The notes under the pieces were generated by a model. That model did no database searches. It worked only from the letters and a program-made list of their open reading frames with translations, and was not told the DNA's origin. From positions 22,688 to 86,687 of the IMG/VR virus record IMGVR_UViG_3300036770_006627: a stretch of DNA of 64,000 nt. The stretch is one strand, 5' to 3'. Below, in pieces: positions 1-64,000 of the stretch (within the stretch, counting starts at the first letter, position 1; each line of letters begins with the position of its first letter). Source of the stretch: a virus. A program made the translations under genes and the position numbers.

Positions 1-1
1 G

Positions 2-97
2 GTGACCGATGTCGTGTGGTCAGTTCTTTCCGGCGCGGGCATTAAGGTAAAAATCACGCACGAGCACGATAGGAGTAACGACAATGGCGGATCGTAA
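2..97 (+). CDS. C-terminal fragment of an unidentified protein
   Basis: An open frame enters from the left edge and ends at TAA 95-97, leaving 31 visible residues with a charged tail ending HEHDRSNDNGGS. The other two + frames have stops in this stretch. It overlaps the next gene's start by 14 bases, as other genes here do. Function cannot be judged from this fragment. Confidence 0.45.
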   Translation: MTDVVWSVLSGAGIKVKITHEHDRSNDNGGS

Positions 98-236
98 AGT
101 GCGAAACACATTGGCTGCCGCGGCATGGGTGGCGACGCTGCTCTGTTCATTGGCGTTGCTGTCGACCGCGGCGGCAGTAGCCAGTCACGCTCGCGCCGTC
201 GCGGGTGCGCAATCCGGCACATCAACCAGGCCATGA
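84..236 (+). CDS. Small single-pass membrane or exported protein (50 aa)
   Basis: ATG at 84 follows an AGGAG site at 71-75. The 50 residues hold a basic N-terminus (MADRKVRN) and an Ala/Leu-rich hydrophobic stretch at about 9-34, as in a signal peptide or one transmembrane helix. Its TGA overlaps the start of the PAS gene as ATGA, which suggests translational coupling. No family is recognised. The tiny membrane protein plus overlapping membrane protein recalls spanin or holin pairs, but nothing else supports that. Confidence 0.6.
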   Translation: MADRKVRNTLAAAAWVATLLCSLALLSTAAAVASHARAVAGAQSGTSTRP

Positions 237-796
237 CTATGTTCGCCGCCATGATGGTTGAACCACGCGCTGGAAAACTGCGCAGCGCCGCCGCGTGGTG
301 GGCTGTGGCTGCGTCGGCGTTGTGCGCCATTTTGCTTTGGCGTTACGCCGCTGCGCTGAACGCGCGCGAAAGCGAGCTGATCAAGATAATGAACTATTCG
401 GCCGACGCCGTAATTGTTTGTGACCGATCAGGCGACGTTTTGTTTGCCAACGACGCAGTCTGGGAGATTACTGGCTACACCGAGCGCGAATTGATTGATC
501 ACGGCCTGTCGCAGATTATTCCAGACTATTTGCGCGACAAGCATCTTCAGGGCCTCGACCGGGCCAGGACCAAAAGCGATCGCGGCATTGAAGGCATTCA
601 TTACCGCGCGGTCTATCCGGTGCTGCGCAAAGACAAGTTGCCGGTCATGTGCCTGGTGAGCGTCGGCAGCGTTCTCCACTTCGGCGCGCCACAGTTCTTC
701 GCGTTCATTACGCCGGTGGCCGAGCTGCAGGATGCCGTCAAGAAACCCGCGCAGCCCGCTGATTTGTCCGTGTCTCCGCCCTCGCAGTTGAAATGA
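233..796 (+). CDS. Membrane-anchored PAS-domain protein
   Basis: The start at 233 is chosen because it forms an ATGA overlap with the preceding gene; upstream in-frame codons lie inside that gene. The product has 187 residues: a transmembrane helix at about 19-38, a short juxtamembrane helix, then one PAS domain at about 48-162. PAS hallmarks are visible as ADAVIVCDRSGDVLFANDA and ITGYTERELI. A proline-rich tail follows. There is no histidine kinase, GGDEF or other output domain. PAS domains sense ligands, redox state or light, or mediate dimerisation. Here it would sit at the membrane, facing the cytoplasm or periplasm. Its role in a phage is unknown; host signalling interference or a sensor for lysis timing are guesses. 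Confidence 0.75.
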   Translation: MTMFAAMMVEPRAGKLRSAAAWWAVAASALCAILLWRYAAALNARESELIKIMNYSADAVIVCDRSGDVLFANDAVWEITGYTERELIDHGLSQIIPDYLRDKHLQGLDRARTKSDRGIEGIHYRAVYPVLRKDKLPVMCLVSVGSVLHFGAPQFFAFITPVAELQDAVKKPAQPADLSVSPPSQLK

Positions 797-806
797 GGTA
801 GCGGCC

Positions 807-1940
807 ATGGACGGGTTTTCCATTCTCGATCCTTTGGCGTGGGACGCGACCGGTTTCAAGCTTCATCCGGCCTATGCCGTTGGAAACGCGGCCGGTTGGC
901 TTTCAAAGACCGGTGCCGCGGCGACGACCAATCACTATCTCGCCGGGCGGCTGTACGTCTCTAAAAGCGGCTGGCTGTTGCTGTCGGTCCCAAATGCCCT
1001 GGTGCGCGGCGTATTCGACGCCATGACTGCTCCAGGCGCTGAATTACCACTTGCTGGTGCCCTTAACGTTCCAGACGTAAAGCCAGATTTGCTGAATGCG
1101 CACATTTCGGTGATGACCGCTGACGAGGTCAGCAAAATTGGCGCGAACAAGATCAACGAGCGCGGGCACAATTTTCACTACGCCCTTGGTCCCGTTAAAG
1201 AACTCGCGCCTAAGAACATCGACGGCATCAGCCGCGTCTGGGCGATTCAAGTCGCCAGCCCAGAGTTGGCCGCTTTGCGTAAGAGCTACGGTTTGTCAGC
1301 TCTGCCCAATGGCGATCATCAGTTCCACATCACGGTGGCTGTCCGACGCGCGAAGGTGCTCGGTAACAACAACGTTAGCAAGTTTGACTCGGCCACCAGC
1401 CGGGGCGAGCTGAAGGCGGCGGCTGAAAAAGTCCTGGACGTCTTGCCCGGCGGCCAGGCGGATCATGTGCCCGATGAGCAGTTTCCACCGGAGGCCTTGG
1501 CAGAAGGCAAGAAGCATGAGCGCGAACACACGAACAATGCAGAAGTCGCCAAAGAAATTGCCAAGGATCACTTGTCCGAAGAACCGGCCTACTACAAAAA
1601 AATCCAGCAACTAGAGAAGGACGGCGGCAGCGTCTACCTCGATCAGGGGCGACAGATGCTTGACCCGCTCGCTATCCAGAAGCCGATTCCTTACGACCCC
1701 AGCAAGCCGGTTTTCGAGAACATCAAGAGCCAGCTCACCGAGGCCAAGCGTCGGGGCGACTTCATCCGCGACAGCGATCGAAATCACAAAATGTGGCGGG
1801 CGCAGCTTGACCCGCGCTATCGGCACCAGCTTGCACTGAAAGCCATTCGCGGCCAGACGGAGCGCCCCAACCTCATTGACCAGGTCATCGCTCGTTACGG
1901 CGACGACGTGCTGGCGCAGTTCTCCCCCGGAAGGAAATAA
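807..1940 (+). CDS. 2H-phosphoesterase-like protein
   Basis: A 377-residue protein with a GAGG site before ATG 807. Two H-x-[ST] motifs lie 75 residues apart: HIS at 99-101 in LNAHISVM and HIT at 174-176 in HQFHITVAV. Each sits in a predicted strand, which is the signature of the 2H phosphoesterase fold (RNA ligase/cyclic phosphodiesterase superfamily). Known members hydrolyse 2',3'-cyclic phosphates or cyclic oligonucleotides, and phage members include anti-CBASS nucleases. The C-terminal part holds an EHTNN..AKEIAKDHL..YY helical motif of a kind found in other phage proteins. Substrate cannot be deduced. The fold call rests on motif pattern alone. Confidence 0.5.
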   Translation: MDGFSILDPLAWDATGFKLHPAYAVGNAAGWLSKTGAAATTNHYLAGRLYVSKSGWLLLSVPNALVRGVFDAMTAPGAELPLAGALNVPDVKPDLLNAHISVMTADEVSKIGANKINERGHNFHYALGPVKELAPKNIDGISRVWAIQVASPELAALRKSYGLSALPNGDHQFHITVAVRRAKVLGNNNVSKFDSATSRGELKAAAEKVLDVLPGGQADHVPDEQFPPEALAEGKKHEREHTNNAEVAKEIAKDHLSEEPAYYKKIQQLEKDGGSVYLDQGRQMLDPLAIQKPIPYDPSKPVFENIKSQLTEAKRRGDFIRDSDRNHKMWRAQLDPRYRHQLALKAIRGQTERPNLIDQVIARYGDDVLAQFSPGRK

Positions 1941-1942
1941 AC

Positions 1943-2206
1943 ATGCCCTGGTTTCCCTGGAAGCCCAAAAAGCCCGACGAGCCGTCCCCGACGCCGCCAG
2001 TCCCAGCGCCCGACGACGTGGCGAATCCAGCCCGCGCTGCCTGGCTCAAAGCGTTGTTTTTGCTGCGGCAGATCGACAAACAGAAACTGGGCGTGGCGGT
2101 CGTCACTATTCCTGTGATGGTGTTCTTGGCGTTATCCGGTGTGGTACTTTGGGTCTACGTTCTGTGCCGTAGCGCCTGGAAGTTCATTAAATCTGTTTTT
2201 GCGTGA
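1943..2206 (+). CDS. Small membrane protein with proline-rich N-terminus
   Basis: An 87-residue protein starting two bases after the previous stop, with GGAAGG just upstream. Residues 1-30 are Pro/Lys/Asp rich (KPKKPDEPSPTPPVPAP). A strong hydrophobic helix follows at about 50-73 and a short basic/aromatic C-terminal end. One membrane pass with a cytoplasmic proline-rich tail is likely. No family is recognised. It may act with the membrane-active neighbours at 2213-4091. Confidence 0.65.
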   Translation: MPWFPWKPKKPDEPSPTPPVPAPDDVANPARAAWLKALFLLRQIDKQKLGVAVVTIPVMVFLALSGVVLWVYVLCRSAWKFIKSVFA

Positions 2207-2212
2207 GCAGCC

Positions 2213-3247
2213 ATGACGGCAGCCAAAGATATCTATGCGTGGGAGGCGGTCCCTGCGCGGGTGGCCGAGCTGCTGCCTGCGGCGGCTCGGGCACGCGTTG
2301 CGCACGAGAAAGCGGCGCTGGCTGCCGATATTCTTCCGCTGGCCGTCGCGACATGGATGGCCGAGTGCAACACGATTACGCTCTGGACAAAGGCGCCGCT
2401 CCCTGAGAAAAACGCCGCGATTTACCGAGAGCATCTGGGCGACTATGGTTTCGTGCGCAACTGCCAGGCGCCGAACCTGGAGCGCGAGATTCTTATCAAG
2501 CAGGCGGCGCTCCCTGGCGCAAAGCACGTCTTCGAGCTGGGCAACGCTGCGCTGGGCGGTCCGACACCGCTCTCAAACGGCATTGTTTCGGCGCTGATGC
2601 TGGGCGGCCTGGGTTACGGCACCGGCGCGCTTGCTGAGCGTCTGTTTCCAGAGCGAGCTAGGCGCCGCGGCCGGTTAAGTAAAACACTTGGCCTCCTGGG
2701 TGCCGGAACTGGCTTGGGAGTGGGCGCGCTGAACGCCTACGCCAATGCGCAAGCTCTGAAGCGCCCCTACTTGAAAAGTCTGATAACCAGTAACGACACA
2801 CCTGTTGTGTATCCGTTCGAAAAGGAAAGCTACGTCGTCAACTACGGTTTTAATCCAGCTAATCCGATGGTTCCTGACGCCGTGGGCATAAATCAGCCGA
2901 CAATCTCTGTGCCGCAGTTCAACACGGCGCTGTGGCGTGACGTGCACAAGGGCATGATTGATCCTTACGGGCCGTTTGGTCAGCACACGCCGCCCCCGCT
3001 CGCTGCTGCCGCGACGGGATTGATGAGCGGCATTAGCACGGGGTTGCAGTCCCCCATGATTCGCCCGATCGACGTGGTCCGGGGCTTTGCCTCGGCCGGT
3101 GTCGGAATGGCGACGGCTAACGTCGCCGGGCGGACGCTTTCAGCGCTGGCGGTGCTGCCTCCTGCAACACAACATAAGCTCCAGGATTTGGGTCTTTGGG
3201 GCGGGATGATGCATGCGGCTATGCCGCCACTTTTCCGCGGGTATTAG
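2213..3247 (+). CDS. Glycine-zipper-rich hydrophobic protein of unknown function
   Basis: A 344-residue protein. After a helical N-terminal third come Gly/Ala-rich hydrophobic segments at about 113-143 (LMLGGLGYGTGAL) and 159-178 (LLGAGTGLGVGAL), separated by a basic loop, with another Gly/Ala-rich segment near 260-275. Small-xxx-small spacing is typical of membrane-inserting or pore-forming helices. Similar segments recur in the proteins at 7823, 8539 and 22633, so these may be related virion or membrane proteins. One copy of the AGATATCT palindrome lies near the 5' end and encodes KDIY. Function is not recognised. Confidence 0.6.
   Translation: MTAAKDIYAWEAVPARVAELLPAAARARVAHEKAALAADILPLAVATWMAECNTITLWTKAPLPEKNAAIYREHLGDYGFVRNCQAPNLEREILIKQAALPGAKHVFELGNAALGGPTPLSNGIVSALMLGGLGYGTGALAERLFPERARRRGRLSKTLGLLGAGTGLGVGALNAYANAQALKRPYLKSLITSNDTPVVYPFEKESYVVNYGFNPANPMVPDAVGINQPTISVPQFNTALWRDVHKGMIDPYGPFGQHTPPPLAAAATGLMSGISTGLQSPMIRPIDVVRGFASAGVGMATANVAGRTLSALAVLPPATQHKLQDLGLWGGMMHAAMPPLFRGY
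2227..2234. repeat. AGATATCT palindrome, copy 1
   Basis: Site reads CCAAAGATATCTATGC and lies inside the gene at 2213, read in the frame that encodes KDIY. It belongs to a family of 12 dispersed copies. Confidence 0.75.
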
Positions 3248-3310
3248 CCTTGCGCGACCCCCGGACCGATGGCAGAATAGCCCGGCCACGTAACTAGGAG
3301 AAAATTAAAC

Positions 3311-3676
3311 ATGGCGACAAAGAAGCCGATTGCGTCGATTCGCGAAGAGCTGCGCGAGTTGGGACAGGCTGCCGACGAGGTGGCGCCCGCTGGTTCCGAT
3401 TGGTTCACCCCTGAGTTTTGGACGATGGTCGTCTCGGCCGTCACAAATCTCATCGCGGTGGGCGTGGTGCTGGGTTGGATTAGCGCCAGTGATGCCGAGA
3501 CGGTTAGCCGAAGCCTTGCTGCGTTGATCGGCGCGGCGCAGGTGATCATTGTGAATGCGGCGCTCGTCTGGAAGTACATCTCGGCACGCGTTGCCGTGAA
3601 AGAAGCCATGATCGACGCGCGGTACCGGTATATGGAAGCGATCGCAGTTGAGCGCATTCGCGCCGAGAAAGAATGA
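3311..3676 (+). CDS. Holin-like small membrane protein
   Basis: A 121-residue protein preceded by a strong TAGGAG site. It has a charged N-terminus, two hydrophobic helices at about 37-57 and 67-88 joined by a short loop, and a long charged C-terminal helix. This topology and size match class II holin-like phage proteins, and it lies 450 bases upstream of the matrixin that could act as a lysis or envelope enzyme. There is no sequence motif that proves holin activity. It could instead be a virion or antiholin membrane protein. Confidence 0.45.
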   Translation: MATKKPIASIREELRELGQAADEVAPAGSDWFTPEFWTMVVSAVTNLIAVGVVLGWISASDAETVSRSLAALIGAAQVIIVNAALVWKYISARVAVKEAMIDARYRYMEAIAVERIRAEKE

Positions 3677-3677
3677 A

Positions 3678-4091
3678 ATGACGCCCGAAGCTCTCCAGGA
3701 GCGGATCGAGAACTCCCCGGCGCTCACGCGGCTTCGAAACCGACTTCAAGATGAAATCGCGTTTCGTGCTCCGCAGGGCTACGCGTTCAATCCGCTCCTG
3801 GTGATCTCGGTCATTTCAATTATCGTGCAGGTCATAATCCACTGCCGCGAAAAGCGCCCGTCCAACGAAATTCGCTTGGACATGCGCGACTTGCGCAACA
3901 TTGGCCCAATCCGCAGCGTACGGTTGCGGCGCAAGCTCAATGAGCTGTGGCGCAACAACTGCCCAATAGAACTGTTACAATCAGAGAATCCGCTCGTGGA
4001 GGCCGTTTACGATCTCAGCGACGAAGCCGACGACGAAACCGTCGACGAGCTGTTGTGGCTGGGAGAAATGTATAAGCCGCCCGGCGACTAA
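3678..4091 (+). CDS. Predicted single-pass membrane protein, unknown
   Basis: The start is placed at ATG 3678, one base after the holin-like gene's stop, rather than at codons inside that gene. The 137 residues contain one hydrophobic helix at about 36-54 (LLVISVISIIVQVII), flanked by an N-terminal amphipathic region and a basic stretch (VRLRRKLNELW). The tail is strongly acidic. Tight coupling with the two-helix protein upstream suggests they act together, possibly as a holin/antiholin or membrane complex, but this is inference. Confidence 0.55.
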   Translation: MTPEALQERIENSPALTRLRNRLQDEIAFRAPQGYAFNPLLVISVISIIVQVIIHCREKRPSNEIRLDMRDLRNIGPIRSVRLRRKLNELWRNNCPIELLQSENPLVEAVYDLSDEADDETVDELLWLGEMYKPPGD

Positions 4092-4120
4092 CCGCATTTC
4101 TCGCAGGGACGCGACTTATC

Positions 4121-4930
4121 ATGGCAAGGATGCCATCAAATCACGTTCTGCCGACCGAAGAGATCCTTCGAAAACTATTCGCGTTCGGATACTTCGGTAC
4201 TAAAACCTGGGCAAAGGTTCGGCAGATTAAAGGCGCGGAATTGACGCGCGCCATTCGCGAGTACCAGCGTTTTCACGGGCTGGATCCGGATGGCCGCGTC
4301 GACGAAACCACGGCGCATGTGCTTGAACGTCGTCGTTGCGGCCTGCCCGATTTCAACTTTTCGGCAGGCGACACGGAGTGCAAGTGGCCGCACAAGGCGA
4401 TCACTTACCATCCCGACATTGTGCTGCCCGGCATCACGACGGCTCAGGCTAAGCAGGCGTTTGATATTGCGTTCAGCCAGTGGGCGCGCGTGTGCAACAT
4501 CGAGCCCGAGCCCGTCGAGGATCCAACGAAAGCCAATATTTTGGCGCGATCGGGAAAAGGGCAGAAGCACGGCCTGGATAGCAAGGGCGGCACGCTTGCC
4601 TGGAGCGAGCTGCCCTGCGGCGTACATGAGGGCATTCAGCTTGACCAGATGTACGACGAAGCTGAGCACTGGAACTTCAATATGGCTGTGGCTGTGATTT
4701 GCCACGAGCTTGGTCATGCGTTGGGTCTGCCGCACCTGGCCAACGGCAACCTTATGGCCCCTTACTACGACCCGAACGTTACTGAACCACAGGACGGCGA
4801 TGTCCGCGAGATTCAGGAGCTGTACGGCAAACGTAAGGTGCCGTATTCCAAGTTCAAAGACACTTCAGTTGAGCTGGGCGGCACCATTGTGATCAACGGA
4901 AAGCCGTACATCCTCGTACCCAAGAATTGA
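4121..4930 (+). CDS. Matrixin-type zinc metalloprotease with cysteine-switch prodomain
   Basis: A 269-residue protein with the architecture of a matrix metalloproteinase proenzyme. Residues about 10-70 resemble a peptidoglycan-binding-like helical domain (AIREYQRFHGLDPDGRVD). Residues 71-77 read RRCGLPD, matching the MMP cysteine switch P-R-C-G-x-P-D whose Cys ligates the catalytic zinc in the latent form. The catalytic domain carries HELGHALGLPH at 195-205 (three zinc His plus the general-base Glu) and a Met-turn LMAPYY at 211-216. No signal peptide is seen, so export would need the holin-like neighbour, lysis or virion incorporation. The target may be a host envelope protein or a phage protein. 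The family call is secure; the role is open. Confidence 0.85.
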   Translation: MARMPSNHVLPTEEILRKLFAFGYFGTKTWAKVRQIKGAELTRAIREYQRFHGLDPDGRVDETTAHVLERRRCGLPDFNFSAGDTECKWPHKAITYHPDIVLPGITTAQAKQAFDIAFSQWARVCNIEPEPVEDPTKANILARSGKGQKHGLDSKGGTLAWSELPCGVHEGIQLDQMYDEAEHWNFNMAVAVICHELGHALGLPHLANGNLMAPYYDPNVTEPQDGDVREIQELYGKRKVPYSKFKDTSVELGGTIVINGKPYILVPKN

Positions 4931-4944
4931 GTTTTTGCTAGACT

Positions 4945-4965
4945 CTGTCAGTTTCTGACAGTTTT
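4945..4965. terminator. Short hairpin plus T-run after the matrixin gene
   Basis: CTGTCAG (4945-4951), loop TTT and CTGACAG (4955-4961) form a perfect 7-bp stem followed by TTTT. It fits a weak intrinsic terminator. The same inverted repeat could be an operator, because GCTAGACT at 4937-4944 just upstream resembles a -10 element. Confidence 0.45.
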
Positions 4966-4980
4966 GCGCATGGAGGTCCC

Positions 4981-5274
4981 ATGACTACGTTTCAGCTTCT
5001 TGCTTTGCTTCTCTTTGCCGGTGTAGTCCTCGCAGCTTACGGCAAAGATATCTATGCCCGGCTGAAGGCCAGGCTGCCCAAATTGCCGCGGCCGGTGGTC
5101 AATCCCGTCGCGCCTGACGCGCCGCCGGTCACGGGCGATCTGCTCGTCGACGACCTGCTCGATGTTTCCGAGCTTCGGGACCGGTTTGCCGCTGAGGGCT
5201 GTGAAGAGGGCGTCGAGGCGTGCTCGCTCTTGCTCAAAATCCTGATCGACCACAAACATCCGCACGCGGGGTGA
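4981..5274 (+). CDS. Small N-terminally anchored membrane protein
   Basis: A 97-residue protein with an extended CATGGAGGT ribosome site at 4969-4977. Residues 3-20 form a hydrophobic helix (signal anchor), then a basic Pro-rich linker (ARLKARLPKLPRPVV) and an acidic C-terminal domain with two cysteines (GCEEGVEAC). It overlaps no gene and sits 6 bases before the next start. A second copy of the AGATATCT palindrome encodes KDIY next to the anchor. Unrecognised. Confidence 0.65.
   Translation: MTTFQLLALLLFAGVVLAAYGKDIYARLKARLPKLPRPVVNPVAPDAPPVTGDLLVDDLLDVSELRDRFAAEGCEEGVEACSLLLKILIDHKHPHAG
5046..5053. repeat. AGATATCT palindrome, copy 2
   Basis: Site reads GGCAAAGATATCTATGCC inside the gene at 4981, in the KDIY frame. 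It shares the AAAGATATCTATG core with copies 1 and 7 in unrelated genes. Confidence 0.75.
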
Positions 5275-5279
5275 GTACC

Positions 5280-5777
5280 ATGAAAAAGCTGATCTGGCCT
5301 GCTGGGCTGCTGCTTGCTTTTGCCCTGCTATTTCCTAACGGCATTTCTCTCAAACTGCCGACTGGTCCAGTTACGCCTGTCACTCCAGTTACTCCGGTAC
5401 CGCCGGAACCAGCTGTAGTGACAGACGCGAAGATCGTCGAGCTGCTCGCCAATGCGTCGCCCGCGGACAAGGCGCGCGTTCGCGGCGTCTACACAGCTAT
5501 GGTGGTCGTGCTCGAGCGCGACGCAAAGACGCGACTCATCAAGACGACTGAGCAGCTAGCGCTGTGGCAGGCCAACACGCTCAAGAATGCCATCGACCCT
5601 GAGATGCGTGGCAAGTATTCCGGACTCGACGCGGCGATCGAGGCCGTGTTTGACGCAAAACTTCGTGAACTAGATCCCGAAGGAAAGCGCGATCCGAAAG
5701 ACGTACAGTCTGTCGACGACGCCGTACGCGCAAAGCTTGTCGAGGCCTGCACGCTGATCGCAAACTCGGCGCGCTGA
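5280..5777 (+). CDS. Exported or anchored protein with PVT repeats
   Basis: The start is ATG 5280, where a typical signal sequence begins (MKKLIWPAGLLLAFALLFP); upstream in-frame codons overlap the preceding gene. After the signal comes a short tandem PVTPVTPVTPV linker, then an alpha-helical domain of about 115 residues rich in charged residues. The total is 165 residues. It would be periplasmic or tethered to the inner membrane. No family is recognised. The linker-plus-helical-domain layout resembles periplasmic accessory or spanin-like proteins, without a diagnostic motif. Confidence 0.65.
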   Translation: MKKLIWPAGLLLAFALLFPNGISLKLPTGPVTPVTPVTPVPPEPAVVTDAKIVELLANASPADKARVRGVYTAMVVVLERDAKTRLIKTTEQLALWQANTLKNAIDPEMRGKYSGLDAAIEAVFDAKLRELDPEGKRDPKDVQSVDDAVRAKLVEACTLIANSAR

Positions 5778-5811
5778 CATACGTCGTTCGCAATTCGGAA
5801 ACGAGGTAGCC

Positions 5812-6837
5812 ATGGACGGCGAAGTATTTTTTGAATCGGTGTTTGACGTACAGAAAGCGTACGAAGACGGTTTTGTCGGCGCGATGTGCGATCCCGAGCG
5901 CGCCGACATGCTCAAGGCCGCTATTGCCGAAGCGGGCGGACTTCCCGAGGGCGCGATGGCCTGCTCGGCTTATGGGCTCGAGGAAACCGGCAAGGGAAAG
6001 CTCAGCGCGCCATTTCTGGACGTGTTTTCGCTTTATCCAGATTGCCTCCCTGGCGGCGCTCAAGGACGCGGCGACTGTGTTTCATGGTCAACCCGGAACG
6101 CCGGGCTGATCACGATGTGCACCGACATTACTAGCGGACTGGCCGACGAGGAGACTGGTAACGTCGAAGGCGCGCCGGAGATCTCCGACAAGGCCCGACT
6201 CAACGGCGTGCTCAGCACTGAAGCGATTTACAATTGGCGTCGTCATGGCGGAGACGGTTGGTTTTGCTCCGACGCTGCGCGAGTGGTGATGAAAGAATCG
6301 GGGCTCTGGCTGCGCAAAGCCTACCCTGAAATTAACGTCGACTTTGAGCAGTACTCATCGCGCGCCGCCGGTATTTACGGCAGCAAGACGCCGCCTAAAT
6401 CGTGGCTCGAGATCGGGCAGCAGCACCTGATTCGGTCGACTACAGTCCTGAATAGTTATGAAGAAGTTCGGGACATGCTCGCGAACGGTTACGGCATCAG
6501 CTCGTGCGGCGGCGAGTCTTTTTCGGCGGAGCGCGACGCGAACGGCGTATCGAAACGCACCGCCAAAGGCTGGGCGCACGCTATGGCCTATATTGCGGCA
6601 GATGATCGGCCAGAAATTATCGACGTTTACAAAGAACCCTTGATTTGCGTGGCCAACAGTTGGGGAAATTGGAATGACGGTTCGCGCAAGATCATGGACA
6701 CGAACTTGCTTATTCCGATTGGCGCTTTTTGGGCGCGCTGGAGCGACCTCAAGAACCGCGACGCGATCGCCTTCTCCAGCTTTAACGGCTGGAAGCGTAA
6801 AGCGCTTAAAAATTGGGGCGCGCTAGGAAACATTTAA
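5812..6837 (+). CDS. Papain-like (C1 family) cysteine protease
   Basis: A 341-residue protein with a GAGG site before ATG 5812. The three catalytic blocks of C1 peptidases occur in order: a Cys block at 86-93 (GRGDCVSW, Cys89), a His block at 253-261 (GWAHAMAYI, His256) and an Asn block at 279-286 (CVANSWGN, Asn282). An 88-residue N-terminal region could be a propeptide, but no signal peptide is visible. Papain-like enzymes cleave proteins, or isopeptide or amide bonds in cell walls. Its position two genes from the matrixin suggests a second enzyme for host envelope or virion protein processing. The fold call is strong; the substrate is unknown. Confidence 0.75.
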   Translation: MDGEVFFESVFDVQKAYEDGFVGAMCDPERADMLKAAIAEAGGLPEGAMACSAYGLEETGKGKLSAPFLDVFSLYPDCLPGGAQGRGDCVSWSTRNAGLITMCTDITSGLADEETGNVEGAPEISDKARLNGVLSTEAIYNWRRHGGDGWFCSDAARVVMKESGLWLRKAYPEINVDFEQYSSRAAGIYGSKTPPKSWLEIGQQHLIRSTTVLNSYEEVRDMLANGYGISSCGGESFSAERDANGVSKRTAKGWAHAMAYIAADDRPEIIDVYKEPLICVANSWGNWNDGSRKIMDTNLLIPIGAFWARWSDLKNRDAIAFSSFNGWKRKALKNWGALGNI

Positions 6838-6860
6838 CTTGGCACGTGGGAGGCGTTAAC

Positions 6861-7331
6861 ATGAACGGCTGGCTTTACACACTGCTGTTTTTGCCGGTGT
6901 TGCCATATGCCGAACCAGCGCCAGCTTCGGACTATATCGGCATGGTCGCTGCAGAGGCTGCTTATGCTGCTCTGCTTCCTGACACCGCCCGGCCCGACAA
7001 ACCGCAGCCGCAACCCGTCGACCCGAATTGCCCGACCTGCAAGGGTACCGGCAAAGTACGGTCAGGCGACGGGCACGAATGGACGAAATGCCCCACGTGC
7101 CAGCCGTTAACCGCGCCGGGCGAGTTGCCTAGAGCGAAAGTAACTTTGCCGCCGGGTCCGTTCGCTAAACCGCAGCAGACCTCTGCTGTTCCGGCGCCAG
7201 TTGCTGCGCCTCCGGCGCCTTGCGTAACTGGAACGTGCCCAGTAGAAAAAGCGGCGCCTGCGGCGCCGCTCTCTGGCTTTCCGGTTGTTCCGGTGCCGGT
7301 ATCGCCGCGCCGCATCTTTCGGAGGCGGTAA
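6861..7331 (+). CDS. Exported protein with DnaJ-type zinc motif and proline-rich tail
   Basis: The start is ATG 6861 behind GGGAGG; earlier in-frame codons overlap the protease gene. The 156 residues begin with a hydrophobic signal-like segment (1-16). Then comes a paired CxxC zinc knuckle with DnaJ-like spacing: CPTCKGTGK (Cys57, Cys60) and KCPTCQ (Cys77, Cys80). The C-terminal half is low-complexity Pro/Ala rich and ends in a basic patch (PRRIFRRR). Such zinc ribbons bind unfolded protein or stabilise small domains. Export of a zinc ribbon is unusual. Function is not known. Confidence 0.6.
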   Translation: MNGWLYTLLFLPVLPYAEPAPASDYIGMVAAEAAYAALLPDTARPDKPQPQPVDPNCPTCKGTGKVRSGDGHEWTKCPTCQPLTAPGELPRAKVTLPPGPFAKPQQTSAVPAPVAAPPAPCVTGTCPVEKAAPAAPLSGFPVVPVPVSPRRIFRRR

Positions 7332-7334
7332 TTC

Positions 7335-7823
7335 ATGCCCGGCGAAAACACGGTCGGCAAGTGCTACTCCTGGCGTGATTTGAAGTTTTACGCCAAAAAC
7401 GGCTACATCTGCCTCCACGACGAGGAAGACGGGTCGTTCGTTGTGCTGACGCGCAAAGAGTTTCTCCAGCGCGCTTTAGCGCTTTCGGACGAAGCGAAAC
7501 GCCTGCGGCAGCAGGCTGTTCAAAACCCAGGAAAAACTTGGATTTTGGCTGATCGTTTGGAGTTACAGCAGGCAATTGAGAACATGGTGGAATGTTGCAA
7601 GGAGGCGAAAGAGCAGGGCGACCGAAGTGATCCTGAAGTTGCTGAGTGGTTTGCCAGACACCGACCGCACAAGCGCGGGCGGGTGTCAATGGCAGGCGCG
7701 GCCAACTTTAACACTGCGCTGCCGGGCGTTTTGCCGCTAGGCAAGGACACCGGCAAGCACGTCACGCCCGACTTCTCTCTCGGCGCCAAGCCCAAAAAAC
7801 TGATTCTGCCAGGAGAGTTTTGA
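7335..7823 (+). CDS. Hypothetical protein, 162 aa
   Basis: Preceded by GGAGG inside the end of the upstream gene and starting four bases after its stop. The first 45 residues look globular (WRDLKFYAKNGYICLHDEE), followed by a helical region with two adjacent cysteines (MVECCKEAKEQ) and a basic Gly/Pro tail. Its TGA overlaps the next ATG by one base. I do not recognise a family; gene order suggests the same transcription unit as its neighbours. Confidence 0.6.
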   Translation: MPGENTVGKCYSWRDLKFYAKNGYICLHDEEDGSFVVLTRKEFLQRALALSDEAKRLRQQAVQNPGKTWILADRLELQQAIENMVECCKEAKEQGDRSDPEVAEWFARHRPHKRGRVSMAGAANFNTALPGVLPLGKDTGKHVTPDFSLGAKPKKLILPGEF

Positions 7824-8167
7824 TGGATGCCGCCCAGCTGTTCAAACTTGGTTTTCTTACTCGCTGCGCTGAAGAAGGCCTGACCGGCGAAGATCTGGCC
7901 GCGCGCCTGAGCCGTGTTGCCGAATTCAACGAGAAAACCGCAGGTGTCGTGGGCGACATCGCAACTGCCGCGGGCGGCATCGTCGGGCTGCCCGTAGCCG
8001 CCTCGCTTTTAGGCGGTGGCGCACTTGGTTATGGCGCCGCTAAACTAACCGCGCCCAAGCTCGATGAAGACGAGATGAAAAACGAGGAGCTGATCAACAC
8101 CTACAAGGTGATGGCGGCCCGGGCGAAGGCGCGGCGGAAACTGCGGGAGTACCGTACTGCCCGCTAA
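7823..8167 (+). CDS. Small glycine-zipper protein
   Basis: ATG 7823 overlaps the previous stop (TGATG) and follows AGGAGAG; a TTG three bases earlier is less likely. The 114 residues have an N-terminal amphipathic helix, a Gly/Ala/Leu-rich hydrophobic segment at about 50-75 (GLPVAASLLGGGALGYGAA) and a basic helical tail. It resembles the hydrophobic segments of the proteins at 2213, 8539 and 22633. A membrane-active virion protein is possible; no family is recognised. Confidence 0.6.
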   Translation: MDAAQLFKLGFLTRCAEEGLTGEDLAARLSRVAEFNEKTAGVVGDIATAAGGIVGLPVAASLLGGGALGYGAAKLTAPKLDEDEMKNEELINTYKVMAARAKARRKLREYRTAR

Positions 8168-8185
8168 AACTGAAGGAGCAGTGCG

Positions 8186-8542
8186 ATGAGTTTGCGCAAG
8201 TTTCACGCAGAAATGGGCGGCCCGCAGCACAGCGGAGAGCGCCTGAGCTGGCCGGGCACGCTGGACGGCTTTCCCGTCATCGGCCCGCAGAGCGCGACGG
8301 CCAATCTCAAACAGGATGAGCTGGAAAACCTCGAGCTGCGCTACGACTACCGCTCGAAGATGTTCCTACTCTGGGAACCCGAGGCAAAAGCCGAGTTTGA
8401 CGACATAAATGATAAGATAGTGAACGGTTGGTATCGCCTGCTGAAGCGGGCAGACGTCTATGACGAAGAAAACAAGCACTACCGCGTATGGCTGGAATGG
8501 GCCCAGGTTTACGGGATGATTCCGCCGAAGGCAACGTCATGA
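8186..8542 (+). CDS. Hypothetical acidic protein, 118 aa
   Basis: A clear AAGGAG site precedes ATG 8186. The protein is soluble, with a Gly/Pro-rich first third and a helical acidic and aromatic remainder (FDDINDKIVNGWYRLLKRAD). Its TGA overlaps the next ATG as ATGA, so the two are probably translationally coupled. No domain is recognised. Confidence 0.65.
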   Translation: MSLRKFHAEMGGPQHSGERLSWPGTLDGFPVIGPQSATANLKQDELENLELRYDYRSKMFLLWEPEAKAEFDDINDKIVNGWYRLLKRADVYDEENKHYRVWLEWAQVYGMIPPKATS

Positions 8543-9747
8543 ACAACACTGAAAAGCTCGCTGGAATCTTTGGTGGCCCGTCTGCTGCTGAGCGCGAGCA
8601 GCTTTTGCAGCAGTTTTACGGCAAGCGGCTCCTGTCGAGCACGGGAGCCGGTGCCGGTATTGGTCTCGGCGCTGCGGCGCTGTACCACTTGCTTCGCGGT
8701 ATGAAACCCGAAGGCAAAAAGGAAAAAAAGTACCCGAGCTATGGCTCGGGTACGCCGATGATCGCCAAGGAAGCCAATCTCAGATATGACCCCAGTCGCC
8801 CGCTCGACATGTCGCTTGTCGGTGGTTCCGGAATTATGCCGCAGAATCGACCCGCCCAAAATGGCCCGTTTGGCGGCTTTAATCCCGAAAGCATGCGGCA
8901 ATATGTGCCTTTTATGCAGTCTCTCACAAAAATTCCGTTCTCCTCTGGGAGTATGTACGCACGTGTCGGACAGGCCATGCAGGCCGCACGACCGTTCGAG
9001 ACAACGAGCGCGGCTAATTCATTCGCCCCGCAGCAGCAGATGAACCCCGGCATTAACAAAAATATTGTTCCTGCCGCGCCGCAGCCGTTTGGTTTCGTAA
9101 ATGGCATGCCGAACAACAACCAGGGCCCGTTCTCGACCGCGAATAACCCGTTCGCGATTAAGAACAGTTTCGACCTGAACAGCCTTTCAGAATCGGTTGG
9201 CAAGGCGCTCCCCACGACGATGGTGCCGTTCGGCGCCCCGAACGTACCAGGCCGCGGTCCGGCGCCGTCTGCTGACCCGCACCCGTGGCGAAAAAGCTGG
9301 AGCACGGCCGCCAACATCGGTGGCGCGGCGTTGGGTACCTATGCAGGCGCGAAGCTCATTAATTCGCTCGTGAAGGCCAAGAAGAAACGCGATCGCGAAT
9401 CCGCGCTCGAAGCCGCGCGTGCCGAGTATTACAACGCGCTGGGCGGGAAGTCCGCGAGCGCCCTCGACGTCGCTTTTGATCGCGTCAAGCAAGCCAACAT
9501 GCTCTCGAGTACGGCCAGCGCTTTGTGGAACACGCCGCAAACTTTGCGGACTGCTTACTTGCTTACGCTGCTGGGCGCTGGCGGGCTTGGCGCCAAATAC
9601 ATGTACGACCGCACCAAGAATCTCACCGAAGGCGAGAACCTGGCTAAGGCGCAGGCGTCCCGCGCGCGGACAAAGGGCTTGCCGCCCGTGTGGGTCGACC
9701 CGGAGTCGCTCGCGCATATCAAATCGACTGTTGAGTCCGATGAGTAA
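8539..9747 (+). CDS. Large glycine-zipper protein upstream of RNA polymerase
   Basis: The start is ATG 8539, which overlaps the previous stop as ATGA. The 402 residues have three Gly/Ala-rich hydrophobic segments: about 34-52 (STGAGAGIGLGAAALYHLL), about 255-275 and about 337-357. Between them is a long Asn/Gln/Met/Pro-rich, low-complexity middle. The C-terminal part has charged helices. This pattern suggests a virion or ejected protein able to cross or line membranes. It ends five bases before the RNA polymerase gene, so the two are likely co-expressed. Function is inferred only from composition. Confidence 0.6.
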   Translation: MNNTEKLAGIFGGPSAAEREQLLQQFYGKRLLSSTGAGAGIGLGAAALYHLLRGMKPEGKKEKKYPSYGSGTPMIAKEANLRYDPSRPLDMSLVGGSGIMPQNRPAQNGPFGGFNPESMRQYVPFMQSLTKIPFSSGSMYARVGQAMQAARPFETTSAANSFAPQQQMNPGINKNIVPAAPQPFGFVNGMPNNNQGPFSTANNPFAIKNSFDLNSLSESVGKALPTTMVPFGAPNVPGRGPAPSADPHPWRKSWSTAANIGGAALGTYAGAKLINSLVKAKKKRDRESALEAARAEYYNALGGKSASALDVAFDRVKQANMLSSTASALWNTPQTLRTAYLLTLLGAGGLGAKYMYDRTKNLTEGENLAKAQASRARTKGLPPVWVDPESLAHIKSTVESDE

Positions 9748-9752
9748 GCGCA

Positions 9753-12700
9753 ATGCCAGACTCGATTCTCGGGCAAACGCCGCCGCAACACCGCGCATTT
9801 GGTGACATCCACGCGCTGCGTTCCGGCATTTTTGATCGCGCGCTCCAAAGCGCCAGCGCGATCGAGCCGATCAAAAACGATCTCTACACGCTCCAACTTT
9901 CGGACGTGAATTACACGGGGCCGGAGCGCTACAACAAGCGCGATCAAAAACGGGCCGTTCTTACCGGAAACTCGTTGCACCGGCGGCTCACCGGCACTTG
10001 GAATTTAATCGACAACGCCACCGGGCAGCCGATCGCCAAACGTCAGCAGACGATTGCGCACGTGCCGTACCTCACTGACTCGGGCACGTTTGTGAACCGG
10101 GGCGTCGAGTACACCCTGGCCCACCAGATGCGGCTCAAGGCGGGCGTCTACACGCGCGAGAAAGACAACGGCGAGCTGGAGGCGCACGTTAACGTGCTGC
10201 CCGGCAAGGGACGCATGCACCGGTACTTCCTCGACCCGAAGACCGGCGTGATGAAAATTAACATTGGCCAGGCCCAGATTCCGCTGATGCCGCTGCTCAA
10301 AGCGCTCGGCGCCAAAGATGCCGATATCCGCGGCGCTTGGGGCAACGAGATCACCGCCGTCAACATGGAGAAGGGCGACGCGGGCACTCTCGACAAGCTC
10401 TACCAGCGACTTGTTTACAAGCAAACTCCGGGATTGGACGCGGCCGCTAAGCAGCAAGCTATTGCGACAGAGTTTGCCCGCATGGAACTCGACCCCGACG
10501 TTACGCGGCGCACTCTTGGCAAGGAATACAAGAACCTTACCCCCGAAGCGATTCTCGACATTACGAAAAAGCTCATTGCCGTTAATCGCAAAGAGGCCGA
10601 TCCAGACGACCGCGACGCAATGGCATATCAAAGCGTTGTCGGACCCGAGGACCTGATTGCTGAGCGCTTCAGTAAAGACAAGCAGGCGCTGCGCAAGTTG
10701 CTTTGGAAGGCCACGGCGAAGAAAAATCTTGACCACGTGCCTACGGGGTTCTTCAACAAGGCGATCAATGCTGCGTTGATTGGCTCGGGCTTGGGCAGCT
10801 CGCTCGAAGAAATTAACCCGGCCGAAATCTTCGACCACCAGAACCGCGTGACTCGTATGGGCGAGGGCGGCATCGGTTCGCTGGACGCAGTGCCGGTGGA
10901 ATCCCGCGCCGTGCAGCCCAGCCACCTTGGCTACATCGATTTTCTGCGCACGCCGGAGTCGGGCAAAGCGGGCGTCGACATGCGCTTCGCGCGGGGCGCC
11001 GTCAAGGGTTCTGACGGCAAGATCTATACGCCGGTGCGCAACATGCAGACCGGCGCGCAGGAATACAAGACGCCGGGCGAACTGGCCGACATGCCCGTGG
11101 CGTTTCCTGGCGAGGAGAAAACCGACCTGCCGATGGTCGCGGCTCTCGTGGGCGGCAAGATGAAGTACATGCCGCGGGAAGAGGTTCAATATTCTCTGCC
11201 GCACATGGACAGCACCTTCTCGGCGCTCTCGAACATGCTGCCGCTCAAGAGCATGATTAAGGGCCAGCGCGCGATCATGGGCAGCCGCATGTTTACCCAA
11301 GCGCTGCCCTTGAACGACGCAGAAGCGCCCTTCGTGCAGTCGGCTGTTGTCGACAAGGACGGCATCAGCCACGAAGACGAGATGGGCGAAAAGCTTGGCG
11401 CCGTGAAGGCCCAGTTCCACGGCCAGGTTGTTTCCGTGTCGCCCGACGAGATCGTGCTCCGCGATCGAGACGGTAACAAATCGACAGTCGATCTCTACAA
11501 CGACATGCCGTTCAACCGCAAGACCTTTTGGCACCAGACGCCAGCTGTGCAGCCGGGCGACACGATTAAGCCCGGGCAGCTTTTGGCGCACTCGAACTTC
11601 ACCGACAAGCAGGGCTCAGCTGCTTTGGGCAAGAACCTTCGCGTTGGCTACCTTCCTTTCAGGGGCAAGGTCTACGAAGATGCCGTGGTGATTTCGGAGT
11701 CGGCGGCCAAGAAGCTCACTAGCCAGCACATGTACCAGCACGAGGCTGAGTGGAGCGACAACACGCACGTTGGCAAGAAAGCTTTCGTGTCGCTCTTCCC
11801 CTCTGAGTACGACAAGAAGACGCTGGCCCAGTTCGACGACAAGGGCGCTATTCAAAAGGGGACCGTAGTCAACTACGGCGACCCGCTGGTGCTGCAGGCT
11901 AAAGCCAAGGAAACCACTTACGGCAAAGTTCACCGCGGACGCGCGGGCGCGTTCAGTAATGATACGATCACCTGGGATCATCACTCGCCGGGTATCGTCA
12001 CTGACGTCGAGCACACTGATAAGGGCGTGTCGGTCGTCGTGAAAAGCACCGCCGAGATGCAGGTGGGCGACAAGCTTACAGGGCGTTTTGGTGACAAAGG
12101 CGTTGTTGCCGACATCGTCCCGGACCACCAGATGCCGCACGACAAGGACGGCAGCCCGATGGAGGTTCTGGTTTCGCCGCTGGGGCTGATCTCTCGCGTA
12201 AATGCCTCTCAGGTTATCGAAGCTGCACTGGGTAAAGTCGCCGCGAAAACCGGACAGCCTTTCAAGATAAAGGACTTCGACAGCGAAAAAGACATCATTG
12301 CGTTTGCGCAGAACGAGCTTGGGAAGCACGGCCTCTCCGACACTGAGGACGTCATTGATCCGGAGACCGGTCGTAAGATCAAAGGCGTGCTGACCGGCCA
12401 CCGGTTCTTTATGAAACTTCACCACACGTCGGAGTCTAAGGGGCAGGGTCGCGCAATGGGCGCGTACACGGCAGAAGGAACTCCCGCTAAAGGCGGCTCG
12501 GAGGGCGCCAAGCGCGTTGGCATGCTGGACCTGGGCGCGCTTTTAAGCCACGGCGCCGGAAAGGTCATCCGTGACGCAAAGATGGTCCGCGGGCAGGCCA
12601 ACCCCGAGTACTGGTCACAGTTCATGTCGGGCTATACGCCGCCGCTGCCCAAAGTGCCGCACGTTTATGAGAAATTTGTCAATCAATTGCGGGCCAGCGG

Positions 12701-14123
12701 CATTAACACTGTCCGCACCGGTACTAAAACGCACATCATGGCCATCGCCGACAAAGACGTCGATCAGCTGGCTGAAGATCGAGAAATCACCAGTTCTGAA
12801 ACAGTGGACTGGAAAGGACGATTGAAGCCAGTTCCGGGCGGCCTATTCGACGAGAAATTAACCGGCGGACACGGCGGAAATCGTTGGGCAAAGATATCTT
12901 TGCACGAGCCGATGCCCAATCCGGTTATGGAAGAGCCAATTCGTCGAGTTTTGGGACTTACCGAAAAGCAGTTTCGCTCTGTCTTGGCGGGCGAGACGCA
13001 GCTGTTCGACAAGTCGGGTCCTAGCGCGATTAAAGACGCGCTTGGCCGGATTAATCTTCCCAAGGCTATTGAACAGTGCCGAGAAGACATTAAGTCGGGC
13101 CGCAAAACGCTCCGCGACGCCGCCGTGCGCAAGCTCGGTTTTCTCAAGGCCGCCGAGAGCCAGGGAATTCATCCCCAGGAGTGGATGCTCACCAAGATGC
13201 CCGTCTTGCCGCCGTTGTTCCGGCCGGTCTCGACGATGGGCGCCAAGAAGCTCCCGCTCGTGGCTGACGCGAATTATCTGTACAAGGAGTTGATCGACTC
13301 AAACAGCGCGCTGAAGGACGCCTCCGGCGCCCTGGCGGAGTACGGCAACGAGCGCCTCGGCCTGTATGACGCGATGAAGGCGGTCTCTGGCCTGGGAGAT
13401 CCGACGCAGCCCAAGAATCAGGAGCGGCAGGTCAAGGGATTCTTGAAGCACATTTTCGGCAGTTCGCCGAAGTACGGCACCGTTCAACGCAAACTTCTAG
13501 GCACCACGGTCGACCTGGTGGGCCGCGCCGTAATCACGCCAAACCCGGACCTGGACATGGACGAGGTGGCGCTGCCCGAGGACAAAGCCTGGGAGGTCTA
13601 CAAGCCGTTCGTGGTGCGCGGCTTGGTGCGGCGGGGGTTGCCGCGGATGCAGGCCCTCCAGCACGTCGAGGACCGCAACAAGGAGGCGCACGCGGAGCTG
13701 GAGCGGCAGATGTCGTCCCGGCCGATTGTAATCAACCGTGCGCCGGTGCTTCATCGATACGGTATGATGGCCTTCTACCCAAAGCTCACTAAGAACAAGG
13801 TGATGGAGGTCAATCCGGTCATTACCAAGGGTTTTAACGCCGACTTCGACGGGGACGCGATGCAGTATCACGTTCCTAGCACGGACGACGCGGCAAAGGA
13901 AGCCGTCGAAAAGATGCTTCCCTCAAAAAACTTGTTTGCGGCGGCTAACTTCAAAGCGCACTATATTCCGCAGGCTGAGTTTCAGTCCGGGATTTACCTG
14001 GCCAGCAGCCGGGTCGACAAACGCGCGAAGCCGCGGGTATATAAGTCACGGCAGGACGCCATTAAGGCCTATCGGCGAGGCGAGATTGAGGTCGATACCC
14101 CGGTGCATATAGTCGAGAGTTAA
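9753..14123 (+). CDS. Phage RNA polymerase: beta fused to N-terminal half of beta-prime
   Basis: A 1456-residue chain; ATG 9753 is the first start after an in-frame TGA. The beta part has the fork-like region with TPESG near 400, GKVYEDAVVIS (Glu642-Asp643) and GDKLTGRFGDKGVV, whose Lys774 and Lys782 match the two active-site lysines of bacterial beta. Its end is marked by LRASGIN. It then continues without a stop into beta-prime: LPPLFRP, LVGRAVITPN, INRAPVLHRYG and the magnesium loop NADFDGDAM with Asp1364, Asp1366 and Asp1368. The chain stops shortly after the catalytic loop; the rest of beta-prime is the gene at 15102. No alpha or omega is seen, as in other phage multisubunit polymerases. 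It would transcribe phage genes, perhaps with the sigma-like factor at 48142. Confidence 0.93.
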   Translation: MPDSILGQTPPQHRAFGDIHALRSGIFDRALQSASAIEPIKNDLYTLQLSDVNYTGPERYNKRDQKRAVLTGNSLHRRLTGTWNLIDNATGQPIAKRQQTIAHVPYLTDSGTFVNRGVEYTLAHQMRLKAGVYTREKDNGELEAHVNVLPGKGRMHRYFLDPKTGVMKINIGQAQIPLMPLLKALGAKDADIRGAWGNEITAVNMEKGDAGTLDKLYQRLVYKQTPGLDAAAKQQAIATEFARMELDPDVTRRTLGKEYKNLTPEAILDITKKLIAVNRKEADPDDRDAMAYQSVVGPEDLIAERFSKDKQALRKLLWKATAKKNLDHVPTGFFNKAINAALIGSGLGSSLEEINPAEIFDHQNRVTRMGEGGIGSLDAVPVESRAVQPSHLGYIDFLRTPESGKAGVDMRFARGAVKGSDGKIYTPVRNMQTGAQEYKTPGELADMPVAFPGEEKTDLPMVAALVGGKMKYMPREEVQYSLPHMDSTFSALSNMLPLKSMIKGQRAIMGSRMFTQALPLNDAEAPFVQSAVVDKDGISHEDEMGEKLGAVKAQFHGQVVSVSPDEIVLRDRDGNKSTVDLYNDMPFNRKTFWHQTPAVQPGDTIKPGQLLAHSNFTDKQGSAALGKNLRVGYLPFRGKVYEDAVVISESAAKKLTSQHMYQHEAEWSDNTHVGKKAFVSLFPSEYDKKTLAQFDDKGAIQKGTVVNYGDPLVLQAKAKETTYGKVHRGRAGAFSNDTITWDHHSPGIVTDVEHTDKGVSVVVKSTAEMQVGDKLTGRFGDKGVVADIVPDHQMPHDKDGSPMEVLVSPLGLISRVNASQVIEAALGKVAAKTGQPFKIKDFDSEKDIIAFAQNELGKHGLSDTEDVIDPETGRKIKGVLTGHRFFMKLHHTSESKGQGRAMGAYTAEGTPAKGGSEGAKRVGMLDLGALLSHGAGKVIRDAKMVRGQANPEYWSQFMSGYTPPLPKVPHVYEKFVNQLRASGINTVRTGTKTHIMAIADKDVDQLAEDREITSSETVDWKGRLKPVPGGLFDEKLTGGHGGNRWAKISLHEPMPNPVMEEPIRRVLGLTEKQFRSVLAGETQLFDKSGPSAIKDALGRINLPKAIEQCREDIKSGRKTLRDAAVRKLGFLKAAESQGIHPQEWMLTKMPVLPPLFRPVSTMGAKKLPLVADANYLYKELIDSNSALKDASGALAEYGNERLGLYDAMKAVSGLGDPTQPKNQERQVKGFLKHIFGSSPKYGTVQRKLLGTTVDLVGRAVITPNPDLDMDEVALPEDKAWEVYKPFVVRGLVRRGLPRMQALQHVEDRNKEAHAELERQMSSRPIVINRAPVLHRYGMMAFYPKLTKNKVMEVNPVITKGFNADFDGDAMQYHVPSTDDAAKEAVEKMLPSKNLFAAANFKAHYIPQAEFQSGIYLASSRVDKRAKPRVYKSRQDAIKAYRRGEIEVDTPVHIVES
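12892..12899. repeat. AGATATCT palindrome, copy 3 (16-bp perfect)
   Basis: The perfect palindrome GCAAAGATATCTTTGC spans 12888-12903 within the RNA polymerase gene, encoding AKISL. The identical 16 bases occur at 21159-21174 in an unrelated gene. Confidence 0.8.
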
Positions 14124-14136
14124 CACGGAGGTTCCC

Positions 14137-14871
14137 ATGAGTTTCACGGTCAATCCCGAGCTGCTAAAGATGGCTCGTCACGCGTTCGAGAAGTCCGCGG
14201 TCGTGCCGTCGGATGCTGCCATGATGGCCGCTCAGGGCGCGCCTCCAATGGGCGGCGAAGCTCCCGACCCTTCGCAGCTGGGCGTTCAGGGCGCTGCGCA
14301 GCCCGTCGATCCTGCCACGGCCGCCATGGGCGCTGCGCCGATTGACCCCTCGCAGGATCCGACTGGCGCCGCAACAGCTGCCGCTCCTCCCGCGGCCGCT
14401 CCGGCCCCGATGCCGCCTGCCACGCCGCAGGGCGGAGTTCCTGGCCAGCAAAAACTCAAGCCCGAGCAGATGATGCAGATGCTTGACTATCGGCTCTATA
14501 ACATGCAGCAGCAGCTAACGGCAATTATGAACGCGATGGGGGTCCAGGTTCCGCCCGAGTCGCTCGTTCTTCCGCCGGGCACAACCGGCGCGCCGCCTGC
14601 CGAGACGGCATTACCTGGCGGCCCGATGGCCCCGCCGCCCCAGGACCCCAACGCGCCAGCTGGTCCGCAGCCCCCCGGCGGCCCGATGCCCCCGGGCGGG
14701 CCGATGGATCCGAGCCAGGCACCGATGGACCCGTCGGCCGGAAAAATGGCGCATTGGTGGGATAAACCGCTGGCCCAATTTGCCGAGCAGAACCCGGACG
14801 CGCCGACAGAGACGCAGCTGAAGGCAGCGGCCGTGGCGGCGTTGTTCAGGAGCCTCGAGCGTGCGCGTTAA
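14137..14871 (+). CDS. Pro/Ala/Met-rich low-complexity protein between the polymerase halves
   Basis: Preceded by the extended site CACGGAGGT at 14124-14132. The 244 residues have a helical N-terminus, a long Ala/Pro linker, a central helix (QMMQMLDYRLYNMQQQL), a second linker with PPGGPM repeats and a C-terminal helical end (TQLKAAAVAALFRSLERAR). It has no similarity to RNA polymerase, so it is not a displaced polymerase domain. It may tether or position the polymerase, or be a virion protein; neither is shown. Confidence 0.65.
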   Translation: MSFTVNPELLKMARHAFEKSAVVPSDAAMMAAQGAPPMGGEAPDPSQLGVQGAAQPVDPATAAMGAAPIDPSQDPTGAATAAAPPAAAPAPMPPATPQGGVPGQQKLKPEQMMQMLDYRLYNMQQQLTAIMNAMGVQVPPESLVLPPGTTGAPPAETALPGGPMAPPPQDPNAPAGPQPPGGPMPPGGPMDPSQAPMDPSAGKMAHWWDKPLAQFAEQNPDAPTETQLKAAAVAALFRSLERAR

Positions 14872-15100
14872 GCTGCAACACAACCTGCAGCCACACGAGC
14901 AGCGGGCGCACAGCGTCATCGTTGAAGATGACCTGGGAAACCCGATCTACGTGGCGCTGCAGCATGACGATCACATCATCTGCTCGCACGTTGGCGATGA
15001 CGACTTTCATAATCTTCTTCGCGTTCTCGGCGTTGATAAGACTGTAGTGGTCAACGACCTCACACCCAAGCCGATCGACAAGATGCTCTGGAAGCCGTGA
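14861..15100 (+). CDS. Small protein between the polymerase halves, 79 aa
   Basis: Starts with GTG at 14861, overlapping the previous gene by 11 bases, and ends one base before the second polymerase gene. The sequence is compact and probably beta-rich (HSVIVEDDLGNPIYVALQHD), with several His and Asp residues. Complete overlap-coupling between the two polymerase genes suggests coordinated synthesis. It could be a polymerase-associated subunit, but has no recognisable relation to omega or other known subunits. Confidence 0.65.
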   Translation: MRVKLQHNLQPHEQRAHSVIVEDDLGNPIYVALQHDDHIICSHVGDDDFHNLLRVLGVDKTVVVNDLTPKPIDKMLWKP

Positions 15101-15101
15101 G

Positions 15102-16976
15102 ATGCTTAAAACCACACTCGGCCAGATTCTCGTTAACGAAGCGCTGCCGGAAGATCTGCGCGACTACAACCGCGTCCTCACTAAGAAAGACATGGGTAAT
15201 CTCGCGACGCAGCTCGCCGAAAAGCATCCCGACAAGTATCGGGAGGTCATGAAGAACCTTCACGACGTGGCCCGCGACACGTCTTATTCGGCGGGTGGTC
15301 TTTCGTTCGGGCTGAAGGACATCAAGCAGACCGTCGCCGCCAAGGAGGCGCAGCACAAAGTGCAGATGCAGCTCCGCGGCATTCTCGCCGACCGCGCGCT
15401 CGACGAGAAAACGCGTAACCTCAAGCTGCTCCAGCTCGCCTCGACCGCGCAAAAAGACCTCGTTGAAAAGGTCTACGAAGAAGCCAAGGCAACGGACAAC
15501 CCGCTGGCTCACCAGGTCCACGGCGTTAGCCGCGGAAACAAGTTCAGCCTCAACTCACTTATCGGCGCAGACTTGCAGTACGTCGACCATAAAAACGAGC
15601 CTATTCCTATTCCCGTACTGCGCGGCTACGGCCAGGGTTTACGGCCCGTAGAGTATTTTGCGGGCGCCTTTGGCGCCCGCAAGGGCGTGCTCGACCTGAA
15701 GACGGCTACTGCGGACGCGGGTTTTTTCGGCAAGCAGCTCAGCCAAATGACGCATCGGCTGCTCGTCACCGCCGACGATGACGACGATCAGGAGCGCAAT
15801 GCCACCGCGCACGACCGCGGCTATCCCACTGACGTCGACGACATGGACAACGAAGGCGCGCTGCTCGCCCGACCCGTCGGACCATACAAGCGCAATACTG
15901 TTCTGACGCCGAAGATTTTGAAAGATATCAAAGGAATGGGCGTGCAGGATCTGCTGGTTCGCAGTCCGTTGGTCGGCGGCCCAGACGACGGCGGCGTGTA
16001 CGCCAGAGACGTCGGCTATCGCGAGAAGGGCAAAATGCCGCCTATTGGCGACTACGTTGGCATCGCCGCAGCGCAAGCTCTGTCGGAACCAGTTACCCAA
16101 GCGCAGATCTCGTCTAAACATTCCGGCGGCGTCGGTGGCGCGAGCGCTATTGGCGGCTTCAAAGCGATCAACGCGTTGGTCCAGGTTCCCAAGAAATACC
16201 CCAATGGCGCCACGCACGCCCAAGTTGACGGCCACGTCCAAGAGATCAAGGAGGCGCCCCAGGGCGGTTACTACGTCCAGGTCGGCGGCCAGGACCACTA
16301 CATCCCGGTGGACCGCGAGATCACCGTCAAAAAGGGCCAGGAGATCGAGGCAGGTGACTCGCTCACCGACGGCATGCCTAATCCGTCCGAAGTGGTGCGC
16401 CACAAGGGCATCGGCGAGGGCCGCCGGTATTTCGTTCAAGCCATGCGGCAGGTACTTCAAAACTCTAACGTCAACGGCCACCGCCGCAACATCGAGCTGC
16501 TCGCGCGCGGGCTGGTGAATCACGTCCGTATGACCGACGAGCATGGCGAATACAACCCAGACGACGTTGTGCCATATTCGATGATCGAGCGAAATTGGCA
16601 ACCCCGCGCGGGCAGTGTGACAGGCGCGCCCAAGAGCCTGCAGGGCCATTATTTGGAGCGGCCCGTGTTGCACTATTCAATTGGCACGAAAATTGGCCGT
16701 AACGTCGTTAATACGCTGCAAAAATACGGCATTAACAATATCGAGGCGCACAAGCAGCAGCCGCCTTTTCAGCCAGAAATGGTTCGCGGCATGGCGAATA
16801 TTTCGAACGACCCGGACTGGATGACGCGTATGCTCGGCTCGTACCAAGAACGCGGCCTGCTTAGCAGCGTGCATCGGGGCGCAACTAGCGACACCGCGGG
16901 CAGCAGCTTTGTGCCAGGGCTGGCCCGCGGAGAAACCTTTGGAATGACTGGCGCAACGAGCGGATGGCGCCCATAA
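15102..16976 (+). CDS. Phage RNA polymerase beta-prime, C-terminal half
   Basis: A 624-residue protein starting one base after the preceding stop. Its first residues (TTLGQILVNEALPEDL) align with the bacterial beta-prime segment TTVGRAILWMIVP, just downstream of where the first polymerase gene ends. The trigger-loop region is visible: GDYVGIAAAQALSEP from residue 316 and SSKHSGG, with His340 in the position of the bacterial trigger-loop His. Later LARGLVNHVRMTD and the C-terminal region resemble the end of beta-prime. It must assemble with the 1456-residue chain to complete the active centre. No zinc-binding cysteines are apparent. Confidence 0.9.
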   Translation: MLKTTLGQILVNEALPEDLRDYNRVLTKKDMGNLATQLAEKHPDKYREVMKNLHDVARDTSYSAGGLSFGLKDIKQTVAAKEAQHKVQMQLRGILADRALDEKTRNLKLLQLASTAQKDLVEKVYEEAKATDNPLAHQVHGVSRGNKFSLNSLIGADLQYVDHKNEPIPIPVLRGYGQGLRPVEYFAGAFGARKGVLDLKTATADAGFFGKQLSQMTHRLLVTADDDDDQERNATAHDRGYPTDVDDMDNEGALLARPVGPYKRNTVLTPKILKDIKGMGVQDLLVRSPLVGGPDDGGVYARDVGYREKGKMPPIGDYVGIAAAQALSEPVTQAQISSKHSGGVGGASAIGGFKAINALVQVPKKYPNGATHAQVDGHVQEIKEAPQGGYYVQVGGQDHYIPVDREITVKKGQEIEAGDSLTDGMPNPSEVVRHKGIGEGRRYFVQAMRQVLQNSNVNGHRRNIELLARGLVNHVRMTDEHGEYNPDDVVPYSMIERNWQPRAGSVTGAPKSLQGHYLERPVLHYSIGTKIGRNVVNTLQKYGINNIEAHKQQPPFQPEMVRGMANISNDPDWMTRMLGSYQERGLLSSVHRGATSDTAGSSFVPGLARGETFGMTGATSGWRP

Positions 16977-17004
16977 GCCCGATTCTGTAGGATGTAGAGG
17001 TCTC

Positions 17005-17031
17005 GGCGCGGTAAATCGCTATTTACACGCC
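17005..17031. terminator. Hairpin after the RNA polymerase operon
   Basis: GGCG (17005-17008) pairs with CGCC (17028-17031), and GTAAAT (17011-17016) with ATTTAC (17021-17026), around the loop CGCT, with a small internal loop. There is no T-run after it. It may be a processing or pausing element between the polymerase genes and the head module. Confidence 0.45.
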
Positions 17032-17059
17032 CTGAAAATGCCGCACGGAGGTGGCCGCT

Positions 17060-19435
17060 GTGTACAACCGCAAGAAGACTGAATCGTCCCAGGCGCACTG
17101 GCTGAACGTAGTACGTTTGCACGACCGGACGCAAACGAAAGCCGCCGATTTTGGCGGCAAAGGCGACTCCACGTCGTTTGAGCAGGCGTTCAGTAACCTG
17201 GCGCACGCCTATCTGCGTGATTCAGCTCCGCGGCTGCTGGACCACGAAATCGGTTTTCAGCTGCTAGACCGCAATCGCGAAAACACCAAAGCTATTGGCG
17301 TTTTTGCGTTCAAAGTTGGCTCGAATTGGCTTTATGCTCCAGTCTTTTTTCTTAACGGCGACCTTAAAGGTCACGAACTCCTGTACATCAAAAACCAGGA
17401 CATGTTCGTGCCGCTTAAAGAAAACTGGATTAACTACTTGGTGAACCGCAAGCCCAACATTTTGGGCAGCGCGGTGGACCGCAATCGGTCGTCAATGGGC
17501 CAGCGGCAGCCCGATTTCACGCAGCTCTCTCGCAGTCCGGCGAAGTTTGGCTCGGCCAAGCCAACGCTGCGCGAGATGATGACGGCCGCGATGCCGACTT
17601 TTGCTAAGTGCGCCACGATGAACACGGCGCTGGTGTTTCAGGAAATCGGCCGGGCGTTAGATCTGCCGCGGTTTCTTAAAGAAGCCCGCGTCACGACGAT
17701 CGACATGCTCGTCAAGACGTTCCAAGACGCCCCGGCGCTGGCCAAGGCATTTGATGAGTTTCACGGCCTGGGCGTGATCAAGGAAGCCATCGCGGCGGCC
17801 AAGGAACGCGAAAATCGCCCGAAGATCGCCAGTGTGCTGTCGGAGGCACCTGAAAAGAGCCCGGCCGTCGCAGGGCTCAAGATCATCACGATGAACGTCA
17901 CAATGCAGACCAAGCTTCCGCCGGAGACTACCGAGGAAGACCAGGAAAAGCTGCTCCGCGACGGCGTGCTGATTCTCGATCAGCGCGAGCGGGACAACGT
18001 GTCGATTCCCTATCACATTCAGGTTGAAAAGAAACTTTGGAACCCGACCAGCTCGGGTCTTTACGACATCCTCGTCAAGCCGGGCAACATTGAGCGGGTT
18101 TACATCGCCATGTTCCCGATGGGGCCCGCGAAGCGTTCGGACTTTGTCACCGTCGTCCGTACCGAGGGCAAGCCTGAGTGGATTAACACGCGCGCAGACC
18201 AGGTGTTTTGTGTCGCCTGCCCGACCGACAAGGAAGAAGAAGAGTGGTTTAACGGCTTACCAGACGCAAACAGCCTTCCGTCGAGCGGGCGCTACATGTT
18301 GGTGCACAAGAACGGCGACGCCACCGTTCCGGTTCGCGTGATCCGCGAGTACGGCGAGAGCGAATTCGGCGTGACGAGTTACGAGGTCCACATGGAGGAC
18401 CATTCGAAGTTTCCGCCAAAGGGTCACATCTCCAGCTGCTGCTATACCGACCCGCTGAACTACGACAAGTGGCGCGACGGCGTCCGGATCCATCTCAACG
18501 GCAAGAAAGGTTCCAGTTTGCGCAGCTCGATGGGCGACATTTTTGTCCCCGAGGGCTACAAGCTGCTCAAGTGCGCTCCCGGCGAAGATGACGATGAGAC
18601 GGCCGAGGACCAGGGCGCGTGCGGATGCGGCCAGAGCGAGATGCCGCCGCTGATGCCCGGCAACCTGGCTGACGCGCAGCTTGAACTGCTAGGCAAGACC
18701 GCCGCGCTCGAGGTCTACCACAACGGCACAGAAGTCACGATCAACAAAGAAGCCGCGCGCAGCCCGATTGCCGCGCTGGTGACGCTTGTTGAGCATCATG
18801 GTCTGCGTGAGGACGCTGCTCGCGCGATCCTCAAGACAGCGGCGGCAAAAAAGAAGTTCGCTTGCCGCGTGAAGTATGCCAATCCGTACGGCGCGCCGAT
18901 GATGGTCAATCAGGGCCCAACGGCGCCGACCGATCCGGGTCCGGTGATGGGCGGCGAAACAATCATGGGCGCCGACGTCCCAACTCAAATGGGCATAGAT
19001 ATTGGTATGCCGGTGTCGGACATGGCGGCCGCCAACACCGATCGGCAGATCTATAACCCGAACACGCGACTGGACAAAAAAGATATCCGCAGCGTGATGC
19101 AGGCCGCCGAGACAGGCCAGAAAGAAGTGTTCGACACGGCGATGATCGGCTCGATGCTGCGCGCTGTCCGGGACGATTCGTTGGTCGATCGTTATATGGG
19201 CGAGCTGACCAATGGCCTCGACAAGCTGGGCCGCATTTTGTTCATGTTCTATTGGCACGGTGATCGGTTCGCTGATCGTTATGGCAAATCTGATATGCCA
19301 GAGCTGGAAGATTCGTTGCGTAACGCCTTTGAAATGCTGGGCGACGTAATTCTCTTCCTCAAGCAAAAGACGATTGAGCCGTATCCAGAAGAAGGCGGCT
19401 CAGACACCGACCTCTCCAATGTCGCAAGCGCTTAA
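17060..19435 (+). CDS. Large virion-associated protein of the head module, unidentified
   Basis: I choose GTG 17060 (791 residues), 8 bases after GGAGG at 17047-17051; a GTG at 17051 is in frame but overlaps that site. The N-terminal 150 residues look globular (AIGVFAFKVGSNWLYAPVFFLNG). The middle has mixed strands, including a CACPTDKEEEEW stretch and an acidic loop followed by CGCGQ (about 530-545). The C-terminal region is helical. It lies where a portal often sits, but no portal features are recognisable, so I leave it unassigned. It is likely a virion protein expressed with the downstream head genes. Confidence 0.65.
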   Translation: MYNRKKTESSQAHWLNVVRLHDRTQTKAADFGGKGDSTSFEQAFSNLAHAYLRDSAPRLLDHEIGFQLLDRNRENTKAIGVFAFKVGSNWLYAPVFFLNGDLKGHELLYIKNQDMFVPLKENWINYLVNRKPNILGSAVDRNRSSMGQRQPDFTQLSRSPAKFGSAKPTLREMMTAAMPTFAKCATMNTALVFQEIGRALDLPRFLKEARVTTIDMLVKTFQDAPALAKAFDEFHGLGVIKEAIAAAKERENRPKIASVLSEAPEKSPAVAGLKIITMNVTMQTKLPPETTEEDQEKLLRDGVLILDQRERDNVSIPYHIQVEKKLWNPTSSGLYDILVKPGNIERVYIAMFPMGPAKRSDFVTVVRTEGKPEWINTRADQVFCVACPTDKEEEEWFNGLPDANSLPSSGRYMLVHKNGDATVPVRVIREYGESEFGVTSYEVHMEDHSKFPPKGHISSCCYTDPLNYDKWRDGVRIHLNGKKGSSLRSSMGDIFVPEGYKLLKCAPGEDDDETAEDQGACGCGQSEMPPLMPGNLADAQLELLGKTAALEVYHNGTEVTINKEAARSPIAALVTLVEHHGLREDAARAILKTAAAKKKFACRVKYANPYGAPMMVNQGPTAPTDPGPVMGGETIMGADVPTQMGIDIGMPVSDMAAANTDRQIYNPNTRLDKKDIRSVMQAAETGQKEVFDTAMIGSMLRAVRDDSLVDRYMGELTNGLDKLGRILFMFYWHGDRFADRYGKSDMPELEDSLRNAFEMLGDVILFLKQKTIEPYPEEGGSDTDLSNVASA

Positions 19436-19444
19436 AGGTGAAAC

Positions 19445-19840
19445 ATGGCAAGTACGATTTGGTCAGGCGAAACGACGTTTGAAGCTGCGAGCGGCACGCA
19501 GACGGTGGTTCCAATTCGCGTGCCGCACCGCGGCATTATTCGCGGCTACAGCCTGACACAGACTAGCGGCGCCAATGCCGGTGCCGCTGCGGCGCTCTAC
19601 ACCAGCAAACAGGACACTGCGCCAAACAGCACGTTGCCCGCTGAGGCGTTTCACATTCTCGACATCACGCTGCCCACGGCGGCCAAGGTCGACGACCACA
19701 GCGCTGAAGTGGCCTATATCAACCGAGACGGCACGCCGACAAATCCACAAAGATATCTTTACCTGAAGATCACCCCGGCGGGCTCGGGCGCCAAGAACTT
19801 TGTGTTCTCGGTGACGATTGAAGTCCCGAAGATGGGCTAA
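19445..19840 (+). CDS. Small beta-rich protein, possible decoration or neck component
   Basis: A 131-residue protein with an AAAGGTG site. It is rich in Thr, Ser, Ala and short strands (TVVPIRVPHRGIIRGYSLTQ), ending in FVFSVTIEVPKMG, consistent with a jelly-roll-like structural protein. Its TAA overlaps the next start as TAATG. A palindrome copy lies in it in a frame encoding QRYLY. The structural role is inferred from position and composition. Confidence 0.6.
   Translation: MASTIWSGETTFEAASGTQTVVPIRVPHRGIIRGYSLTQTSGANAGAAAALYTSKQDTAPNSTLPAEAFHILDITLPTAAKVDDHSAEVAYINRDGTPTNPQRYLYLKITPAGSGAKNFVFSVTIEVPKMG
19751..19758. repeat. AGATATCT palindrome, copy 4
   Basis: AAAGATATCTTT is a perfect 12-bp palindrome at 19749-19760 in the gene at 19445. 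The reading frame differs from copies 1-3 (it encodes RYL). Confidence 0.75.
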
Positions 19841-20769
19841 TGCTTCAAGCACTTCGCGATAACCCGCGCCGCGCGCCGAATTGGCGTTGGCTGCGGGCTG
19901 TTCAGATCGACACTGGCGGTCCGCGGGCGACCAGGGCCGCGGACGGCGAAACCGGTTTTGCGTGGATCCGCCGGGCGTCGCGGATGAAGCGGCGTTACGA
20001 AAAGGCTGGCAACCGACCTGACGCGCTGTACCGCCTGATCCAGTACGACCGGGATTTGTTTTGGGCGCATTCAATGTGGCTCGACGAACGAAGCCCGATG
20101 CGCTGGGCCATAGAGGCTTGCGTCCTGGCGGGAATGACCAGTCAGCAGATTGCCGCAAAGATCGGCACCAACTCCGAGATCATTGAGGCGTACGAGAACG
20201 TGTTCTTCGACGTCCGGGACCGGCTCAACGACAAACTTTACGTTGTAAACGTAGTTATGGCCGACGCTGTAACTCGCGGCGTGTCTGAGCGACAGTACGA
20301 CCTGCTCTGGAAGCTTTTTGGCTACCAAGGCGGCCCCTATGTGCTGGAGTCGGTTATTTCGAAGTGCAGCCCTATTTCCAAGCCTGAACGACCCGAGGAC
20401 GTCGGCCAGTTCTTCCAGGACTTTGCCGTGAACACCGTGAAGCACAAAGCGGCTATCGCCACGCTTACGGTGCCTATTAACACGCACACGCAGCTGGCGA
20501 TTATTGACAGTTTTGTACAGTACGTGCAGATCGAAAAAACCAGCGAAAACGCCGGGAAAGCACAAAGCACAATCGTTGAGAACATAGGCGCCATGCTGGG
20601 CGCCTTGCCGTTCCGAATTGGGACAAAACTGGAATCCGCAGCCGAGAAAATGTTACCTTACGATGACAGAGCGGCAGAGTTGCGCAACGACGAGCTGATG
20701 ATTGTCGCCGCTGGCGGTAAACTAACCGACCAAAAATTGATCCAGGACCTACGGTTCCCGGGAGAATAA
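19840..20769 (+). CDS. HTH-containing protein, possible small terminase
   Basis: A 309-residue protein coupled to the upstream gene by a TAATG overlap. A helix-turn-helix-like segment lies at about 97-125 (LAGMTSQQIAAKIGTNSEII), preceded by a basic N-terminal region (RRASRMKRRYEK) and followed by long helices. HTH plus helical oligomerisation region plus position beside head genes fits a terminase small subunit or another DNA-recognition packaging factor. The large terminase is not in this window, so the assignment cannot be supported by its usual neighbour. A transcription regulator is the main alternative. Confidence 0.45.
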   Translation: MLQALRDNPRRAPNWRWLRAVQIDTGGPRATRAADGETGFAWIRRASRMKRRYEKAGNRPDALYRLIQYDRDLFWAHSMWLDERSPMRWAIEACVLAGMTSQQIAAKIGTNSEIIEAYENVFFDVRDRLNDKLYVVNVVMADAVTRGVSERQYDLLWKLFGYQGGPYVLESVISKCSPISKPERPEDVGQFFQDFAVNTVKHKAAIATLTVPINTHTQLAIIDSFVQYVQIEKTSENAGKAQSTIVENIGAMLGALPFRIGTKLESAAEKMLPYDDRAAELRNDELMIVAAGGKLTDQKLIQDLRFPGE

Positions 20770-22625
20770 TGATGCAGCCCCTTTCGAAACAGGCTGAAGC
20801 ACAGCTGATCAGCGCGATTGAGCGCGCGGCCAGCTACGTGAACGCCGGTCTTACTCCGAACGCCGCGATCATCAAGAGCGCCAGCGAGTCGGACGTTCCC
20901 GCGGGCCATATCAATCTTATGGTCCACGCCTACAACACGGGCCGCACGACCAAACAACGCGAGCAGGGCGAAAGCACGCTGGAAAAGGCAGCCGACTTCC
21001 CTCTGGCCGACGCCGACACCGTGATGGACGCGTTGTTTCCCAAAGCGGTGAAAACTTCTGCTGAACTTTCAAGCGCGCATGCGGTTTCGGCCGACTACGC
21101 CGTTAGTCCTGCCGGAATGCTGGCGCGCCGCAAGGCCGCGCAGTCCAAGGAGGCCGCTGCAAAGATATCTTTGCCCGAGAAGACGTGGGTCCCTCCGCCT
21201 CGCGACGAAGAAGCGGCCGTTCGACGGGCTGCCTCTGAGAAGCGGGCTGCAGAGTTGGCCCAGGAAGAGCTTCGTCGTCAGGCCACGGCGGCTTACAGCA
21301 AAGCCGCGGCGGCGATGGAAGAGCTTCACGAGTATTTCCGCCGTCCGGGCAATTTGAGTTTTCAAGACGCCGTGCGCGAGACCGAATTGCGCTACGGCGA
21401 GGACGGCGTGACCGTGCTTAACAAGCTAGCCGCCGTTTACCCGCACCTGACCAAGCAGGCCGCCACAAAGGACGTCATCATCGGCGATTGCCAGCCCTGC
21501 AAGCTGGCCGCCGCGGTGCTCAGCGCCCTTGAAGCTTACAACGAGGCGCAGGCGCGGGTGCCCGCGGCGAAGCAGGCCGCAGCAAAAAAAGCTGAGCCAG
21601 CGGTCGTCACCGGAAGCATTCTGCACAACCCGGCCGATGAACCGCTGGTGTTAAAGGGCGCCATGGCGGCTGGCGATCGCTGGGGCCTAGTCGATCCGCC
21701 GCGCGCTGGGCAAGAAGGCGCGCCGCGGCTTGGCAACAAGGGAACTGAGGTCGACCCGGCAGCGCATGCAGACTTTGTCAATCGGCGACCATCGCCGGGC
21801 GACAATTTCCGACTTGTTATGCCTGACAATAAGCTCGGCAACCCTGTTTGGGTGCATCAGGACGAAACAATGCCCGAAGATGAATACGACCGGATGCGGT
21901 CCGAGCAACTGGCGCACGAGGCTGCTAATCGAGCTGCGCGCCAGCAGCAACAGCGAAACTCCGGCTCGCCGCTAATTCCAGAAGACGACGAACTCGATTA
22001 CTCAGACGAGGGCGCGGAACCCGACAGCTTTGAAGACGCGGGGCCAGTAGGCGGCGGTCCTGGCGGTGGCGGTCCTGGCGGTGGCGGTTCTGGCGGTGGC
22101 GGTTCTGGCGGCGGTGGCCGCCCTTCTCAACCATCACGTTCTGGTCGGCAGCGGCGACAAGGTAGCCGCGGCGGCGAGCGCGAAAGCGGCGGCTTTAGCC
22201 TTGCTCCGGTGCGCAGCGGTTTCCTCAGCGCGGCCAAGGCCATCGCCAGCCGAATGGCGCAGGGCGCGGCTGAAGGCGAGAAAAAGATGAAGACCAAGGC
22301 CTACCAGAGCCTTACCGATCCGGAGCACGAGACGGCCCTGCGCAACATCCGGGCACAGAGCATGCTCCACGATATGGTGCTTAACGACCCGGTGATCTCC
22401 GGCCACGATCCAACCGAGGTGGCGCAGGCTTTCAACGAGCTGGCAGACGTGGCGCCGCAGTTTGTTGACTCCCCGGCCGCTATGCAAGCGCTGCTGCGCA
22501 AACGGCTTGAGTCCGGGCAGATGGCCGACTTCGATGTGAAGCAGCTCATCGACATGGAGAAGGCCAGGGCCGAAACTGCAAAAGCTCAGATGGACACAAA
22601 AAATCTCGAACGGCAGATGATTTGA
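20769..22625 (+). CDS. Ala-rich coiled-coil protein with natural GGGGS-type linker
   Basis: A 618-residue protein, TAATG-coupled to the previous gene (a second ATG at 20772 is equally usable). The N-terminal 270 residues are largely helical, with an Ala/Glu/Arg coiled-coil-like run at about 134-190. A central segment around 295-375 looks globular. An acidic stretch leads into a Gly-rich linker (GGGPGGGGPGGGGSGGGG) near 430-450 and a basic patch (RSGRQRRQGSRGG). The C-terminal 120 residues are helical. It looks like a flexible head or internal virion protein. Family not recognised. Confidence 0.6.
   Translation: MMQPLSKQAEAQLISAIERAASYVNAGLTPNAAIIKSASESDVPAGHINLMVHAYNTGRTTKQREQGESTLEKAADFPLADADTVMDALFPKAVKTSAELSSAHAVSADYAVSPAGMLARRKAAQSKEAAAKISLPEKTWVPPPRDEEAAVRRAASEKRAAELAQEELRRQATAAYSKAAAAMEELHEYFRRPGNLSFQDAVRETELRYGEDGVTVLNKLAAVYPHLTKQAATKDVIIGDCQPCKLAAAVLSALEAYNEAQARVPAAKQAAAKKAEPAVVTGSILHNPADEPLVLKGAMAAGDRWGLVDPPRAGQEGAPRLGNKGTEVDPAAHADFVNRRPSPGDNFRLVMPDNKLGNPVWVHQDETMPEDEYDRMRSEQLAHEAANRAARQQQQRNSGSPLIPEDDELDYSDEGAEPDSFEDAGPVGGGPGGGGPGGGGSGGGGSGGGGRPSQPSRSGRQRRQGSRGGERESGGFSLAPVRSGFLSAAKAIASRMAQGAAEGEKKMKTKAYQSLTDPEHETALRNIRAQSMLHDMVLNDPVISGHDPTEVAQAFNELADVAPQFVDSPAAMQALLRKRLESGQMADFDVKQLIDMEKARAETAKAQMDTKNLERQMI
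21163..21170. repeat. AGATATCT palindrome, copy 5 (16-bp perfect)
   Basis: GCAAAGATATCTTTGC at 21159-21174 is base-for-base identical to the 16-mer at 12888-12903. It encodes AKISL in both, although the proteins are otherwise unrelated. Confidence 0.8.
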
Positions 22626-22632
22626 GGAAGTC

Positions 22633-23259
22633 ATGGAAGACACCACACTTCAAGCCCTTGCCGAAAACCTGGCGCACCAAGCGGTGTACGGCGAGCCAGA
22701 TCCAATGGTGAAGGCGGCGCTGAATATGGGCGACATCCAGTCGCATCTTTCGGGAGCGCTGGAAAATCCTGCGCTGCGTAATGCGTTGCTAGGCGCTGGC
22801 GCAGGCGGGCTGCTCGGCCTTGCAACCGGCGGCGAAGACAAAAAACGGAAAGCGCTTCACTACGCGCTGCTTGGCGGTTTGGGCGCAGGTGGTTTGACGC
22901 TCGGCGCAAAAATGCTTGGCGACGCGACTGCGCCGCCTCCAAAGAGTCTTCAGGCGCCGGTAAAAAGCAAACTCAGCCCAGTAGCCAAGGGCGTCGGCGT
23001 CGGCCTGGGCGCTGCTGGTGCCGCTGCCGCTGCAGGCTATGCGCCGATCGCGGCCAAACAGATTAATCGCGCGGCGGTGCGCGGCGCGTTGCAGGCTGGC
23101 AAGGCAGTACCAGCTGCCGCGCCCTACATCAAAAGTACGCTCCGAGGGAGCGGCGAACTGGCCAAAAATTTCAGCAAACTTCCGCGAGCGGGAAAGCTCG
23201 GCATTCCAGCTGCTGGCGCCCTTTTGATGTATTCGCTCTTGAACCGCGGCAACAACTAG
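22633..23259 (+). CDS. Glycine-zipper membrane-type protein, 208 aa
   Basis: Follows a GAGGAAG site. After an N-terminal helix it contains repeated Gly/Ala/Leu hydrophobic segments: about 48-66 (NALLGAGAGGLLGLATGG), about 74-96 (HYALLGGLGAGGLTLGAKML) and about 122-140, plus a C-terminal one near 190-203. Basic linkers separate them. This is the most hydrophobic member of a set of glycine-zipper proteins in the first 23 kb. A membrane-inserted or ejected virion protein fits; no known family is recognised. Confidence 0.6.
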   Translation: MEDTTLQALAENLAHQAVYGEPDPMVKAALNMGDIQSHLSGALENPALRNALLGAGAGGLLGLATGGEDKKRKALHYALLGGLGAGGLTLGAKMLGDATAPPPKSLQAPVKSKLSPVAKGVGVGLGAAGAAAAAGYAPIAAKQINRAAVRGALQAGKAVPAAAPYIKSTLRGSGELAKNFSKLPRAGKLGIPAAGALLMYSLLNRGNN

Positions 23260-23268
23260 GGCACTCCT

Positions 23269-24726
23269 ATGAGCATGATCAAGATCATCCAGCCGAACTC
23301 GCAGGATTTCAGCGAGCCGGTAGCGTCGCTAATTAAAATTTCCAGCCGCGGCCTACTGGGAGCCGACAAGGACGCTTTTGTGAAACGCGCGGGCGTGGAT
23401 TTCGCCGAGCGCCTCAGCCGCATCAAGTTCGCGGCGGACGAGATCCCGGTCCACATGATCGCGATCGGCGCCACCGAAGATTACGGCCCAAACCGCAATG
23501 CCGACGGTTTCACTCGCGACTGCTGCCGCAAGCACCACCACACGTTCGAGAAGTTTGCGCGTTTCTACCGCGACCATCTCAACAAGAACCCGGCCAAAAG
23601 CTACGGCGTTGTGAAGCTCGCTGCCTACAACGAGCCAATGCACCGGATCGAGCTGATCTGCGCGCTAAATGCCAGCAAGGAGGCTGCCGAGCGCAACGGC
23701 GGCCTGCTCGCCGACAAAGAAACGGAGAAATTGGCTCGCGGCGACGATATCGGTGTTTCGATGGCCTGCAAGATTCCTTTCGACGTTTGCTCTGGCTGCG
23801 GAAACAAAGCTCGCACGCGCGCAGAGTATTGCGACTCTGTCGAGAATGGCGGCATGTGCAAGGCGGGCGGGCTGAAACACAACCTGGGGCGGGTTCTCGC
23901 TGACGGCCACATCCTTCACGCCGACAACCCCGATCCGACGTTCTTCGACATCAGCCACGTTTTCCGCCCCGCTGATCGCATTGCCTACATCTCTGGCACT
24001 CTGCAAAAGGCAGCCAGCGCTGGTGTGCTCTCAGGGGCCGAGTTGGCCGAACAGCTGGGCGTTACAGCGCCGCTGGGTTTCGATCGTGTTGCCACCAGCC
24101 TGCAGCTGCAAAGCCAACTCGCGGCACTTGAAAAACTGGCCGCGGCCGAGCGCGCGGTAATCCACGACCCCCGCGCCTGGACACAAGTTGCGCTGGCGTC
24201 GACGGCTAACGCGCAGCCGCCGGTCGACTTTGCGCCTTGCGAGAACGTGAAATTCGGGCAGGTCCTGCGCGCGCTAGCCGATGCGGGAGTGGTGCTCCCC
24301 GTCCGCGATTTCTTAACGCTTACTGTAAAAGCCGCGAGCGATAACCTGGTGCGCGCTGTGACTAGCGCGCTAGATAGCATTTTCAGTAAACTTGCAAACG
24401 ACCCGGACACCGCGGGCGAGCTTGAAAACAACGCATTTCTTCCGGCTCCGGCCGCGGCAATGCCTGTCCAGGTCTGGGCTGAAAAGGTAGCTATGACGCA
24501 CAGTGTACGACCGCAAGCCGTGGAAAAGCGCGCTTACCATAGCGCGCTTCGCGACGTGCAGGTTGCAGCTCTTGCCAAGGAGGCGGGCGATAATAAACCC
24601 GCGGCTTCGGCACTTGCGCGGCAGTACGCTTTCTATAAGATTGCGGCTTACGCGACCCTCAGCGAGAAATATGGAAATTGCTGGTTGACAGCAAACCATT
24701 GTGTTCTGCAAAATTACATCACTTGA
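23269..24726 (+). CDS. Candidate capsid maturation protease
   Basis: A 485-residue protein just upstream of the scaffold-like and capsid genes, where phage prohead proteases normally lie. Residues 97-131 hold a conserved-looking block with His103 (FYRDHLNKNP...YGVVKLAAYNEPMHRIELI), and GVSMAC carries Ser164; together they fit the His/Ser layout of herpesvirus-like prohead proteases. A Cys-rich insertion follows (CSGCGNKARTRAEYC, Cys174, 177 and 188), probably zinc-binding. The C-terminal 270 residues are Ala-rich helices that may act as scaffold. Catalytic residues are inferred from pattern only. ATG 23275 is an alternative start. Confidence 0.55.
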   Translation: MSMIKIIQPNSQDFSEPVASLIKISSRGLLGADKDAFVKRAGVDFAERLSRIKFAADEIPVHMIAIGATEDYGPNRNADGFTRDCCRKHHHTFEKFARFYRDHLNKNPAKSYGVVKLAAYNEPMHRIELICALNASKEAAERNGGLLADKETEKLARGDDIGVSMACKIPFDVCSGCGNKARTRAEYCDSVENGGMCKAGGLKHNLGRVLADGHILHADNPDPTFFDISHVFRPADRIAYISGTLQKAASAGVLSGAELAEQLGVTAPLGFDRVATSLQLQSQLAALEKLAAAERAVIHDPRAWTQVALASTANAQPPVDFAPCENVKFGQVLRALADAGVVLPVRDFLTLTVKAASDNLVRAVTSALDSIFSKLANDPDTAGELENNAFLPAPAAAMPVQVWAEKVAMTHSVRPQAVEKRAYHSALRDVQVAALAKEAGDNKPAASALARQYAFYKIAAYATLSEKYGNCWLTANHCVLQNYIT

Positions 24727-24771
24727 ATGGAGTCCGCGCGTTAGAGCGTGTGGAGCCTAAAGGAGAAGAAC

Positions 24772-26061
24772 ATGGCACGGATGCAACGATCGCTTTTCGC
24801 GCAGCTTAACGCCCTGGCCGAAGAGATTTCACACACTGCTGTGAAAACAGCCGCCGAGAAAAAGGCGGAGGGCGGCCCCACCCCGGCGGACCCCGGCACT
24901 TACATGGGCGCGTCTACGCACCCCACCGCGCACGTCGACAACAACGTGCAGAAGGCGGAGACTGGTTCGCGCGCGTCGGAATACGAAGCCGACATCAAGA
25001 AGCAGCAGGGCGCGCTCGCAGTGGACAACACTCCCGAGCTTCCCTATGAGGGCCGTCAGGACGAAGTCCAGCAGAACATCGGCACAAACGTTGCCGCCAC
25101 TGGCGAAGATCCGGCCGCCGAGCACGACTACAAGGGCGACAAGGACGACCCGGGCACCTCGCACCCCGCGAAGGCAAACGACGGCGAAAAGTATTCGTCG
25201 GTTTCTTTCAAAGAAGCGATGACCCGAGCCGCGGCGCTTGGTAACGACATTCTCGCGACGCTGCTCAACGCCAGCGCAGAGAAGTCCGCCGAGATGCCTG
25301 CCTTCCTCAAGGAAAAGAAGAAGGACGCGCCGAAGGGGGAGCTGAAGGGTGATCAGCACAAACTTGACGTTGACAACGACGGCAAGATCGAGGGTTCTGA
25401 TCTCGCAGCTCTTCGCGAGGGCAAGGAAGCCGCTTTCAAAGCTGGTTACGAGCTGGCCGCGGCGCTCGGCATGAGCAAAGAGGCGGCTGAAGCGTCCGTG
25501 CGCGAAGTTGCGGCAAACACGCTCCGCGAGGCCGACGAGATGGCGGACCTGTTCATTGGCTTCCTCGCTTCAAAGGCCGCGGCTGCGGACATGGGCGATG
25601 AGGCTGCGGAAGGCGAGGATCACTCGGCTCCCGGTGACGACGAGTCCGGCGCAAGCCCGGCCGGAGAGATGGGCGCTGAATCCGCCGGTCTCGAGGGCAT
25701 GATGGGCGGCGAAGACGCCGGTGCAATGCCGATGGGTGCCGAGGGCGCTGGCGCCCCGTCAGAAGACGAGGCGGTTCAGGAGCTGGCCATGGCGCTTGAA
25801 GAGCTGGGCATTCCGCCCGAGGCTCTGATTGGTGCCCTGCAGGGCGGTGGCGGCGCAGGCGACATGCCGCCCGCTGGCCCCGAGGCTGGCGCCGAGATGG
25901 CGCCCAAGATGGCTTCAGTGAACGACCTGAACGCGATCGGCGCGGCCGTGATCAACTTCAAGCGGAGCGGCAAGTTCCAGGTCAAGGAAGCACGCACCAA
26001 GCGGTCGCGTCAGCTGCGCGACATCATGAAGCAGCACGTTCTGGAACTCGTCAACCGGTAA
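24772..26061 (+). CDS. Acidic scaffold-like protein with a calcium-loop motif
   Basis: The start is ATG 24772 behind AAAGGAG. The 429 residues are strongly acidic, Ala/Gly/Glu rich and low-complexity, with a basic helical C-terminus (RTKRSRQLRDIMKQH). This composition and the position directly upstream of capsid proteins fit an internal scaffold. An EF-hand or dockerin-like loop, D199-x-D201-x-D203-G-x-I, ends at Asp210 (DVDNDGKIEGSD). The C-terminal basic end would be the capsid-binding part in known scaffolds. The loop suggests calcium-dependent folding. Strong GC-ending codon bias matches the capsid gene. Confidence 0.55.
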   Translation: MARMQRSLFAQLNALAEEISHTAVKTAAEKKAEGGPTPADPGTYMGASTHPTAHVDNNVQKAETGSRASEYEADIKKQQGALAVDNTPELPYEGRQDEVQQNIGTNVAATGEDPAAEHDYKGDKDDPGTSHPAKANDGEKYSSVSFKEAMTRAAALGNDILATLLNASAEKSAEMPAFLKEKKKDAPKGELKGDQHKLDVDNDGKIEGSDLAALREGKEAAFKAGYELAAALGMSKEAAEASVREVAANTLREADEMADLFIGFLASKAAAADMGDEAAEGEDHSAPGDDESGASPAGEMGAESAGLEGMMGGEDAGAMPMGAEGAGAPSEDEAVQELAMALEELGIPPEALIGALQGGGGAGDMPPAGPEAGAEMAPKMASVNDLNAIGAAVINFKRSGKFQVKEARTKRSRQLRDIMKQHVLELVNR

Positions 26062-26082
26062 ATCACACGGAGGTTTGAAACC

Positions 26083-26508
26083 ATGTCCAACTGCAATAAC
26101 CCGCTGGTCCAAAACATCGTCGACTACATCGGTTTTTCCGATGCGGCGATGACCAAGGCCGCCGCGGTGATCAAGGAGCGCGAAGAGCAGAACGAGAAGC
26201 TGGCGCGCCTGATCCCTGAAGCTGTGAAGGCCTGTCTCGAAAACGAACGGGTCGAGCCGCACCAGAAAGAGGCCCTTGCAGCGGCTCTCGCTAATCCGGT
26301 GCGCGCCATGGAACTCGTGATCAAGCTCGCAGCGCACAAAAACGCTGCCGAGATGGCACGCCTGGGCACGCCGGTGGCTACCAAAACCGCCGGTTACGAC
26401 CCGTCGAACAGCCTGACGAGCGGGTATGTGGGCGCTCGTGACGGCAAGCTCAAGGCCTCGGACATCAAGTTGTTCCAGGGTCTTGGTCTGAACCCGCCCA
26501 CTGCCTGA
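26083..26508 (+). CDS. Small helical head-module protein
   Basis: Has the extended ribosome site CACGGAGGT at 26066-26074. The 141 residues are mostly helical (EREEQNEKLARLIPEAVKA), with a Ser/Gly-rich C-terminal region. Codon bias is that of the highly expressed head genes. It sits between the scaffold-like gene and the decoration-like gene and is likely a head component or assembly factor. No family is recognised. Confidence 0.65.
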   Translation: MSNCNNPLVQNIVDYIGFSDAAMTKAAAVIKEREEQNEKLARLIPEAVKACLENERVEPHQKEALAAALANPVRAMELVIKLAAHKNAAEMARLGTPVATKTAGYDPSNSLTSGYVGARDGKLKASDIKLFQGLGLNPPTA

Positions 26509-26510
26509 TT

Positions 26511-26530
26511 TCACATGGATCTGTGATTTT
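26511..26530. terminator. Hairpin TCACA/TGTGA with TTTT
   Basis: TCACA (26511-26515), loop TGGATC, TGTGA (26522-26526), then TTTT. It could be a weak terminator. The TTTCACA half-site also occurs in intergenic dyads at 33159 and 53783, so an operator is an alternative reading. Confidence 0.4.
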
Positions 26531-26556
26531 CACCAAAAAGACATGGAGGTCTTAAC

Positions 26557-27105
26557 ATGGCAACTGCTCCCAATCTGATCACTGAGAAGGGGCTCGACGT
26601 CAAAAAGGGCTGGTTCCAGATGGCCGCCCTTGACTACGACGCCAAGCTCGCTTCGGTCGTTTCTTTCGACGTCCCGCGCGGTCGCGTGGTTCACGTTGAT
26701 ACGGACGGCAATTTCCGGCCGGGTGCGCACAACACCGGCGTTGCGGTCTTTCTGCTCAACGGCTCGGCCGAAGCGGACGTCAGTAACCCCGGCACCACGG
26801 CGTCTGGCAATTTCATGCACCGGGCCATCGCCCCGACCGGCAAGATGTCCGGCCTTGTGGCGACGGGTGGTTATGAGATCGCGTCGACGGAGTTCGACTC
26901 GTCTCGCACTTACACTCCCGGCGATCTTCTCACCGCGGTGGCTTCGAATTCCGACGCCACGACCGGTGGTCGGATCACCAACGAGTCGGTCGAGCAGTTT
27001 GTGACGCCGGTGGTCGGTGTCGTGTCGTCCGGTAAGGCCAAAAACCACAACGGGGTCTTCGCACTGTCCTTCTGGACCGTGTGGCTCCCGGGCGAGGCCG
27101 CCTGA
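26557..27105 (+). CDS. Beta-rich head decoration-like protein
   Basis: A 182-residue protein with CATGGAGGT at 26542-26550. It is rich in short strands, Gly, Thr and Val (SVVSFDVPRGRVVHVDTDG), without long helices. It immediately precedes the major capsid gene, where phages often encode a decoration or head-stabilising protein. Strong codon bias and an optimal ribosome site argue for high expression. The decoration role is inferred. Confidence 0.6.
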   Translation: MATAPNLITEKGLDVKKGWFQMAALDYDAKLASVVSFDVPRGRVVHVDTDGNFRPGAHNTGVAVFLLNGSAEADVSNPGTTASGNFMHRAIAPTGKMSGLVATGGYEIASTEFDSSRTYTPGDLLTAVASNSDATTGGRITNESVEQFVTPVVGVVSSGKAKNHNGVFALSFWTVWLPGEAA

Positions 27106-27145
27106 GTCCATCCCTAGTTACACCCGGAACATGGAGGTTCCTTAA

Positions 27146-28072
27146 ATGCCCACTCCGCAAGAAATCCAGCTGCTCAACGAGACGCTCTTCGAGCAGCTTG
27201 ACACCCCCGGCATGCAGAAGCAGGCCGTTGACGCTGTTAACGACTTCACGCGCACCAAGATGCGTGAAGACGGGTTCTACCGGCGGATTATGCCGCCGCT
27301 GACCATCACCAACGACGAGCTTGACCGTCAGGTTGACACTGACAAGCCCGTCAAGGTGGTCGACAAGGAACCCGACTCCCCGGCGGCTGTGTCGCTCCCG
27401 TTCGCGACGCTCCCGATCAACTTCTACATCCGTGGCCCGCGATACCGCGTCATGTTTGACCGGATCGTGTCGCCCCGCGCTGTGAAGGACGTCGACGAGC
27501 TGCGTACCTACGTGATCGACATCCGTCAGGTCCTTTCCGACAACATGATCAAGGACATGCTGGCGGAAGAGGATTCCAAGTTCATCGCCGCGTTCAACGC
27601 CGTCCTCCCGACCCCGGGCGTGGCGAACGTTGCGTCCGGTGTCGTGCAGTACGAGGAAATCCACGGCGGCATCACGCGTGAGACGATTGTCGACGCGCTG
27701 AAGGTTATGCCGCGGACGCCCTCGCACTTCGAGGTCGAGACCTGCCTGGTGAACAACATCACCATCAAAGAGCTGCTGAAGTTCGGCCGCGACGAGATGG
27801 GCGGTGATTTCTCGCAGGACATCATCAAGAACGGTTGGGCGGAGACCAACTTCCTCAACTGCCGCTGGATCGTCACGATCAAGCGCGACCTTGTGCCGGA
27901 CGACTCGATGTTCATGTTCGCGTCGCCCAAGTTCATTGGCAAGAATTACGAGCTGGAGCCCACCACGATGTACATCCGTCGTGAGGCGTACATGCTCGAG
28001 TACTTCGCCTACAACACGCAGGGCGGCTCGTTCGGTCACACGAACGGTCTCGCTCGCGTCGATTTCAAGTGA
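27146..28072 (+). CDS. Major capsid protein (HK97-type)
   Basis: A 308-residue protein with CATGGAGGT at 27130-27138 and the strongest GC-ending codon bias in the window. Features fit an HK97-type capsid protein: a helical N-terminus (LLNETLFEQLDTPGMQKQ), an E-loop-like stretch with ITNDELDRQVDTD, a helical P-domain region (VIDIRQVLSDNMIKDMLAEE) and strands ending in MYIRREAYMLEYFAYNTQGG. Order scaffold, decoration, capsid supports it, and a 12-bp hairpin follows the gene. No long N-terminal delta domain is present, consistent with a separate scaffold gene. The assignment rests on pattern and context. Confidence 0.78.
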   Translation: MPTPQEIQLLNETLFEQLDTPGMQKQAVDAVNDFTRTKMREDGFYRRIMPPLTITNDELDRQVDTDKPVKVVDKEPDSPAAVSLPFATLPINFYIRGPRYRVMFDRIVSPRAVKDVDELRTYVIDIRQVLSDNMIKDMLAEEDSKFIAAFNAVLPTPGVANVASGVVQYEEIHGGITRETIVDALKVMPRTPSHFEVETCLVNNITIKELLKFGRDEMGGDFSQDIIKNGWAETNFLNCRWIVTIKRDLVPDDSMFMFASPKFIGKNYELEPTTMYIRREAYMLEYFAYNTQGGSFGHTNGLARVDFK

Positions 28073-28093
28073 TGCCGTGATATAGCGATCTTC

Positions 28094-28125
28094 GGGCAGC
28101 GGGCGCTTAAAAACGCCCGCTGCCC
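28094..28125. terminator. 12-bp perfect hairpin after the capsid gene
   Basis: GGGCAGCGGGCG (28094-28105) pairs perfectly with CGCCCGCTGCCC (28114-28125) around the loop CTTAAAAA. There is no T-run. It is very stable and sits between the capsid gene and the next ribosome site, so it may be a terminator, an RNA-processing barrier or a transcript stabiliser. Confidence 0.7.
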
Positions 28126-28152
28126 CGGATCAAAACAAGGAGAGCACTACTC

Positions 28153-28551
28153 ATGGATGATGTAAAAGTCGCGGCCGAGCAGGCCTACAACACGATTGTG
28201 TCGGAGCTTGCTGCGCCGTATTTCTTTGAGAAGCTGTCTGCTCACGGCATCGCGCCGCGGTCTGAGCAGGAAGCCGCCGACATGTGGTCGGCTGCGCAGA
28301 AGCTTCATGTGCTCTACACGGCTGAGCAGGAGAAGGCCGCCGCGGCGAGCGCTTCGGGCCTGGTCGCTGTGAACCAGGAGCTGGATGCCATGCTTGCTGC
28401 TGCTGGCATGGGCGGTGCGGACGCTGCGGCGACCGAGAAGTCGGCGGCGTTTAACGGGGCTGCGGATGTGGTGGTCGGCCAGCCTGAGATCGCCAACGCG
28501 ATTCTCACGCTGCAGGCTGCTGCCGCCGCGGCGATGCAGAACGCCGAGTGA
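28153..28551 (+). CDS. Small Ala-rich helical protein downstream of capsid
   Basis: An AAGGAGAG site precedes ATG 28153. The 132 residues are Ala/Glu rich and almost entirely helical (AAAASASGLVAVNQELDAML). They share the codon bias of the capsid gene, so expression is probably high. A head-associated or assembly role is likely from position. No family is recognised. Confidence 0.65.
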   Translation: MDDVKVAAEQAYNTIVSELAAPYFFEKLSAHGIAPRSEQEAADMWSAAQKLHVLYTAEQEKAAAASASGLVAVNQELDAMLAAAGMGGADAAATEKSAAFNGAADVVVGQPEIANAILTLQAAAAAAMQNAE

Positions 28552-28569
28552 ACAGAAAGAGAGTGAATC

Positions 28570-28935
28570 ATGCCCTACACCCCTGTGACTACTGGCCTGT
28601 ATACGACGGTTGAGAACACTTCTGGCGCCGCCAAGGTGTTCGGCTTCCTCGGTACGCACGGCAAGCGACTCGAGGCGAACGAGACCTATACGGTTCCGGG
28701 CGACCTCGTCAGCAAGCTGGGCGGACAGAGGAGCCAGCGGAAGTTCAAGGCGCTCGAGACCGCGCTGCAGGCGGGCGATCTGAAGATCGTCAGCTCGCCA
28801 GCTACGTATCTCTACAGCGCTGAGGCTGAGGTGACTCGCGAGCTTGCACTCGACGGCCTTGTGCTCGGCACGGTCGACCCCCAGTGGGATCCGACCGGTA
28901 CCGGCACGAGCGACTGGGTCGACAACGACGACTGA
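28570..28935 (+). CDS. Small beta-rich head protein
   Basis: A 121-residue protein with an AGAGAG site. It is Thr/Gly/Val rich with alternating strands (GLYTTVENTSGAAKVFGFLG) and an acidic C-terminus (SDWVDNDD). Its strong codon bias matches the neighbouring head genes. A capsid-binding accessory protein is plausible; there is no diagnostic motif. Confidence 0.6.
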   Translation: MPYTPVTTGLYTTVENTSGAAKVFGFLGTHGKRLEANETYTVPGDLVSKLGGQRSQRKFKALETALQAGDLKIVSSPATYLYSAEAEVTRELALDGLVLGTVDPQWDPTGTGTSDWVDNDD

Positions 28936-28963
28936 GTCGCGCAAACCGATCGTCACGCGTAAG

Positions 28964-28995
28964 AGAAGGCTGGCTGCGCATGCGGCCAGCCTTCT
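28964..28995. terminator. 11-bp hairpin ending the head module
   Basis: AGAAGGCTGGC (28964-28974) pairs with GCCAGCCTTCT (28985-28995). The loop TGCGCATGCG contains the palindrome CGCATGCG. It lies between the head genes and a small signal-peptide ORF. The short T content after the stem (TTCTTCGCT) makes it a plausible but imperfect terminator. Confidence 0.65.
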
Positions 28996-29014
28996 TCGCT
29001 ATGAGGACCGCACG

Positions 29015-29119
29015 ATGCGTCGTTTTTTTGTAATGCTCCTTGCGACTGCGTTTGTCCTATGGCCCGAGGTCGCGCTGGGCGCGCCCGGTTTGTGGGTTAT
29101 CCACTGTTTTATGGAGTAA
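29015..29119 (+). CDS. Tiny exported or membrane peptide (34 aa)
   Basis: ATG 29015 lies 7 bases after GAGGA. The product has a basic start (MRRFF), a hydrophobic stretch (VMLLATAFVLWP) and a possible cleavage region (VALGAPG), as in a signal peptide or lipid-facing micropeptide. The GGAG near its end serves the next gene. It is too short for a family call and could be a chance ORF or a leader peptide regulating the next gene. Confidence 0.45.
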   Translation: MRRFFVMLLATAFVLWPEVALGAPGLWVIHCFME

Positions 29120-29123
29120 ACCA

Positions 29124-30137
29124 ATGGTTGTCGTCGCCACGCCCAATCCGTATCCACAAGTTCCGTATCCAGAACCACAACTGTCTAACGGCCAGTTAAA
29201 TCCAGTACCTTGCGCCACACAGAACGTCATCAGCGCGCCGGTTTCTACGGTAAATGGCGCGCCGGTCTACGGCCGGATGCGCGCCGTAAACTTTACGCAA
29301 GGGCAGTGCGGATTTCTCGACTGGCAGCTGCACGACCAGCACGGCCATCCGGTAAACCTGGAGCCTTGTGGCCTTACAGACGGTTCTCAGAGCGTCGCAG
29401 ACGCCGATTTCAGAGTCGTCCTGCGCCTCAAGGAGCAACTTAGCCTGGGCAACCAACGGCCGCCGCTGGAGGTCGAGGCAGCCGTTGTCGACGCGTCAGA
29501 AGGGCGCGTGCGAGCTGAGCTGACTAAAGGCATGACCGACCTGCCTGGCGTCTATTACGGCGAGATGGCCCTGGTGAGCGTCCAGGCCGAAGCAGCCGGG
29601 CAGCCTTGCGTTGTTTTCTCAAACACCTTCTCGGTGGTCATCAACCGCGGCACCTTCGGCCCCCAAGGACAGGAAGGCGGCCCGCCGTCAATTTCTGAGA
29701 TTCGGCTTCATCTTCGCGACAGCTCGCCCGGCGAAAGCTACCTGCTCGATAATCTGATGTTTGACGACGCCGAAATCGCGCTGGCCGTCTCGCGCCCAGT
29801 TATGTACTGGAACGAGACGCCACCGCCGATTGATACGTACACGACCCAAAGTTTCCCATTTCGATACCACTGGCTCGAGGGGATCTGCGCCAACTTGTTT
29901 TTCATGGTCGCCGAGCAGTTCCGCCGCAACGATTTCCAGTACGCCGCCGCCGGGCTTCAGATCAACGATCAAAACAAGTCCCAGGCGTATGACCAGGCCG
30001 GACAGGCCCGCTGGCAGGCCTATCGAGATTGGGTCCGGGTCACAAAGGCCGCGATTAATCTCGAGAGTTGCTACGGCGAAGTTACTAGCACTTACAAGTA
30101 TTCGGCTTACACCAGCGGCGCCCGGATGCGCTACTAA
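29124..30137 (+). CDS. Virion structural protein, possible head-neck component
   Basis: The start is ATG 29124, preceded by GGAG; upstream in-frame codons overlap the micropeptide. The 337 residues start with a Pro/Tyr-rich tail (PNPYPQVPYPEPQL). A beta-sandwich-like domain follows at about 45-170 (FLDWQLHDQHGHPV... RVVLRLKE), recalling the N-terminal domain of baseplate upper proteins. A helical C-terminal region contains NDFQYAAAGLQINDQNKSQA. Position between head and neck genes suggests a connector or head fibre role. Unconfirmed. Confidence 0.55.
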   Translation: MVVVATPNPYPQVPYPEPQLSNGQLNPVPCATQNVISAPVSTVNGAPVYGRMRAVNFTQGQCGFLDWQLHDQHGHPVNLEPCGLTDGSQSVADADFRVVLRLKEQLSLGNQRPPLEVEAAVVDASEGRVRAELTKGMTDLPGVYYGEMALVSVQAEAAGQPCVVFSNTFSVVINRGTFGPQGQEGGPPSISEIRLHLRDSSPGESYLLDNLMFDDAEIALAVSRPVMYWNETPPPIDTYTTQSFPFRYHWLEGICANLFFMVAEQFRRNDFQYAAAGLQINDQNKSQAYDQAGQARWQAYRDWVRVTKAAINLESCYGEVTSTYKYSAYTSGARMRY

Positions 30138-30324
30138 AAAAGTCCGGAAACGCGGGCATATTAATTGCCCAGGGTTTTGCACCGGAGCGCATTCCCTGCG
30201 GTGTTTCGGCGCGGTAGTATCACGCTACCGTGTGAAACGCGCGGAATAGATATCTATTGGCGGCTGTATCGGAAAGCCGCTGCGCGCTGGGCGCTACCCA
30301 GTAGCCCGCTGAGGAGGCTACGTC
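30138..30324. other. Structured 187-base intergenic region
   Basis: No gene is seen. Successive inverted repeats can fold: GGGCA/TGCCC (30154-30170); GTTTC/GAAAC (30203-30207 and 30234-30238) enclosing CGGTAG/CTACCG (30212-30217 and 30225-30230); GCGGCT/AGCCGC (30260-30265 and 30275-30280); and a GCTA/TAGC hairpin near 30294-30306. The only intergenic copy of the AGATATCT palindrome lies at its centre. A regulatory RNA, a promoter-operator or a replication-related site are possible. Confidence 0.5.
30248..30255. repeat. AGATATCT palindrome, copy 6 (intergenic)
   Basis: AATAGATATCTATT at 30245-30258 is a perfect 14-bp palindrome, identical to that at 50725-50738. It is the only copy outside a gene, flanked by hairpins on both sides. 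Confidence 0.8.
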
Positions 30325-30609
30325 ATGCCACTGGCAGTGGCTAACAAAGAAACGCTGCTCGCGTTGCGGAGCTTGCGTGAGCTCGACAAGCGAACGGGCG
30401 GCGCACTTGTGGAAAAGGCAGTGGCGCGCGCCAAAGAAGACGACGTGGCGAGCATAGGAGAGGCGCTGGCCAACGCAATTCGTGTCGCCTACGTCCCGTT
30501 TGTCGCATTGGCCCCGCCCCCGACGGTGGCGCTGCTCAACAACTTTATGGCTAAAGTCGACTGGACTTATGTCATCGACAACCTTCTCGTTCGTCCGGAG
30601 CTGAACTAA
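30325..30609 (+). CDS. Small helical protein, paralogue A
   Basis: A GAGGAGG site precedes ATG 30325. The 94 residues share the pattern IGxAIRxA...PFxxxAP....VDW with the next gene, so the pair arose by tandem duplication. It is predicted helical with one moderately hydrophobic segment (VAYVPFVALAPPPTVALL). The stop overlaps the next start as TAATG. The family is not recognised; a neck or chaperone role is only positional inference. Confidence 0.65.
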   Translation: MPLAVANKETLLALRSLRELDKRTGGALVEKAVARAKEDDVASIGEALANAIRVAYVPFVALAPPPTVALLNNFMAKVDWTYVIDNLLVRPELN

Positions 30610-30893
30610 TGAGCACCGCAGAGCTGAATGAGCTGAGCACCATAATTCTTAATTGGATTCGCGAGATGGACCAAGAAGAGGGCCCAACGCTCCGCGAGGT
30701 AACGGAAAACCACGGCGACGCAGGCGACGCTGAGAAAATTGGCGTCGCGATCCGCGCGGCGTTCATGAGCTTGAACGCCCCGTTCTTGCTGGTTGCGCCG
30801 ACGTTCCTGAAAAACGTGTTCAAGGACTGCGTTCAAAGTATCGACTGGCCCGGAATAGTCCGACAACGGCTGGCCGAGACGAAAGACGAGTGA
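30609..30893 (+). CDS. Small helical protein, paralogue B
   Basis: A 94-residue protein of exactly the same length as the upstream gene and clearly similar in the second half (KIGVAIRAAFMSLNAPFLLV and QSIDW). It has an acidic N-terminal half (WIREMDQEEGPTLREV). Translationally coupled by TAATG. It is followed by a strong intrinsic terminator, so it ends this transcription unit. Function unknown. Confidence 0.65.
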   Translation: MSTAELNELSTIILNWIREMDQEEGPTLREVTENHGDAGDAEKIGVAIRAAFMSLNAPFLLVAPTFLKNVFKDCVQSIDWPGIVRQRLAETKDE

Positions 30894-30914
30894 TCGTGAT
30901 TCAGAAAAGCGTTC

Positions 30915-30948
30915 GCGCGCCGCCCTTCGGGGCGGGCGCAGCGTTTTT
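30915..30948 (+). terminator. Intrinsic terminator with TTCG tetraloop
   Basis: GCGC-G-CCGCCC (30915-30925, one bulged G) pairs with GGGCGG-GCGC (30930-30939) around TTCG (30926-30929), and TTTTT follows at 30944-30948. This is the clearest Rho-independent terminator in the window, ending the transcription unit upstream of the neck gene at 30984. Confidence 0.82.
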
Positions 30949-30968
30949 CTTAGCTATCAGCGCGGCCA

Positions 30969-30979
30969 GCTACAATAAC
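30969..30979 (+). promoter_or_regulatory. Candidate promoter upstream of neck gene
   Basis: GCTACAATAAC lies just after the terminator, with TACAAT (30971-30976) like a -10 element. A similar element, GCTATACTAAC, precedes the tail sheath gene. The -35 region is weak (TTCTTA at 18-base spacing). The gene's ATG follows within 8 bases of TACAAT, so a transcript from here would be nearly leaderless. Confidence 0.35.
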
Positions 30980-30983
30980 GTCT

Positions 30984-32294
30984 ATGTCCAGTTTTAAACG
31001 CTTATTTCCGTTCCGCCAGGTGGCCGTGGATCACATGGTCCGCGGCGTCACCCGGGTCTGGTGGCAGCTAGAGCGGACCTTTAACGACCCCGGTCCGTAC
31101 GTCTTTCAGCTCCAGTATGGCAACACCCCGTTAAACGACGCGGCGGACTGGCGCAACGTCGGCGGCCCGGTCACAGACGGGTACGTCGCCTACGACGACG
31201 TCTGGCGCGCTGCCGGTAGCGACCTGGTAACGCATTACCGCGTGACGCTAACTACGCCGAAAGATATCTATGTCAGCCAGCCTGTTTCTTGTTTCGGCGA
31301 GCTGGCCGAGCGAGATTGGAACATTGCCCGCGAAATCATCCGCAAGGAGCAGCTTCGTCACAAGTACGTCTCTGTTTCCGGCTTCCTGATCAAGCCCTTC
31401 CGATTTGGACGGCCCTGCACCCGCTGCCGCGACCAGCTCACCGGCGAAGTTTTAGACTCCAACTGCCCGGTCTGCTCGGGCACAGGTTTTGAAGTGGGCT
31501 ACCACCCGGCCCTGCCGCTGCAGTGCTGGGACGTGGCGCCGTACACGATCACCGAGGACCAGGACACCAACGCCCTGGGCACGACCCGCAAAGACCACAT
31601 GACCCGCGCGCGCGTCATCGGTTTTCCGACCCTGAACACCAATGACATCTGGGTGAATGGCGCAAGCGATGAGCGCTGGATCATTCACTCCATCAAGGTA
31701 GCCGCCGCCATCCGGGGCGTACCGTTGATTTACGACGTCGAAATGGGCCTCGTGCCGCTGACCAACGCTATTTATGCGATAGAAATAGGCGGCGAACCAG
31801 CTGAACGGCCTGGCCCGACCTTGCCGATTTTGGGCTGCGGTTCCGTGCTGGTCGATCACAATTACGGCGGTGTCGACAACCTGGCCTACCGGGATGCGAC
31901 CGGCTACAGCGTGGTGGGCGCAAACGTTTACATTTTTCCGAAAGATGTTTTTGACGCCGCTTACCCGGCGCTGCCTAGCCGCAATTTGGCCGTCGCTGGA
32001 ACCACGACACGCGTAAACGGTCGCTGGACAGAATCTCTGCGGGTCGAGCCGGGTGATTACGCCGTGCTTTACGAAAAACCGGGCGAATGGGGGCCTGATT
32101 ACGATTACATTGCCGCCGTGCCAGCAGACGCTGAAAGCTCATTCGTGTGGACTGTTGCGGCGCTGGGTGTTGAAACAAGCGACGCCCTGCCAGCCGACTT
32201 GGCAACCGAGGTCAGCGAATCTGTTATTACCGAGACTGAAGAACGACTACCCGCGCCGTCGCCGGAAGAAGAGGACGATTTCTGGCGCTTCTAG
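30984..32294 (+). CDS. Zinc-knuckle structural protein, neck or baseplate
   Basis: A 436-residue protein. The N-terminal 100 residues resemble a fibronectin-like beta domain (WWQLERTFNDPGPYVFQLQY). Residues 145-167 form a four-cysteine knuckle (CTRC and CPVCSGTG; Cys145, 148, 161 and 164). The middle is globular. The C-terminal part is acidic and Pro-rich, ending EEEDDFWRF. No ribosome site is obvious, and the start is close to a candidate promoter. The order neck, sheath, tube suggests a neck or tail-terminator role. The family is not recognised with certainty. Confidence 0.6.
   Translation: MSSFKRLFPFRQVAVDHMVRGVTRVWWQLERTFNDPGPYVFQLQYGNTPLNDAADWRNVGGPVTDGYVAYDDVWRAAGSDLVTHYRVTLTTPKDIYVSQPVSCFGELAERDWNIAREIIRKEQLRHKYVSVSGFLIKPFRFGRPCTRCRDQLTGEVLDSNCPVCSGTGFEVGYHPALPLQCWDVAPYTITEDQDTNALGTTRKDHMTRARVIGFPTLNTNDIWVNGASDERWIIHSIKVAAAIRGVPLIYDVEMGLVPLTNAIYAIEIGGEPAERPGPTLPILGCGSVLVDHNYGGVDNLAYRDATGYSVVGANVYIFPKDVFDAAYPALPSRNLAVAGTTTRVNGRWTESLRVEPGDYAVLYEKPGEWGPDYDYIAAVPADAESSFVWTVAALGVETSDALPADLATEVSESVITETEERLPAPSPEEEDDFWRF
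31263..31270. repeat. AGATATCT palindrome, copy 7
   Basis: CGAAAGATATCTATGTC inside the gene at 30984, in the KDIY frame. It lies about 1 kb from copy 6. Confidence 0.75.
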
Positions 32295-32320
32295 CGTGCT
32301 CTTGTGTAATTAGGTATTGT

Positions 32321-32524
32321 ATGAGTAACGCAAAAAAGATTTCGGTAGGGCTGCCAAAAATTAGGCTGTACGACCCGCCAAAGCGTATGCTGGCAATAAT
32401 CCGCATGACGGGCGAAAACGCAGCAAAGGACGGTTTTCTTGAGCGACTGCAACAACTCGCCGAATCCGCCGGAGGTCGAAGAGCAGTTTCCCGCGGGAAG
32501 CCAGCCGGAAAACCGCGTCGATAA
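32321..32524 (+). CDS. Small basic protein, uncertain
   Basis: A 67-residue ORF that overlaps the next gene by 86 bases in another frame, with only a weak TTAGG site. It is basic throughout with a C-terminal RRAVSRGKPAGKPRR tail. The long overlap is unusual for this genome, so it may be a short leader ORF or spurious. It fills the gap between two structural genes. Confidence 0.35.
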   Translation: MSNAKKISVGLPKIRLYDPPKRMLAIIRMTGENAAKDGFLERLQQLAESAGGRRAVSRGKPAGKPRR

Positions 32525-33152
32525 GGTTTCTTCGCTTTGCTCGTATGGCATGCGGCCGCATGTTATGACGGGGCTGTTGCGGCAGCTTTTGCTGGCCCAT
32601 TTCTCCGATCCGAACAATATTGAAGAACCGCGCGTCCGGCGGCAGCTTGCAGAAATCGGCATGTGGCGGCCGAGCGACAACGGTTTAAACGCGGGCGGTA
32701 TTTTGATAGAAAGTATCACACGCTGGCAGCCAGCAACGGCCGACAAGCGCCCGGCTATTTTGATAAAAAGAAATGGTTGGCGCTGGATGCGGCAGGGAAT
32801 TGGCGACAAGTTGTTCACAAACGTATACGAGGGGGCGACTTCATACGTGGGTTTTTGGGAAGGCAGCCACACGCTGTTTTGCCTGGCTCCCGCGGGCGCT
32901 GAAACAGAGTTTCTCGCAACGGAGACCGTTAAATTTTTGCACAACTTCGGACCCTGGATTCGCGAACAAATGAACCTTCACCAGTTTTTTGTCAGCGAAG
33001 TTGGCGGGGTTGGCGAAGTTCAAGAAGCGTTGCAGGGCTACGCCGTACCTGTAACAGTGGCATACATGGCCGAGGAAGCCTGGACGCTCCAGCCGTATGC
33101 GCCGCGCCTCAAGCGGATTGTCTTTAAGGCGACCGACCTGTTGTCGTATTAA
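32439..33152 (+). CDS. Neck or tail-completion protein
   Basis: TTG 32439 lies 9 bases after AAAGGA and gives 237 residues. The first ATG in frame (32550) would remove an apparently conserved segment. The sequence has a helical N-terminal region and an alpha/beta core (DKRPAILIKRNGWRWMRQGIGDK; SYVGFWEGSHTLFCLAP) of a kind I associate with head-tail joining proteins of myoviruses. Position directly before the sheath supports a neck or tail-terminator role. Assignment is tentative. Confidence 0.55.
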   Translation: MSDCNNSPNPPEVEEQFPAGSQPENRVDKVSSLCSYGMRPHVMTGLLRQLLLAHFSDPNNIEEPRVRRQLAEIGMWRPSDNGLNAGGILIESITRWQPATADKRPAILIKRNGWRWMRQGIGDKLFTNVYEGATSYVGFWEGSHTLFCLAPAGAETEFLATETVKFLHNFGPWIREQMNLHQFFVSEVGGVGEVQEALQGYAVPVTVAYMAEEAWTLQPYAPRLKRIVFKATDLLSY

Positions 33153-33158
33153 GGGACT

Positions 33159-33187
33159 TTTCACATCGTCGTGAAACGGATTTTTTT
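33159..33187 (+). terminator. Hairpin plus T7 run before tail sheath
   Basis: TTTCAC (33159-33164) and GTGAAA (33171-33176) form a 6-bp stem around ATCGTC, followed after CGGA by seven T (33181-33187). It is plausible as an intrinsic terminator, though the stem is AT-rich. The stem also matches the TTTCACA dyads at 26511 and 53783. Confidence 0.5.
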
Positions 33188-33201
33188 GTTGCGCTGGGGT
33201 G

Positions 33202-33212
33202 CGCTATACTAA
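33202..33212 (+). promoter_or_regulatory. Candidate promoter upstream of tail sheath
   Basis: CGCTATACTAAC has a TATACT (33205-33210) -10-like core and matches GCTACAATAAC before the gene at 30984 in 9 of 11 positions. It lies just after a T-rich terminator-like site and about 50 bases before the sheath ATG. No consensus -35 is evident, which would fit recognition by a phage sigma factor. Confidence 0.35.
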
Positions 33213-33258
33213 CTCGCAGCCACGTCCATCACGACATTTAGGCATGGAGGCCTGACGC

Positions 33259-36093
33259 ATGTCGAGCTACGTTAAACCACAAGTTCTCGTTTTCCAGGAA
33301 TTCCAGATCATCCCGACGGAGATCACGGAGCCGCTGCGCGCTCATATCTCCGGCCCGCACGCGATGCTCCATCGCTACAACGACGCGGACGAAAAACGAG
33401 ATTGCCGTCTGGGCGCGTACGACTATCTGAACGACGCCTGCTACGCATGGCCGCGTCGTTTGCCGGGTTCGAACGTCGACGAGTCGTACACCAAGCTGTA
33501 CATCGACGACGCGTTGCTGCTCTTCTACGAGCACATGCTCGGCGACACGTCGACCACGATCACCGCGGTCAGCGGTCGCACGAACTGGATTCAGTCGAGC
33601 GACTTGGCGTTCAAGAGCAATGGCGTGGCCTATCCGCGCAGCTCGGTCTTCAACGATCGCGATGTTCAGCGCGGCGACGTGGTTTATCTTCGCGCAGTCG
33701 ACAGCGAGAGCTGCGAGGAAAAGGAACTGTGGACAACTGTCACCGGTTTCGCCAGCGAGCTGGTCGCGTCGCAGATCGAAGAGGCCGCGGCTGATCAGGA
33801 CAATCAGGATGCCGTTGGGTCGACGAGCGCTACGCTCACGAAGATCGCGGGGCCCGATAACTGCATCGTGGCCTCGGTCGACGCTTCTGAGTACGACGGC
33901 CTCGTCGATGGCGACATCGAAGAAGAGTACACAATCGAGGTTATCAAGAGCTCAGTCGTTGGTTGCGCGGCTGCTCGGCTGCGCGTCCGCTCGGCGAGTG
34001 GCAACGACGACGTGGCTGAGGTTACGCCCGAAGACTGGGGCACGCCGACGGCGATCGGTACCCGCGGGCTTACGGTGACATTCGATTACGATCCGTCGAG
34101 CGCTTGCTCAGTGGCGGCGGACGACGATAACGTCGCGCCGGACGCGCTAGTGACCGGCCAGAAGTGGCGCGTAGTCGTGGAGCAGGAGTTCACCAAGGTC
34201 GAAGCGACCTCGGGCGGCGACGGCTACGACGGCGACAAGAACGACGTCTACATCGTCGAGTGCACCAAGGGCGGCCTGTTCGACGAGAGCAGCCCGACCG
34301 GTTTTCCCGAGATCACCGTTCGCACTGTGAAGGGTCTCGACTATTCGGGCCCGACCGAAGTCGTTGATCACAACGTGGCGGTGGCTATCGGTTCGCACGG
34401 TGTGACGATCACTTTCCACGGTGCAGATGCCGGTGATCCGGTTCCTGGGCTGCGTAAGGGCGACAAGTGGTACATCAATGCGGAATCGAGCCAGGCCGGA
34501 CCTGTTCGGCGGCTGATCCTTCGCGACGATCTTCCGCTTGAAATTGCGTCGGCTTCTGACATCGAGCTGCGGCTGTTCATCAAAGACAACATTCAGGTGT
34601 CTGAGAACCGCATCGGTTTTGCGCCGTTGAAGAACTACGCGCAGGAAGCAACGCAGATCTGTGTGCACGAGGGCATCGTCGCCTACCATCCCGAATGGAC
34701 CGATAACGGCGTTGAACAGCCGCTCGACGTTCGTGGCGGTACGCTTTACGTCGAGTACCGCGAGTGGCTTAGCGATCTGACCGACGAGGTCAACAGCGTG
34801 CAGAGCGTGGCCGAGCTGGACAAGATTGCGGGTCAGCTTCACCCGGACAACCCGCTGAAGTGGGGCGTCTACAAGGCGCTTTCCAACAGCAACGGAACCG
34901 TGGTGAAGTACACAGCGGTTCTTGAGCCGACGGATCTTGATAGCTGGGTTCAGGTTCTTGAGCGCATCAAGGGCCGGGACGACATGTATAACCTCGTCCC
35001 GATGACGTTTGACGTTCGCGTTCACAACCTGTACGCCGCGCATATCAACGGTGAGTCGAACGAGTACGCCAACAACTGGAAGGCTGGTTTCTTCGCCTTG
35101 CAGGCGGTGACCAGCAAGCTCCTGGTTGGCGAAGGCGCGGCAATCACCGGCGTGGCCGGACTCACAATGCCCGAGCCGGTGCTGGCGACCTTGAGCGACG
35201 ATCCGAACGCCACCAATACGCAGTACACGCTGCTGCAGGTGTCCGAGGGAAGCGGCTACTTCGTTACGAACGAAGTGCAGCCGGGCGACCTCGTACGTTA
35301 CCTGTACACGGTGGACGGTTTCGGCGAGGAACAGTATCAGGAGTTCGTTGTAGACGCGGTGCTTTCTGAAAATTCGCTGCTGCTTTACTCGGGCGCCGAC
35401 GCTCCTGTGTCTATCGCGCAGCGGGTCGAGGTGCATCACAATCTCAACCGCAACGAGATCGCTGATGACATCGCAACGCGGGCCGGTGCGTTTTCGAACC
35501 GCCGCGTCGCCGCAGTGTGGCCGGACCAGGTGGGCGAAGCAGGCACGCTTATGGCGGGTTATTACCTCGCCGCGGCGCTCGCGGGTCTTGCGTCGGGCGT
35601 GGTCCCGCAGCAGGGACTCACGAACGTCGAGGTTGCCGGTTTCGACGATTTCACGCGTAGTTACAAGTACTTCAACGAAACGCAGCTGAATCGGATGGCC
35701 GAGGCAGGAGTGTGGATCGTGACGGAGGACCGTGACGGCACGCCGCACACGCGGCACGCGTTGACGACGGACAATCTCGACCTGAATCGTCGGGAAGAGA
35801 TGATCCGCCGCAACGTGGACTCGATTTCCTACCTGTTCCTCCGTCGGCTCCGTCCGTACATCGGCCGGACCAATGCGACTCCGTCGATGGTGCGCCAGCT
35901 GGATTACGAGGTCACGAAGATCATCGACTTCTTCAAAACCAACGGTAATACCATTGAGCTGGGCTCGCAGCTGATCGACGGCACGATCCGCATTTTGCGG
36001 ATTCATCCGCTGCTGCGCGATCGGATCGAGATCGTTCTCGACCTGGTTGTTCCGGCCCCGCTCAATAACATTGAGCTTCATTTGGTCGTCTGA
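33259..36093 (+). CDS. Tail sheath protein
   Basis: A 944-residue protein with CATGGAGG at 33243-33250. The C-terminal 180 residues carry the conserved sheath core: MAGYYLAAALAGLASG, GVWIVTEDRDGTPHTRHALT, REEMIRRNVDSISYLFLRRL and the ending PLNNIELHLVV. The N-terminal and middle parts contain large beta-domain insertions, including two similar Gly/Asp-rich segments around residues 180-290 and 300-400 (ITVRTVKGLDYSGP), so it is longer than typical sheaths. It polymerises around the tail tube and contracts. The tube gene follows directly. Codon bias indicates high expression. Confidence 0.85.
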   Translation: MSSYVKPQVLVFQEFQIIPTEITEPLRAHISGPHAMLHRYNDADEKRDCRLGAYDYLNDACYAWPRRLPGSNVDESYTKLYIDDALLLFYEHMLGDTSTTITAVSGRTNWIQSSDLAFKSNGVAYPRSSVFNDRDVQRGDVVYLRAVDSESCEEKELWTTVTGFASELVASQIEEAAADQDNQDAVGSTSATLTKIAGPDNCIVASVDASEYDGLVDGDIEEEYTIEVIKSSVVGCAAARLRVRSASGNDDVAEVTPEDWGTPTAIGTRGLTVTFDYDPSSACSVAADDDNVAPDALVTGQKWRVVVEQEFTKVEATSGGDGYDGDKNDVYIVECTKGGLFDESSPTGFPEITVRTVKGLDYSGPTEVVDHNVAVAIGSHGVTITFHGADAGDPVPGLRKGDKWYINAESSQAGPVRRLILRDDLPLEIASASDIELRLFIKDNIQVSENRIGFAPLKNYAQEATQICVHEGIVAYHPEWTDNGVEQPLDVRGGTLYVEYREWLSDLTDEVNSVQSVAELDKIAGQLHPDNPLKWGVYKALSNSNGTVVKYTAVLEPTDLDSWVQVLERIKGRDDMYNLVPMTFDVRVHNLYAAHINGESNEYANNWKAGFFALQAVTSKLLVGEGAAITGVAGLTMPEPVLATLSDDPNATNTQYTLLQVSEGSGYFVTNEVQPGDLVRYLYTVDGFGEEQYQEFVVDAVLSENSLLLYSGADAPVSIAQRVEVHHNLNRNEIADDIATRAGAFSNRRVAAVWPDQVGEAGTLMAGYYLAAALAGLASGVVPQQGLTNVEVAGFDDFTRSYKYFNETQLNRMAEAGVWIVTEDRDGTPHTRHALTTDNLDLNRREEMIRRNVDSISYLFLRRLRPYIGRTNATPSMVRQLDYEVTKIIDFFKTNGNTIELGSQLIDGTIRILRIHPLLRDRIEIVLDLVVPAPLNNIELHLVV

Positions 36094-36111
36094 GCTTAGG
36101 AGAAATCACAC

Positions 36112-36582
36112 ATGGCAGGTAGCGTTTTCACGCCCATTGGCGGCGCGGATCAGTATCACGCCGGTACTTTTCGCGCCGAGGACGTGGTTCTTTCGTGGAC
36201 CGGCAATAGAAACCTTGAGGGTCTTCTGGTACAGGAAGCTCAGTGGCGCTGCGCGCGTCAGGTGAGCATTCTGTACGAAATCGGCTCTCCAGCCGTTTAC
36301 TACGTCGGTAACCGGCGCTCGGGCACGGCCCAGTTCCGCCGCGTCGTGGGCGGTAGAGAGTCTTTCAAGGATATGGCCCAGGCTTTCGGCAACATCTGCA
36401 ACCCGCGTAACTTGGAGATTGACGCCCGCCAGAAGCCGTGCGGGCAGAATGTCATCGGCGGCGGCGTTAACTACACGTGCGTTGACGCCACGCTCAACGA
36501 GCTTGGCGGATCCGTCACCGCTGAAGGCGTTGTGATCAGTGAAAACATGAGTTTTGTGTTCATCGATCTCTACTACAAGTGA
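36112..36582 (+). CDS. Tail tube protein
   Basis: A 156-residue protein with a TTAGGAG site, 18 bases after the sheath stop. Size, beta-rich composition (GRESFKDMAQAFGNICNPRN; VVISENMSFVFIDLYYK) and position immediately after the sheath match phage tail tube proteins. It would stack as hexamers forming the inner tube whose length is set by the protein at 40984. It is followed by a 16-bp hairpin. Confidence 0.75.
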   Translation: MAGSVFTPIGGADQYHAGTFRAEDVVLSWTGNRNLEGLLVQEAQWRCARQVSILYEIGSPAVYYVGNRRSGTAQFRRVVGGRESFKDMAQAFGNICNPRNLEIDARQKPCGQNVIGGGVNYTCVDATLNELGGSVTAEGVVISENMSFVFIDLYYK

Positions 36583-36612
36583 TCGGCGCGCGCGAGACAA
36601 TCTGATGCCGAA

Positions 36613-36647
36613 TAAACGGCGGTTGCGCTAAGCGCAGCCGCCGTTTA
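36613..36647. terminator. 16-bp hairpin after the tail tube gene
   Basis: TAAACGGCGGTTGCGC (36613-36628) pairs with GCGCAGCCGCCGTTTA (36632-36647) around TAA, with one G-T pair. This is the longest stem in the window. There is no T-run, so it may act as a processing or stability element separating sheath and tube from later tail genes. Confidence 0.7.
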
Positions 36648-36667
36648 CGGTAATAGGCGAAAGCCTG

Positions 36668-36679
36668 GGGCTTCGGCCC
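36668..36679. other. Small TTCG hairpin before the spike gene
   Basis: GGGC-TTCG-GCCC is a compact four-base stem with a stable tetraloop, 25 bases before ATG 36705. Together with CACC/GGTG just downstream (36687-36700) it could fold over the ribosome site and reduce translation of the spike gene. Confidence 0.4.
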
Positions 36680-36704
36680 GCAACCTCACCGTGACTGGTG
36701 GACA

Positions 36705-39593
36705 ATGACCGCGCAGCCTCCCGGAAAGCCGGTTGGGGTTACTCCCCAGTCTGGCACGAACAACACGTACGACCCGACGCAGGCCGCCCGGCGGCTGCAA
36801 AACGCCACACAGTTTGGCAGCCGCACGGGAACGGCAGCTTACGGCGGGCAGCTCACGCCGGTAGCGGATCCAAATATAAACCTGGTCGGCTTCAAGACCG
36901 GGTTTCAGGACACCGGGCGTGTTTGTGTTGGCTGGATCGTCGACGGCACGGCGATTGCCAATTGCTATCGGGTGCAGGTTGAAAAAGGCCGCGCTCCGAT
37001 TATTGCCGCCTCGGTGACCAACACCAGCGCAGTCTGCTTCGGGGCGGCAGAGCTTAACACTTTTTCGCCCGGCACTCCCGTGGTCCTAATGGTCCACGAC
37101 AAACTTTCTACCGGCTACATTCTTGGCGCTGTTCCTGGCGTGCTCGATGTCGGCAAGCGCGCTTACCACGACTACATTACACAAGCGTCGCGCAAGCGCG
37201 TTGACGACTGCCACAAAAAGTACATTAAGCAGCCGCTCTCGGGCCAGGTAGTTGACTGGAGCGCCTGGCGCCCATTCGACGCAACGCTAGCCAGCGAATG
37301 GGGCGCGATTTCAACCACGGGCCTTAAAGTCACGCTTGACGACTTTATGGTCCAAATGGCCGTGAATGAGTTCACGGGCGTGTTTGGGTTTTACCACGAC
37401 TCGTTGTTGCGCATCAGCGGTTACAACTTTCAAACGTGGACCGCAGGCCACGAACGCGACGCGTTTATGGACCAGGGTGAGTACAACGACTACCAGGGCT
37501 ACTCGCCGTATCCGTGGGAACATTTTGGCCTGATCCAACCGGGCGGCCAGATGATTCAGGAGTACCCGCCTAACTGTTATCAGTGCTATGACGGCAAACC
37601 GTATTACGCGCACTGGGAAAACAAACACGAATATCAGCAGCCATACCACCGCGCGCAAGAATTCTACGGCTATTTGGGGCAAGGCCGCCGATTTGTCGTG
37701 CAAGCGCCGCCGGAGGGCGTACAGCGGTGGATGTACAAAAAGGGCGCTACGGGCAGCCCGGGCAGCGTTTACGATTCCAATATCCAGAGCCGCGATGGCG
37801 CTGCGCCGAATTGCGACAGCGGCCCGGATAAAGACACCGCGTACGAAATCGAGGGCAAGCCGCCAATTGGTTTGCACGAAGATAATGTAGCGCTGGACGG
37901 GCGCCGATTTATCGCCAGCGCTAAGGGAATCACGATCAGCAAAAGAATGTTGTTGCCCACGCAGGTGCGCCTCAAACGGATCGAGGCGGGCGACGGCGAT
38001 GACGCTGAAAAGAATTACAAGGCCGCGTCACAGTTCGGCGCAGGGCCAGACCACGATATTACCGGCGACATCAAAACCAGCGGCGACCACCCGAATTTGC
38101 AGCGCGCCACCGCCGTACTAGATCTGCACGGTTACCTCTTTAACTACGCCGGACTGCATCCGTTCCACTGGCATTACAAGGACTACAAGACTTACGAACA
38201 AGACGAGTTGCCGTACGCTGAGTACAACCTCAAGGTGCCAGACTACACGAGCCTCAAAGGGTCGATGTACCTCGAACAACCCGAGCCAAAAAAGATTAAG
38301 GTCGATCACCGGTACAACACGCAAGACTTCTACGAAACTGAGGCGTTCCTCTCAATCCTGGAAGACGGCAGCGTGGTTATCGGCGACGGTTATGGCGCTG
38401 AAATCAAAATGAGCGGCGGCATACTTACGCTCTCAGCGCCGGGCGACGTGTGGATCAAAAGCGGCCGCCATTCTCAAATCTGGTCCGGCGGCGACGCCAT
38501 TATTCGCTCGAACGGCACTGTGGACATCTCCACGACCGAAAAGAGCGTGCGCATCAAAAGCGAGAAAGACGTGCTCGTGCTGGCTGGCAATAAAGGCGGC
38601 CCGGGCGGCGTGCTTATTGAGAGTCGTTCCGAAGTGCAGGATTACGACTTCGAAGAGGTCGGCGACGATATTCGTTTTGGCGGCGTAGTGCTGCGCGCAC
38701 CAGACTCGAATGTGGTGAGCCTGGCGCATCAAATCTATCTGCGCACCGGCGGCGGTGGTTCAACAATTGAACCGGGCAACATCACGATCGACGCCGGAAA
38801 AGGCGAGGCAGACCTAGTCACGAAGAGCGACCAGCTTTTTCATTACATTGGCCAAAACGGCCAGATCGCGCATTTTTTCCGCGCCAGCGCCGACGACGAT
38901 ACGCAAAAAGCGAATTATTTCAGCAAAGATTTCACGCTGGTTTGCGGGCCGCTCGGCTGCAACAAAGATTTGGTGGTCGACGGTAACGTACTGGCGCGCG
39001 GCAACTTGCTCGCCAGCGAAGGGCACGTTTTCACGCAAGAAGCAGCCAACGGTTTCATTTTCGTGGGGCCGTGCGACGGAAAGTGCCAGGCGCAGGTCGA
39101 CGAGGGCGTTGACAAAATACGCGCGTACATTGAAGACGTACTGCCAAACCTCGGCGACGCAGTTGACGAAACATACCTCGAAGGGTTGTGGTATGAAGAC
39201 AAACAACCGGGCAACGCGCGCGTGATCGACATCATGGAATTTTCTTTCCGTAACGACGAGCAATATCGCGTTCCAGATTTCATGCTTTACGAAGATCGTT
39301 GGCAGCAGTTGGCCCGGTTGGCTGGCAAAATCCCTGAACGTTGGACAGAAAAGTCTGTTGAAACAAAGGTTGCCGGAGAGACGTTTCCATTTCCAGGCAG
39401 GAAATGGCTGAACGAAGAGCCAGCCTTCGCTGAGCAGGATTTCGAAATTGTCGAAATAATTGGCGACGGGTTGCGCGATAAACGGCGCAACAGCGGTTCC
39501 GGCGATTTGGCAGGCGAATACCGGCAACCGGAATTCAAAGAACCCGAACCACAGATCATCAACGGTACGTATCCGATTGTTGGCGTGGTTTAA
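36705..39593 (+). CDS. Baseplate central spike (gp5/VgrG-like with beta-helix)
   Basis: A 962-residue protein with only a weak site (TGGTGG). The N-terminal region has an OB-like domain with VGWIVDGTAIANCYRVQVEKG. A long Tyr/Trp-rich middle follows (DYQGYSPYPWEHFGLIQPGG). Residues about 545-640 show the repeated short strands of a gp5-type triple beta-helix (DGSVVIGDGYGAEIKMSGG; RSNGTVDISTTEKSVRIKSE). The C-terminal 200 residues are mixed. Such proteins form the membrane-piercing spike under the tail tube. No lysozyme domain is recognised. The spike call is good; domain borders are approximate. Confidence 0.7.
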   Translation: MTAQPPGKPVGVTPQSGTNNTYDPTQAARRLQNATQFGSRTGTAAYGGQLTPVADPNINLVGFKTGFQDTGRVCVGWIVDGTAIANCYRVQVEKGRAPIIAASVTNTSAVCFGAAELNTFSPGTPVVLMVHDKLSTGYILGAVPGVLDVGKRAYHDYITQASRKRVDDCHKKYIKQPLSGQVVDWSAWRPFDATLASEWGAISTTGLKVTLDDFMVQMAVNEFTGVFGFYHDSLLRISGYNFQTWTAGHERDAFMDQGEYNDYQGYSPYPWEHFGLIQPGGQMIQEYPPNCYQCYDGKPYYAHWENKHEYQQPYHRAQEFYGYLGQGRRFVVQAPPEGVQRWMYKKGATGSPGSVYDSNIQSRDGAAPNCDSGPDKDTAYEIEGKPPIGLHEDNVALDGRRFIASAKGITISKRMLLPTQVRLKRIEAGDGDDAEKNYKAASQFGAGPDHDITGDIKTSGDHPNLQRATAVLDLHGYLFNYAGLHPFHWHYKDYKTYEQDELPYAEYNLKVPDYTSLKGSMYLEQPEPKKIKVDHRYNTQDFYETEAFLSILEDGSVVIGDGYGAEIKMSGGILTLSAPGDVWIKSGRHSQIWSGGDAIIRSNGTVDISTTEKSVRIKSEKDVLVLAGNKGGPGGVLIESRSEVQDYDFEEVGDDIRFGGVVLRAPDSNVVSLAHQIYLRTGGGGSTIEPGNITIDAGKGEADLVTKSDQLFHYIGQNGQIAHFFRASADDDTQKANYFSKDFTLVCGPLGCNKDLVVDGNVLARGNLLASEGHVFTQEAANGFIFVGPCDGKCQAQVDEGVDKIRAYIEDVLPNLGDAVDETYLEGLWYEDKQPGNARVIDIMEFSFRNDEQYRVPDFMLYEDRWQQLARLAGKIPERWTEKSVETKVAGETFPFPGRKWLNEEPAFAEQDFEIVEIIGDGLRDKRRNSGSGDLAGEYRQPEFKEPEPQIINGTYPIVGVV

Positions 39594-39605
39594 AAGGAGT
39601 GCCCC

Positions 39606-40586
39606 ATGGACCTGGTCGATACACCGCACGTATCTGAATTCACCAAGAAAACACTTGGCCAATTCGGCTGGAAAGACGGCGACGCAATTCCCGCCGAACT
39701 GGGCCCGATGCTCGTTAAGTTGCGCGAGACGTTACCGCCGTCTCCGCGAACGGACGTGCTAGTTGACGTCGCCGCACTGCCACCCGCCACTGTCGAAGAA
39801 ATCAAGCAAATGTTGGCGGCTGCGCGAGTCGCCGCCGCTGCTGCCGCAAAACAGCGGGCGGCTGACGCCGCGATGGAGCACTTAAATCCGGCGGCGCAGC
39901 AATTACTGCGTACGCTCAAGGACGACGACGCGACCCCGCAGATCATCGACGATCGCGCCACAGTCACGGACGCGGCAACAGAACCGCGACCAGAAGAACG
40001 CGCCACGCCGCCCGAGGTGCCCGCAACATCGGCAGACACCACAGGCACGACGCCGATGGCAGTGTTGCCTTTTTGCCCGCGGTGCGGCTGGGACATGCGG
40101 CAACGGTTTGAAATCGTACCCACCGATTTGGACAAGGAAGACTTCTTGGCAGCCGCGCTGGGAGGCACGAAATTCAAGCGGGACTATCCGATGTTTGGCG
40201 GCAAGATGGTGGTAATGTTTAACACCATTTTGGCAGATGAAAACAAGATGATTCACCGCCAGCTGGTTTTAGACCAGGAATCCAAGCGCATCGTGACGGA
40301 AGCAGAATGGTTTGTACAGATGCTCGAATACCGCATGGCGTTAAGCCTTGTGGCAATTGTTGACGCCAACGGTAAACCGACGGCGGTTGTTCCTGCGCTG
40401 GGCGAGCTTCCTGCGGTTGACGGAGAAAGCCCGATAGTCACTTTGACGAATTACGTGAACACCAAAGTTCTCGCTCACGAGGTTACCAGGCGACTTGTCG
40501 GACAGCACCTCCGACAGTTTCAGCGTCTGGTAGAAGCCCTCGAAGCGATGGCGCTCGAACCGTCTTTTTGGAACGGGATCGCCTAG
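39606..40586 (+). CDS. Tail assembly chaperone-like protein (upstream frame)
   Basis: A 326-residue protein behind AAAAGGAG. The N-terminal half is Ala/Pro-rich with a coiled region. The C-terminal half has a CPRCGWDM knuckle (Cys157, Cys160) and FLAAALGGTKFKRDYPMFGG, a pattern typical of tail assembly chaperones. It lies directly before the tape measure with a short second ORF overlapping its end in the -1 frame. This matches the two-frame chaperone layout of many tailed phages. The slip site candidate is TTTTT at 40565-40569. The product would bind the tape measure during tail assembly. Confidence 0.6.
   Translation: MDLVDTPHVSEFTKKTLGQFGWKDGDAIPAELGPMLVKLRETLPPSPRTDVLVDVAALPPATVEEIKQMLAAARVAAAAAAKQRAADAAMEHLNPAAQQLLRTLKDDDATPQIIDDRATVTDAATEPRPEERATPPEVPATSADTTGTTPMAVLPFCPRCGWDMRQRFEIVPTDLDKEDFLAAALGGTKFKRDYPMFGGKMVVMFNTILADENKMIHRQLVLDQESKRIVTEAEWFVQMLEYRMALSLVAIVDANGKPTAVVPALGELPAVDGESPIVTLTNYVNTKVLAHEVTRRLVGQHLRQFQRLVEALEAMALEPSFWNGIA
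40565..40571 (+). promoter_or_regulatory. Candidate -1 frameshift site
   Basis: TTTTTGG spans codons TTT-TGG of the upstream chaperone frame. Slipping back one base on TTT keeps full P-site pairing and continues as TTG into the frame of the ORF ending at 40975. It departs from the canonical XXXYYYZ because the A-site codon re-pairs poorly. Confidence 0.35.
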
Positions 40587-40975
40587 CGGCCTTAATGGTG
40601 CGGGCCGCCGCATCGGGAGCGATCGATTACTCCCGAGCCGATCCCAAAGATATCTATTGGAGAATTCGCCACCGCCTTGTCATCAAAGAAATGCAGCGGA
40701 GGAATGACGAAGAGCTGTTTGAGGCTGTACAGCGGCACTGGCTCGCATTTATTGCGCACGGCCGTTTGACGGAAGAAAGCTACGAGGACGTCAAAAAACG
40801 CGTGGAAACCGCGCTTATTGACCTGCAAAAAGTGATTTACCCGTGGGTCGCAATTGATCAATCGCGACCCGAAGCTGAAGGACAAAAAGATACAATAAAG
40901 CCTGAAATACGAAACTTGATTGACCGCTATAAGCGCGCACAAGAACGGTGGCGACAGGAAACGCTTGAAAAATAG
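40568..40975 (+). CDS. Second tail chaperone frame, probably expressed by frameshift
   Basis: This frame is -1 relative to the preceding gene and overlaps its last 19 bases. Independent starts are poor: TTG 40568 or ATG 40595, neither with a clear ribosome site. That favours production as a fusion. The 135 residues are charged and helical (YEDVKKRVETALIDLQKVIY; RNLIDRYKRAQERWRQE), as expected for the C-terminal domain of a GT-type chaperone. It ends 9 bases before the tape measure gene. It contains palindrome copy 8. Confidence 0.6.
   Translation: MERDRLAALMVRAAASGAIDYSRADPKDIYWRIRHRLVIKEMQRRNDEELFEAVQRHWLAFIAHGRLTEESYEDVKKRVETALIDLQKVIYPWVAIDQSRPEAEGQKDTIKPEIRNLIDRYKRAQERWRQETLEK
40648..40655. 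repeat. AGATATCT palindrome, copy 8
   Basis: CCCAAAGATATCTATTGG in the second chaperone frame, KDIY frame again. The right arm ATCTATTGG matches copies 6 and 12. Confidence 0.75.
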
Positions 40976-40983
40976 GTACGCGC

Positions 40984-43900
40984 ATGAACAGTTTCCGGCC
41001 GCCCAATTACTCTCCTGGCATGAATCAGGCGCTCATGGACGACCCCATGGCGCTGACCTTTATGATGTTTGGGTCGCCGCTTTTGCAACAAGCGGCTGGC
41101 CCGCAAAACTTCATTCCGCATCTGGTCCCGTCGCAGGCGCTTTCGGACCAGTTTCTTGCCAGTCGCTACCAGCGCGACCAGCTCGCCGCGGCCGGAGCGA
41201 GCAATGAGCAGGGAAATGCCGCCGTAGCCTCGCGGTTTCTCGGGTTGCGGGCGCTGGTAACCGACTCCCCAGCGACAGATCTCAATCGCGAGCAGGCGGC
41301 CATGTTCGCCCAGGTCGCGAACAACCCCATCGTCAAATCGCTCGCGGCAATGGCTGTCGGGCCGGAGAACCTGGAGGCCCTCATGTTTGGGCGCCAGGGC
41401 GACCCGGGAGCGTTGGCAAACGCGGCCAACCAGATGAACTTTTTTCGAAAAGACACGATGGGCGGTACTCGAATGACCGCCGAATCGATGACGGACTTTT
41501 CTCGCGGTCTGTATCAGACGCTGTACGGGGAAGAAGCAGATATAGACCAAATGCACGGCTTTATGGCCGGGCAGACTGGCGAGGTGCTTACAAACTTATT
41601 TCAGCGCGGCCAGCTGCCGCAAAGTCTGGGCGAATTAAATCCCGCCGAACGAGTCCGCGCAATATCCGCTTCGCAGCGCGACGACAAAACAATGAACCGC
41701 CTGGCTGAGCAGTTTGGTCACAGCGAGATGCTGAAACAGGAGGACTACGCCAGCGCTACGACAGAAGAGCGGGCCAAGATGCTCGAAGCGCGCAAACCGG
41801 AGTTTCGTAAGCGCCTTGACAACACCTTTCAGGAGATCGACCGGTTTAACGCAGGAGACGCCCGCGCGCGCAGCCCCCAAGATATTGAAAAGATGGACGG
41901 TTACGGCATGTCAGCGCGCAACGTTGACGCCCAGCGCGTTGGCAAGGTCGCCAAAGATTACATGGGCGCGCTGGACGCTGTACGCGAGATCTTCGGCGAC
42001 AACGGCGCTGGCGACGCTCCCATGTCGGCGCTCATCGAGGCGCTGGACGAGTTCAGTGCGGGATCGATCGACCGGCTAGATCCCAACAAGGTCGAGAATT
42101 CGATGCGGCAAATGCGGCTTGTTGCGCAGGACGCTGGCATGAATCTCGAGTCCATCGCGATGATCGGCGCGCATGGTACGGCACTGGGCCAAATGCACGG
42201 CACCCCGGCGCACATGCAGATGGCGGCCAACATGCAGACCATGCAGAACGTGGCCGCCATGCAACGGGAAGGAATGTTCAGCCGCAAGCTCTATGGGGAC
42301 ATGACCGAGGGCGAGGCGATCCAGGAAACTCAAGAGCGAATCTACCGCGGGCAAAAATCCGAAGCCGGAAAGAGCATGGCCGCGCTCAACCGGATGTACC
42401 AGCAGAACAAGGAGATGTACGCAGGAACTGAGTTGGAGGCCGCAATGAAGGCCTACAACGACCCCAGTTCGGGCGGCACCTACGAGTTTGGCGGCCAGCA
42501 GCGCAACTTGGCTGAGATTGTGGCGCAGTCCGGGCGCGGGGGTGCCTTGGGGATTCTCCAGGCTTCCGGCGGTAACGCACAGACGTTTAACTCTTTCTAT
42601 TACGACCCCGCCACCGCCGAAAAGTACAGCTCGGGCCTGGAGCTAGAGGCTCAGAAGCGGGAAATGCAAAAGCACCTGGGCAACCAGGTCATCCAGGGTG
42701 AGCTGATCGGGCGGATGACCGGTGATCGGTTTGACGCCTTGCGCAATCGTGGCTTCATGGGCATAGGCGCCCAAAGTGAAGAAGATTTTGAGCGCGAGCG
42801 TAACGACATGGCGCAAGCGCTCAGCCGCGGTTTCGCGCAGGTCATTGTTGAAGAGACGGGCGGCATGTCGAGCGAGGACCGCGCCAAACATTTGGAAAAG
42901 CGCCATGTCGACATGATGGCGCAATATTACGAATCCCGCGGCGTGCCCCGGCGGCAAGCCCGGCAACGCGCCGAGCAGGCCAGTCAGGCGATGTTTGGCG
43001 AGACCGAAGGGCAGCGCATTGAAAGCCTCTCGGGCATCGCCGCGCAGAGCAACGCCTACGTAACCTCGCGTACCGGGCAGCAACTTACAGCGCATGACCA
43101 GATCAACAGCAGCCAGGAACGCGTCCGCGATGACGGCGTTAAATACGCCGACCGGGCTGAGCGCGAGAAGCGGGTCTCAATGGGCCAGAAGTCGAGTTTT
43201 CTTCAGCGCAGTGGCGAAGTACTCGAGAAGATGGGAAAGGATCCAAATTACTCTGGCGCACAGGCGGCGAAAGATCTGCTCAACGTTCAAGACATCAACC
43301 AGATGCAGAACCGGTACGCCCCCGAAATGGCGGCTGGAATCGGGGCTGCGCTCGACATGTACCAGGGCGCCCGAAACGACACAGAACGCACGCGGGCCGA
43401 ACGTATTCTCACGGGGATGTATGAGGGCGCCAACGACAGCGCCCGGACCGAAGGCGTGACCGCTCTAGCTGAGCAGGCTTTCGGGCGCGGCACAGGGCGC
43501 GACGCTGACATGCTGCGGCAGTACGTCGCCGGTGCCAGCGACGTGACAGCAGAACAGCTCTCAAGACGCCTTCCGCGCCGCCAAAGAGAACAGATGATGG
43601 CGCAAGCAGACGCCCTGCGCAACGCCAAGCGCGCAGATTTGTCTGGCGCGGGTTTTAGTCGCGCAGAGGCTATTGCAACACGAAGCACACCCGCAGAGCA
43701 AGTTGCCGAAGCTGTAACGACTGCGCCGAACACGACCAGGAACCAGACAGCCGAAAACGAATTGGTCGGGCGCATGACCGGTCAAGAGTTTGACGCTTTT
43801 CGCGCGTTGGACGTTAACAACGTTAACGCACAAAACGAAACACAAAGTGCCGCTGCAGAATCTGATGAAACTGTAAATCAACGCGGCGCAAGTATTTCAA

Positions 43901-45102
43901 ATACTGCGGCGCAAGACATCGCCGCGGCAGTTTCTGCCGAGCAGCAACCACTGGCGGTGAGTGACACTACATCGGCTGTGCAACAAGCTCGCACGGCAGT
44001 TTCTGCCGAGCAGCAACCAGCAGCGCGCGATATTGTTTCGCCCGCGCGCTTCAGCCGTACGGCGGTATCTATAAATAGAGCCGCCGCTGCCGACCAACTT
44101 CATACGATTGGCGCAGAAGGAGAAACTGCTGAAGCAGTGAATCAGGCTACAGCATTTCACCGCGCCGACGCACGTATCGACCCTGAAAGTGCCGCGGCTT
44201 TTCGAACCGCTATGGCTGATGAAGAGGCTGGCGGCCCGAGGGTAGGCGGCGCCATCGACACCGCCATGTTCGCCGTAAACACGGCCGCCAGTGCCGCGAG
44301 CGTATACGACAGCGCCAGCACGGGCCTGGCCGCCCTTAACGGCGAGGACGTCAATCACGGCCAGTTCGCCGCCTCTACTGCCAAGACCGTCCTCGATACG
44401 GCAGACAACGTAGCTACGGGCGCGGGCATGGCGGCCCGCGCGGCCAGCCGCGTATCAGGTGTTTCTGCTGCCGCGTCATTTGGCTCCAGGGCTGCCGCTA
44501 CCGCCAGGTTTCTTGCACCCGTCAGTAAAGTCGCGCCGTTTCTTTCGCCTTTGCTCGGAGGCGTGGCTGGTGCTTTTGAAGGCGCAGAAAACGGACGCGG
44601 CGCGATCGAGGGCGGTATTTTGGGCATGCTCACGGGCGACGCCTCCAGCGGCAGCATGATGAGCGACTTGGTTGGCATCGAGAAAGGGTCAGACAAAGAC
44701 AAAGCGATGGGTATGCTCGGCGCCGCGGGCGGCGGAGCGATGACCGGAGCAGCAATTGGCGCCGCGATCGGCACGCCTTTTTTTGGCGTCGGTGCGGGTA
44801 TTGGCGCTGCCGCCGGTGCCGTGATTGGCGGCGTCGCCGGGCTCGGGGCAGAAGCGTACAAGATTTTCACGGAAGAAGACCCCGCCGCGACTGCCGCTAC
44901 GCAAGCGGTGCAGCAGACGGTCAACACCTCGCAAGCCGACCGCCCACCGCCGCAGCAGGCCGCTGAGCCTGGCGGCGGAGGAAAAGAAATCTCAATCAAC
45001 GGCACGCTTTCACTTCGCGGCCTGCAAGAGGCAATGCTCAGCGCCACGGGCAATCGCCCGATGGAAACGCCAGAAGGCGGCGTGCCCGTGTTTGGAACTT
45101 AA
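40984..45102 (+). CDS. Tape measure protein
   Basis: At 1372 residues it is the longest tail protein completed in the window, and it directly follows the chaperone pair, as tape measures do. It is mostly helical and Gln/Met/Ala/Arg-rich (MQMAANMQTMQNVAAMQREG). Two related blocks contain ELIGRMTGDRFDALR and ELVGRMTGQEFDAFR. A low-complexity part at about 960-1060 has a repeated AAVSAEQQP unit. The C-terminal 150 residues hold hydrophobic Gly/Ala segments (GAAIGTPFFGVGAGIGAAAG), which commonly insert in the host membrane. It sets tail length and may help DNA ejection. Confidence 0.75.
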   Translation: MNSFRPPNYSPGMNQALMDDPMALTFMMFGSPLLQQAAGPQNFIPHLVPSQALSDQFLASRYQRDQLAAAGASNEQGNAAVASRFLGLRALVTDSPATDLNREQAAMFAQVANNPIVKSLAAMAVGPENLEALMFGRQGDPGALANAANQMNFFRKDTMGGTRMTAESMTDFSRGLYQTLYGEEADIDQMHGFMAGQTGEVLTNLFQRGQLPQSLGELNPAERVRAISASQRDDKTMNRLAEQFGHSEMLKQEDYASATTEERAKMLEARKPEFRKRLDNTFQEIDRFNAGDARARSPQDIEKMDGYGMSARNVDAQRVGKVAKDYMGALDAVREIFGDNGAGDAPMSALIEALDEFSAGSIDRLDPNKVENSMRQMRLVAQDAGMNLESIAMIGAHGTALGQMHGTPAHMQMAANMQTMQNVAAMQREGMFSRKLYGDMTEGEAIQETQERIYRGQKSEAGKSMAALNRMYQQNKEMYAGTELEAAMKAYNDPSSGGTYEFGGQQRNLAEIVAQSGRGGALGILQASGGNAQTFNSFYYDPATAEKYSSGLELEAQKREMQKHLGNQVIQGELIGRMTGDRFDALRNRGFMGIGAQSEEDFERERNDMAQALSRGFAQVIVEETGGMSSEDRAKHLEKRHVDMMAQYYESRGVPRRQARQRAEQASQAMFGETEGQRIESLSGIAAQSNAYVTSRTGQQLTAHDQINSSQERVRDDGVKYADRAEREKRVSMGQKSSFLQRSGEVLEKMGKDPNYSGAQAAKDLLNVQDINQMQNRYAPEMAAGIGAALDMYQGARNDTERTRAERILTGMYEGANDSARTEGVTALAEQAFGRGTGRDADMLRQYVAGASDVTAEQLSRRLPRRQREQMMAQADALRNAKRADLSGAGFSRAEAIATRSTPAEQVAEAVTTAPNTTRNQTAENELVGRMTGQEFDAFRALDVNNVNAQNETQSAAAESDETVNQRGASISNTAAQDIAAAVSAEQQPLAVSDTTSAVQQARTAVSAEQQPAARDIVSPARFSRTAVSINRAAAADQLHTIGAEGETAEAVNQATAFHRADARIDPESAAAFRTAMADEEAGGPRVGGAIDTAMFAVNTAASAASVYDSASTGLAALNGEDVNHGQFAASTAKTVLDTADNVATGAGMAARAASRVSGVSAAASFGSRAAATARFLAPVSKVAPFLSPLLGGVAGAFEGAENGRGAIEGGILGMLTGDASSGSMMSDLVGIEKGSDKDKAMGMLGAAGGGAMTGAAIGAAIGTPFFGVGAGIGAAAGAVIGGVAGLGAEAYKIFTEEDPAATAATQAVQQTVNTSQADRPPPQQAAEPGGGGKEISINGTLSLRGLQEAMLSATGNRPMETPEGGVPVFGT
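43925..44019. repeat. 26-bp direct repeat with internal dyad
   Basis: The same 26 bases occur at 43925-43950 and 43994-44019, 69 bases (23 codons) apart and in frame. Each begins with the dyad CGGCAG-TTT-CTGCCG. The repeat encodes AVSAEQQP in both copies in the low-complexity part of the tape measure. Confidence 0.75.
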
Positions 45103-45104
45103 TC

Positions 45105-45590
45105 ATGGCAAATCTTTTGTTCAAACAATGTGATGGAGTTGTGGCCCGCTTGCCAACCAAATGCAATGATGACAGCGTGTTGTTTCGTATCAAACTCGAC
45201 AATCGTCAAATTACATTACCAGTCACAGGCTTTGCGCTAGAAGTTGGCGGCAACTATCAGTTCTTACACACAGTCAGCGATTTCATCTATTTCTACGCGT
45301 TTGGTGACCGCGTCGGAGAATTGAATGTCACCGGCATGGCTTTTATCAAACGGGCATGTGCGGCGGGTATTTTTGGCGGGTTCTTTGCCGAACAGAAAGA
45401 CGCGATCGACGATCTTTGGGATCTTTACGAACGCAACCGCATCAGCTCGAAAAGAGAAGCAATTCGAGTGTCGTTTGGCAACGTGCAGGCTTTTTATGGG
45501 TTTCTCACTGGTATGCGCGCCGAAATTGCGCGGCCAGACATCCCTGTGTGCCAGTACGTGCTCCGTATTCACGTTATCCCGAAGAACTGA
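45105..45590 (+). CDS. Tail or baseplate protein, 161 aa
   Basis: Starts two bases after the tape measure stop with no clear ribosome site, so it is probably coupled. It is beta-rich in the first half (SVLFRIKLDNRQITLPVTGF), with a helical centre and a strand-rich end (VCQYVLRIHVIPKN). Placed between tape measure and hub genes, it is probably a distal tail or baseplate component. No family is recognised. Confidence 0.6.
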   Translation: MANLLFKQCDGVVARLPTKCNDDSVLFRIKLDNRQITLPVTGFALEVGGNYQFLHTVSDFIYFYAFGDRVGELNVTGMAFIKRACAAGIFGGFFAEQKDAIDDLWDLYERNRISSKREAIRVSFGNVQAFYGFLTGMRAEIARPDIPVCQYVLRIHVIPKN

Positions 45591-45596
45591 TTTGTC

Positions 45597-46421
45597 ATGA
45601 TTAACCACGCCCGCACTCTCCTGCTGAACGTTTCTGGCGCCAGCAATCAGCGCCAAGAACTTGGCGAGGAATACATCCCGGCAAACTACGCGCCGCTTTC
45701 GCTGCCGTCGTACCTGCAGCGCGTGCGGCGGATCTTGTTTGGCACGGCGCCAGACCGGTACTTTTTGAATTTCCGTGTTCGTGAGCTGATGGCGCATTTA
45801 CATCAAACCGAGTTGGCAGAATTTGTCTACGCGCTCGATCCGCGCGTGACTTATTGGCCAGAACCGGCCCGCCCGTTTTACGAAACAGAAAAAAGACTAG
45901 TAATCACGCAGTACTTCGGCTTCGCCGCGCAGCCGCCGTTCCTGCGCGGCGACTTGTTCGCTGACAGCGCCCGGGGCCGGAGCGTTCGCGAGTTTACGCT
46001 GCGCGTCACCGCGGCTGACGGTGATTGGGAGGCGATTCTCACGCCGCTTGGTACGCGGAGCAACAGCGTGACAACGCCGCTGGTGTTTTTAAATGACCTG
46101 TCTCAAACGGTGCCGCTCGACAACACCGGCGTGTCGTTCCAAGTGCCGCGCCCCCCGATGACCGTCGACTGGACGATTTATACCCGCGTCCAACCCGGCA
46201 ACATTCTCACCACTGCCGTGCCGATCTTAGAGCTTTTGGGCGAGCCGTTGTTTCTGGAGCTGTTTGGCGTGGGCACTGGCCGAGAACCGTTTGCCACATT
46301 CAAGCAGCTCTGGTTTGACCACCCTAATCCGATCTACCGGCTCGGCGGATTGATTTTGGCTACGATTTACCGCACCAACGAAATACTGCAGTCCGGCACA
46401 CACATCGAGGTTGCGGCATAA
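45597..46421 (+). CDS. Tail or baseplate protein, 274 aa
   Basis: Follows the previous gene by six bases with no strong ribosome site. The sequence is mixed alpha/beta (PSYLQRVRRILFGTAPDRYF; LVITQYFGFAAQPPFLRGDLF), ending with a hydrophobic helical region (LEFFGV-like LFLELFGVGTG). Position next to the hub protein suggests a baseplate or tail-tip role. No diagnostic motif is seen. Confidence 0.6.
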   Translation: MINHARTLLLNVSGASNQRQELGEEYIPANYAPLSLPSYLQRVRRILFGTAPDRYFLNFRVRELMAHLHQTELAEFVYALDPRVTYWPEPARPFYETEKRLVITQYFGFAAQPPFLRGDLFADSARGRSVREFTLRVTAADGDWEAILTPLGTRSNSVTTPLVFLNDLSQTVPLDNTGVSFQVPRPPMTVDWTIYTRVQPGNILTTAVPILELLGEPLFLELFGVGTGREPFATFKQLWFDHPNPIYRLGGLILATIYRTNEILQSGTHIEVAA

Positions 46422-46422
46422 C

Positions 46423-48132
46423 ATGGCATTCAGCACGCCCTACGTCGTTTCAAAATTTAAGCTCAGCGCCAAAATCGGCGGCGTCGAGTTTCTGGACGTC
46501 ATTTCTTTCTCGGCGACGTTTGGGTTGAACTCAATTCCCTGCGCGTCAATGATGGTCGCCACTGGCAGGCGCGTCGACACGAACGAAGAAGCAACAATCC
46601 ACCGCGTAAAAAGCCAGTTGAAGCCGCGCGATAAAGCCACAGTAACACTGACTATCGAAACCACAGACGGGCAGGAAGACAAGATGCCTGCCGGGACGTT
46701 CACCATTTTTGAGGGTTTTTACATCGGCATTGGCTATTCGCGTTCTTTCAATTCGTCAAACTACACGCTCAACTTAATCCACTGGCTTGACGACTTGAAT
46801 AACTCGTCAATGATCAACGGCAATTGGCAGCCCGGCGCCCCGTATGACCTGGCGCAAAATGCGGCTTATTACATTGTCGACCCGAACGCAGGCACCGGCG
46901 GGGGTCGGTGGTCTACTGTTCCTGCAATTGATCCGGACGGCACACTTATTACGCCGACCAACATCCGCGCAGACATGTGGAAAAAAGTACTTCGCCCCGC
47001 GTTTGAAAGCATTGCGCGGTTTCCGTCGCCGCGTTATCAGACCGACGCGGGCGGCGAGACGAACACCGCCGCACTAGCCGCGCTAGAGCGCATGCCCGGC
47101 AAAGGCGAACAATACTACAAACCACTGGCTTTAGATATCAACGGGCTTGATTCAAACAACATTCAGTACGCTGTCCAAATGGCTATCAGCAAAGAAGCAC
47201 TTGAATCGTTCGCGTACACAACTTACTGGAGCAAACTCATTGGAGAATACGCGTCGCAATTCTTTTTCGCTATTTCTCCCAGCGTTGAGTTCGCGTTGCC
47301 TGTGCCGTTCTTTGCTGGGTTGAAAAAAGAATACATCACGATTTACGCCGACGAGTACGGTTACGCTAATTTCAACGCGAACATGTCGCAGTTGCTGGAA
47401 TCAGTAGATATCTTTTACTCCCAGCAGCCGTCCTTTACGAACTATCAGATTGGCGGTGAAACTCCGCCGCCGCCCAGCCTGCAAGCGCCGTTGGGCTATT
47501 ACCCACTGCAAGTCAATCAAGACAAGCAGGGATTAAAACTTCTCAAGGAAGCGCCTGGGTGGATGGCGAACTTTGTGCCAGATGCCGTTTTTACCGGTCG
47601 CACAACCGGCACGACGGCGCGACCGGTGGGCGACACAATGGAACCGCAAACGGGTGAGGGCTCCCCGCCGCCTAATTGGTTAGTGCCGCACGATGCCTTG
47701 CGGGAACAGCAGGAAAGCAAAGCGCTCACCAGATTCGCCGAGCACTGGTACAAAACCGAGCTGCTCAGCCAGCGCTATGGCGAAATGTCGGGCAAGCTGC
47801 GTTTTGACATTGCGCCGGGAAGCATCGTGAAAATCGAGATCCCGCCGCGCGACCAACGACCGGGCGGCTGGCTTACGCCCGCGCCTGACGACTCGTTATA
47901 CGCAACGGTGACGCAGGTGTCGTTTGTAATCAACTCTGAAAAGGCCACTGCTGGAACCAGTTTCGCGCTGGCGCACATTCGAACAAACGAGGAAAATAAC
48001 ACGCGCACGATTACAAATTGCGAAACGTGCGGCTCTGCGGAGAGACCTCCAATGTACGAGCAGCCGTGGACCGGCGCGCCGCTTGCAATAAAACAAGGTG
48101 GCGGCGGCATTTTAGGCATATTTGGATTTTGA
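46423..48132 (+). CDS. Baseplate hub-like protein
   Basis: The start is ATG 46423, with GAGG upstream and coupling to the previous stop; an upstream in-frame start lies inside the previous gene. The 569 residues begin with a beta domain (KLSAKIGGVEFLDVISFSAT) followed by long mixed regions (TLNLIHWLDDLNNSSMINGN), a pattern of gpD/gp27-type hub proteins. The C-terminal domain returns to strands (GSIVKIEIPPRDQRPGGWL) with a Cys pair (CETCGS). Hub proteins join tube and spike. Assignment is by layout and fold impression. Confidence 0.55.
   Translation: MAFSTPYVVSKFKLSAKIGGVEFLDVISFSATFGLNSIPCASMMVATGRRVDTNEEATIHRVKSQLKPRDKATVTLTIETTDGQEDKMPAGTFTIFEGFYIGIGYSRSFNSSNYTLNLIHWLDDLNNSSMINGNWQPGAPYDLAQNAAYYIVDPNAGTGGGRWSTVPAIDPDGTLITPTNIRADMWKKVLRPAFESIARFPSPRYQTDAGGETNTAALAALERMPGKGEQYYKPLALDINGLDSNNIQYAVQMAISKEALESFAYTTYWSKLIGEYASQFFFAISPSVEFALPVPFFAGLKKEYITIYADEYGYANFNANMSQLLESVDIFYSQQPSFTNYQIGGETPPPPSLQAPLGYYPLQVNQDKQGLKLLKEAPGWMANFVPDAVFTGRTTGTTARPVGDTMEPQTGEGSPPPNWLVPHDALREQQESKALTRFAEHWYKTELLSQRYGEMSGKLRFDIAPGSIVKIEIPPRDQRPGGWLTPAPDDSLYATVTQVSFVINSEKATAGTSFALAHIRTNEENNTRTITNCETCGSAERPPMYEQPWTGAPLAIKQGGGGILGIFGF
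47406..47413. repeat. AGATATCT palindrome, copy 9
   Basis: AGTAGATATCTTTTAC in the hub gene, in the frame giving VDIF. The outer arms are less symmetric than in other copies. Confidence 0.65.
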
Positions 48133-48141
48133 GGTTGAACA

Positions 48142-48954
48142 ATGCCCCAAGACAAACTTCAAGGTATGCCGTCAATTCTGGGCGACATCGCCCCGCCGTT
48201 TTCCAAGCCTAAGAACCCGACCGGCGTCGGCGACGAGTTCGATTCGGTTTACCAGCAGTGGCAGACTACGCGCACGCCGGAAGTAAACACGCGGCTGCTC
48301 TCAACGGTGCAGCCGGTCATCGATACGGCCGTTTCCAGCTACGCAGCGAACAACCCGAGCCCGACGATTAAGACACGGGCGCGGCTGATGGCACTAAAGG
48401 CTATGGAAAGCTACGACCCCAAAAAAGGCAACGTCCGGACGCACCTGCTCAGCCAGCTTCAAAGCCTGCGCCGCCTGTCAGCTCAAGAACAGAACATCAT
48501 TTCGGTGCCCGAGCAGGTGGGCCTCGACTTCCAACGGCTTTCCGAAAGCGAGAACGAGCTGCGCGACCGCCTGGGGCGCGACCCGACTGACGACGAGTTG
48601 TCCGACCACACAAACCTCTCGGCCCGGCGAATCAAGAAGATCCGCGCGTTTCACCAGCCGCTTCCCGAGAGCGCAACGATTCTTGAAAACGACGACGAGA
48701 GCCAGGACGGCGGCGTAGCGAGCACGGTCCCCGGCGCCAACCGCGGCGCAGACGCCTGGGCGAACTTCGTCTACGAAGATCTGGGCCCGACCGACAAGCT
48801 GATTATGGATATGACTTTGGGGCGCAACGGCCGTCGCGCGGCCAGCACTCAGGAGATCTCCAAGCGATTGAACATCACGCCAGGCGCCGTGAGCCAGCGC
48901 GCCGCCAAGATTCAGGCCATGCTCGATAAGCGTTACAGCCAAGGAGGGTTCTAA
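48142..48954 (+). CDS. Sigma70-like RNA polymerase sigma factor
   Basis: A 270-residue protein behind TTGAGG. Residues about 73-112 (IKTRARLMALKAMESYDPKK; HLLSQLQSLRR) resemble a reduced region 2. Residues 120-167 read like region 3 (ISVPEQV; ENELRDRLGRDPTDDEL; NLSARRIKKI). Residues 214-262 form a region 4 helix-turn-helix (TQEISKRLNITPGAVSQRAA) for the -35 element. It is likely to direct the phage polymerase, or host polymerase, to phage promoters. It sits within the baseplate operon, far from the polymerase genes. Region 1 is absent. Confidence 0.8.
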   Translation: MPQDKLQGMPSILGDIAPPFSKPKNPTGVGDEFDSVYQQWQTTRTPEVNTRLLSTVQPVIDTAVSSYAANNPSPTIKTRARLMALKAMESYDPKKGNVRTHLLSQLQSLRRLSAQEQNIISVPEQVGLDFQRLSESENELRDRLGRDPTDDELSDHTNLSARRIKKIRAFHQPLPESATILENDDESQDGGVASTVPGANRGADAWANFVYEDLGPTDKLIMDMTLGRNGRRAASTQEISKRLNITPGAVSQRAAKIQAMLDKRYSQGGF

Positions 48955-48956
48955 AA

Positions 48957-49424
48957 ATGGGACACGGTACCAGCCGCGGACAGGTCGATCCGAAGTACTC
49001 AAAGCGGATCAGCGATCTGGAACAGAAAGCTCAGAAGATGTCTGAGCAGTTCAAAACACAGAGCGATCTCCGACTGTGGCACACACCCGAGGAGCTTAAA
49101 ACCCGAGACCTGCTCGATGTGCCCAGTTTGCACAACCCGCCGTGGGATCGCAACAACATCAATCAGCTTTACTCTGAAACCATTTTGGCGGGTCCTGGGC
49201 AGCAAGGCGGCAACTCGGGCGACCTGATCGCAATGAAGTGGCAGGCCGATTTTATGGCCAGTGAAGAGCGCGCTTTTCGTATGCGGCACGCCTCTCTTGT
49301 GCGCTGCGCGTCTTTAATGCACGGGCGGCTAAAGGGCCACGGATTAGGCGGCAGAGGCGTGTTTTCGTTTTTTAAGCAAGCTGTGGAAAATACTATTAAC
49401 GTCGGCAGCGCACACGGAGGGTAA
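48957..49424 (+). CDS. Hypothetical protein between sigma factor and gp25-like gene
   Basis: A strong AAGGAGGG site (48940-48950) and ATG 48957. The 155 residues have a helical N-terminus (KRISDLEQKAQKMSEQFKTQ), a Pro/Asn-rich middle and a basic, Gly/His-rich C-terminal region (HGRLKGHGLGGRGVFSFF). Probably virion or baseplate associated by position. No family is recognised. Confidence 0.6.
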   Translation: MGHGTSRGQVDPKYSKRISDLEQKAQKMSEQFKTQSDLRLWHTPEELKTRDLLDVPSLHNPPWDRNNINQLYSETILAGPGQQGGNSGDLIAMKWQADFMASEERAFRMRHASLVRCASLMHGRLKGHGLGGRGVFSFFKQAVENTINVGSAHGG

Positions 49425-49427
49425 CTC

Positions 49428-49904
49428 ATGTCCCTCAAAGATTTTGTCAACCGCAAATACGACTACCTCGCTTTTCAACCAGTCGCAGACCGCTCGGACG
49501 GACTGCAAGACATGGCGCTTTATGCCGAAAGCAGTAGCGGTAAAATTTGCACAGGTGCGCAAAAGTTGGCGCAGCGGTGGGCGCTAGAGTTCTTGACTGA
49601 ACGTGGTTCAATGCCATACAGGCCCGACCGGGGTTGTGACTTTATGACGGATGTTCGGCAGGGCCGTGTGCGAACGCAGAGTGATCTGTTGTCTAATTTT
49701 GTACTCGCCAGTCTTGAAATTACTCGTAACCTTCGCCGTGAGGAATATGAGGAAATGCCCGACGATGAACGTTTTGACCAGGCGATTTTGACAAACGCAA
49801 CTCTTCAACCCGGATATGCCGACCTGCGGGTCACGGTTGTAAGTCGCGCAGGCACAAGCAGAACTATTGTTTTTCCTATTGAAACATTGCCACAGGTGTC
49901 GTAA
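49428..49904 (+). CDS. Baseplate wedge protein, gp25/W-like
   Basis: A 158-residue protein with CACGGAGG at 49413-49420. It contains the gp25-like core: FLTERGSMPYRPDRGCDF followed by a helix (LLSNFVLASLEITRNLRREE) and strands (DLRVTVVSRAGTSRTIVFPI). gp25-like proteins form the inner baseplate ring that nucleates the sheath. The next gene, gpJ-like, overlaps by TAATG, as in the common W-J order of myoviruses. Confidence 0.68.
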   Translation: MSLKDFVNRKYDYLAFQPVADRSDGLQDMALYAESSSGKICTGAQKLAQRWALEFLTERGSMPYRPDRGCDFMTDVRQGRVRTQSDLLSNFVLASLEITRNLRREEYEEMPDDERFDQAILTNATLQPGYADLRVTVVSRAGTSRTIVFPIETLPQVS

Positions 49905-51547
49905 TGCCCCTGGAAATTGCCAAACTTGACGAGCTCGACGGCGCGACAGTCGACCGAATGTTCGCGCTGTTTACGCAGTACATGCAAGAAAAGCACCCTG
50001 ACGTCGAGCTGACTCGGGGCGTTTTTCACGACCTCGTACTTTACTTTAACGCCGCACTTAACGCCGCCGTACGGGAGAACATTGATCGCGTGTTGCAGAG
50101 TAACAGCCTGCTGCAGATCAATGCCAACCCGGTGTTGGCTGAGCCCGAGCTGGTTGACCAGGTGCTGTCGAACTTCAACCTCGTACGCAATAACGGCACT
50201 CGTTCCAAGGGCGAGGCCACCATCGTGTTCAATCTTCCTGTCAGCACAGCGATTTCGGACAATATCACGTTTGCGGCAGATGGCGTCGAGTTTCGGCCCG
50301 TGGCGTCCGTGATTGCCGTGCCGCCGGGGACAGCCGCGAGAAGTGCCGATGAATTGGAAATGATTGCTGTGGGAGACGGCACCTATTCCATAAATATTCT
50401 CATGCAGGCGCTAGAAATCGGCGTGGCCGGGAACATCCGCCGCGGAGCAACACTTGTCCCAGATTTTGTGCCCAACAACATGCGCGAGGCGTTTGCGGCG
50501 GTAGATTTTGTTTCCGGCGCCGCGCCTGAAAGCAATGCAGATTATTTGACCCGCCTTCCTTCTGGACTGGCGGCTAAAACTATTGGCGGGCGGGCAAGTT
50601 ACGCAGCTGCTATTCGCAATCAAGCGGCGTTCGCCAATATTCCGCATTTTTCCGTTTTGGGCTGCGGCGATCCGGAGCAGCAGCGTGACCAGCACGGTTT
50701 GTTTCCGGTCTCGGGCGGCGGGCGAATAGATATCTATTGCCAAACCCATTATGCCGCGCAGGAAAAAGAGCATTTGCTGACGGCCGTTTACATTGGCGAA
50801 GGAACGATCGGCACACGTTGGCAGGTCACCTTGGAGCGCGACACAGCGCCAGGGTTCTACGAGGTCCGCCGCGTCACCAAGCCGAACGACAAAACGGCAA
50901 CCGGGTACGAGATTGTCAACGATATTCGCGGCACAGATCTCAGCCAGCTCGACCACGTTCCTGATATCACAACCACGGCCGAAAGCGCGTACACGCGCTA
51001 CCAGACCGCTGTCATTCAGTTTGAGGACACCGACACGGTGTCGACTGGCTTAGTAGTAAACCAAAGTCGCGCGTACTACACAGTGACCACTGCGAGCCTG
51101 CCGCTTATCGACGACGTGCAGGATTTTCTCAACCGTCGCGACGTGCGCAGCCGGTCGGCAGATGTGCTCGTCAAAGCGGCCGTCCCTTGTTTCACGAAGA
51201 TCAATTTCACGATCCGCAAAGAAAACACAACTGCGACGATTGACACTGCTGCAATCAAGCTCGCCCTGGTTGAGGAAATTCAAAAAATCGGATTTTCTGG
51301 CCAGCTCCACAGTTCGGTCATTAACGGCGTCGCGCATAGATATCTATCGGGCCGCCAGGCCGTGAGCGCCATCGATATGTTTGGCCGCATTCGCCGTCCG
51401 GACGGGGCGATTCAGTACCTGCGAGACAGTACGTTGTTAACGATTCCTAATGATCCGGGGCGACTGGTGACTGGTCGTACGACGGTCTTTCTTGTCGGTC
51501 TAGAAGACATCGCCATTTCTGTCGAAGTCGCGGGCTTTGCCGACTAG
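49904..51547 (+). CDS. Baseplate wedge protein, gpJ/gp6-like
   Basis: A 547-residue protein whose start overlaps the gp25-like gene's stop. Features of the baseplate J family are clear: an N-terminal helical region, SGAAPESNADYLTRLPSGLA, GGRASYAAAIRNQAA, a domain with VNDIRGTDLSQLDHVPDI, and near the C-terminus IRKENTTATIDTAAIKLALV followed by a domain ending ISVEVAGFAD. It is longer than P2 gpJ, closer to gp6-size wedge proteins. It carries palindrome copies 10 and 11. It builds the baseplate wedge with the gp25-like protein. Confidence 0.75.
   Translation: MPLEIAKLDELDGATVDRMFALFTQYMQEKHPDVELTRGVFHDLVLYFNAALNAAVRENIDRVLQSNSLLQINANPVLAEPELVDQVLSNFNLVRNNGTRSKGEATIVFNLPVSTAISDNITFAADGVEFRPVASVIAVPPGTAARSADELEMIAVGDGTYSINILMQALEIGVAGNIRRGATLVPDFVPNNMREAFAAVDFVSGAAPESNADYLTRLPSGLAAKTIGGRASYAAAIRNQAAFANIPHFSVLGCGDPEQQRDQHGLFPVSGGGRIDIYCQTHYAAQEKEHLLTAVYIGEGTIGTRWQVTLERDTAPGFYEVRRVTKPNDKTATGYEIVNDIRGTDLSQLDHVPDITTTAESAYTRYQTAVIQFEDTDTVSTGLVVNQSRAYYTVTTASLPLIDDVQDFLNRRDVRSRSADVLVKAAVPCFTKINFTIRKENTTATIDTAAIKLALVEEIQKIGFSGQLHSSVINGVAHRYLSGRQAVSAIDMFGRIRRPDGAIQYLRDSTLLTIPNDPGRLVTGRTTVFLVGLEDIAISVEVAGFAD
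50728..50735. repeat. AGATATCT palindrome, copy 10 (14-bp perfect)
   Basis: CGAATAGATATCTATTGCC in the gpJ-like gene. AATAGATATCTATT at 50725-50738 is identical to the intergenic copy at 30245. It encodes RIDIY. Confidence 0.8.
51338..51345. repeat. AGATATCT palindrome, copy 11
   Basis: GCATAGATATCTATCGGG: ATAGATATCTAT at 51336-51347 is a perfect 12-mer in the same gene as copy 10, 610 bases downstream, but in a different reading frame (it encodes RYL). Confidence 0.75.
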
Positions 51548-51554
51548 GTGACGC

Positions 51555-53138
51555 ATGAAAACACCGTCTTTTGTCTATCCCGGCTCGGACCTCGACCGCG
51601 GCCGCGACATGCTGGCGCTGCTGGGCAGTTTCTGGTCGCGTACGTATAGCCGGGCAGATCAAGTCAACTCGTATGCCGAGGGCACTGCGCTGTTGGCAGC
51701 ACAGAACCATCGCAACATTCTGGAAACGGTAGCGGCGCTCAGTCGTTTCGACGTGCCACTTTATCACACGGAGTTGTGGACGCCCGTCGTGCTGCGCAAG
51801 AGTCAACGCAATAGCGTGTTAACAAGCATTGCGCGTTTCGACCGCACGACTGAGTTGTTTAACGGCGCGCTGGTTTTCGACACTGCGGCCGAGCAGCCTT
51901 TCTTTGCTTACCCGCGGCCAGAGAAACTCGTCGGAGCTGGGCAGATTTTAGATCGGCTCATTGCGCCAACATTTGCTTTGTCTGAAAACGTCGACTACGC
52001 GATCGATCAAGAGCGCAACGCAATCGTGTTCGTCGAGGACCCATTCGAACAACTCGCGCTGCTCAAGCGGGGTATTTACGAAAATGGGCAGCTTGTTGAC
52101 GAAGAGATCACGCTCTGGGCTTTCCAGGGCCAATTTGATTACGAATACGTTTACACGCAGTTCGCGTACTCCCTGGGCATCAAACTGCGCACTAGCTCGG
52201 GCGCCAAGGAGTTCATGAATGCCGTGTTTTCAGGGCTTGTTAACGGCGGCGCCACGGCCGCCGATCTTGACCTGGCCTTGGCGGCAATCACAGGGGTAGC
52301 CGTTGCCCGCGAAGACGGCGAGGTTGTCGAAGTGCTCCAGCGCGACGCGCACGGCACGCTGATTGTCACTGATAAGCACGTTTACCGGTTTCCCGAAGAC
52401 GCTACGCCCGTTGTGACGATTGGCGCGCAGCTGCGCGCGGGTGCGGCGCTGGTTGATTCTGTGGAGATCGTAGAGCTAACGAGCGGGATAGTTCCCGAGA
52501 CAATTACCGCGCTTGCCCTGGACAGCGGGTTTCTTTCTGCCTGCTTCTACGGCGATTTGGTCTTTGAGAACAAAGAGTTGCCGCTAATTGTCGACACGGC
52601 GCATCCGTCTGGTTACACCTGCGTGCGGTTCGCGCTAGGCGGCTTTCCAGCCGATGTCGCGCGCTTTTTTGACGAACTGCACGCCCGGGGGATTTCTGAA
52701 GCGCTGGTCCCAGTCGACCCGTGTGTTCCTCGCCGCCAGCGGCGCGGCACGCTTGCGCACGTGCTCGACGAGCGCACAAATCCTGACGGCGAGCCGACTG
52801 CGAGCAATCTTCCTGCCACAATCAATCCGTTGCGTTTCATTGCTGAAAATGTCCTAAGAAACAACGTTTTTCTCGTGCGCATCAAAGGCGCGGCATTGGG
52901 GCAAAATCGGCTCGGCCTGTACAATATGAGGCACCTGCGCCAGCTTATGCCGCCCCAGGCCGCCATGATCGTTATTTACGAGATTGGCGGCATCCGGGAC
53001 GCCCTAGACGGCGAGGAAAACGTGACCGACACCGCGACCTCGTTTACCGGAATGGCGCCGCAGTTTGACAGCGTGTCAGAAGAACTAGTCTACGACCGCG
53101 GGGCGACGCTGAGAGTCATTTCTGGGACGTGTCAATAA
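51555..53138 (+). CDS. Baseplate or tail-fibre attachment protein, 527 aa
   Basis: Starts seven bases after the gpJ-like stop with a weak GGTGA site. The first 100 residues (DMLALLGSFWSRTYSRADQV; VPLYHTELWTPVVLRKSQRN) recall the N-terminal region of wedge proteins that follow gpJ. The rest is mixed, with a Cys near VPVDPCVPRR and a final YEIGGIRDALDGEENVTD. Gene order after gpJ would place gpI/gp7-type wedge or fibre-connector proteins here. The function is positional inference. Confidence 0.55.
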   Translation: MKTPSFVYPGSDLDRGRDMLALLGSFWSRTYSRADQVNSYAEGTALLAAQNHRNILETVAALSRFDVPLYHTELWTPVVLRKSQRNSVLTSIARFDRTTELFNGALVFDTAAEQPFFAYPRPEKLVGAGQILDRLIAPTFALSENVDYAIDQERNAIVFVEDPFEQLALLKRGIYENGQLVDEEITLWAFQGQFDYEYVYTQFAYSLGIKLRTSSGAKEFMNAVFSGLVNGGATAADLDLALAAITGVAVAREDGEVVEVLQRDAHGTLIVTDKHVYRFPEDATPVVTIGAQLRAGAALVDSVEIVELTSGIVPETITALALDSGFLSACFYGDLVFENKELPLIVDTAHPSGYTCVRFALGGFPADVARFFDELHARGISEALVPVDPCVPRRQRRGTLAHVLDERTNPDGEPTASNLPATINPLRFIAENVLRNNVFLVRIKGAALGQNRLGLYNMRHLRQLMPPQAAMIVIYEIGGIRDALDGEENVTDTATSFTGMAPQFDSVSEELVYDRGATLRVISGTCQ

Positions 53139-53147
53139 GGAAGCATC

Positions 53148-53774
53148 ATGGCCCGCGATAAAATCGGCATTAACGGTTCGGGTGTGCGCGGCCGGGTCAC
53201 TCTTTGGCGGGTGGAACCGTCCGGGCTCATAACGCCGCTCCACACGCAACGCAACCAGATCCAGTTCTCCTGGGGCTATATCGCCGCCCGACAGATTGGT
53301 TACCGCTACCAGGCCGGGCGCCCAAGTTTTCATGTGGCAGGGATGTACATCGAGTACGAAAACGTCGCTGACCCGGAAGACCCAGTCAGCGTCTCAGCGT
53401 TCGACCGGGACCTCGGCGTCGACTACTACAACGAATTGGCCGTGAGCGCCACCCAGGACTTCCTGCGGGTCGAGCTGCGCGTCGAACCTGCCTTGAGTAT
53501 CTCGCCGGGCTACGAGGATTACTTCGTGGCAAACGAGAGCGGCAACCAGCTCACGTTCTTCGCGCAGACCTCGGGCCTATCCGGAGTTCACGGCAAAGAC
53601 TTCAGCAGCGGCGTGAACAGCAAGATCTACTCCGCCGCCCTGGTGGCTGCACCGGAGTTTAGCGACCGTACGAAGGACGTTATCTTCGCGCGCACCACGT
53701 TCGCCGTCGAAAACCAGGTCACCAAAGAAGCCTCGTCGCAGATTGGCATCACCTGGGACATCGCATTTGAATAA
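53148..53774 (+). CDS. Baseplate or fibre-associated beta-rich protein
   Basis: A TAAGGAAG site precedes ATG 53148. The 208 residues are mainly beta (GRVTLWRVEPSGLITPLHTQ; FHVAGMYIEYENVADPEDPV). Strand order and the start RNQIQFSWGYIAARQIGYRY resemble baseplate-proximal fibre or adhesin-connector domains. It ends before an intergenic dyad and the fibre block, so it may link baseplate and fibres. No family is confirmed. Confidence 0.55.
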   Translation: MARDKIGINGSGVRGRVTLWRVEPSGLITPLHTQRNQIQFSWGYIAARQIGYRYQAGRPSFHVAGMYIEYENVADPEDPVSVSAFDRDLGVDYYNELAVSATQDFLRVELRVEPALSISPGYEDYFVANESGNQLTFFAQTSGLSGVHGKDFSSGVNSKIYSAALVAAPEFSDRTKDVIFARTTFAVENQVTKEASSQIGITWDIAFE

Positions 53775-53782
53775 CAGCTGGA

Positions 53783-53800
53783 TTCACACGGATGTGTGAA
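53783..53800. promoter_or_regulatory. TTCACAC-GGAT-GTGTGAA dyad
   Basis: A perfect 7-bp inverted repeat with loop GGAT, in the 43-base gap before the fibre gene at 53818. There is no T-run, so an operator or mRNA hairpin is more likely than a terminator. It is related in sequence to the dyads at 26511 and 33159. Confidence 0.5.
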
Positions 53801-53817
53801 CTCCTGGGAGGACACGG

Positions 53818-55716
53818 ATGTCCAATAACTGGCTAAGCAATATCAAGCACGTCACACCCGGTGAGCCGGTGCAGGCAGGCGTCGTAAGCCGTCCTGACCG
53901 CGCACTGGTCGACCGGACTGAGTACCTGAAGCAGCGCCTGGACGCCGCGGCGCTGGGCCAGGCGATCTTCGACGTCGACGCCACGATCGCGCCAGACGTG
54001 CTGCCCGGCCAGCCCGTTTTCTGGAACGCCGCGACGCAGCGCTACGAGCTGGCGCTCGCAGCTGTCGACACCGACCAAGAGACGCAGACGCTCGTTCCAT
54101 TGCCGTCGAGTGACGTGCTGGGCCTGTGCTACAAAAAGAAAAACGCGACGCTCGCCGACATCGTACTCCACGGCGTCGTGCGGCTGCCCGAGATCACCAA
54201 CGCCGTATCGGCGCCTGTGGCCGCAGGTCGATATTACTTGTCGTCGGCGGAGGCAGGAAAACTCGTTAAGCAACGCCCGCCGGTTACGGTCAGCGTCTGC
54301 TACGTTCAGGGCGTCAAAGATAACTGCGCCGACGATCCTTGGGTCGTCGTGATGCCGCAGATGCGGGACTTTCTTGAAGACCACATTCACTACCGCTTTG
54401 AGCTTGTGGCGCTTCCGGCCGGAGATCACGATCCCGACGTTGCCGCAACTGCGGGAGTTCACACGGTCGACAATGCCGACGCCACTCGAGAAGGCTGGCT
54501 GCCTGCCGACCACGAAGTTTTTCAGGGACGTGCGCCTGTCGGCGCGAAGTTTGGCTACAACTTTTCGCAACATGCGGCTCTTTCGCTTGTATGGCCGCCG
54601 ATGCCGCTGCAGGCTGTGGCCATGCTTTGGGACAAAGGCGTAAACAACGTTGGTGCCACAGAAATTCCACTGGGCAGCGACGGTCTGTGCATCTGCGACG
54701 TTAACGGCATCTGGTGGATGAGCGACTGCTACGGCGACGTGCCGTGGCCCGCCGATCTCGACACGCTTTCAGTCGAGTCATCTGCGTCGCTCGCCGCCTG
54801 CCCCCGCGAAGAACGTATGCGGGTGATCGTCGTTTATTTGCGGATGCTTTTCGGCAACGATCGGTCTGTGGTTACAAGCCTCAAGCCCGCCGTCGACAGT
54901 CCAATTACTATTGCGAACTGCGACGGCACATTGGCCACGCGCGAGCAGCCGCTTACGGGCGACTTGGAACTGGGGCTTAATCTTGCGCTAGTCGACGACC
55001 CGACCGAGGTTGTGGGCAGCCGCGTTTACAAGCAAATCACCTCAGACTTCAAGTTTCGCAAAGGCTGGATTGCCGAGGGTCTTCGCGTAGGCGCCGGGCC
55101 GATCGTGCTTGCTGGAACGCGCACTCGAGGGCTTACGGCCGCTGAAAAAACTGCGCTCGACCTGCCTTCAAACGACACCTCTTTACTCTACCAGGGCTTG
55201 GTCACAGTTTCATACGACGACCAGCTTGTGGAAAGGGAAATTGCGCCGCAGATCATTCGGCTCTCCGATACAGTTGAGCGCCTTTATCTCGACATCCCGT
55301 ACCTGGGCTTTCCGCAAGGACAGGATTCGCTGGTGCGCGTGCGCCTCAACGTCCCCAGCGCCAACCTCGGTAATAACCTAGAGATGCGCGTACGCGCGCA
55401 GATTTTCGGTCGCGCTACAGCCGTTCTTCCTGTGCTCTCAATGTCCTATCGCCGCCTGCCCCGCCCGGCCGGAACAATTACGTCGGGCATGCCAGCCCTC
55501 CCCGGTGTCGCGGAAGAAACAGAGATTGCCTTCGACGTGCCCGCCAGTTCGCTGGCGATTGACACACCAATTGAGATTTCTAGCGAGGCCTTCGTAATCG
55601 CCGAAGGCGATACGATCCTGGTGACGCTCAGTCGCACAGGCAGTGCGGACAGCTATGCAGGCGAAGTCGGCCTGTTGCGACTGTCAGGTGTAATCACGGT
55701 CCCCGCCACCGAGTGA
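53818..55716 (+). CDS. Fibre or baseplate structural protein, 632 aa
   Basis: A GGGAGGA site precedes ATG 53818. The N-terminal region (VTPGEPVQAGVVSRPDRALV; LPGQPVFWNAATQRYELALA) resembles tail-fibre attachment modules that begin with short beta repeats. A central region has HIHYRFELVALPAGDHDPD. The C-terminal 150 residues form strands typical of a beta-sandwich (RVRLNVPSANLGNNLEMRVR). Ten or so cysteines are scattered. It opens the fibre gene block and could be the fibre base. The assignment is tentative. Confidence 0.55.
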   Translation: MSNNWLSNIKHVTPGEPVQAGVVSRPDRALVDRTEYLKQRLDAAALGQAIFDVDATIAPDVLPGQPVFWNAATQRYELALAAVDTDQETQTLVPLPSSDVLGLCYKKKNATLADIVLHGVVRLPEITNAVSAPVAAGRYYLSSAEAGKLVKQRPPVTVSVCYVQGVKDNCADDPWVVVMPQMRDFLEDHIHYRFELVALPAGDHDPDVAATAGVHTVDNADATREGWLPADHEVFQGRAPVGAKFGYNFSQHAALSLVWPPMPLQAVAMLWDKGVNNVGATEIPLGSDGLCICDVNGIWWMSDCYGDVPWPADLDTLSVESSASLAACPREERMRVIVVYLRMLFGNDRSVVTSLKPAVDSPITIANCDGTLATREQPLTGDLELGLNLALVDDPTEVVGSRVYKQITSDFKFRKGWIAEGLRVGAGPIVLAGTRTRGLTAAEKTALDLPSNDTSLLYQGLVTVSYDDQLVEREIAPQIIRLSDTVERLYLDIPYLGFPQGQDSLVRVRLNVPSANLGNNLEMRVRAQIFGRATAVLPVLSMSYRRLPRPAGTITSGMPALPGVAEETEIAFDVPASSLAIDTPIEISSEAFVIAEGDTILVTLSRTGSADSYAGEVGLLRLSGVITVPATE

Positions 55717-55729
55717 GGAGGACCGGATA

Positions 55730-56689
55730 ATGCCTTTAGGCCAGTGGAATCTACAGTGGCTTAACCACAACTCGCAGCGATCTTATCCGCTGGCCGAGCG
55801 CGCCACCAAAACAGACACGACAGACACGATTCGCCTGCCGGACAGCTTTCTCGTCGCGCTCTATTTGCCGGTGCATGTCGACCTGAACATCGAGCCAGCC
55901 AAATTTTATCTCAAGAGTTTGCTGATTTCGGCGACTGGTTACAACATCACAATCGGTTACGACAGCGGCGAAACCAATACGCTCAACAATCCAGACGTAG
56001 CGGCGGCGAACATCGCCAAAACCGCTTATCAGCCAAATCGGGCTTTCGCATTAGCGGGAGTCGACAATTTCACCGATTCAATCGGCGAAGTTGTCATTGG
56101 CCGACTGGACGAAATCGACACGTTGCCGCCGGGGTTGTATTACTTCACCCCGGCGGGCGGCCTGCTCGAGACTGATCCTATACGGCCCATGATCCGAGGT
56201 GTAACTCGGTTACGGGTATCAAACAGCGGCGAATTGAGCGATTACGTGTACGGCGACGTGACGCTGGTTGCTGGGACTAACATGCGGCTCGTCTTAGAAA
56301 GTGGCGGTGACGCCGACCCCCGGATCGTGTTCAACGCCATCTCTGGCTTGAACCTAAACGTCGACTGCGTTTGCGAGACGCCCGATACCGCCGAATGTAT
56401 TCGGTGCATTAACGGCGTGTGTTCTGGCGACGGTACTTACGTTTTCAGCGGCGGCGAATGCATATCAATCAGTCCGGCCACGGGCGGCCTGCTGTTTAAC
56501 GATTTCTGCGCGCAGCCGTGTTGCGGTTGCGAAGAACTGGACGCCTTGACGCAACAGATTGACCGGTTTGGAGATGGCGTAAACACGCTGCAGAACTTCG
56601 TCACCCGGCTTGGATCCGAGGTGTCGCAAATGTCCTTTGTTGTCCTCGGTAGCCGCCTCGGTGATTCCGGCTGCAACACCTGTGGCTAG
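55730..56689 (+). CDS. Cys-rich fibre-like paralogue 1
   Basis: A GAGGAGGA site precedes ATG 55730. The 319 residues start with the N-terminal signature shared by the next four genes (NSQRSYPLAERAT). Then come a beta domain, a Cys-dense segment (CVCETPDTAECIRCINGVCS; CAQPCCGCEEL) and a short C-terminal coiled coil (LDALTQQIDRFGDGVNTLQN), which could trimerise. The signature and gene block suggest receptor-binding fibre components. Clustered Cys may bind metal or form disulfides outside the cell. Confidence 0.6.
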   Translation: MPLGQWNLQWLNHNSQRSYPLAERATKTDTTDTIRLPDSFLVALYLPVHVDLNIEPAKFYLKSLLISATGYNITIGYDSGETNTLNNPDVAAANIAKTAYQPNRAFALAGVDNFTDSIGEVVIGRLDEIDTLPPGLYYFTPAGGLLETDPIRPMIRGVTRLRVSNSGELSDYVYGDVTLVAGTNMRLVLESGGDADPRIVFNAISGLNLNVDCVCETPDTAECIRCINGVCSGDGTYVFSGGECISISPATGGLLFNDFCAQPCCGCEELDALTQQIDRFGDGVNTLQNFVTRLGSEVSQMSFVVLGSRLGDSGCNTCG

Positions 56690-56697
56690 GAGCCGCC

Positions 56698-58224
56698 ATG
56701 AGCTGTGCAGATCCGACCATCACGCCAGGCGGCCGCGGAGGTATCGGCGTCGTTCAACCCCAAAGCGGTTTGGACTACCCGCTCGTCGCGCCGTCGGACG
56801 ACGTTAGATATCTATTGGCCGATTTTTATCTGGCCTACGACGACCCGGGTTTTTATCGCGCAGCCGAGTCGATCCGCAAACACCCTTTGCGCATCAAATG
56901 GCTCTACGGCGTTGGCTGTGAGCCAGCGATAGCACCAGTCTGGGCGCCCGCGCCGATTCACGCGGCTGACATCTTGATTGTCGACGCGGACGAAAACACG
57001 GTGTTTGATTCTACGCAGCCGGTTCCCGTAGGTGGTGACCCAGAATACCGCCGGTTTATCAAGCGCAGCTGGGGCGCCGATTACGACGTTTACGAGTGGA
57101 TCGGCAACGACGCTGTTTGCAGGCTGGTCATTCACAAGACCTGGCCGCCCGCCTTTGAAATTGCGCCGAAAGATTGGCCGATACACCTGGCGCCCATAAA
57201 CGCTGTGCTCGACGAACGCGCGGTTTACAAAATGCCGCGCCGCTTGCGGTCGCTCACCGTTGTGTCAGAAGACGCAGAAATAGGCACCGTGACCCGCACA
57301 GGCGCGACGTTTGTTGCCGGAAACAACATGATTCTCGAAAGCGCTGACGCAACTGTGCGCGGTCGACGGCAAAACACAAACATCACCTTGACAGCCGAAC
57401 CTGGCGCAGGCGCAGGCAAGTATGAAGATTGCCCTGATGACCCGGCGCAGCCAATTTATCGGTTGAATGGCGCCACGCCCAATGAATACGGCGACCTTGT
57501 AATAGCTGGCCCTGACTGTATTTGGATTCGACAACCAACCACGCTTAACATAAGCGGCCGCGCCGTACCGGTGTTTACCGGCGGGTCGGCGACGCTGGCG
57601 ATCGGCAGTAACTGCCCGCCCTGTTGTGATTGCCCGGATTATGTAGACACCGCGCTCTATATGAATCAGGTCGCGAGAAAGTATTCGAGCGTCGGCGCGC
57701 GCACGCATGACATCAAGTTGTTGCACGAGAGCAATATCGATCGTTGGATAGAGCAGCGCGAATGCCGTTTACAAAAACCATTGCGCGTGCTTTTGACGCC
57801 GCAAAACTGCCCGTTGCTCGACGTAGTCATTATGTACTGCAATCAGTGCCATCAGTGCGCTGAAAATGGCGCGCTAGCGGTCACCTTCAGTACGTTTCCG
57901 GCGGGCGCGACGGCAGTGATTGAGTGCGGATACACGTTTCTGAGCGCCCCAGGCCACAGCAACGTCGAGTATGCGCTACAGGGGACATATCCGACCTTTA
58001 ACGCGCCGTTACCGCCGGTAGATCTTGGCAGCTCTGCGTATGTCAAATTTCGCCTGCGTTTCAACCCGGCGAACTATCCTTACTCGGTGACGGCTACATT
58101 GACTGGCGCGACTAACGCCAGCCCATTTTTACCCGGTTGCGAACCCATAGCCCTCGCGGCGCCTGTTACGACTTCTGCGGCTCTTAACTGTAACACTGAC
58201 GGCGGCACGGTCCGGAGCTGCTAA
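56698..58224 (+). CDS. Cys-rich fibre-like paralogue 2
   Basis: A TAGGAG site precedes ATG 56698. The 508 residues carry a variant of the shared N-terminal signature (SGLDYPLVAPSDDVRYLLAD) and the mid-protein motif LNGATPNEYGDLVI, similar to motifs in the following genes. A Cys-rich centre follows (CPPCCDCPDY; CNQCHQCAENG), and a C-terminal beta-sandwich-like region (VKFRLRFNPANYPYSVTATL). Palindrome copy 12 lies near its 5' end. Probably an adhesin or fibre subunit. Confidence 0.6.
   Translation: MSCADPTITPGGRGGIGVVQPQSGLDYPLVAPSDDVRYLLADFYLAYDDPGFYRAAESIRKHPLRIKWLYGVGCEPAIAPVWAPAPIHAADILIVDADENTVFDSTQPVPVGGDPEYRRFIKRSWGADYDVYEWIGNDAVCRLVIHKTWPPAFEIAPKDWPIHLAPINAVLDERAVYKMPRRLRSLTVVSEDAEIGTVTRTGATFVAGNNMILESADATVRGRRQNTNITLTAEPGAGAGKYEDCPDDPAQPIYRLNGATPNEYGDLVIAGPDCIWIRQPTTLNISGRAVPVFTGGSATLAIGSNCPPCCDCPDYVDTALYMNQVARKYSSVGARTHDIKLLHESNIDRWIEQRECRLQKPLRVLLTPQNCPLLDVVIMYCNQCHQCAENGALAVTFSTFPAGATAVIECGYTFLSAPGHSNVEYALQGTYPTFNAPLPPVDLGSSAYVKFRLRFNPANYPYSVTATLTGATNASPFLPGCEPIALAAPVTTSAALNCNTDGGTVRSC
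56806..56813. repeat. AGATATCT palindrome, copy 12
   Basis: CGTTAGATATCTATTGGCC in the gene at 56698, frame encoding RYL. Its right half ATCTATTGG equals that of copies 6 and 8. It is the last copy seen in the window. Confidence 0.75.
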
Positions 58225-58227
58225 CAC

Positions 58228-59874
58228 ATGCCCATTCGCAACCAAAACTGGTACGACCTGCAAGCCTCACGCCGTTATCCGCTGGATGAGCGCAGCACTG
58301 GCTTGGACGATTCAGGTCAGTTCATTCACGACGACATTCTCGTCGATTGCCATATCCGTTTTCCAGCAACGCTCGGGCAGTATCTGTTTGTTCAGGGAAT
58401 TACTGTAAGTCCCAACATTGTCACCGTTGTTTTCGGCGTTGCGACGGATTTAAACGACACGGCGCCAGTTAGCGTTGCTGCCGTCTCGTTGCCGCGCAAC
58501 GCACCACAAAACGTCAACCACGCTGTCGTGCCGCTAGCAGATGGCGTGGCAGGTTGGATTGTATTTGGGCCAGGACTCGACGAAGAGTTCGTCGGCCGTT
58601 ACAGCACGCCGCTGCAGACACTTGTAGCGCAGCGGTGCGCGCGGCCCTATCGCCCGTTACCAATTTCGTCACTTGGCAAGCTTAACGTGGCGACCAGTCT
58701 TACCGGAATCGTAACGCTTTCGGCGCAAAACCCAGTCACGGCGACTTTCATCCCTAAAACAGCCGCCAACGCTTTGACAGTAGCAAGCACACCGGTCGAC
58801 TCTATTTTATTTCAATTAGAGGGCGAGACGCAGGACTTCAACCCGCTTAAAGATTTTCTGGGCGCTTGCGGACAAAGACCCGAAAGCGGCACGTGTCCGC
58901 GACCCCCTATTGCGACAATCAATGGCATAAGTCCGGACTGCAACGGCAACATTAATCTGGTTTTTGCGGGAGTCGACGCGGCGCTTTTCGAAAACTGCGG
59001 CGGCGTAGCGGTTACAAGCGATACAGGCCTTGCGGATGCCTGCGCTGCCGGTGACGAAAGACGGAGGCCTTCGCGCCAAGACGAGTGCACTCCCGGTAGC
59101 GAAAGCGTCGACGACATTATTTGGAGCGACTTGCCCACCGAGCTATTTGTTGAAGAACCGGACGTCGTATCTTCTGAAAGCGTAGACGAGGATGCCGTGC
59201 TCGCCGAGTGCGCCGTCATGCCGCTGTGCCGCGATTTCAATGCGGGGACCGCGCCTGACTTCGCGGTTCGCGAAGGCCTATTTGTTTTTGAGTCTGTGTC
59301 GGCGCCAGAGATTTGCTCGCCGCCAGGGTCTTTAGCGGCGACACCCGAAAACGAGCTGACGAGTCATTATGTGTACGCGGCGGCAAACATTGTCGGGCGC
59401 AACATGGCGCTCTTTAAAAACTGCGCCAGTGACTGGTCGCTAAACAAAAGAATAACTGCAGAACTGCAAATCACAGCGGGCGGACTGCAACGTAATGGCG
59501 GCGTGTTGTTTAACTACATTCGCGGAAACAGCAGTCTCGGAGCGCCCACGCGTTACCTAGTAGCTACACTTGACGCCAACGCTGCAAAGCTGCGGTTACT
59601 TCGATTTAACGGCTCAAACTTTGTGACCGAATACAGCGCGCCGTTTTCAGTAGTCGTAGGCGCGTGGTATCGCGTTTCTGCTACGCCGGTAGCAGTGCAG
59701 TCCGAGGGCGCGGTTCTGGTAACTGTTACGGCAGAAGCGGTAGACGAAAGTGTCTCGCCAGTATCGTTCTCGTTACTGATCTCGCAGTACGGCGACCTAA
59801 CAGGGCTGGCCGGGCTCTTCAGCGCCGCGTCGTACACGCGTTTCAACAAGTTCACAATTGAGAACACGATATGA
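58228..59874 (+). CDS. Fibre-like paralogue 3 with C-terminal lectin-like domain
   Basis: A 548-residue protein; no good ribosome site, start three bases after the previous stop. The N-terminus repeats the family signature (LQASRRYPLDERST) and the middle has INGISPDCNGNINLVF, a motif typical of tail-fibre beta repeats. A Cys-rich acidic linker leads to a C-terminal domain of about 190 residues with strands such as RITAELQITAGGLQRNGGVL and RYLVATLDANAAKLRLLRF. That is the look of a concanavalin/LamG-type sugar-binding fold, suggesting glycan recognition. Its stop overlaps the next start as ATGA. Confidence 0.62.
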   Translation: MPIRNQNWYDLQASRRYPLDERSTGLDDSGQFIHDDILVDCHIRFPATLGQYLFVQGITVSPNIVTVVFGVATDLNDTAPVSVAAVSLPRNAPQNVNHAVVPLADGVAGWIVFGPGLDEEFVGRYSTPLQTLVAQRCARPYRPLPISSLGKLNVATSLTGIVTLSAQNPVTATFIPKTAANALTVASTPVDSILFQLEGETQDFNPLKDFLGACGQRPESGTCPRPPIATINGISPDCNGNINLVFAGVDAALFENCGGVAVTSDTGLADACAAGDERRRPSRQDECTPGSESVDDIIWSDLPTELFVEEPDVVSSESVDEDAVLAECAVMPLCRDFNAGTAPDFAVREGLFVFESVSAPEICSPPGSLAATPENELTSHYVYAAANIVGRNMALFKNCASDWSLNKRITAELQITAGGLQRNGGVLFNYIRGNSSLGAPTRYLVATLDANAAKLRLLRFNGSNFVTEYSAPFSVVVGAWYRVSATPVAVQSEGAVLVTVTAEAVDESVSPVSFSLLISQYGDLTGLAGLFSAASYTRFNKFTIENTI

Positions 59875-60653
59875 GCGGCGCGCGTATCCTTTATCCCCAG
59901 TTTCGGGACGAACAAGCTGATTCGCGTTATCCGTTTTCGGATCGGGCGACTCTCTTGTCGGCCGAACGACGTCTGGACATTGGTCGAGACACTTTTTTCG
60001 ACGCGACACTTTACACCATTGGCGGCGAACGCCAGGCGTACATTTCGGCCATTTCCGTGACGGCGCAACTCGTCACAATCAGCGTGGGCGACGCCGCCGA
60101 TCGCAATCGCGCTACAGCGAGCTTCAACCCGCTCGCGCCGCCCGCTGACGGCGCTCTAGCGCTTTCTGACGCATTCGGTCGTCCGGCGGGCGTGCTTCTC
60201 GCCGCGCCGTTTGGGTTGGCCCGGTTTTCCGGCTGGCCAACAGAAACACACACGTTTTCAGCAACAGCGACAGAGTTCGTTTCTAGCGTTGTAATTCCAG
60301 CCAAGGAACCGGGCGTGCGGGCGCTTAAAACCATCGACGGGCCGTTACTTACCGGCGACGTGTGGCTGGTTGGCGGCCGTGGCGTGGTGCTTCGCAAAGA
60401 AGACGCCACCACAATTCGGATAGATATCATTGGCGAGCCGCTCTTTAGCCGTTACGTCTGCGACGAGCTGAACCGCTTTGTGCCGCGGACGTTTCTCCAA
60501 ACGTTTACAGTGGATGGCGTGCCTTGCGGACCAGACGAGTACGGTAATTTCAATATCACTGCAGCCAATCACGGGGCCGTAGATACCGTTCTGCGCGTTT
60601 ACACGCAGGATGGCGCTATAAAAATAGACACGGTCGGTAAAAAGGTGGTGTGA
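59871..60653 (+). CDS. Fibre-like paralogue 4
   Basis: ATG 59871 overlaps the preceding TGA (ATGA). The 260 residues open with the shared signature (EQADSRYPFSDRATLL) and DTFFDATLYTIGGERQAYIS. Near the C-terminus is VDGVPCGPDEYGNFNITAAN, the second family motif. It is shorter than its paralogues and lacks an added lectin-like or repeat domain. It probably belongs to the same fibre assembly. Confidence 0.6.
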   Translation: MSGARILYPQFRDEQADSRYPFSDRATLLSAERRLDIGRDTFFDATLYTIGGERQAYISAISVTAQLVTISVGDAADRNRATASFNPLAPPADGALALSDAFGRPAGVLLAAPFGLARFSGWPTETHTFSATATEFVSSVVIPAKEPGVRALKTIDGPLLTGDVWLVGGRGVVLRKEDATTIRIDIIGEPLFSRYVCDELNRFVPRTFLQTFTVDGVPCGPDEYGNFNITAANHGAVDTVLRVYTQDGAIKIDTVGKKVV

Positions 60654-60654
60654 A

Positions 60655-61593
60655 ATGCCGCGTCCTGGGTTTTACAACGATAACGAATATCGCGCATATC
60701 CGTTTGTCTACAAATCCGACTATTTCGGCACGCTATTGCCGCTGTCGGCTGTCGTGGATTGCGGGATTATCATGGGTTTAGATAGCGGCTTTGAGCAAGG
60801 ACAACACGCAGTGTGGCTTGCAGAGATTAGCCGCGCAGACGGCGTTGTGCAGTTTGTATTCGCAACCGACGCGCCTGGTGCTGTGAACGTCCCGTTGCGT
60901 TTTGAGTGTCCTGAAACCGACGCCGAGTGGTCGACCGCATTCGGTGAATCCGCGGCTGCCGACACTGTTAACCCGGCCTGCAACCCTGAACCAATTTGGG
61001 ACGGATTTTTGACGCCAGGCCCGCTTGCCGAGCTGGTCGCGCTGCTTAGCGAAAATGGCGACACCCTGACTTATCCAGAAAAAGAACGGACGCTCGAGCC
61101 CGGCCGTGTTCAGAGTCTGGTTAAAAGCTACGCGCGATCGATCAATTTGGGAAACCTCCCGCGTGTTTACGCATTGCCACCCGAAGAGTGCCAAGAACCA
61201 GGCGAGGCTGAGACGGATATCGTAGTGAACGCCGAGTGCATGCAGGGCGCGCTACGTTTCAAAGAGGGCGCGAACTGCCGCATCAGGCAGACCGACCGAC
61301 TAAACGATATTCGCGTCGGCGCAGAAAAAGGCGCGGGAGACGTTACGAACAGCGAACTGTGCGAGCACGGCGGCGAAGTGCCGCTCTACGACGGAGAGCC
61401 GTTCGATGAGGTAACTGGGTTCTACAGCGGCGGCCCGGCGTGCAATCAAACGATTTCCGCCATTAACGGCATTGGTGGCGCTAATGTCAATATCGTCGGC
61501 GGTACAGGCATTACTGTAACCACCGACGGCGCCACGAAAACGGTAACCATAGCGGTGGCTCAAAACAATCTCGTCGGCAATTGCGGAACGTAA
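60655..61593 (+). CDS. Fibre-like paralogue 5
   Basis: A GGTGG site lies close to ATG 60655, one base after the previous stop. The 312 residues begin with a divergent signature (YNDNEYRAYPFVYKSDYFGT), then a beta/helical body with about ten Cys. The C-terminal segment SAINGIGGANVNIVGGTGIT is a clear tail-fibre-type strand motif. It directly precedes the giant repeat protein, which may be the distal part of the same fibre. Confidence 0.62.
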   Translation: MPRPGFYNDNEYRAYPFVYKSDYFGTLLPLSAVVDCGIIMGLDSGFEQGQHAVWLAEISRADGVVQFVFATDAPGAVNVPLRFECPETDAEWSTAFGESAAADTVNPACNPEPIWDGFLTPGPLAELVALLSENGDTLTYPEKERTLEPGRVQSLVKSYARSINLGNLPRVYALPPEECQEPGEAETDIVVNAECMQGALRFKEGANCRIRQTDRLNDIRVGAEKGAGDVTNSELCEHGGEVPLYDGEPFDEVTGFYSGGPACNQTISAINGIGGANVNIVGGTGITVTTDGATKTVTIAVAQNNLVGNCGT

Positions 61594-61596
61594 ACC

Positions 61597-64000
61597 ATGA
61601 GCACGCCGCTTTTTGATCCAGACAAATGCAACGTCGACTCTGTGCCGAGTCTCGACTTTGATTTTGTTTCTGAATGCTCGATCAAAGAACCGCCGCCGCC
61701 GATTTTCGATTGCCCGTTGCCGGTCGTAGTGCGCGACCCTCCTCCGCCGCTGTGCCCGGAGTTTGAAACACGCGTCGTCGTAGACGTGCGCCCGCCCAAT
61801 TCGTGCTCTGAATCAAGCGAACCGAGCGTAGCTGTAGTCACCAAAGTCAGCGAAGAGCCGTGCAGGTTCTTTATTGACCTCGACATCAAAGTGCCGCTGC
61901 CGCCAGTACCTTGTCCGACTATTTTTGGCGGCGACGTCTCTATTACAACTGGCTACGACGACTGTATCGAGGGCGGACCAACAGGCGTTATTCTTGTCAC
62001 CAAACTTCCCGCGTCTTGCAGTAACGGCGAAGAAACAAACTGCAAGTTTGAGATCGATCTCGATCTCACGATTCCTATTCCGCGACCACCGTGCCCGGTA
62101 ATTGAAGGCGGCAGTTTGACGGTGAACGCGGATTACGCCGACTGCATTGAGCCGCGAAATTCGCTTTGGGTAACTGCGGTCGATCCGCCGCCTAACTGCG
62201 AAGGCGGCGATGGCGAATGTCGTTTCGCCATCAATCTCGATTTAGACATTCCAATTCCGCGCCCGCCGTGCCCTGTAATTGAAGCGGGCGTTATCAGTGT
62301 TACCGCGGATTACGAAGACTGCATCGCGCCGCGAAATTCGCTTTGGATTACAGCTACCGAACCTTCATTGGGTTGCGAAGGCAGTGACGGCGACGGCGAA
62401 TGTCGCTTCGCAATTAATCTCGATCTTGATATTCCGATACCTCGGCCGCCATGCCCTGTAATTGAAGCGGGCGTAGTAAACGTCAACGCTGGCTACGACG
62501 ACTGCATCGAACCGCGAAATTCACTCTGGATTACAACCACTGAAACACCGCCTGATTGCAACAGCGACGGCAGCACCGGCGACGGCGAATGTCGTTTTGC
62601 CATCAATCTTGATCTCAATATTCCGATCCCGCGGCCGCCGTGTCCCGTGATTGAGGCGGGCGTAGTCAGCGTCACCACTGACTACGAAGATTGCATCGAA
62701 CCGCGAAATTCGCTTTGGATTACAACCACTGAAACATCGCCCGATTGCGCCAGCGATGGCAGCAACGGCGATGGCGAATGTCGTTTCGCCATCAATCTCG
62801 ATTTAGACATTCCAATTCCGCGCCCGCCGTGCCCTGTGATTGAGGCGGGCGTAGTCAGTGTCAACGTCGATTACGACGATTGCATCGAACCGCGAAATTC
62901 ACTCTGGATTACAACCACTGAAACACCGCCTGATTGCGACAGCGATGGCGGCAACGGAGATGGCGAGTGTCGTTTCGCCATCAATCTGGAGTTAGATATT
63001 CCGGTTCCGCGACCGCCGTGCCCTGAAATAAAAGCAGGCGTGGTGGAGATTGTAACGGAATATCAAGATTGCCTCAGTGGCGCAACCGGCGCGTTACGCG
63101 TTACGAAAACGCCTGTCCCAGCCGATTGCGATGATCCCGACAAAGAACTGTGTGAATTCACAATCGACCTTGACCTGCCCATTCCAATTCCGCGGCCAGT
63201 CTGTACGACCTTGACGGCGACTGGCGTTATTGAACTGGTCACAGGCCCGCCGTACATAAACGTAATCGTTACCGATAACAGCACTGAAGGGGATTGCGAC
63301 AATCCGCCAACGTGCGAACTAGAACTCGATCTCGACATTGGCGTTCCTGCACCGCCGTGCCCAGAGATTTCTGGCACGCTCAATGTCTATCGCACGCCTG
63401 AGCCTGAACCAACCGGCGTTCTGACCATTACACCAACCACTGGACCTAGTGGTCAGTGTATTTTCGACATTGATCTCGACATTGGTGTGCCCGCGCCATT
63501 ATGTCCAGAGATTTCTGGCAACCTGAGTGTTTATCAAAATCCAACGCCAACCGGCGTTCTGACCATTACACCAACCACTGGACCTAGTGGTCAGTGTATT
63601 TTCGACATTGATCTCGACATTGGCGTGCCTGCGCCTTTATGTCCAGAGATCTCTGGCACGCTCAATGTCTATCGCACGCCTGAGCCTGAACCAACCGGCG
63701 TTCTGACCATTACACCGACCACTGGACCTAGTGGTCAGTGTATTTTCGACATTGATCTCGACATTGGCGTTCCTGCACCGCCGTGCCCAGAGATTTCTGG
63801 CAACCTGAGTGTTTATCAGAATCCAACGCCAACCGGCGTTCTGACCATTACACCAACCACTGGACCCAGTGGTCAGTGTATTTTCGATATCGACTTAGAT
63901 ATTGGTGTGCCCGCGCCATTATGTCCAGAGATTTCTGGCAACCTGAGTGTTTATCAAAATCCAACGCCAACCGGCGTTCTGACCATTACACCAACCACTG
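61597..64000 (+). CDS. Giant Cys/Asp/Pro-rich repeat protein (3' end beyond window)
   Basis: The frame is open from ATG 61597 to the right edge: at least 801 residues, no stop. It is built from repeats around a core C-x-F-x-[IL]-[DN]-L-D-L-D-I-P-I-P-R-P-P-C-P. Type 1 units (59-63 residues) run from about 62.1 to 63.0 kb and contain EPRNSLWITTTET and DDCIE. Type 2 units (46-48 residues) run from about 63.35 kb and contain TPTTGPSGQCIFDIDLDIG and EISGNLSVYQNPTPTG. Each unit has several Cys and alternating acidic strands, as in a long extracellular beta-rod. It may be a long tail fibre or surface adhesin. No family is recognised; repeat number may vary. Confidence 0.7.
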   Translation, partial: MSTPLFDPDKCNVDSVPSLDFDFVSECSIKEPPPPIFDCPLPVVVRDPPPPLCPEFETRVVVDVRPPNSCSESSEPSVAVVTKVSEEPCRFFIDLDIKVPLPPVPCPTIFGGDVSITTGYDDCIEGGPTGVILVTKLPASCSNGEETNCKFEIDLDLTIPIPRPPCPVIEGGSLTVNADYADCIEPRNSLWVTAVDPPPNCEGGDGECRFAINLDLDIPIPRPPCPVIEAGVISVTADYEDCIAPRNSLWITATEPSLGCEGSDGDGECRFAINLDLDIPIPRPPCPVIEAGVVNVNAGYDDCIEPRNSLWITTTETPPDCNSDGSTGDGECRFAINLDLNIPIPRPPCPVIEAGVVSVTTDYEDCIEPRNSLWITTTETSPDCASDGSNGDGECRFAINLDLDIPIPRPPCPVIEAGVVSVNVDYDDCIEPRNSLWITTTETPPDCDSDGGNGDGECRFAINLELDIPVPRPPCPEIKAGVVEIVTEYQDCLSGATGALRVTKTPVPADCDDPDKELCEFTIDLDLPIPIPRPVCTTLTATGVIELVTGPPYINVIVTDNSTEGDCDNPPTCELELDLDIGVPAPPCPEISGTLNVYRTPEPEPTGVLTITPTTGPSGQCIFDIDLDIGVPAPLCPEISGNLSVYQNPTPTGVLTITPTTGPSGQCIFDIDLDIGVPAPLCPEISGTLNVYRTPEPEPTGVLTITPTTGPSGQCIFDIDLDIGVPAPPCPEISGNLSVYQNPTPTGVLTITPTTGPSGQCIFDIDLDIGVPAPLCPEISGNLSVYQNPTPTGVLTITPTT
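62098..63030 (+). repeat. Type 1 tandem repeats (about 177-189 bp)
   Basis: The marker ATTGA[AG]GCGGGCG or a close variant occurs near 62101, 62278, 62461, 62650, 62839 and 63028. Spacings are 177, 183, 189, 189 and 189 bases, all multiples of three. DNA identity between the last copies is high, including synonymous positions, pointing to recent duplication. Confidence 0.8.
63411..64000 (+). repeat. Type 2 tandem repeats (138/144 bp)
   Basis: AACCGGCGTT begins at 63411, 63549, 63693, 63831 and 63969, giving spacings of 138, 144, 138 and 138 bases (46 or 48 codons). The segments between are nearly identical. The extra six bases come from an inserted Glu-Pro-type dipeptide in alternate units (PEPEPTG versus NPTPTG). 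The array continues beyond the window. Confidence 0.85.

Follow-up and report, generated by a model that had tools for sequence, protein, structure and literature searches.

Genes B to F, which lie next to each other in the 64,000-nt viral stretch analyzed here (hereafter the window), encode paralogous proteins that recur in related phages in a fixed order and copy number. Because this fixed five-gene set includes only one predicted sugar-binding end, its products are better read as parts of one structure than as interchangeable host binders. All five are ATG-initiated ORFs on the plus strand, exactly where the initial annotation had placed them: B (319 aa, 12 cysteines; 55730..56689), C (508 aa, 18 cysteines; 56698..58224), D (548 aa; 58228..59874), E (260 aa; 59871..60653), and F (312 aa; 60655..61593). 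Spacing is tight, with 8 bp between B and C, 3 bp between C and D, a 4-bp overlap of D and E, and 1 bp between E and F. On the same strand, the set is preceded by gene I (547 aa; 49904..51547), the conserved neighbors H (527 aa; 51555..53138) and G (208 aa; 53148..53774), and the likewise conserved gene A (632 aa; 53818..55716), which lies directly 5′ of B and shows no profile similarity to B–F. A weak profile match of gene I to PDB entry 9ki1_H (“Baseplate protein gp47”, E 0.086) suggests that it is perhaps a gp47-like baseplate-wedge gene and, with a sheath gene also upstream, the set is likely located just 3′ of baseplate genes. Downstream, gene R (61597..64000, plus strand) encodes Pro/Cys-rich repeats and continues past the window end, reaching 962 aa in a matching 204-kb record; genes 3′ of the cluster are Ser- and Cys-rich or collagen-like.

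Profile comparison identifies B, C, D, E, and F as real paralogues, in agreement with the duplication and diversification proposed initially. Single-sequence BLASTP gave marginal results (B–C 0.002, D–E 0.003, B–D 0.005). With profiles of 7–11 rows per family, nine of the ten pairs scored above every control (best control 24.3), the exception being Dn–F (19.8), and with profiles built from 33 contigs of close relatives all ten pairs (26.1–125.5) exceeded all 60 controls (maximum 22.4). At 51–55 rows, all ten pairs (43.3–156.6) likewise exceeded all 85 controls, the highest of which were F against its own reversal (40.1) and a second at 24.7. In HMMER searches within nine records, the B profile recovered C at E < 1e-4 in eight, the C profile recovered B in seven, and the D profile recovered B or E in five. 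B is the hub of profile matches among the five. B, D, E, and F were each monophyletic (support 0.94–1.0, with and without a pre-merged alignment), and the duplication is therefore older than the sampled radiation.

An N-terminal domain of ~140 residues and a following “NG..G” module are common to B, D, E, and F, while C shares with them the second module alone, plus an isolated YP motif. When halves were compared separately, the N-terminal half of C scored at control level against the others (15.6–18.8, i.e., no demonstrable homology to B, D, E, or F) and its back half at 40.7–95.5; the D–F and E–F similarity rests on the N-terminal halves (57.5 and 38.1), with non-significant scores for the back halves (23.3 and 20.5). 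The two motifs initially described as shared held up in part. YP[LF] occurs within residues 1–40 of all five paralogues vs none of the 45 other window ORFs taken as genes, and [YF]P[LFI] was found near the start of 33 B, 29 C, 33 D, 33 E, and 32 F proteins across the 33 contigs; the literal [RD]-x-YP form fits only B, D, and F, as the charged residue lies one place nearer in C and E. The later ING motif, in a relaxed ING...GN form, matches B, C, D, and E, misses F (whose variant is INGIGGANVNI), and also matches four of the 45 other ORFs; a still looser pattern matched F in only 8 of the 33 contigs.

Beyond these common parts, the five proteins differ in what follows. In B, the YPL motif (residues 19–21; 55784..55792, plus strand), of which Y19 and P20 are invariant in 33 rows, lies in the N-terminal domain, which is followed by the second module (residues 157–262; 56198..56515, plus strand), common to C, D, E, and F by profile, and a long C-terminal helix (residues 267–309; 56528..56656, plus strand), predicted with low confidence in a monomer model whose pLDDT is low in both the back half and the helix. 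For the N-terminal domain of B, Foldseek returned nothing at E 0.001 in PDB or BFVD, the B profile matched no PDB sequence at E 1, and a C2-domain assignment was rejected as too low-scoring (best fold match Z 5.4, rmsd 2.6, 83 aligned). C consists of a YP-bearing N-terminal half, the shared module (approximately residues 191–336; 57268..57705, plus strand), where the B–C profile match stops at residue 336, and a Cys-rich remainder, and ranges from 443 to 1929 aa in relatives. E has no body past the core, and F comprises the N-terminal domain and the shared module. Cysteine makes up 3.8% of B, 3.5% of C, 2.9% of F, 2.2% of D, and 0.8% of E vs 0.73% in 45 other genes, with 11, 14, 5, 8, and 2 alignment columns at least 90% Cys, respectively; E is thus not Cys-rich, unlike the other four.

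D combines the N-terminal domain (residues 1–142; 58228..58653, plus strand), which is modeled at pLDDT 87–97 in ten-residue blocks across residues 21–140 and is common to B, E, and F by profile, with the shared module, a linker, and a C-terminal tip (residues 330–548; 59215..59871, plus strand) that is confidently modeled as a concanavalin-like jelly roll. The closest fold to the predicted tip is CBM66 (Z 19.6, rmsd 2.1, 159 aligned), and the central fiber of phage Douge also aligns (Z 16.3, rmsd 2.8, 173 aligned); in Foldseek, mouse galactocerebrosidase ranks first (3.2e-07) and CBM66 fourth (3.7e-06). By sequence, none of 31 D proteins matched any Pfam family at E 0.01, and the D profile matched no PDB sequence at E 1. 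The tip is the fastest-changing part measured, with a median pair identity of 0.36 vs 0.57 for the D core; these values take in L009 and L010, despite the poor alignment of their bodies, and leave out the tipless L012 and L013. Among 26 distant loci, the tip profile matched D in 19 and was not found in D of L248, L251, L252, L253, L254, and L260. The initial description of all five as receptor-binding subunits gains support, at the level of prediction, for D alone, through its end; B has a predicted helix there and E no body. Of the members modeled (B and D), D alone is predicted to end in a domain of sugar-binding type.

The arrangement of the cluster varies little among relatives. B-C-D-E-F was found in the same order and in single copy in all 33 close contigs, and the longer order I-H-G-A-B-C-D-E-F is conserved. 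This set of 33 excludes near-duplicate contigs (L008, L014, L026, L039, L040, L067, and L076), repeated loci from a single contig, L056 (where E and F reach the contig edge), and L082 (a chimera); L120, added afterwards, also carries complete B–F. All five genes were present in order in 24 of the 26 distant loci (protein A 26–44% identical), or 21 of 23 once L242, L244, and L259, which duplicate other distant loci, are removed. Across all 258 fetched loci, 234 contained contiguous B-C-D-E-F and none a second copy of any member; the other 24 comprise 22 reaching the end of the fetched stretch or contig, plus L082 and L255. The latter, a distant 195-kb record, has no match to B or F and a shortened A, indicating that the set can be absent. 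In nine records of 198–205 kb, profile searches found one site per member and no sixth member; an 887-aa ORF matched by the E profile (E 1.1e-4) looks unrelated by eye, and a D-profile match of 34 codons lies antisense within one D gene.

Mean identity to the window was highest for B among the nine tail genes (63.1%), above its neighbors G (60.4%), A (57.9%), I (57.8%), and H (56.5%), and lower for E (53.8%), F (46.8%), C (44.8%), and D (43.5%); ORFs running off the locus were excluded, so that I, H, G, and A were counted in 23, 29, 32, and 32 contigs. The lower conservation of C, D, E, and F relative to I, H, G, and A would also fit exposed binding proteins.

We infer that each of B–F contributes its own, non-interchangeable subunit to a single adsorption structure, placed on the baseplate rim or at the tail tip of a large phage with a contractile tail, the five having arisen by ancient tandem duplication of one fiber or adaptor protein. 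The N-terminal domain of B, D, E, and F would probably be the docking part, attaching each protein to the baseplate or a sister subunit, a role that is a guess since the domain has no convincing match to a known fold, and the second module probably trimerizes. Different ends would then have been kept or gained, i.e., a long helix in B, a Cys-rich body in C, a concanavalin-like glycan-binding domain in D, none in E, and loop inserts in F, so that B, C, E, and F would act as scaffold and adaptors while D would provide the tip that binds the host. The assembly may be locked by disulfides that join conserved cysteines, and host range would change through swapping of the body of D or C. In our estimate the probable arrangement is an obligate hetero-assembly located on the baseplate rim, in which most subunits are scaffold and D is the glycan-binding tip. 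A bolder version, which we hold only tentatively, is that the pentad forms a single paralogous, Cys-cross-linked adhesion ring, fixed throughout a ~200-kb phage lineage, with a lectin on one chain and sister chains occasionally gaining lectin modules, and that it has no described counterpart; a literature search found no description of this five-gene set.

Adjacent paralogues with common parts and differing bodies are also what a branched multi-receptor apparatus would look like, in which each paralogue carries its own receptor-binding domain and all jointly provide a broad host range. In phage CBA120, TSP1–4 are encoded by neighboring ORFs 210–213, assemble on the baseplate into a single branched complex, and each recognize their own lipopolysaccharide (PMC8825819). 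The lectin-like tip predicted for D would suit such an apparatus, as would the variable lengths of C (494–816 aa) and F (299–420 aa) across the 33 close contigs, the Laminin_G_3 domains in two genes of L257, namely C (E 6.2e-13) and an additional one (E 4.4e-23), and the similarity of the long C of L235 to a minor tail protein in PHROGs (E 5e-48). However, a receptor-binding or depolymerase body is not seen in each member, as E is core only and the end of B is a predicted helix, and only D has a recognized binding-type domain. In addition, B surpasses I, H, G, and A in conservation, and order and copy number are invariant, whereas CBA120 relatives encode up to four tailspikes (PMC8825819). We therefore regard this alternative as unlikely. 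Slightly less likely again is that B–F are tail or capsid decorations, or whiskers, and not proteins of the baseplate rim: no B–F homolog of known location was found and the 3′ genes would suit a decorative role, but the genes belong to a single conserved block that follows the sheath gene and what may be a baseplate gene.

A host range switched by phase variation or diversity generation inside the cluster appears highly improbable. Variable proteins of retroelement systems include some with the FGE-sulfatase fold, and D of L009 does carry such a domain (PF03781, E 1.4e-15). Against this, a reverse transcriptase (RVT_1) match was absent from all ten records searched, some of them fragments, vs matches in 3 of 14 control genomes, and the region 53800–61600 holds only two inverted repeats, both short (18 and 23 nt) and imperfect. 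Together with the invariant gene set and the conservation of B, these results leave the broad or switchable host range suggested initially without support.

The lineage was seen only in metagenome-derived records. B–F of the window matched no Pfam family up to E 1 and had no significant PHROG match (one chance-level row, B, E 0.11), and the gene A profile matched nothing in PDB. INPHARED isolate phages gave no match to the window’s B, D, A, and I or to 24 kb of its DNA, nor to A of L254 and L253 or B of L248. Genome contigs scanned with D yielded no match, and those scanned with B yielded one, a Synechococcaceae MAG contig carrying the end of A, then B and C, and ~115 N-terminal residues of D, followed by urea-transport-like genes (named by eye), which we took for a chimeric assembly and rejected as host evidence. 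RNA polymerase relates the lineage to Salmonella phage Arash and Vibrio phage D69, neither of which was matched by the B profile; literature searches found no paper naming phage Arash and nothing on fused phage RNA polymerases. The “moraphages” were considered and rejected as this lineage since they are without RNA polymerase genes (PMC12619734).

Several characterized systems resemble the proposed B–F assembly in part. Like T4 gp10-gp11-gp12, whose trimers bind one another on the baseplate rim and of which the short tail fiber gp12 bears the receptor-binding domain, B–F are sequential paralogous genes with diversified bodies, but with five members, four of them Cys-rich, and a concanavalin-like end (PMC3004832). 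No T4 gp10/11/12 fold was recovered for B in PDB by profile or Foldseek (E 0.001), the model of its back half being of low confidence; the fold lists obtained for B were not exhaustive, and the gp10-like XD domains of CBA120-type tailspikes may be present. Agrobacterium phage Milano, whose contractile tail has Cys-rich structural proteins (2.1% Cys), offers a parallel: its tail, baseplate, and RBPs are disulfide-linked, a linkage demonstrated there and suspected in B–F (PMC10811340). In mycobacteriophage Douge, the tip region of central fiber gp20 binds mycobacterial glycans, placing at the tail tip a carbohydrate-binding-type domain like that predicted at the end of D; as Douge is a long-tailed mycobacterial phage with another baseplate, the likeness covers the end of D (PMC13033339). 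Adjacent tail-fiber paralogues are easily mistaken for host-range arrays, and comparison across distant phages, which here yields five profile families, a fixed order, and conserved cysteines in a lineage for which our searches found no annotated relative, tells an ancient division of labor within one machine from alternative receptor binders. For B–F, it directs the search for host specificity to the end of D and the body of C.

The five tandem plus-strand genes B, C, D, E and F (starts 55730, 56698, 58228, 59871 and 60655; end 61593) are, on sequence evidence, confirmed and ancient paralogues. The initial annotation had proposed duplicated fibre genes with two shared motifs; profile comparison bore out the duplication and indicates real homology, with matches in the N-terminal half of B, D, E and F and in the back half only of C. 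Within the window, only these five genes carry YP[LF] close to their start (5/5 vs. 0/45 other genes), whereas the ING..GN pattern proved loose. In trees of B, D, E and F, without C (122 sequences, 31 contigs), each of the four was monophyletic, which places the duplications before the origin of the sampled lineage.

Relatives were collected through IMG/VR scans with D, B, E, F, I and A as queries, where I, H, G and A are the conserved genes directly before B (49904–55716). All 33 representative contigs encoded B-C-D-E-F in the same order, one copy each. In nine records of 198–205 kb, every one of the five profiles marked a single gene per record, the match falling into two pieces for C (one record) and for F (two records); the remaining matches were sister cassette genes, except one antisense stretch and one ORF that we judged unrelated. 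Among 26 distant loci reached via protein A (26–44% identical), 21 contained all five genes within the locus, although in L261 the retrieved sequence ended inside F. F was located farther along the record in L236, L257 and L258 (E being cut in the L258 locus), the L252 contig ended after D, and L255 had none of the five, with no match to the B and F profiles across its whole 195-kb record. L255 (9977–12697) retains I, H and G, with A shortened to 336 aa; natural module replacement, rearrangement and an assembly fault are alternative explanations. Across 258 jointly checked loci, B–F were contiguous in 234 and no second copy of any of the five was detected; in the other 24 the stretch was incomplete, except in L255 and L082. 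The latter, a Synechococcaceae MAG contig (1–4927) joining part of the cassette, inside D, to urea-transport-like genes, is likely a chimera and provides a weak host lead.

Of the segments measured, the D end varied most, with a median pair identity of 0.36 vs. 0.57 for the D core; the corresponding values were 0.63 (B), 0.52 (E), 0.47 (F), 0.42 (C) and 0.55–0.59 (I, H, A and G). Across the 33 contigs, lengths were 313–320 aa for B, 253–290 for E, 299–420 for F, 494–816 for C (up to 1929 aa among distant loci) and 294–1228 for D. Divergence of every B–F segment tracked that of gene H (Spearman 0.59–0.80), which speaks for vertical descent. The switchable host range initially suggested is not supported. 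The tip profile was present in D of 19 of the 26 distant loci; as exceptions to the general pattern, D lacked the tip in L012 and L013, had a different body in L010, and carried an FGE-sulfatase domain in L009. The 1228-aa D of L009 (10001–13687) has long poly-Ser stretches, after which its end can be aligned with the tip of the window's D. A ~40-residue LYLAFDTNNVYRWDGSNY-like mini-module was found in D of 12/33 contigs, in one F (L006) and in one C (L065); its insertion point lies near D residue 308 in L023, L024, L025, L027 and others. In L041 (1953–7328, 1791 aa) and L042 (2031–7328, 1765 aa), H is enlarged from the usual ~530 aa and D lacks the tip; the binding domain has perhaps shifted to H. 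The L041 protein had no Pfam match.

In AlphaFold models, B (mean pLDDT 65.2) was confident at residues ~21–150 and weak beyond, with a helix at 267–309, while D (mean 77.1) reached 87–97 in ten-residue blocks across residues 21–140, had a weak middle, and ended in a confident concanavalin-like domain (330–548). Both predicted N-terminal domains begin with a helix (residues 3–14 in B, 3–12 in D), and their strands occupy similar places (41–49, 59–66, 70–77 and 89–96 in B; 38–46, 52–60, 64–72 and 81–89 in D). No convincing solved structural relative of the B domain appeared among the matches listed. For the D end, VIA-align placed CBM66 at the top (Z 19.6), and in the Foldseek list, where both appear as concanavalin-like, mouse galactocerebrosidase came first and CBM66 fourth.

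The conservation pattern of B–F fits a machine of fixed parts. The N-terminal domain common to B, D, E and F may serve in docking and the second module in trimerisation, with which the low monomer-model confidence agrees, although it proves nothing; D would display a glycan-binding tip, as its predicted concanavalin-like domain suggests. The closest working model is T4 gp10-gp11-gp12, described as sequential genes with a proposed common fold and a rim position, one of which binds the receptor (PMC3004832). Alternatively, though with low probability, the genes may encode a branched, CBA120-like apparatus in which every paralogue has its own receptor-binding end. The long C of L235 matches a PHROG minor-tail family (E 5e-48) in favor of such an arrangement, and L257 carries Laminin_G_3 domains in C and in an additional gene between B and C (13905–15743, E 4.4e-23), the latter an apparent lectin gain within the cassette. 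Because of the tail match in the C of L235, and because the models cover B and D, we hold the fixed-assembly reading slightly less firmly and the branched one slightly more so. Taken together, a fixed hetero-assembly with D as its glycan-binding tip is a reasonably probable explanation. The D end is the likeliest host-binding part. The five-gene set is ordinary in principle and uncharted in detail.

B, C, D and F are also Cys-rich (2.2–3.8% vs. 0.73% across 45 other window genes), recalling phage Milano, in which Cys makes up 2.1% of the structural proteins and disulfides link the baseplate and fibres (PMC10811340); such bonds, shown for Milano, are putative here.

The window derives from bases 22688–86687 of an 86.7-kb virus record, and nine compared proteins were 100% identical to those of a 204-kb record (L002). 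Upstream of B–F lie RNA polymerase genes, a tail sheath gene (33259–36093; PHROG, E 4.8e-08), then I, H, G and A; the baseplate hit of gene I (gp47, E 0.086) is no more than weak. The sheath is long (944 aa), its PHROG match being limited to the C-terminal part. A 1456-aa ORF (9753–14123) with Rpb2 domains and Rpb1 domains 1–2 represents a beta-beta' fusion, 97–98% of which is spanned by single ORFs of Salmonella phage Arash and Vibrio phage D69 (31–33% identity), and a second polymerase gene (15102–16976) carries Rpb1 domain 5. Spacing within B-C-D-E-F is 8, 3, −4 and 1 bp, followed by repeat protein R. Past the window's end, locus L050 (11727–19180) encodes R (962 aa), then a Ser-rich protein of 667 aa that contains Cys-rich repeats, and a Cys-rich protein of 830 aa, EGF-like by eye; the latter two had no Pfam match. 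In another phage (L154, reverse strand), the R-like protein behind F ends in collagen-like GPTG repeats, which recur in the following gene.
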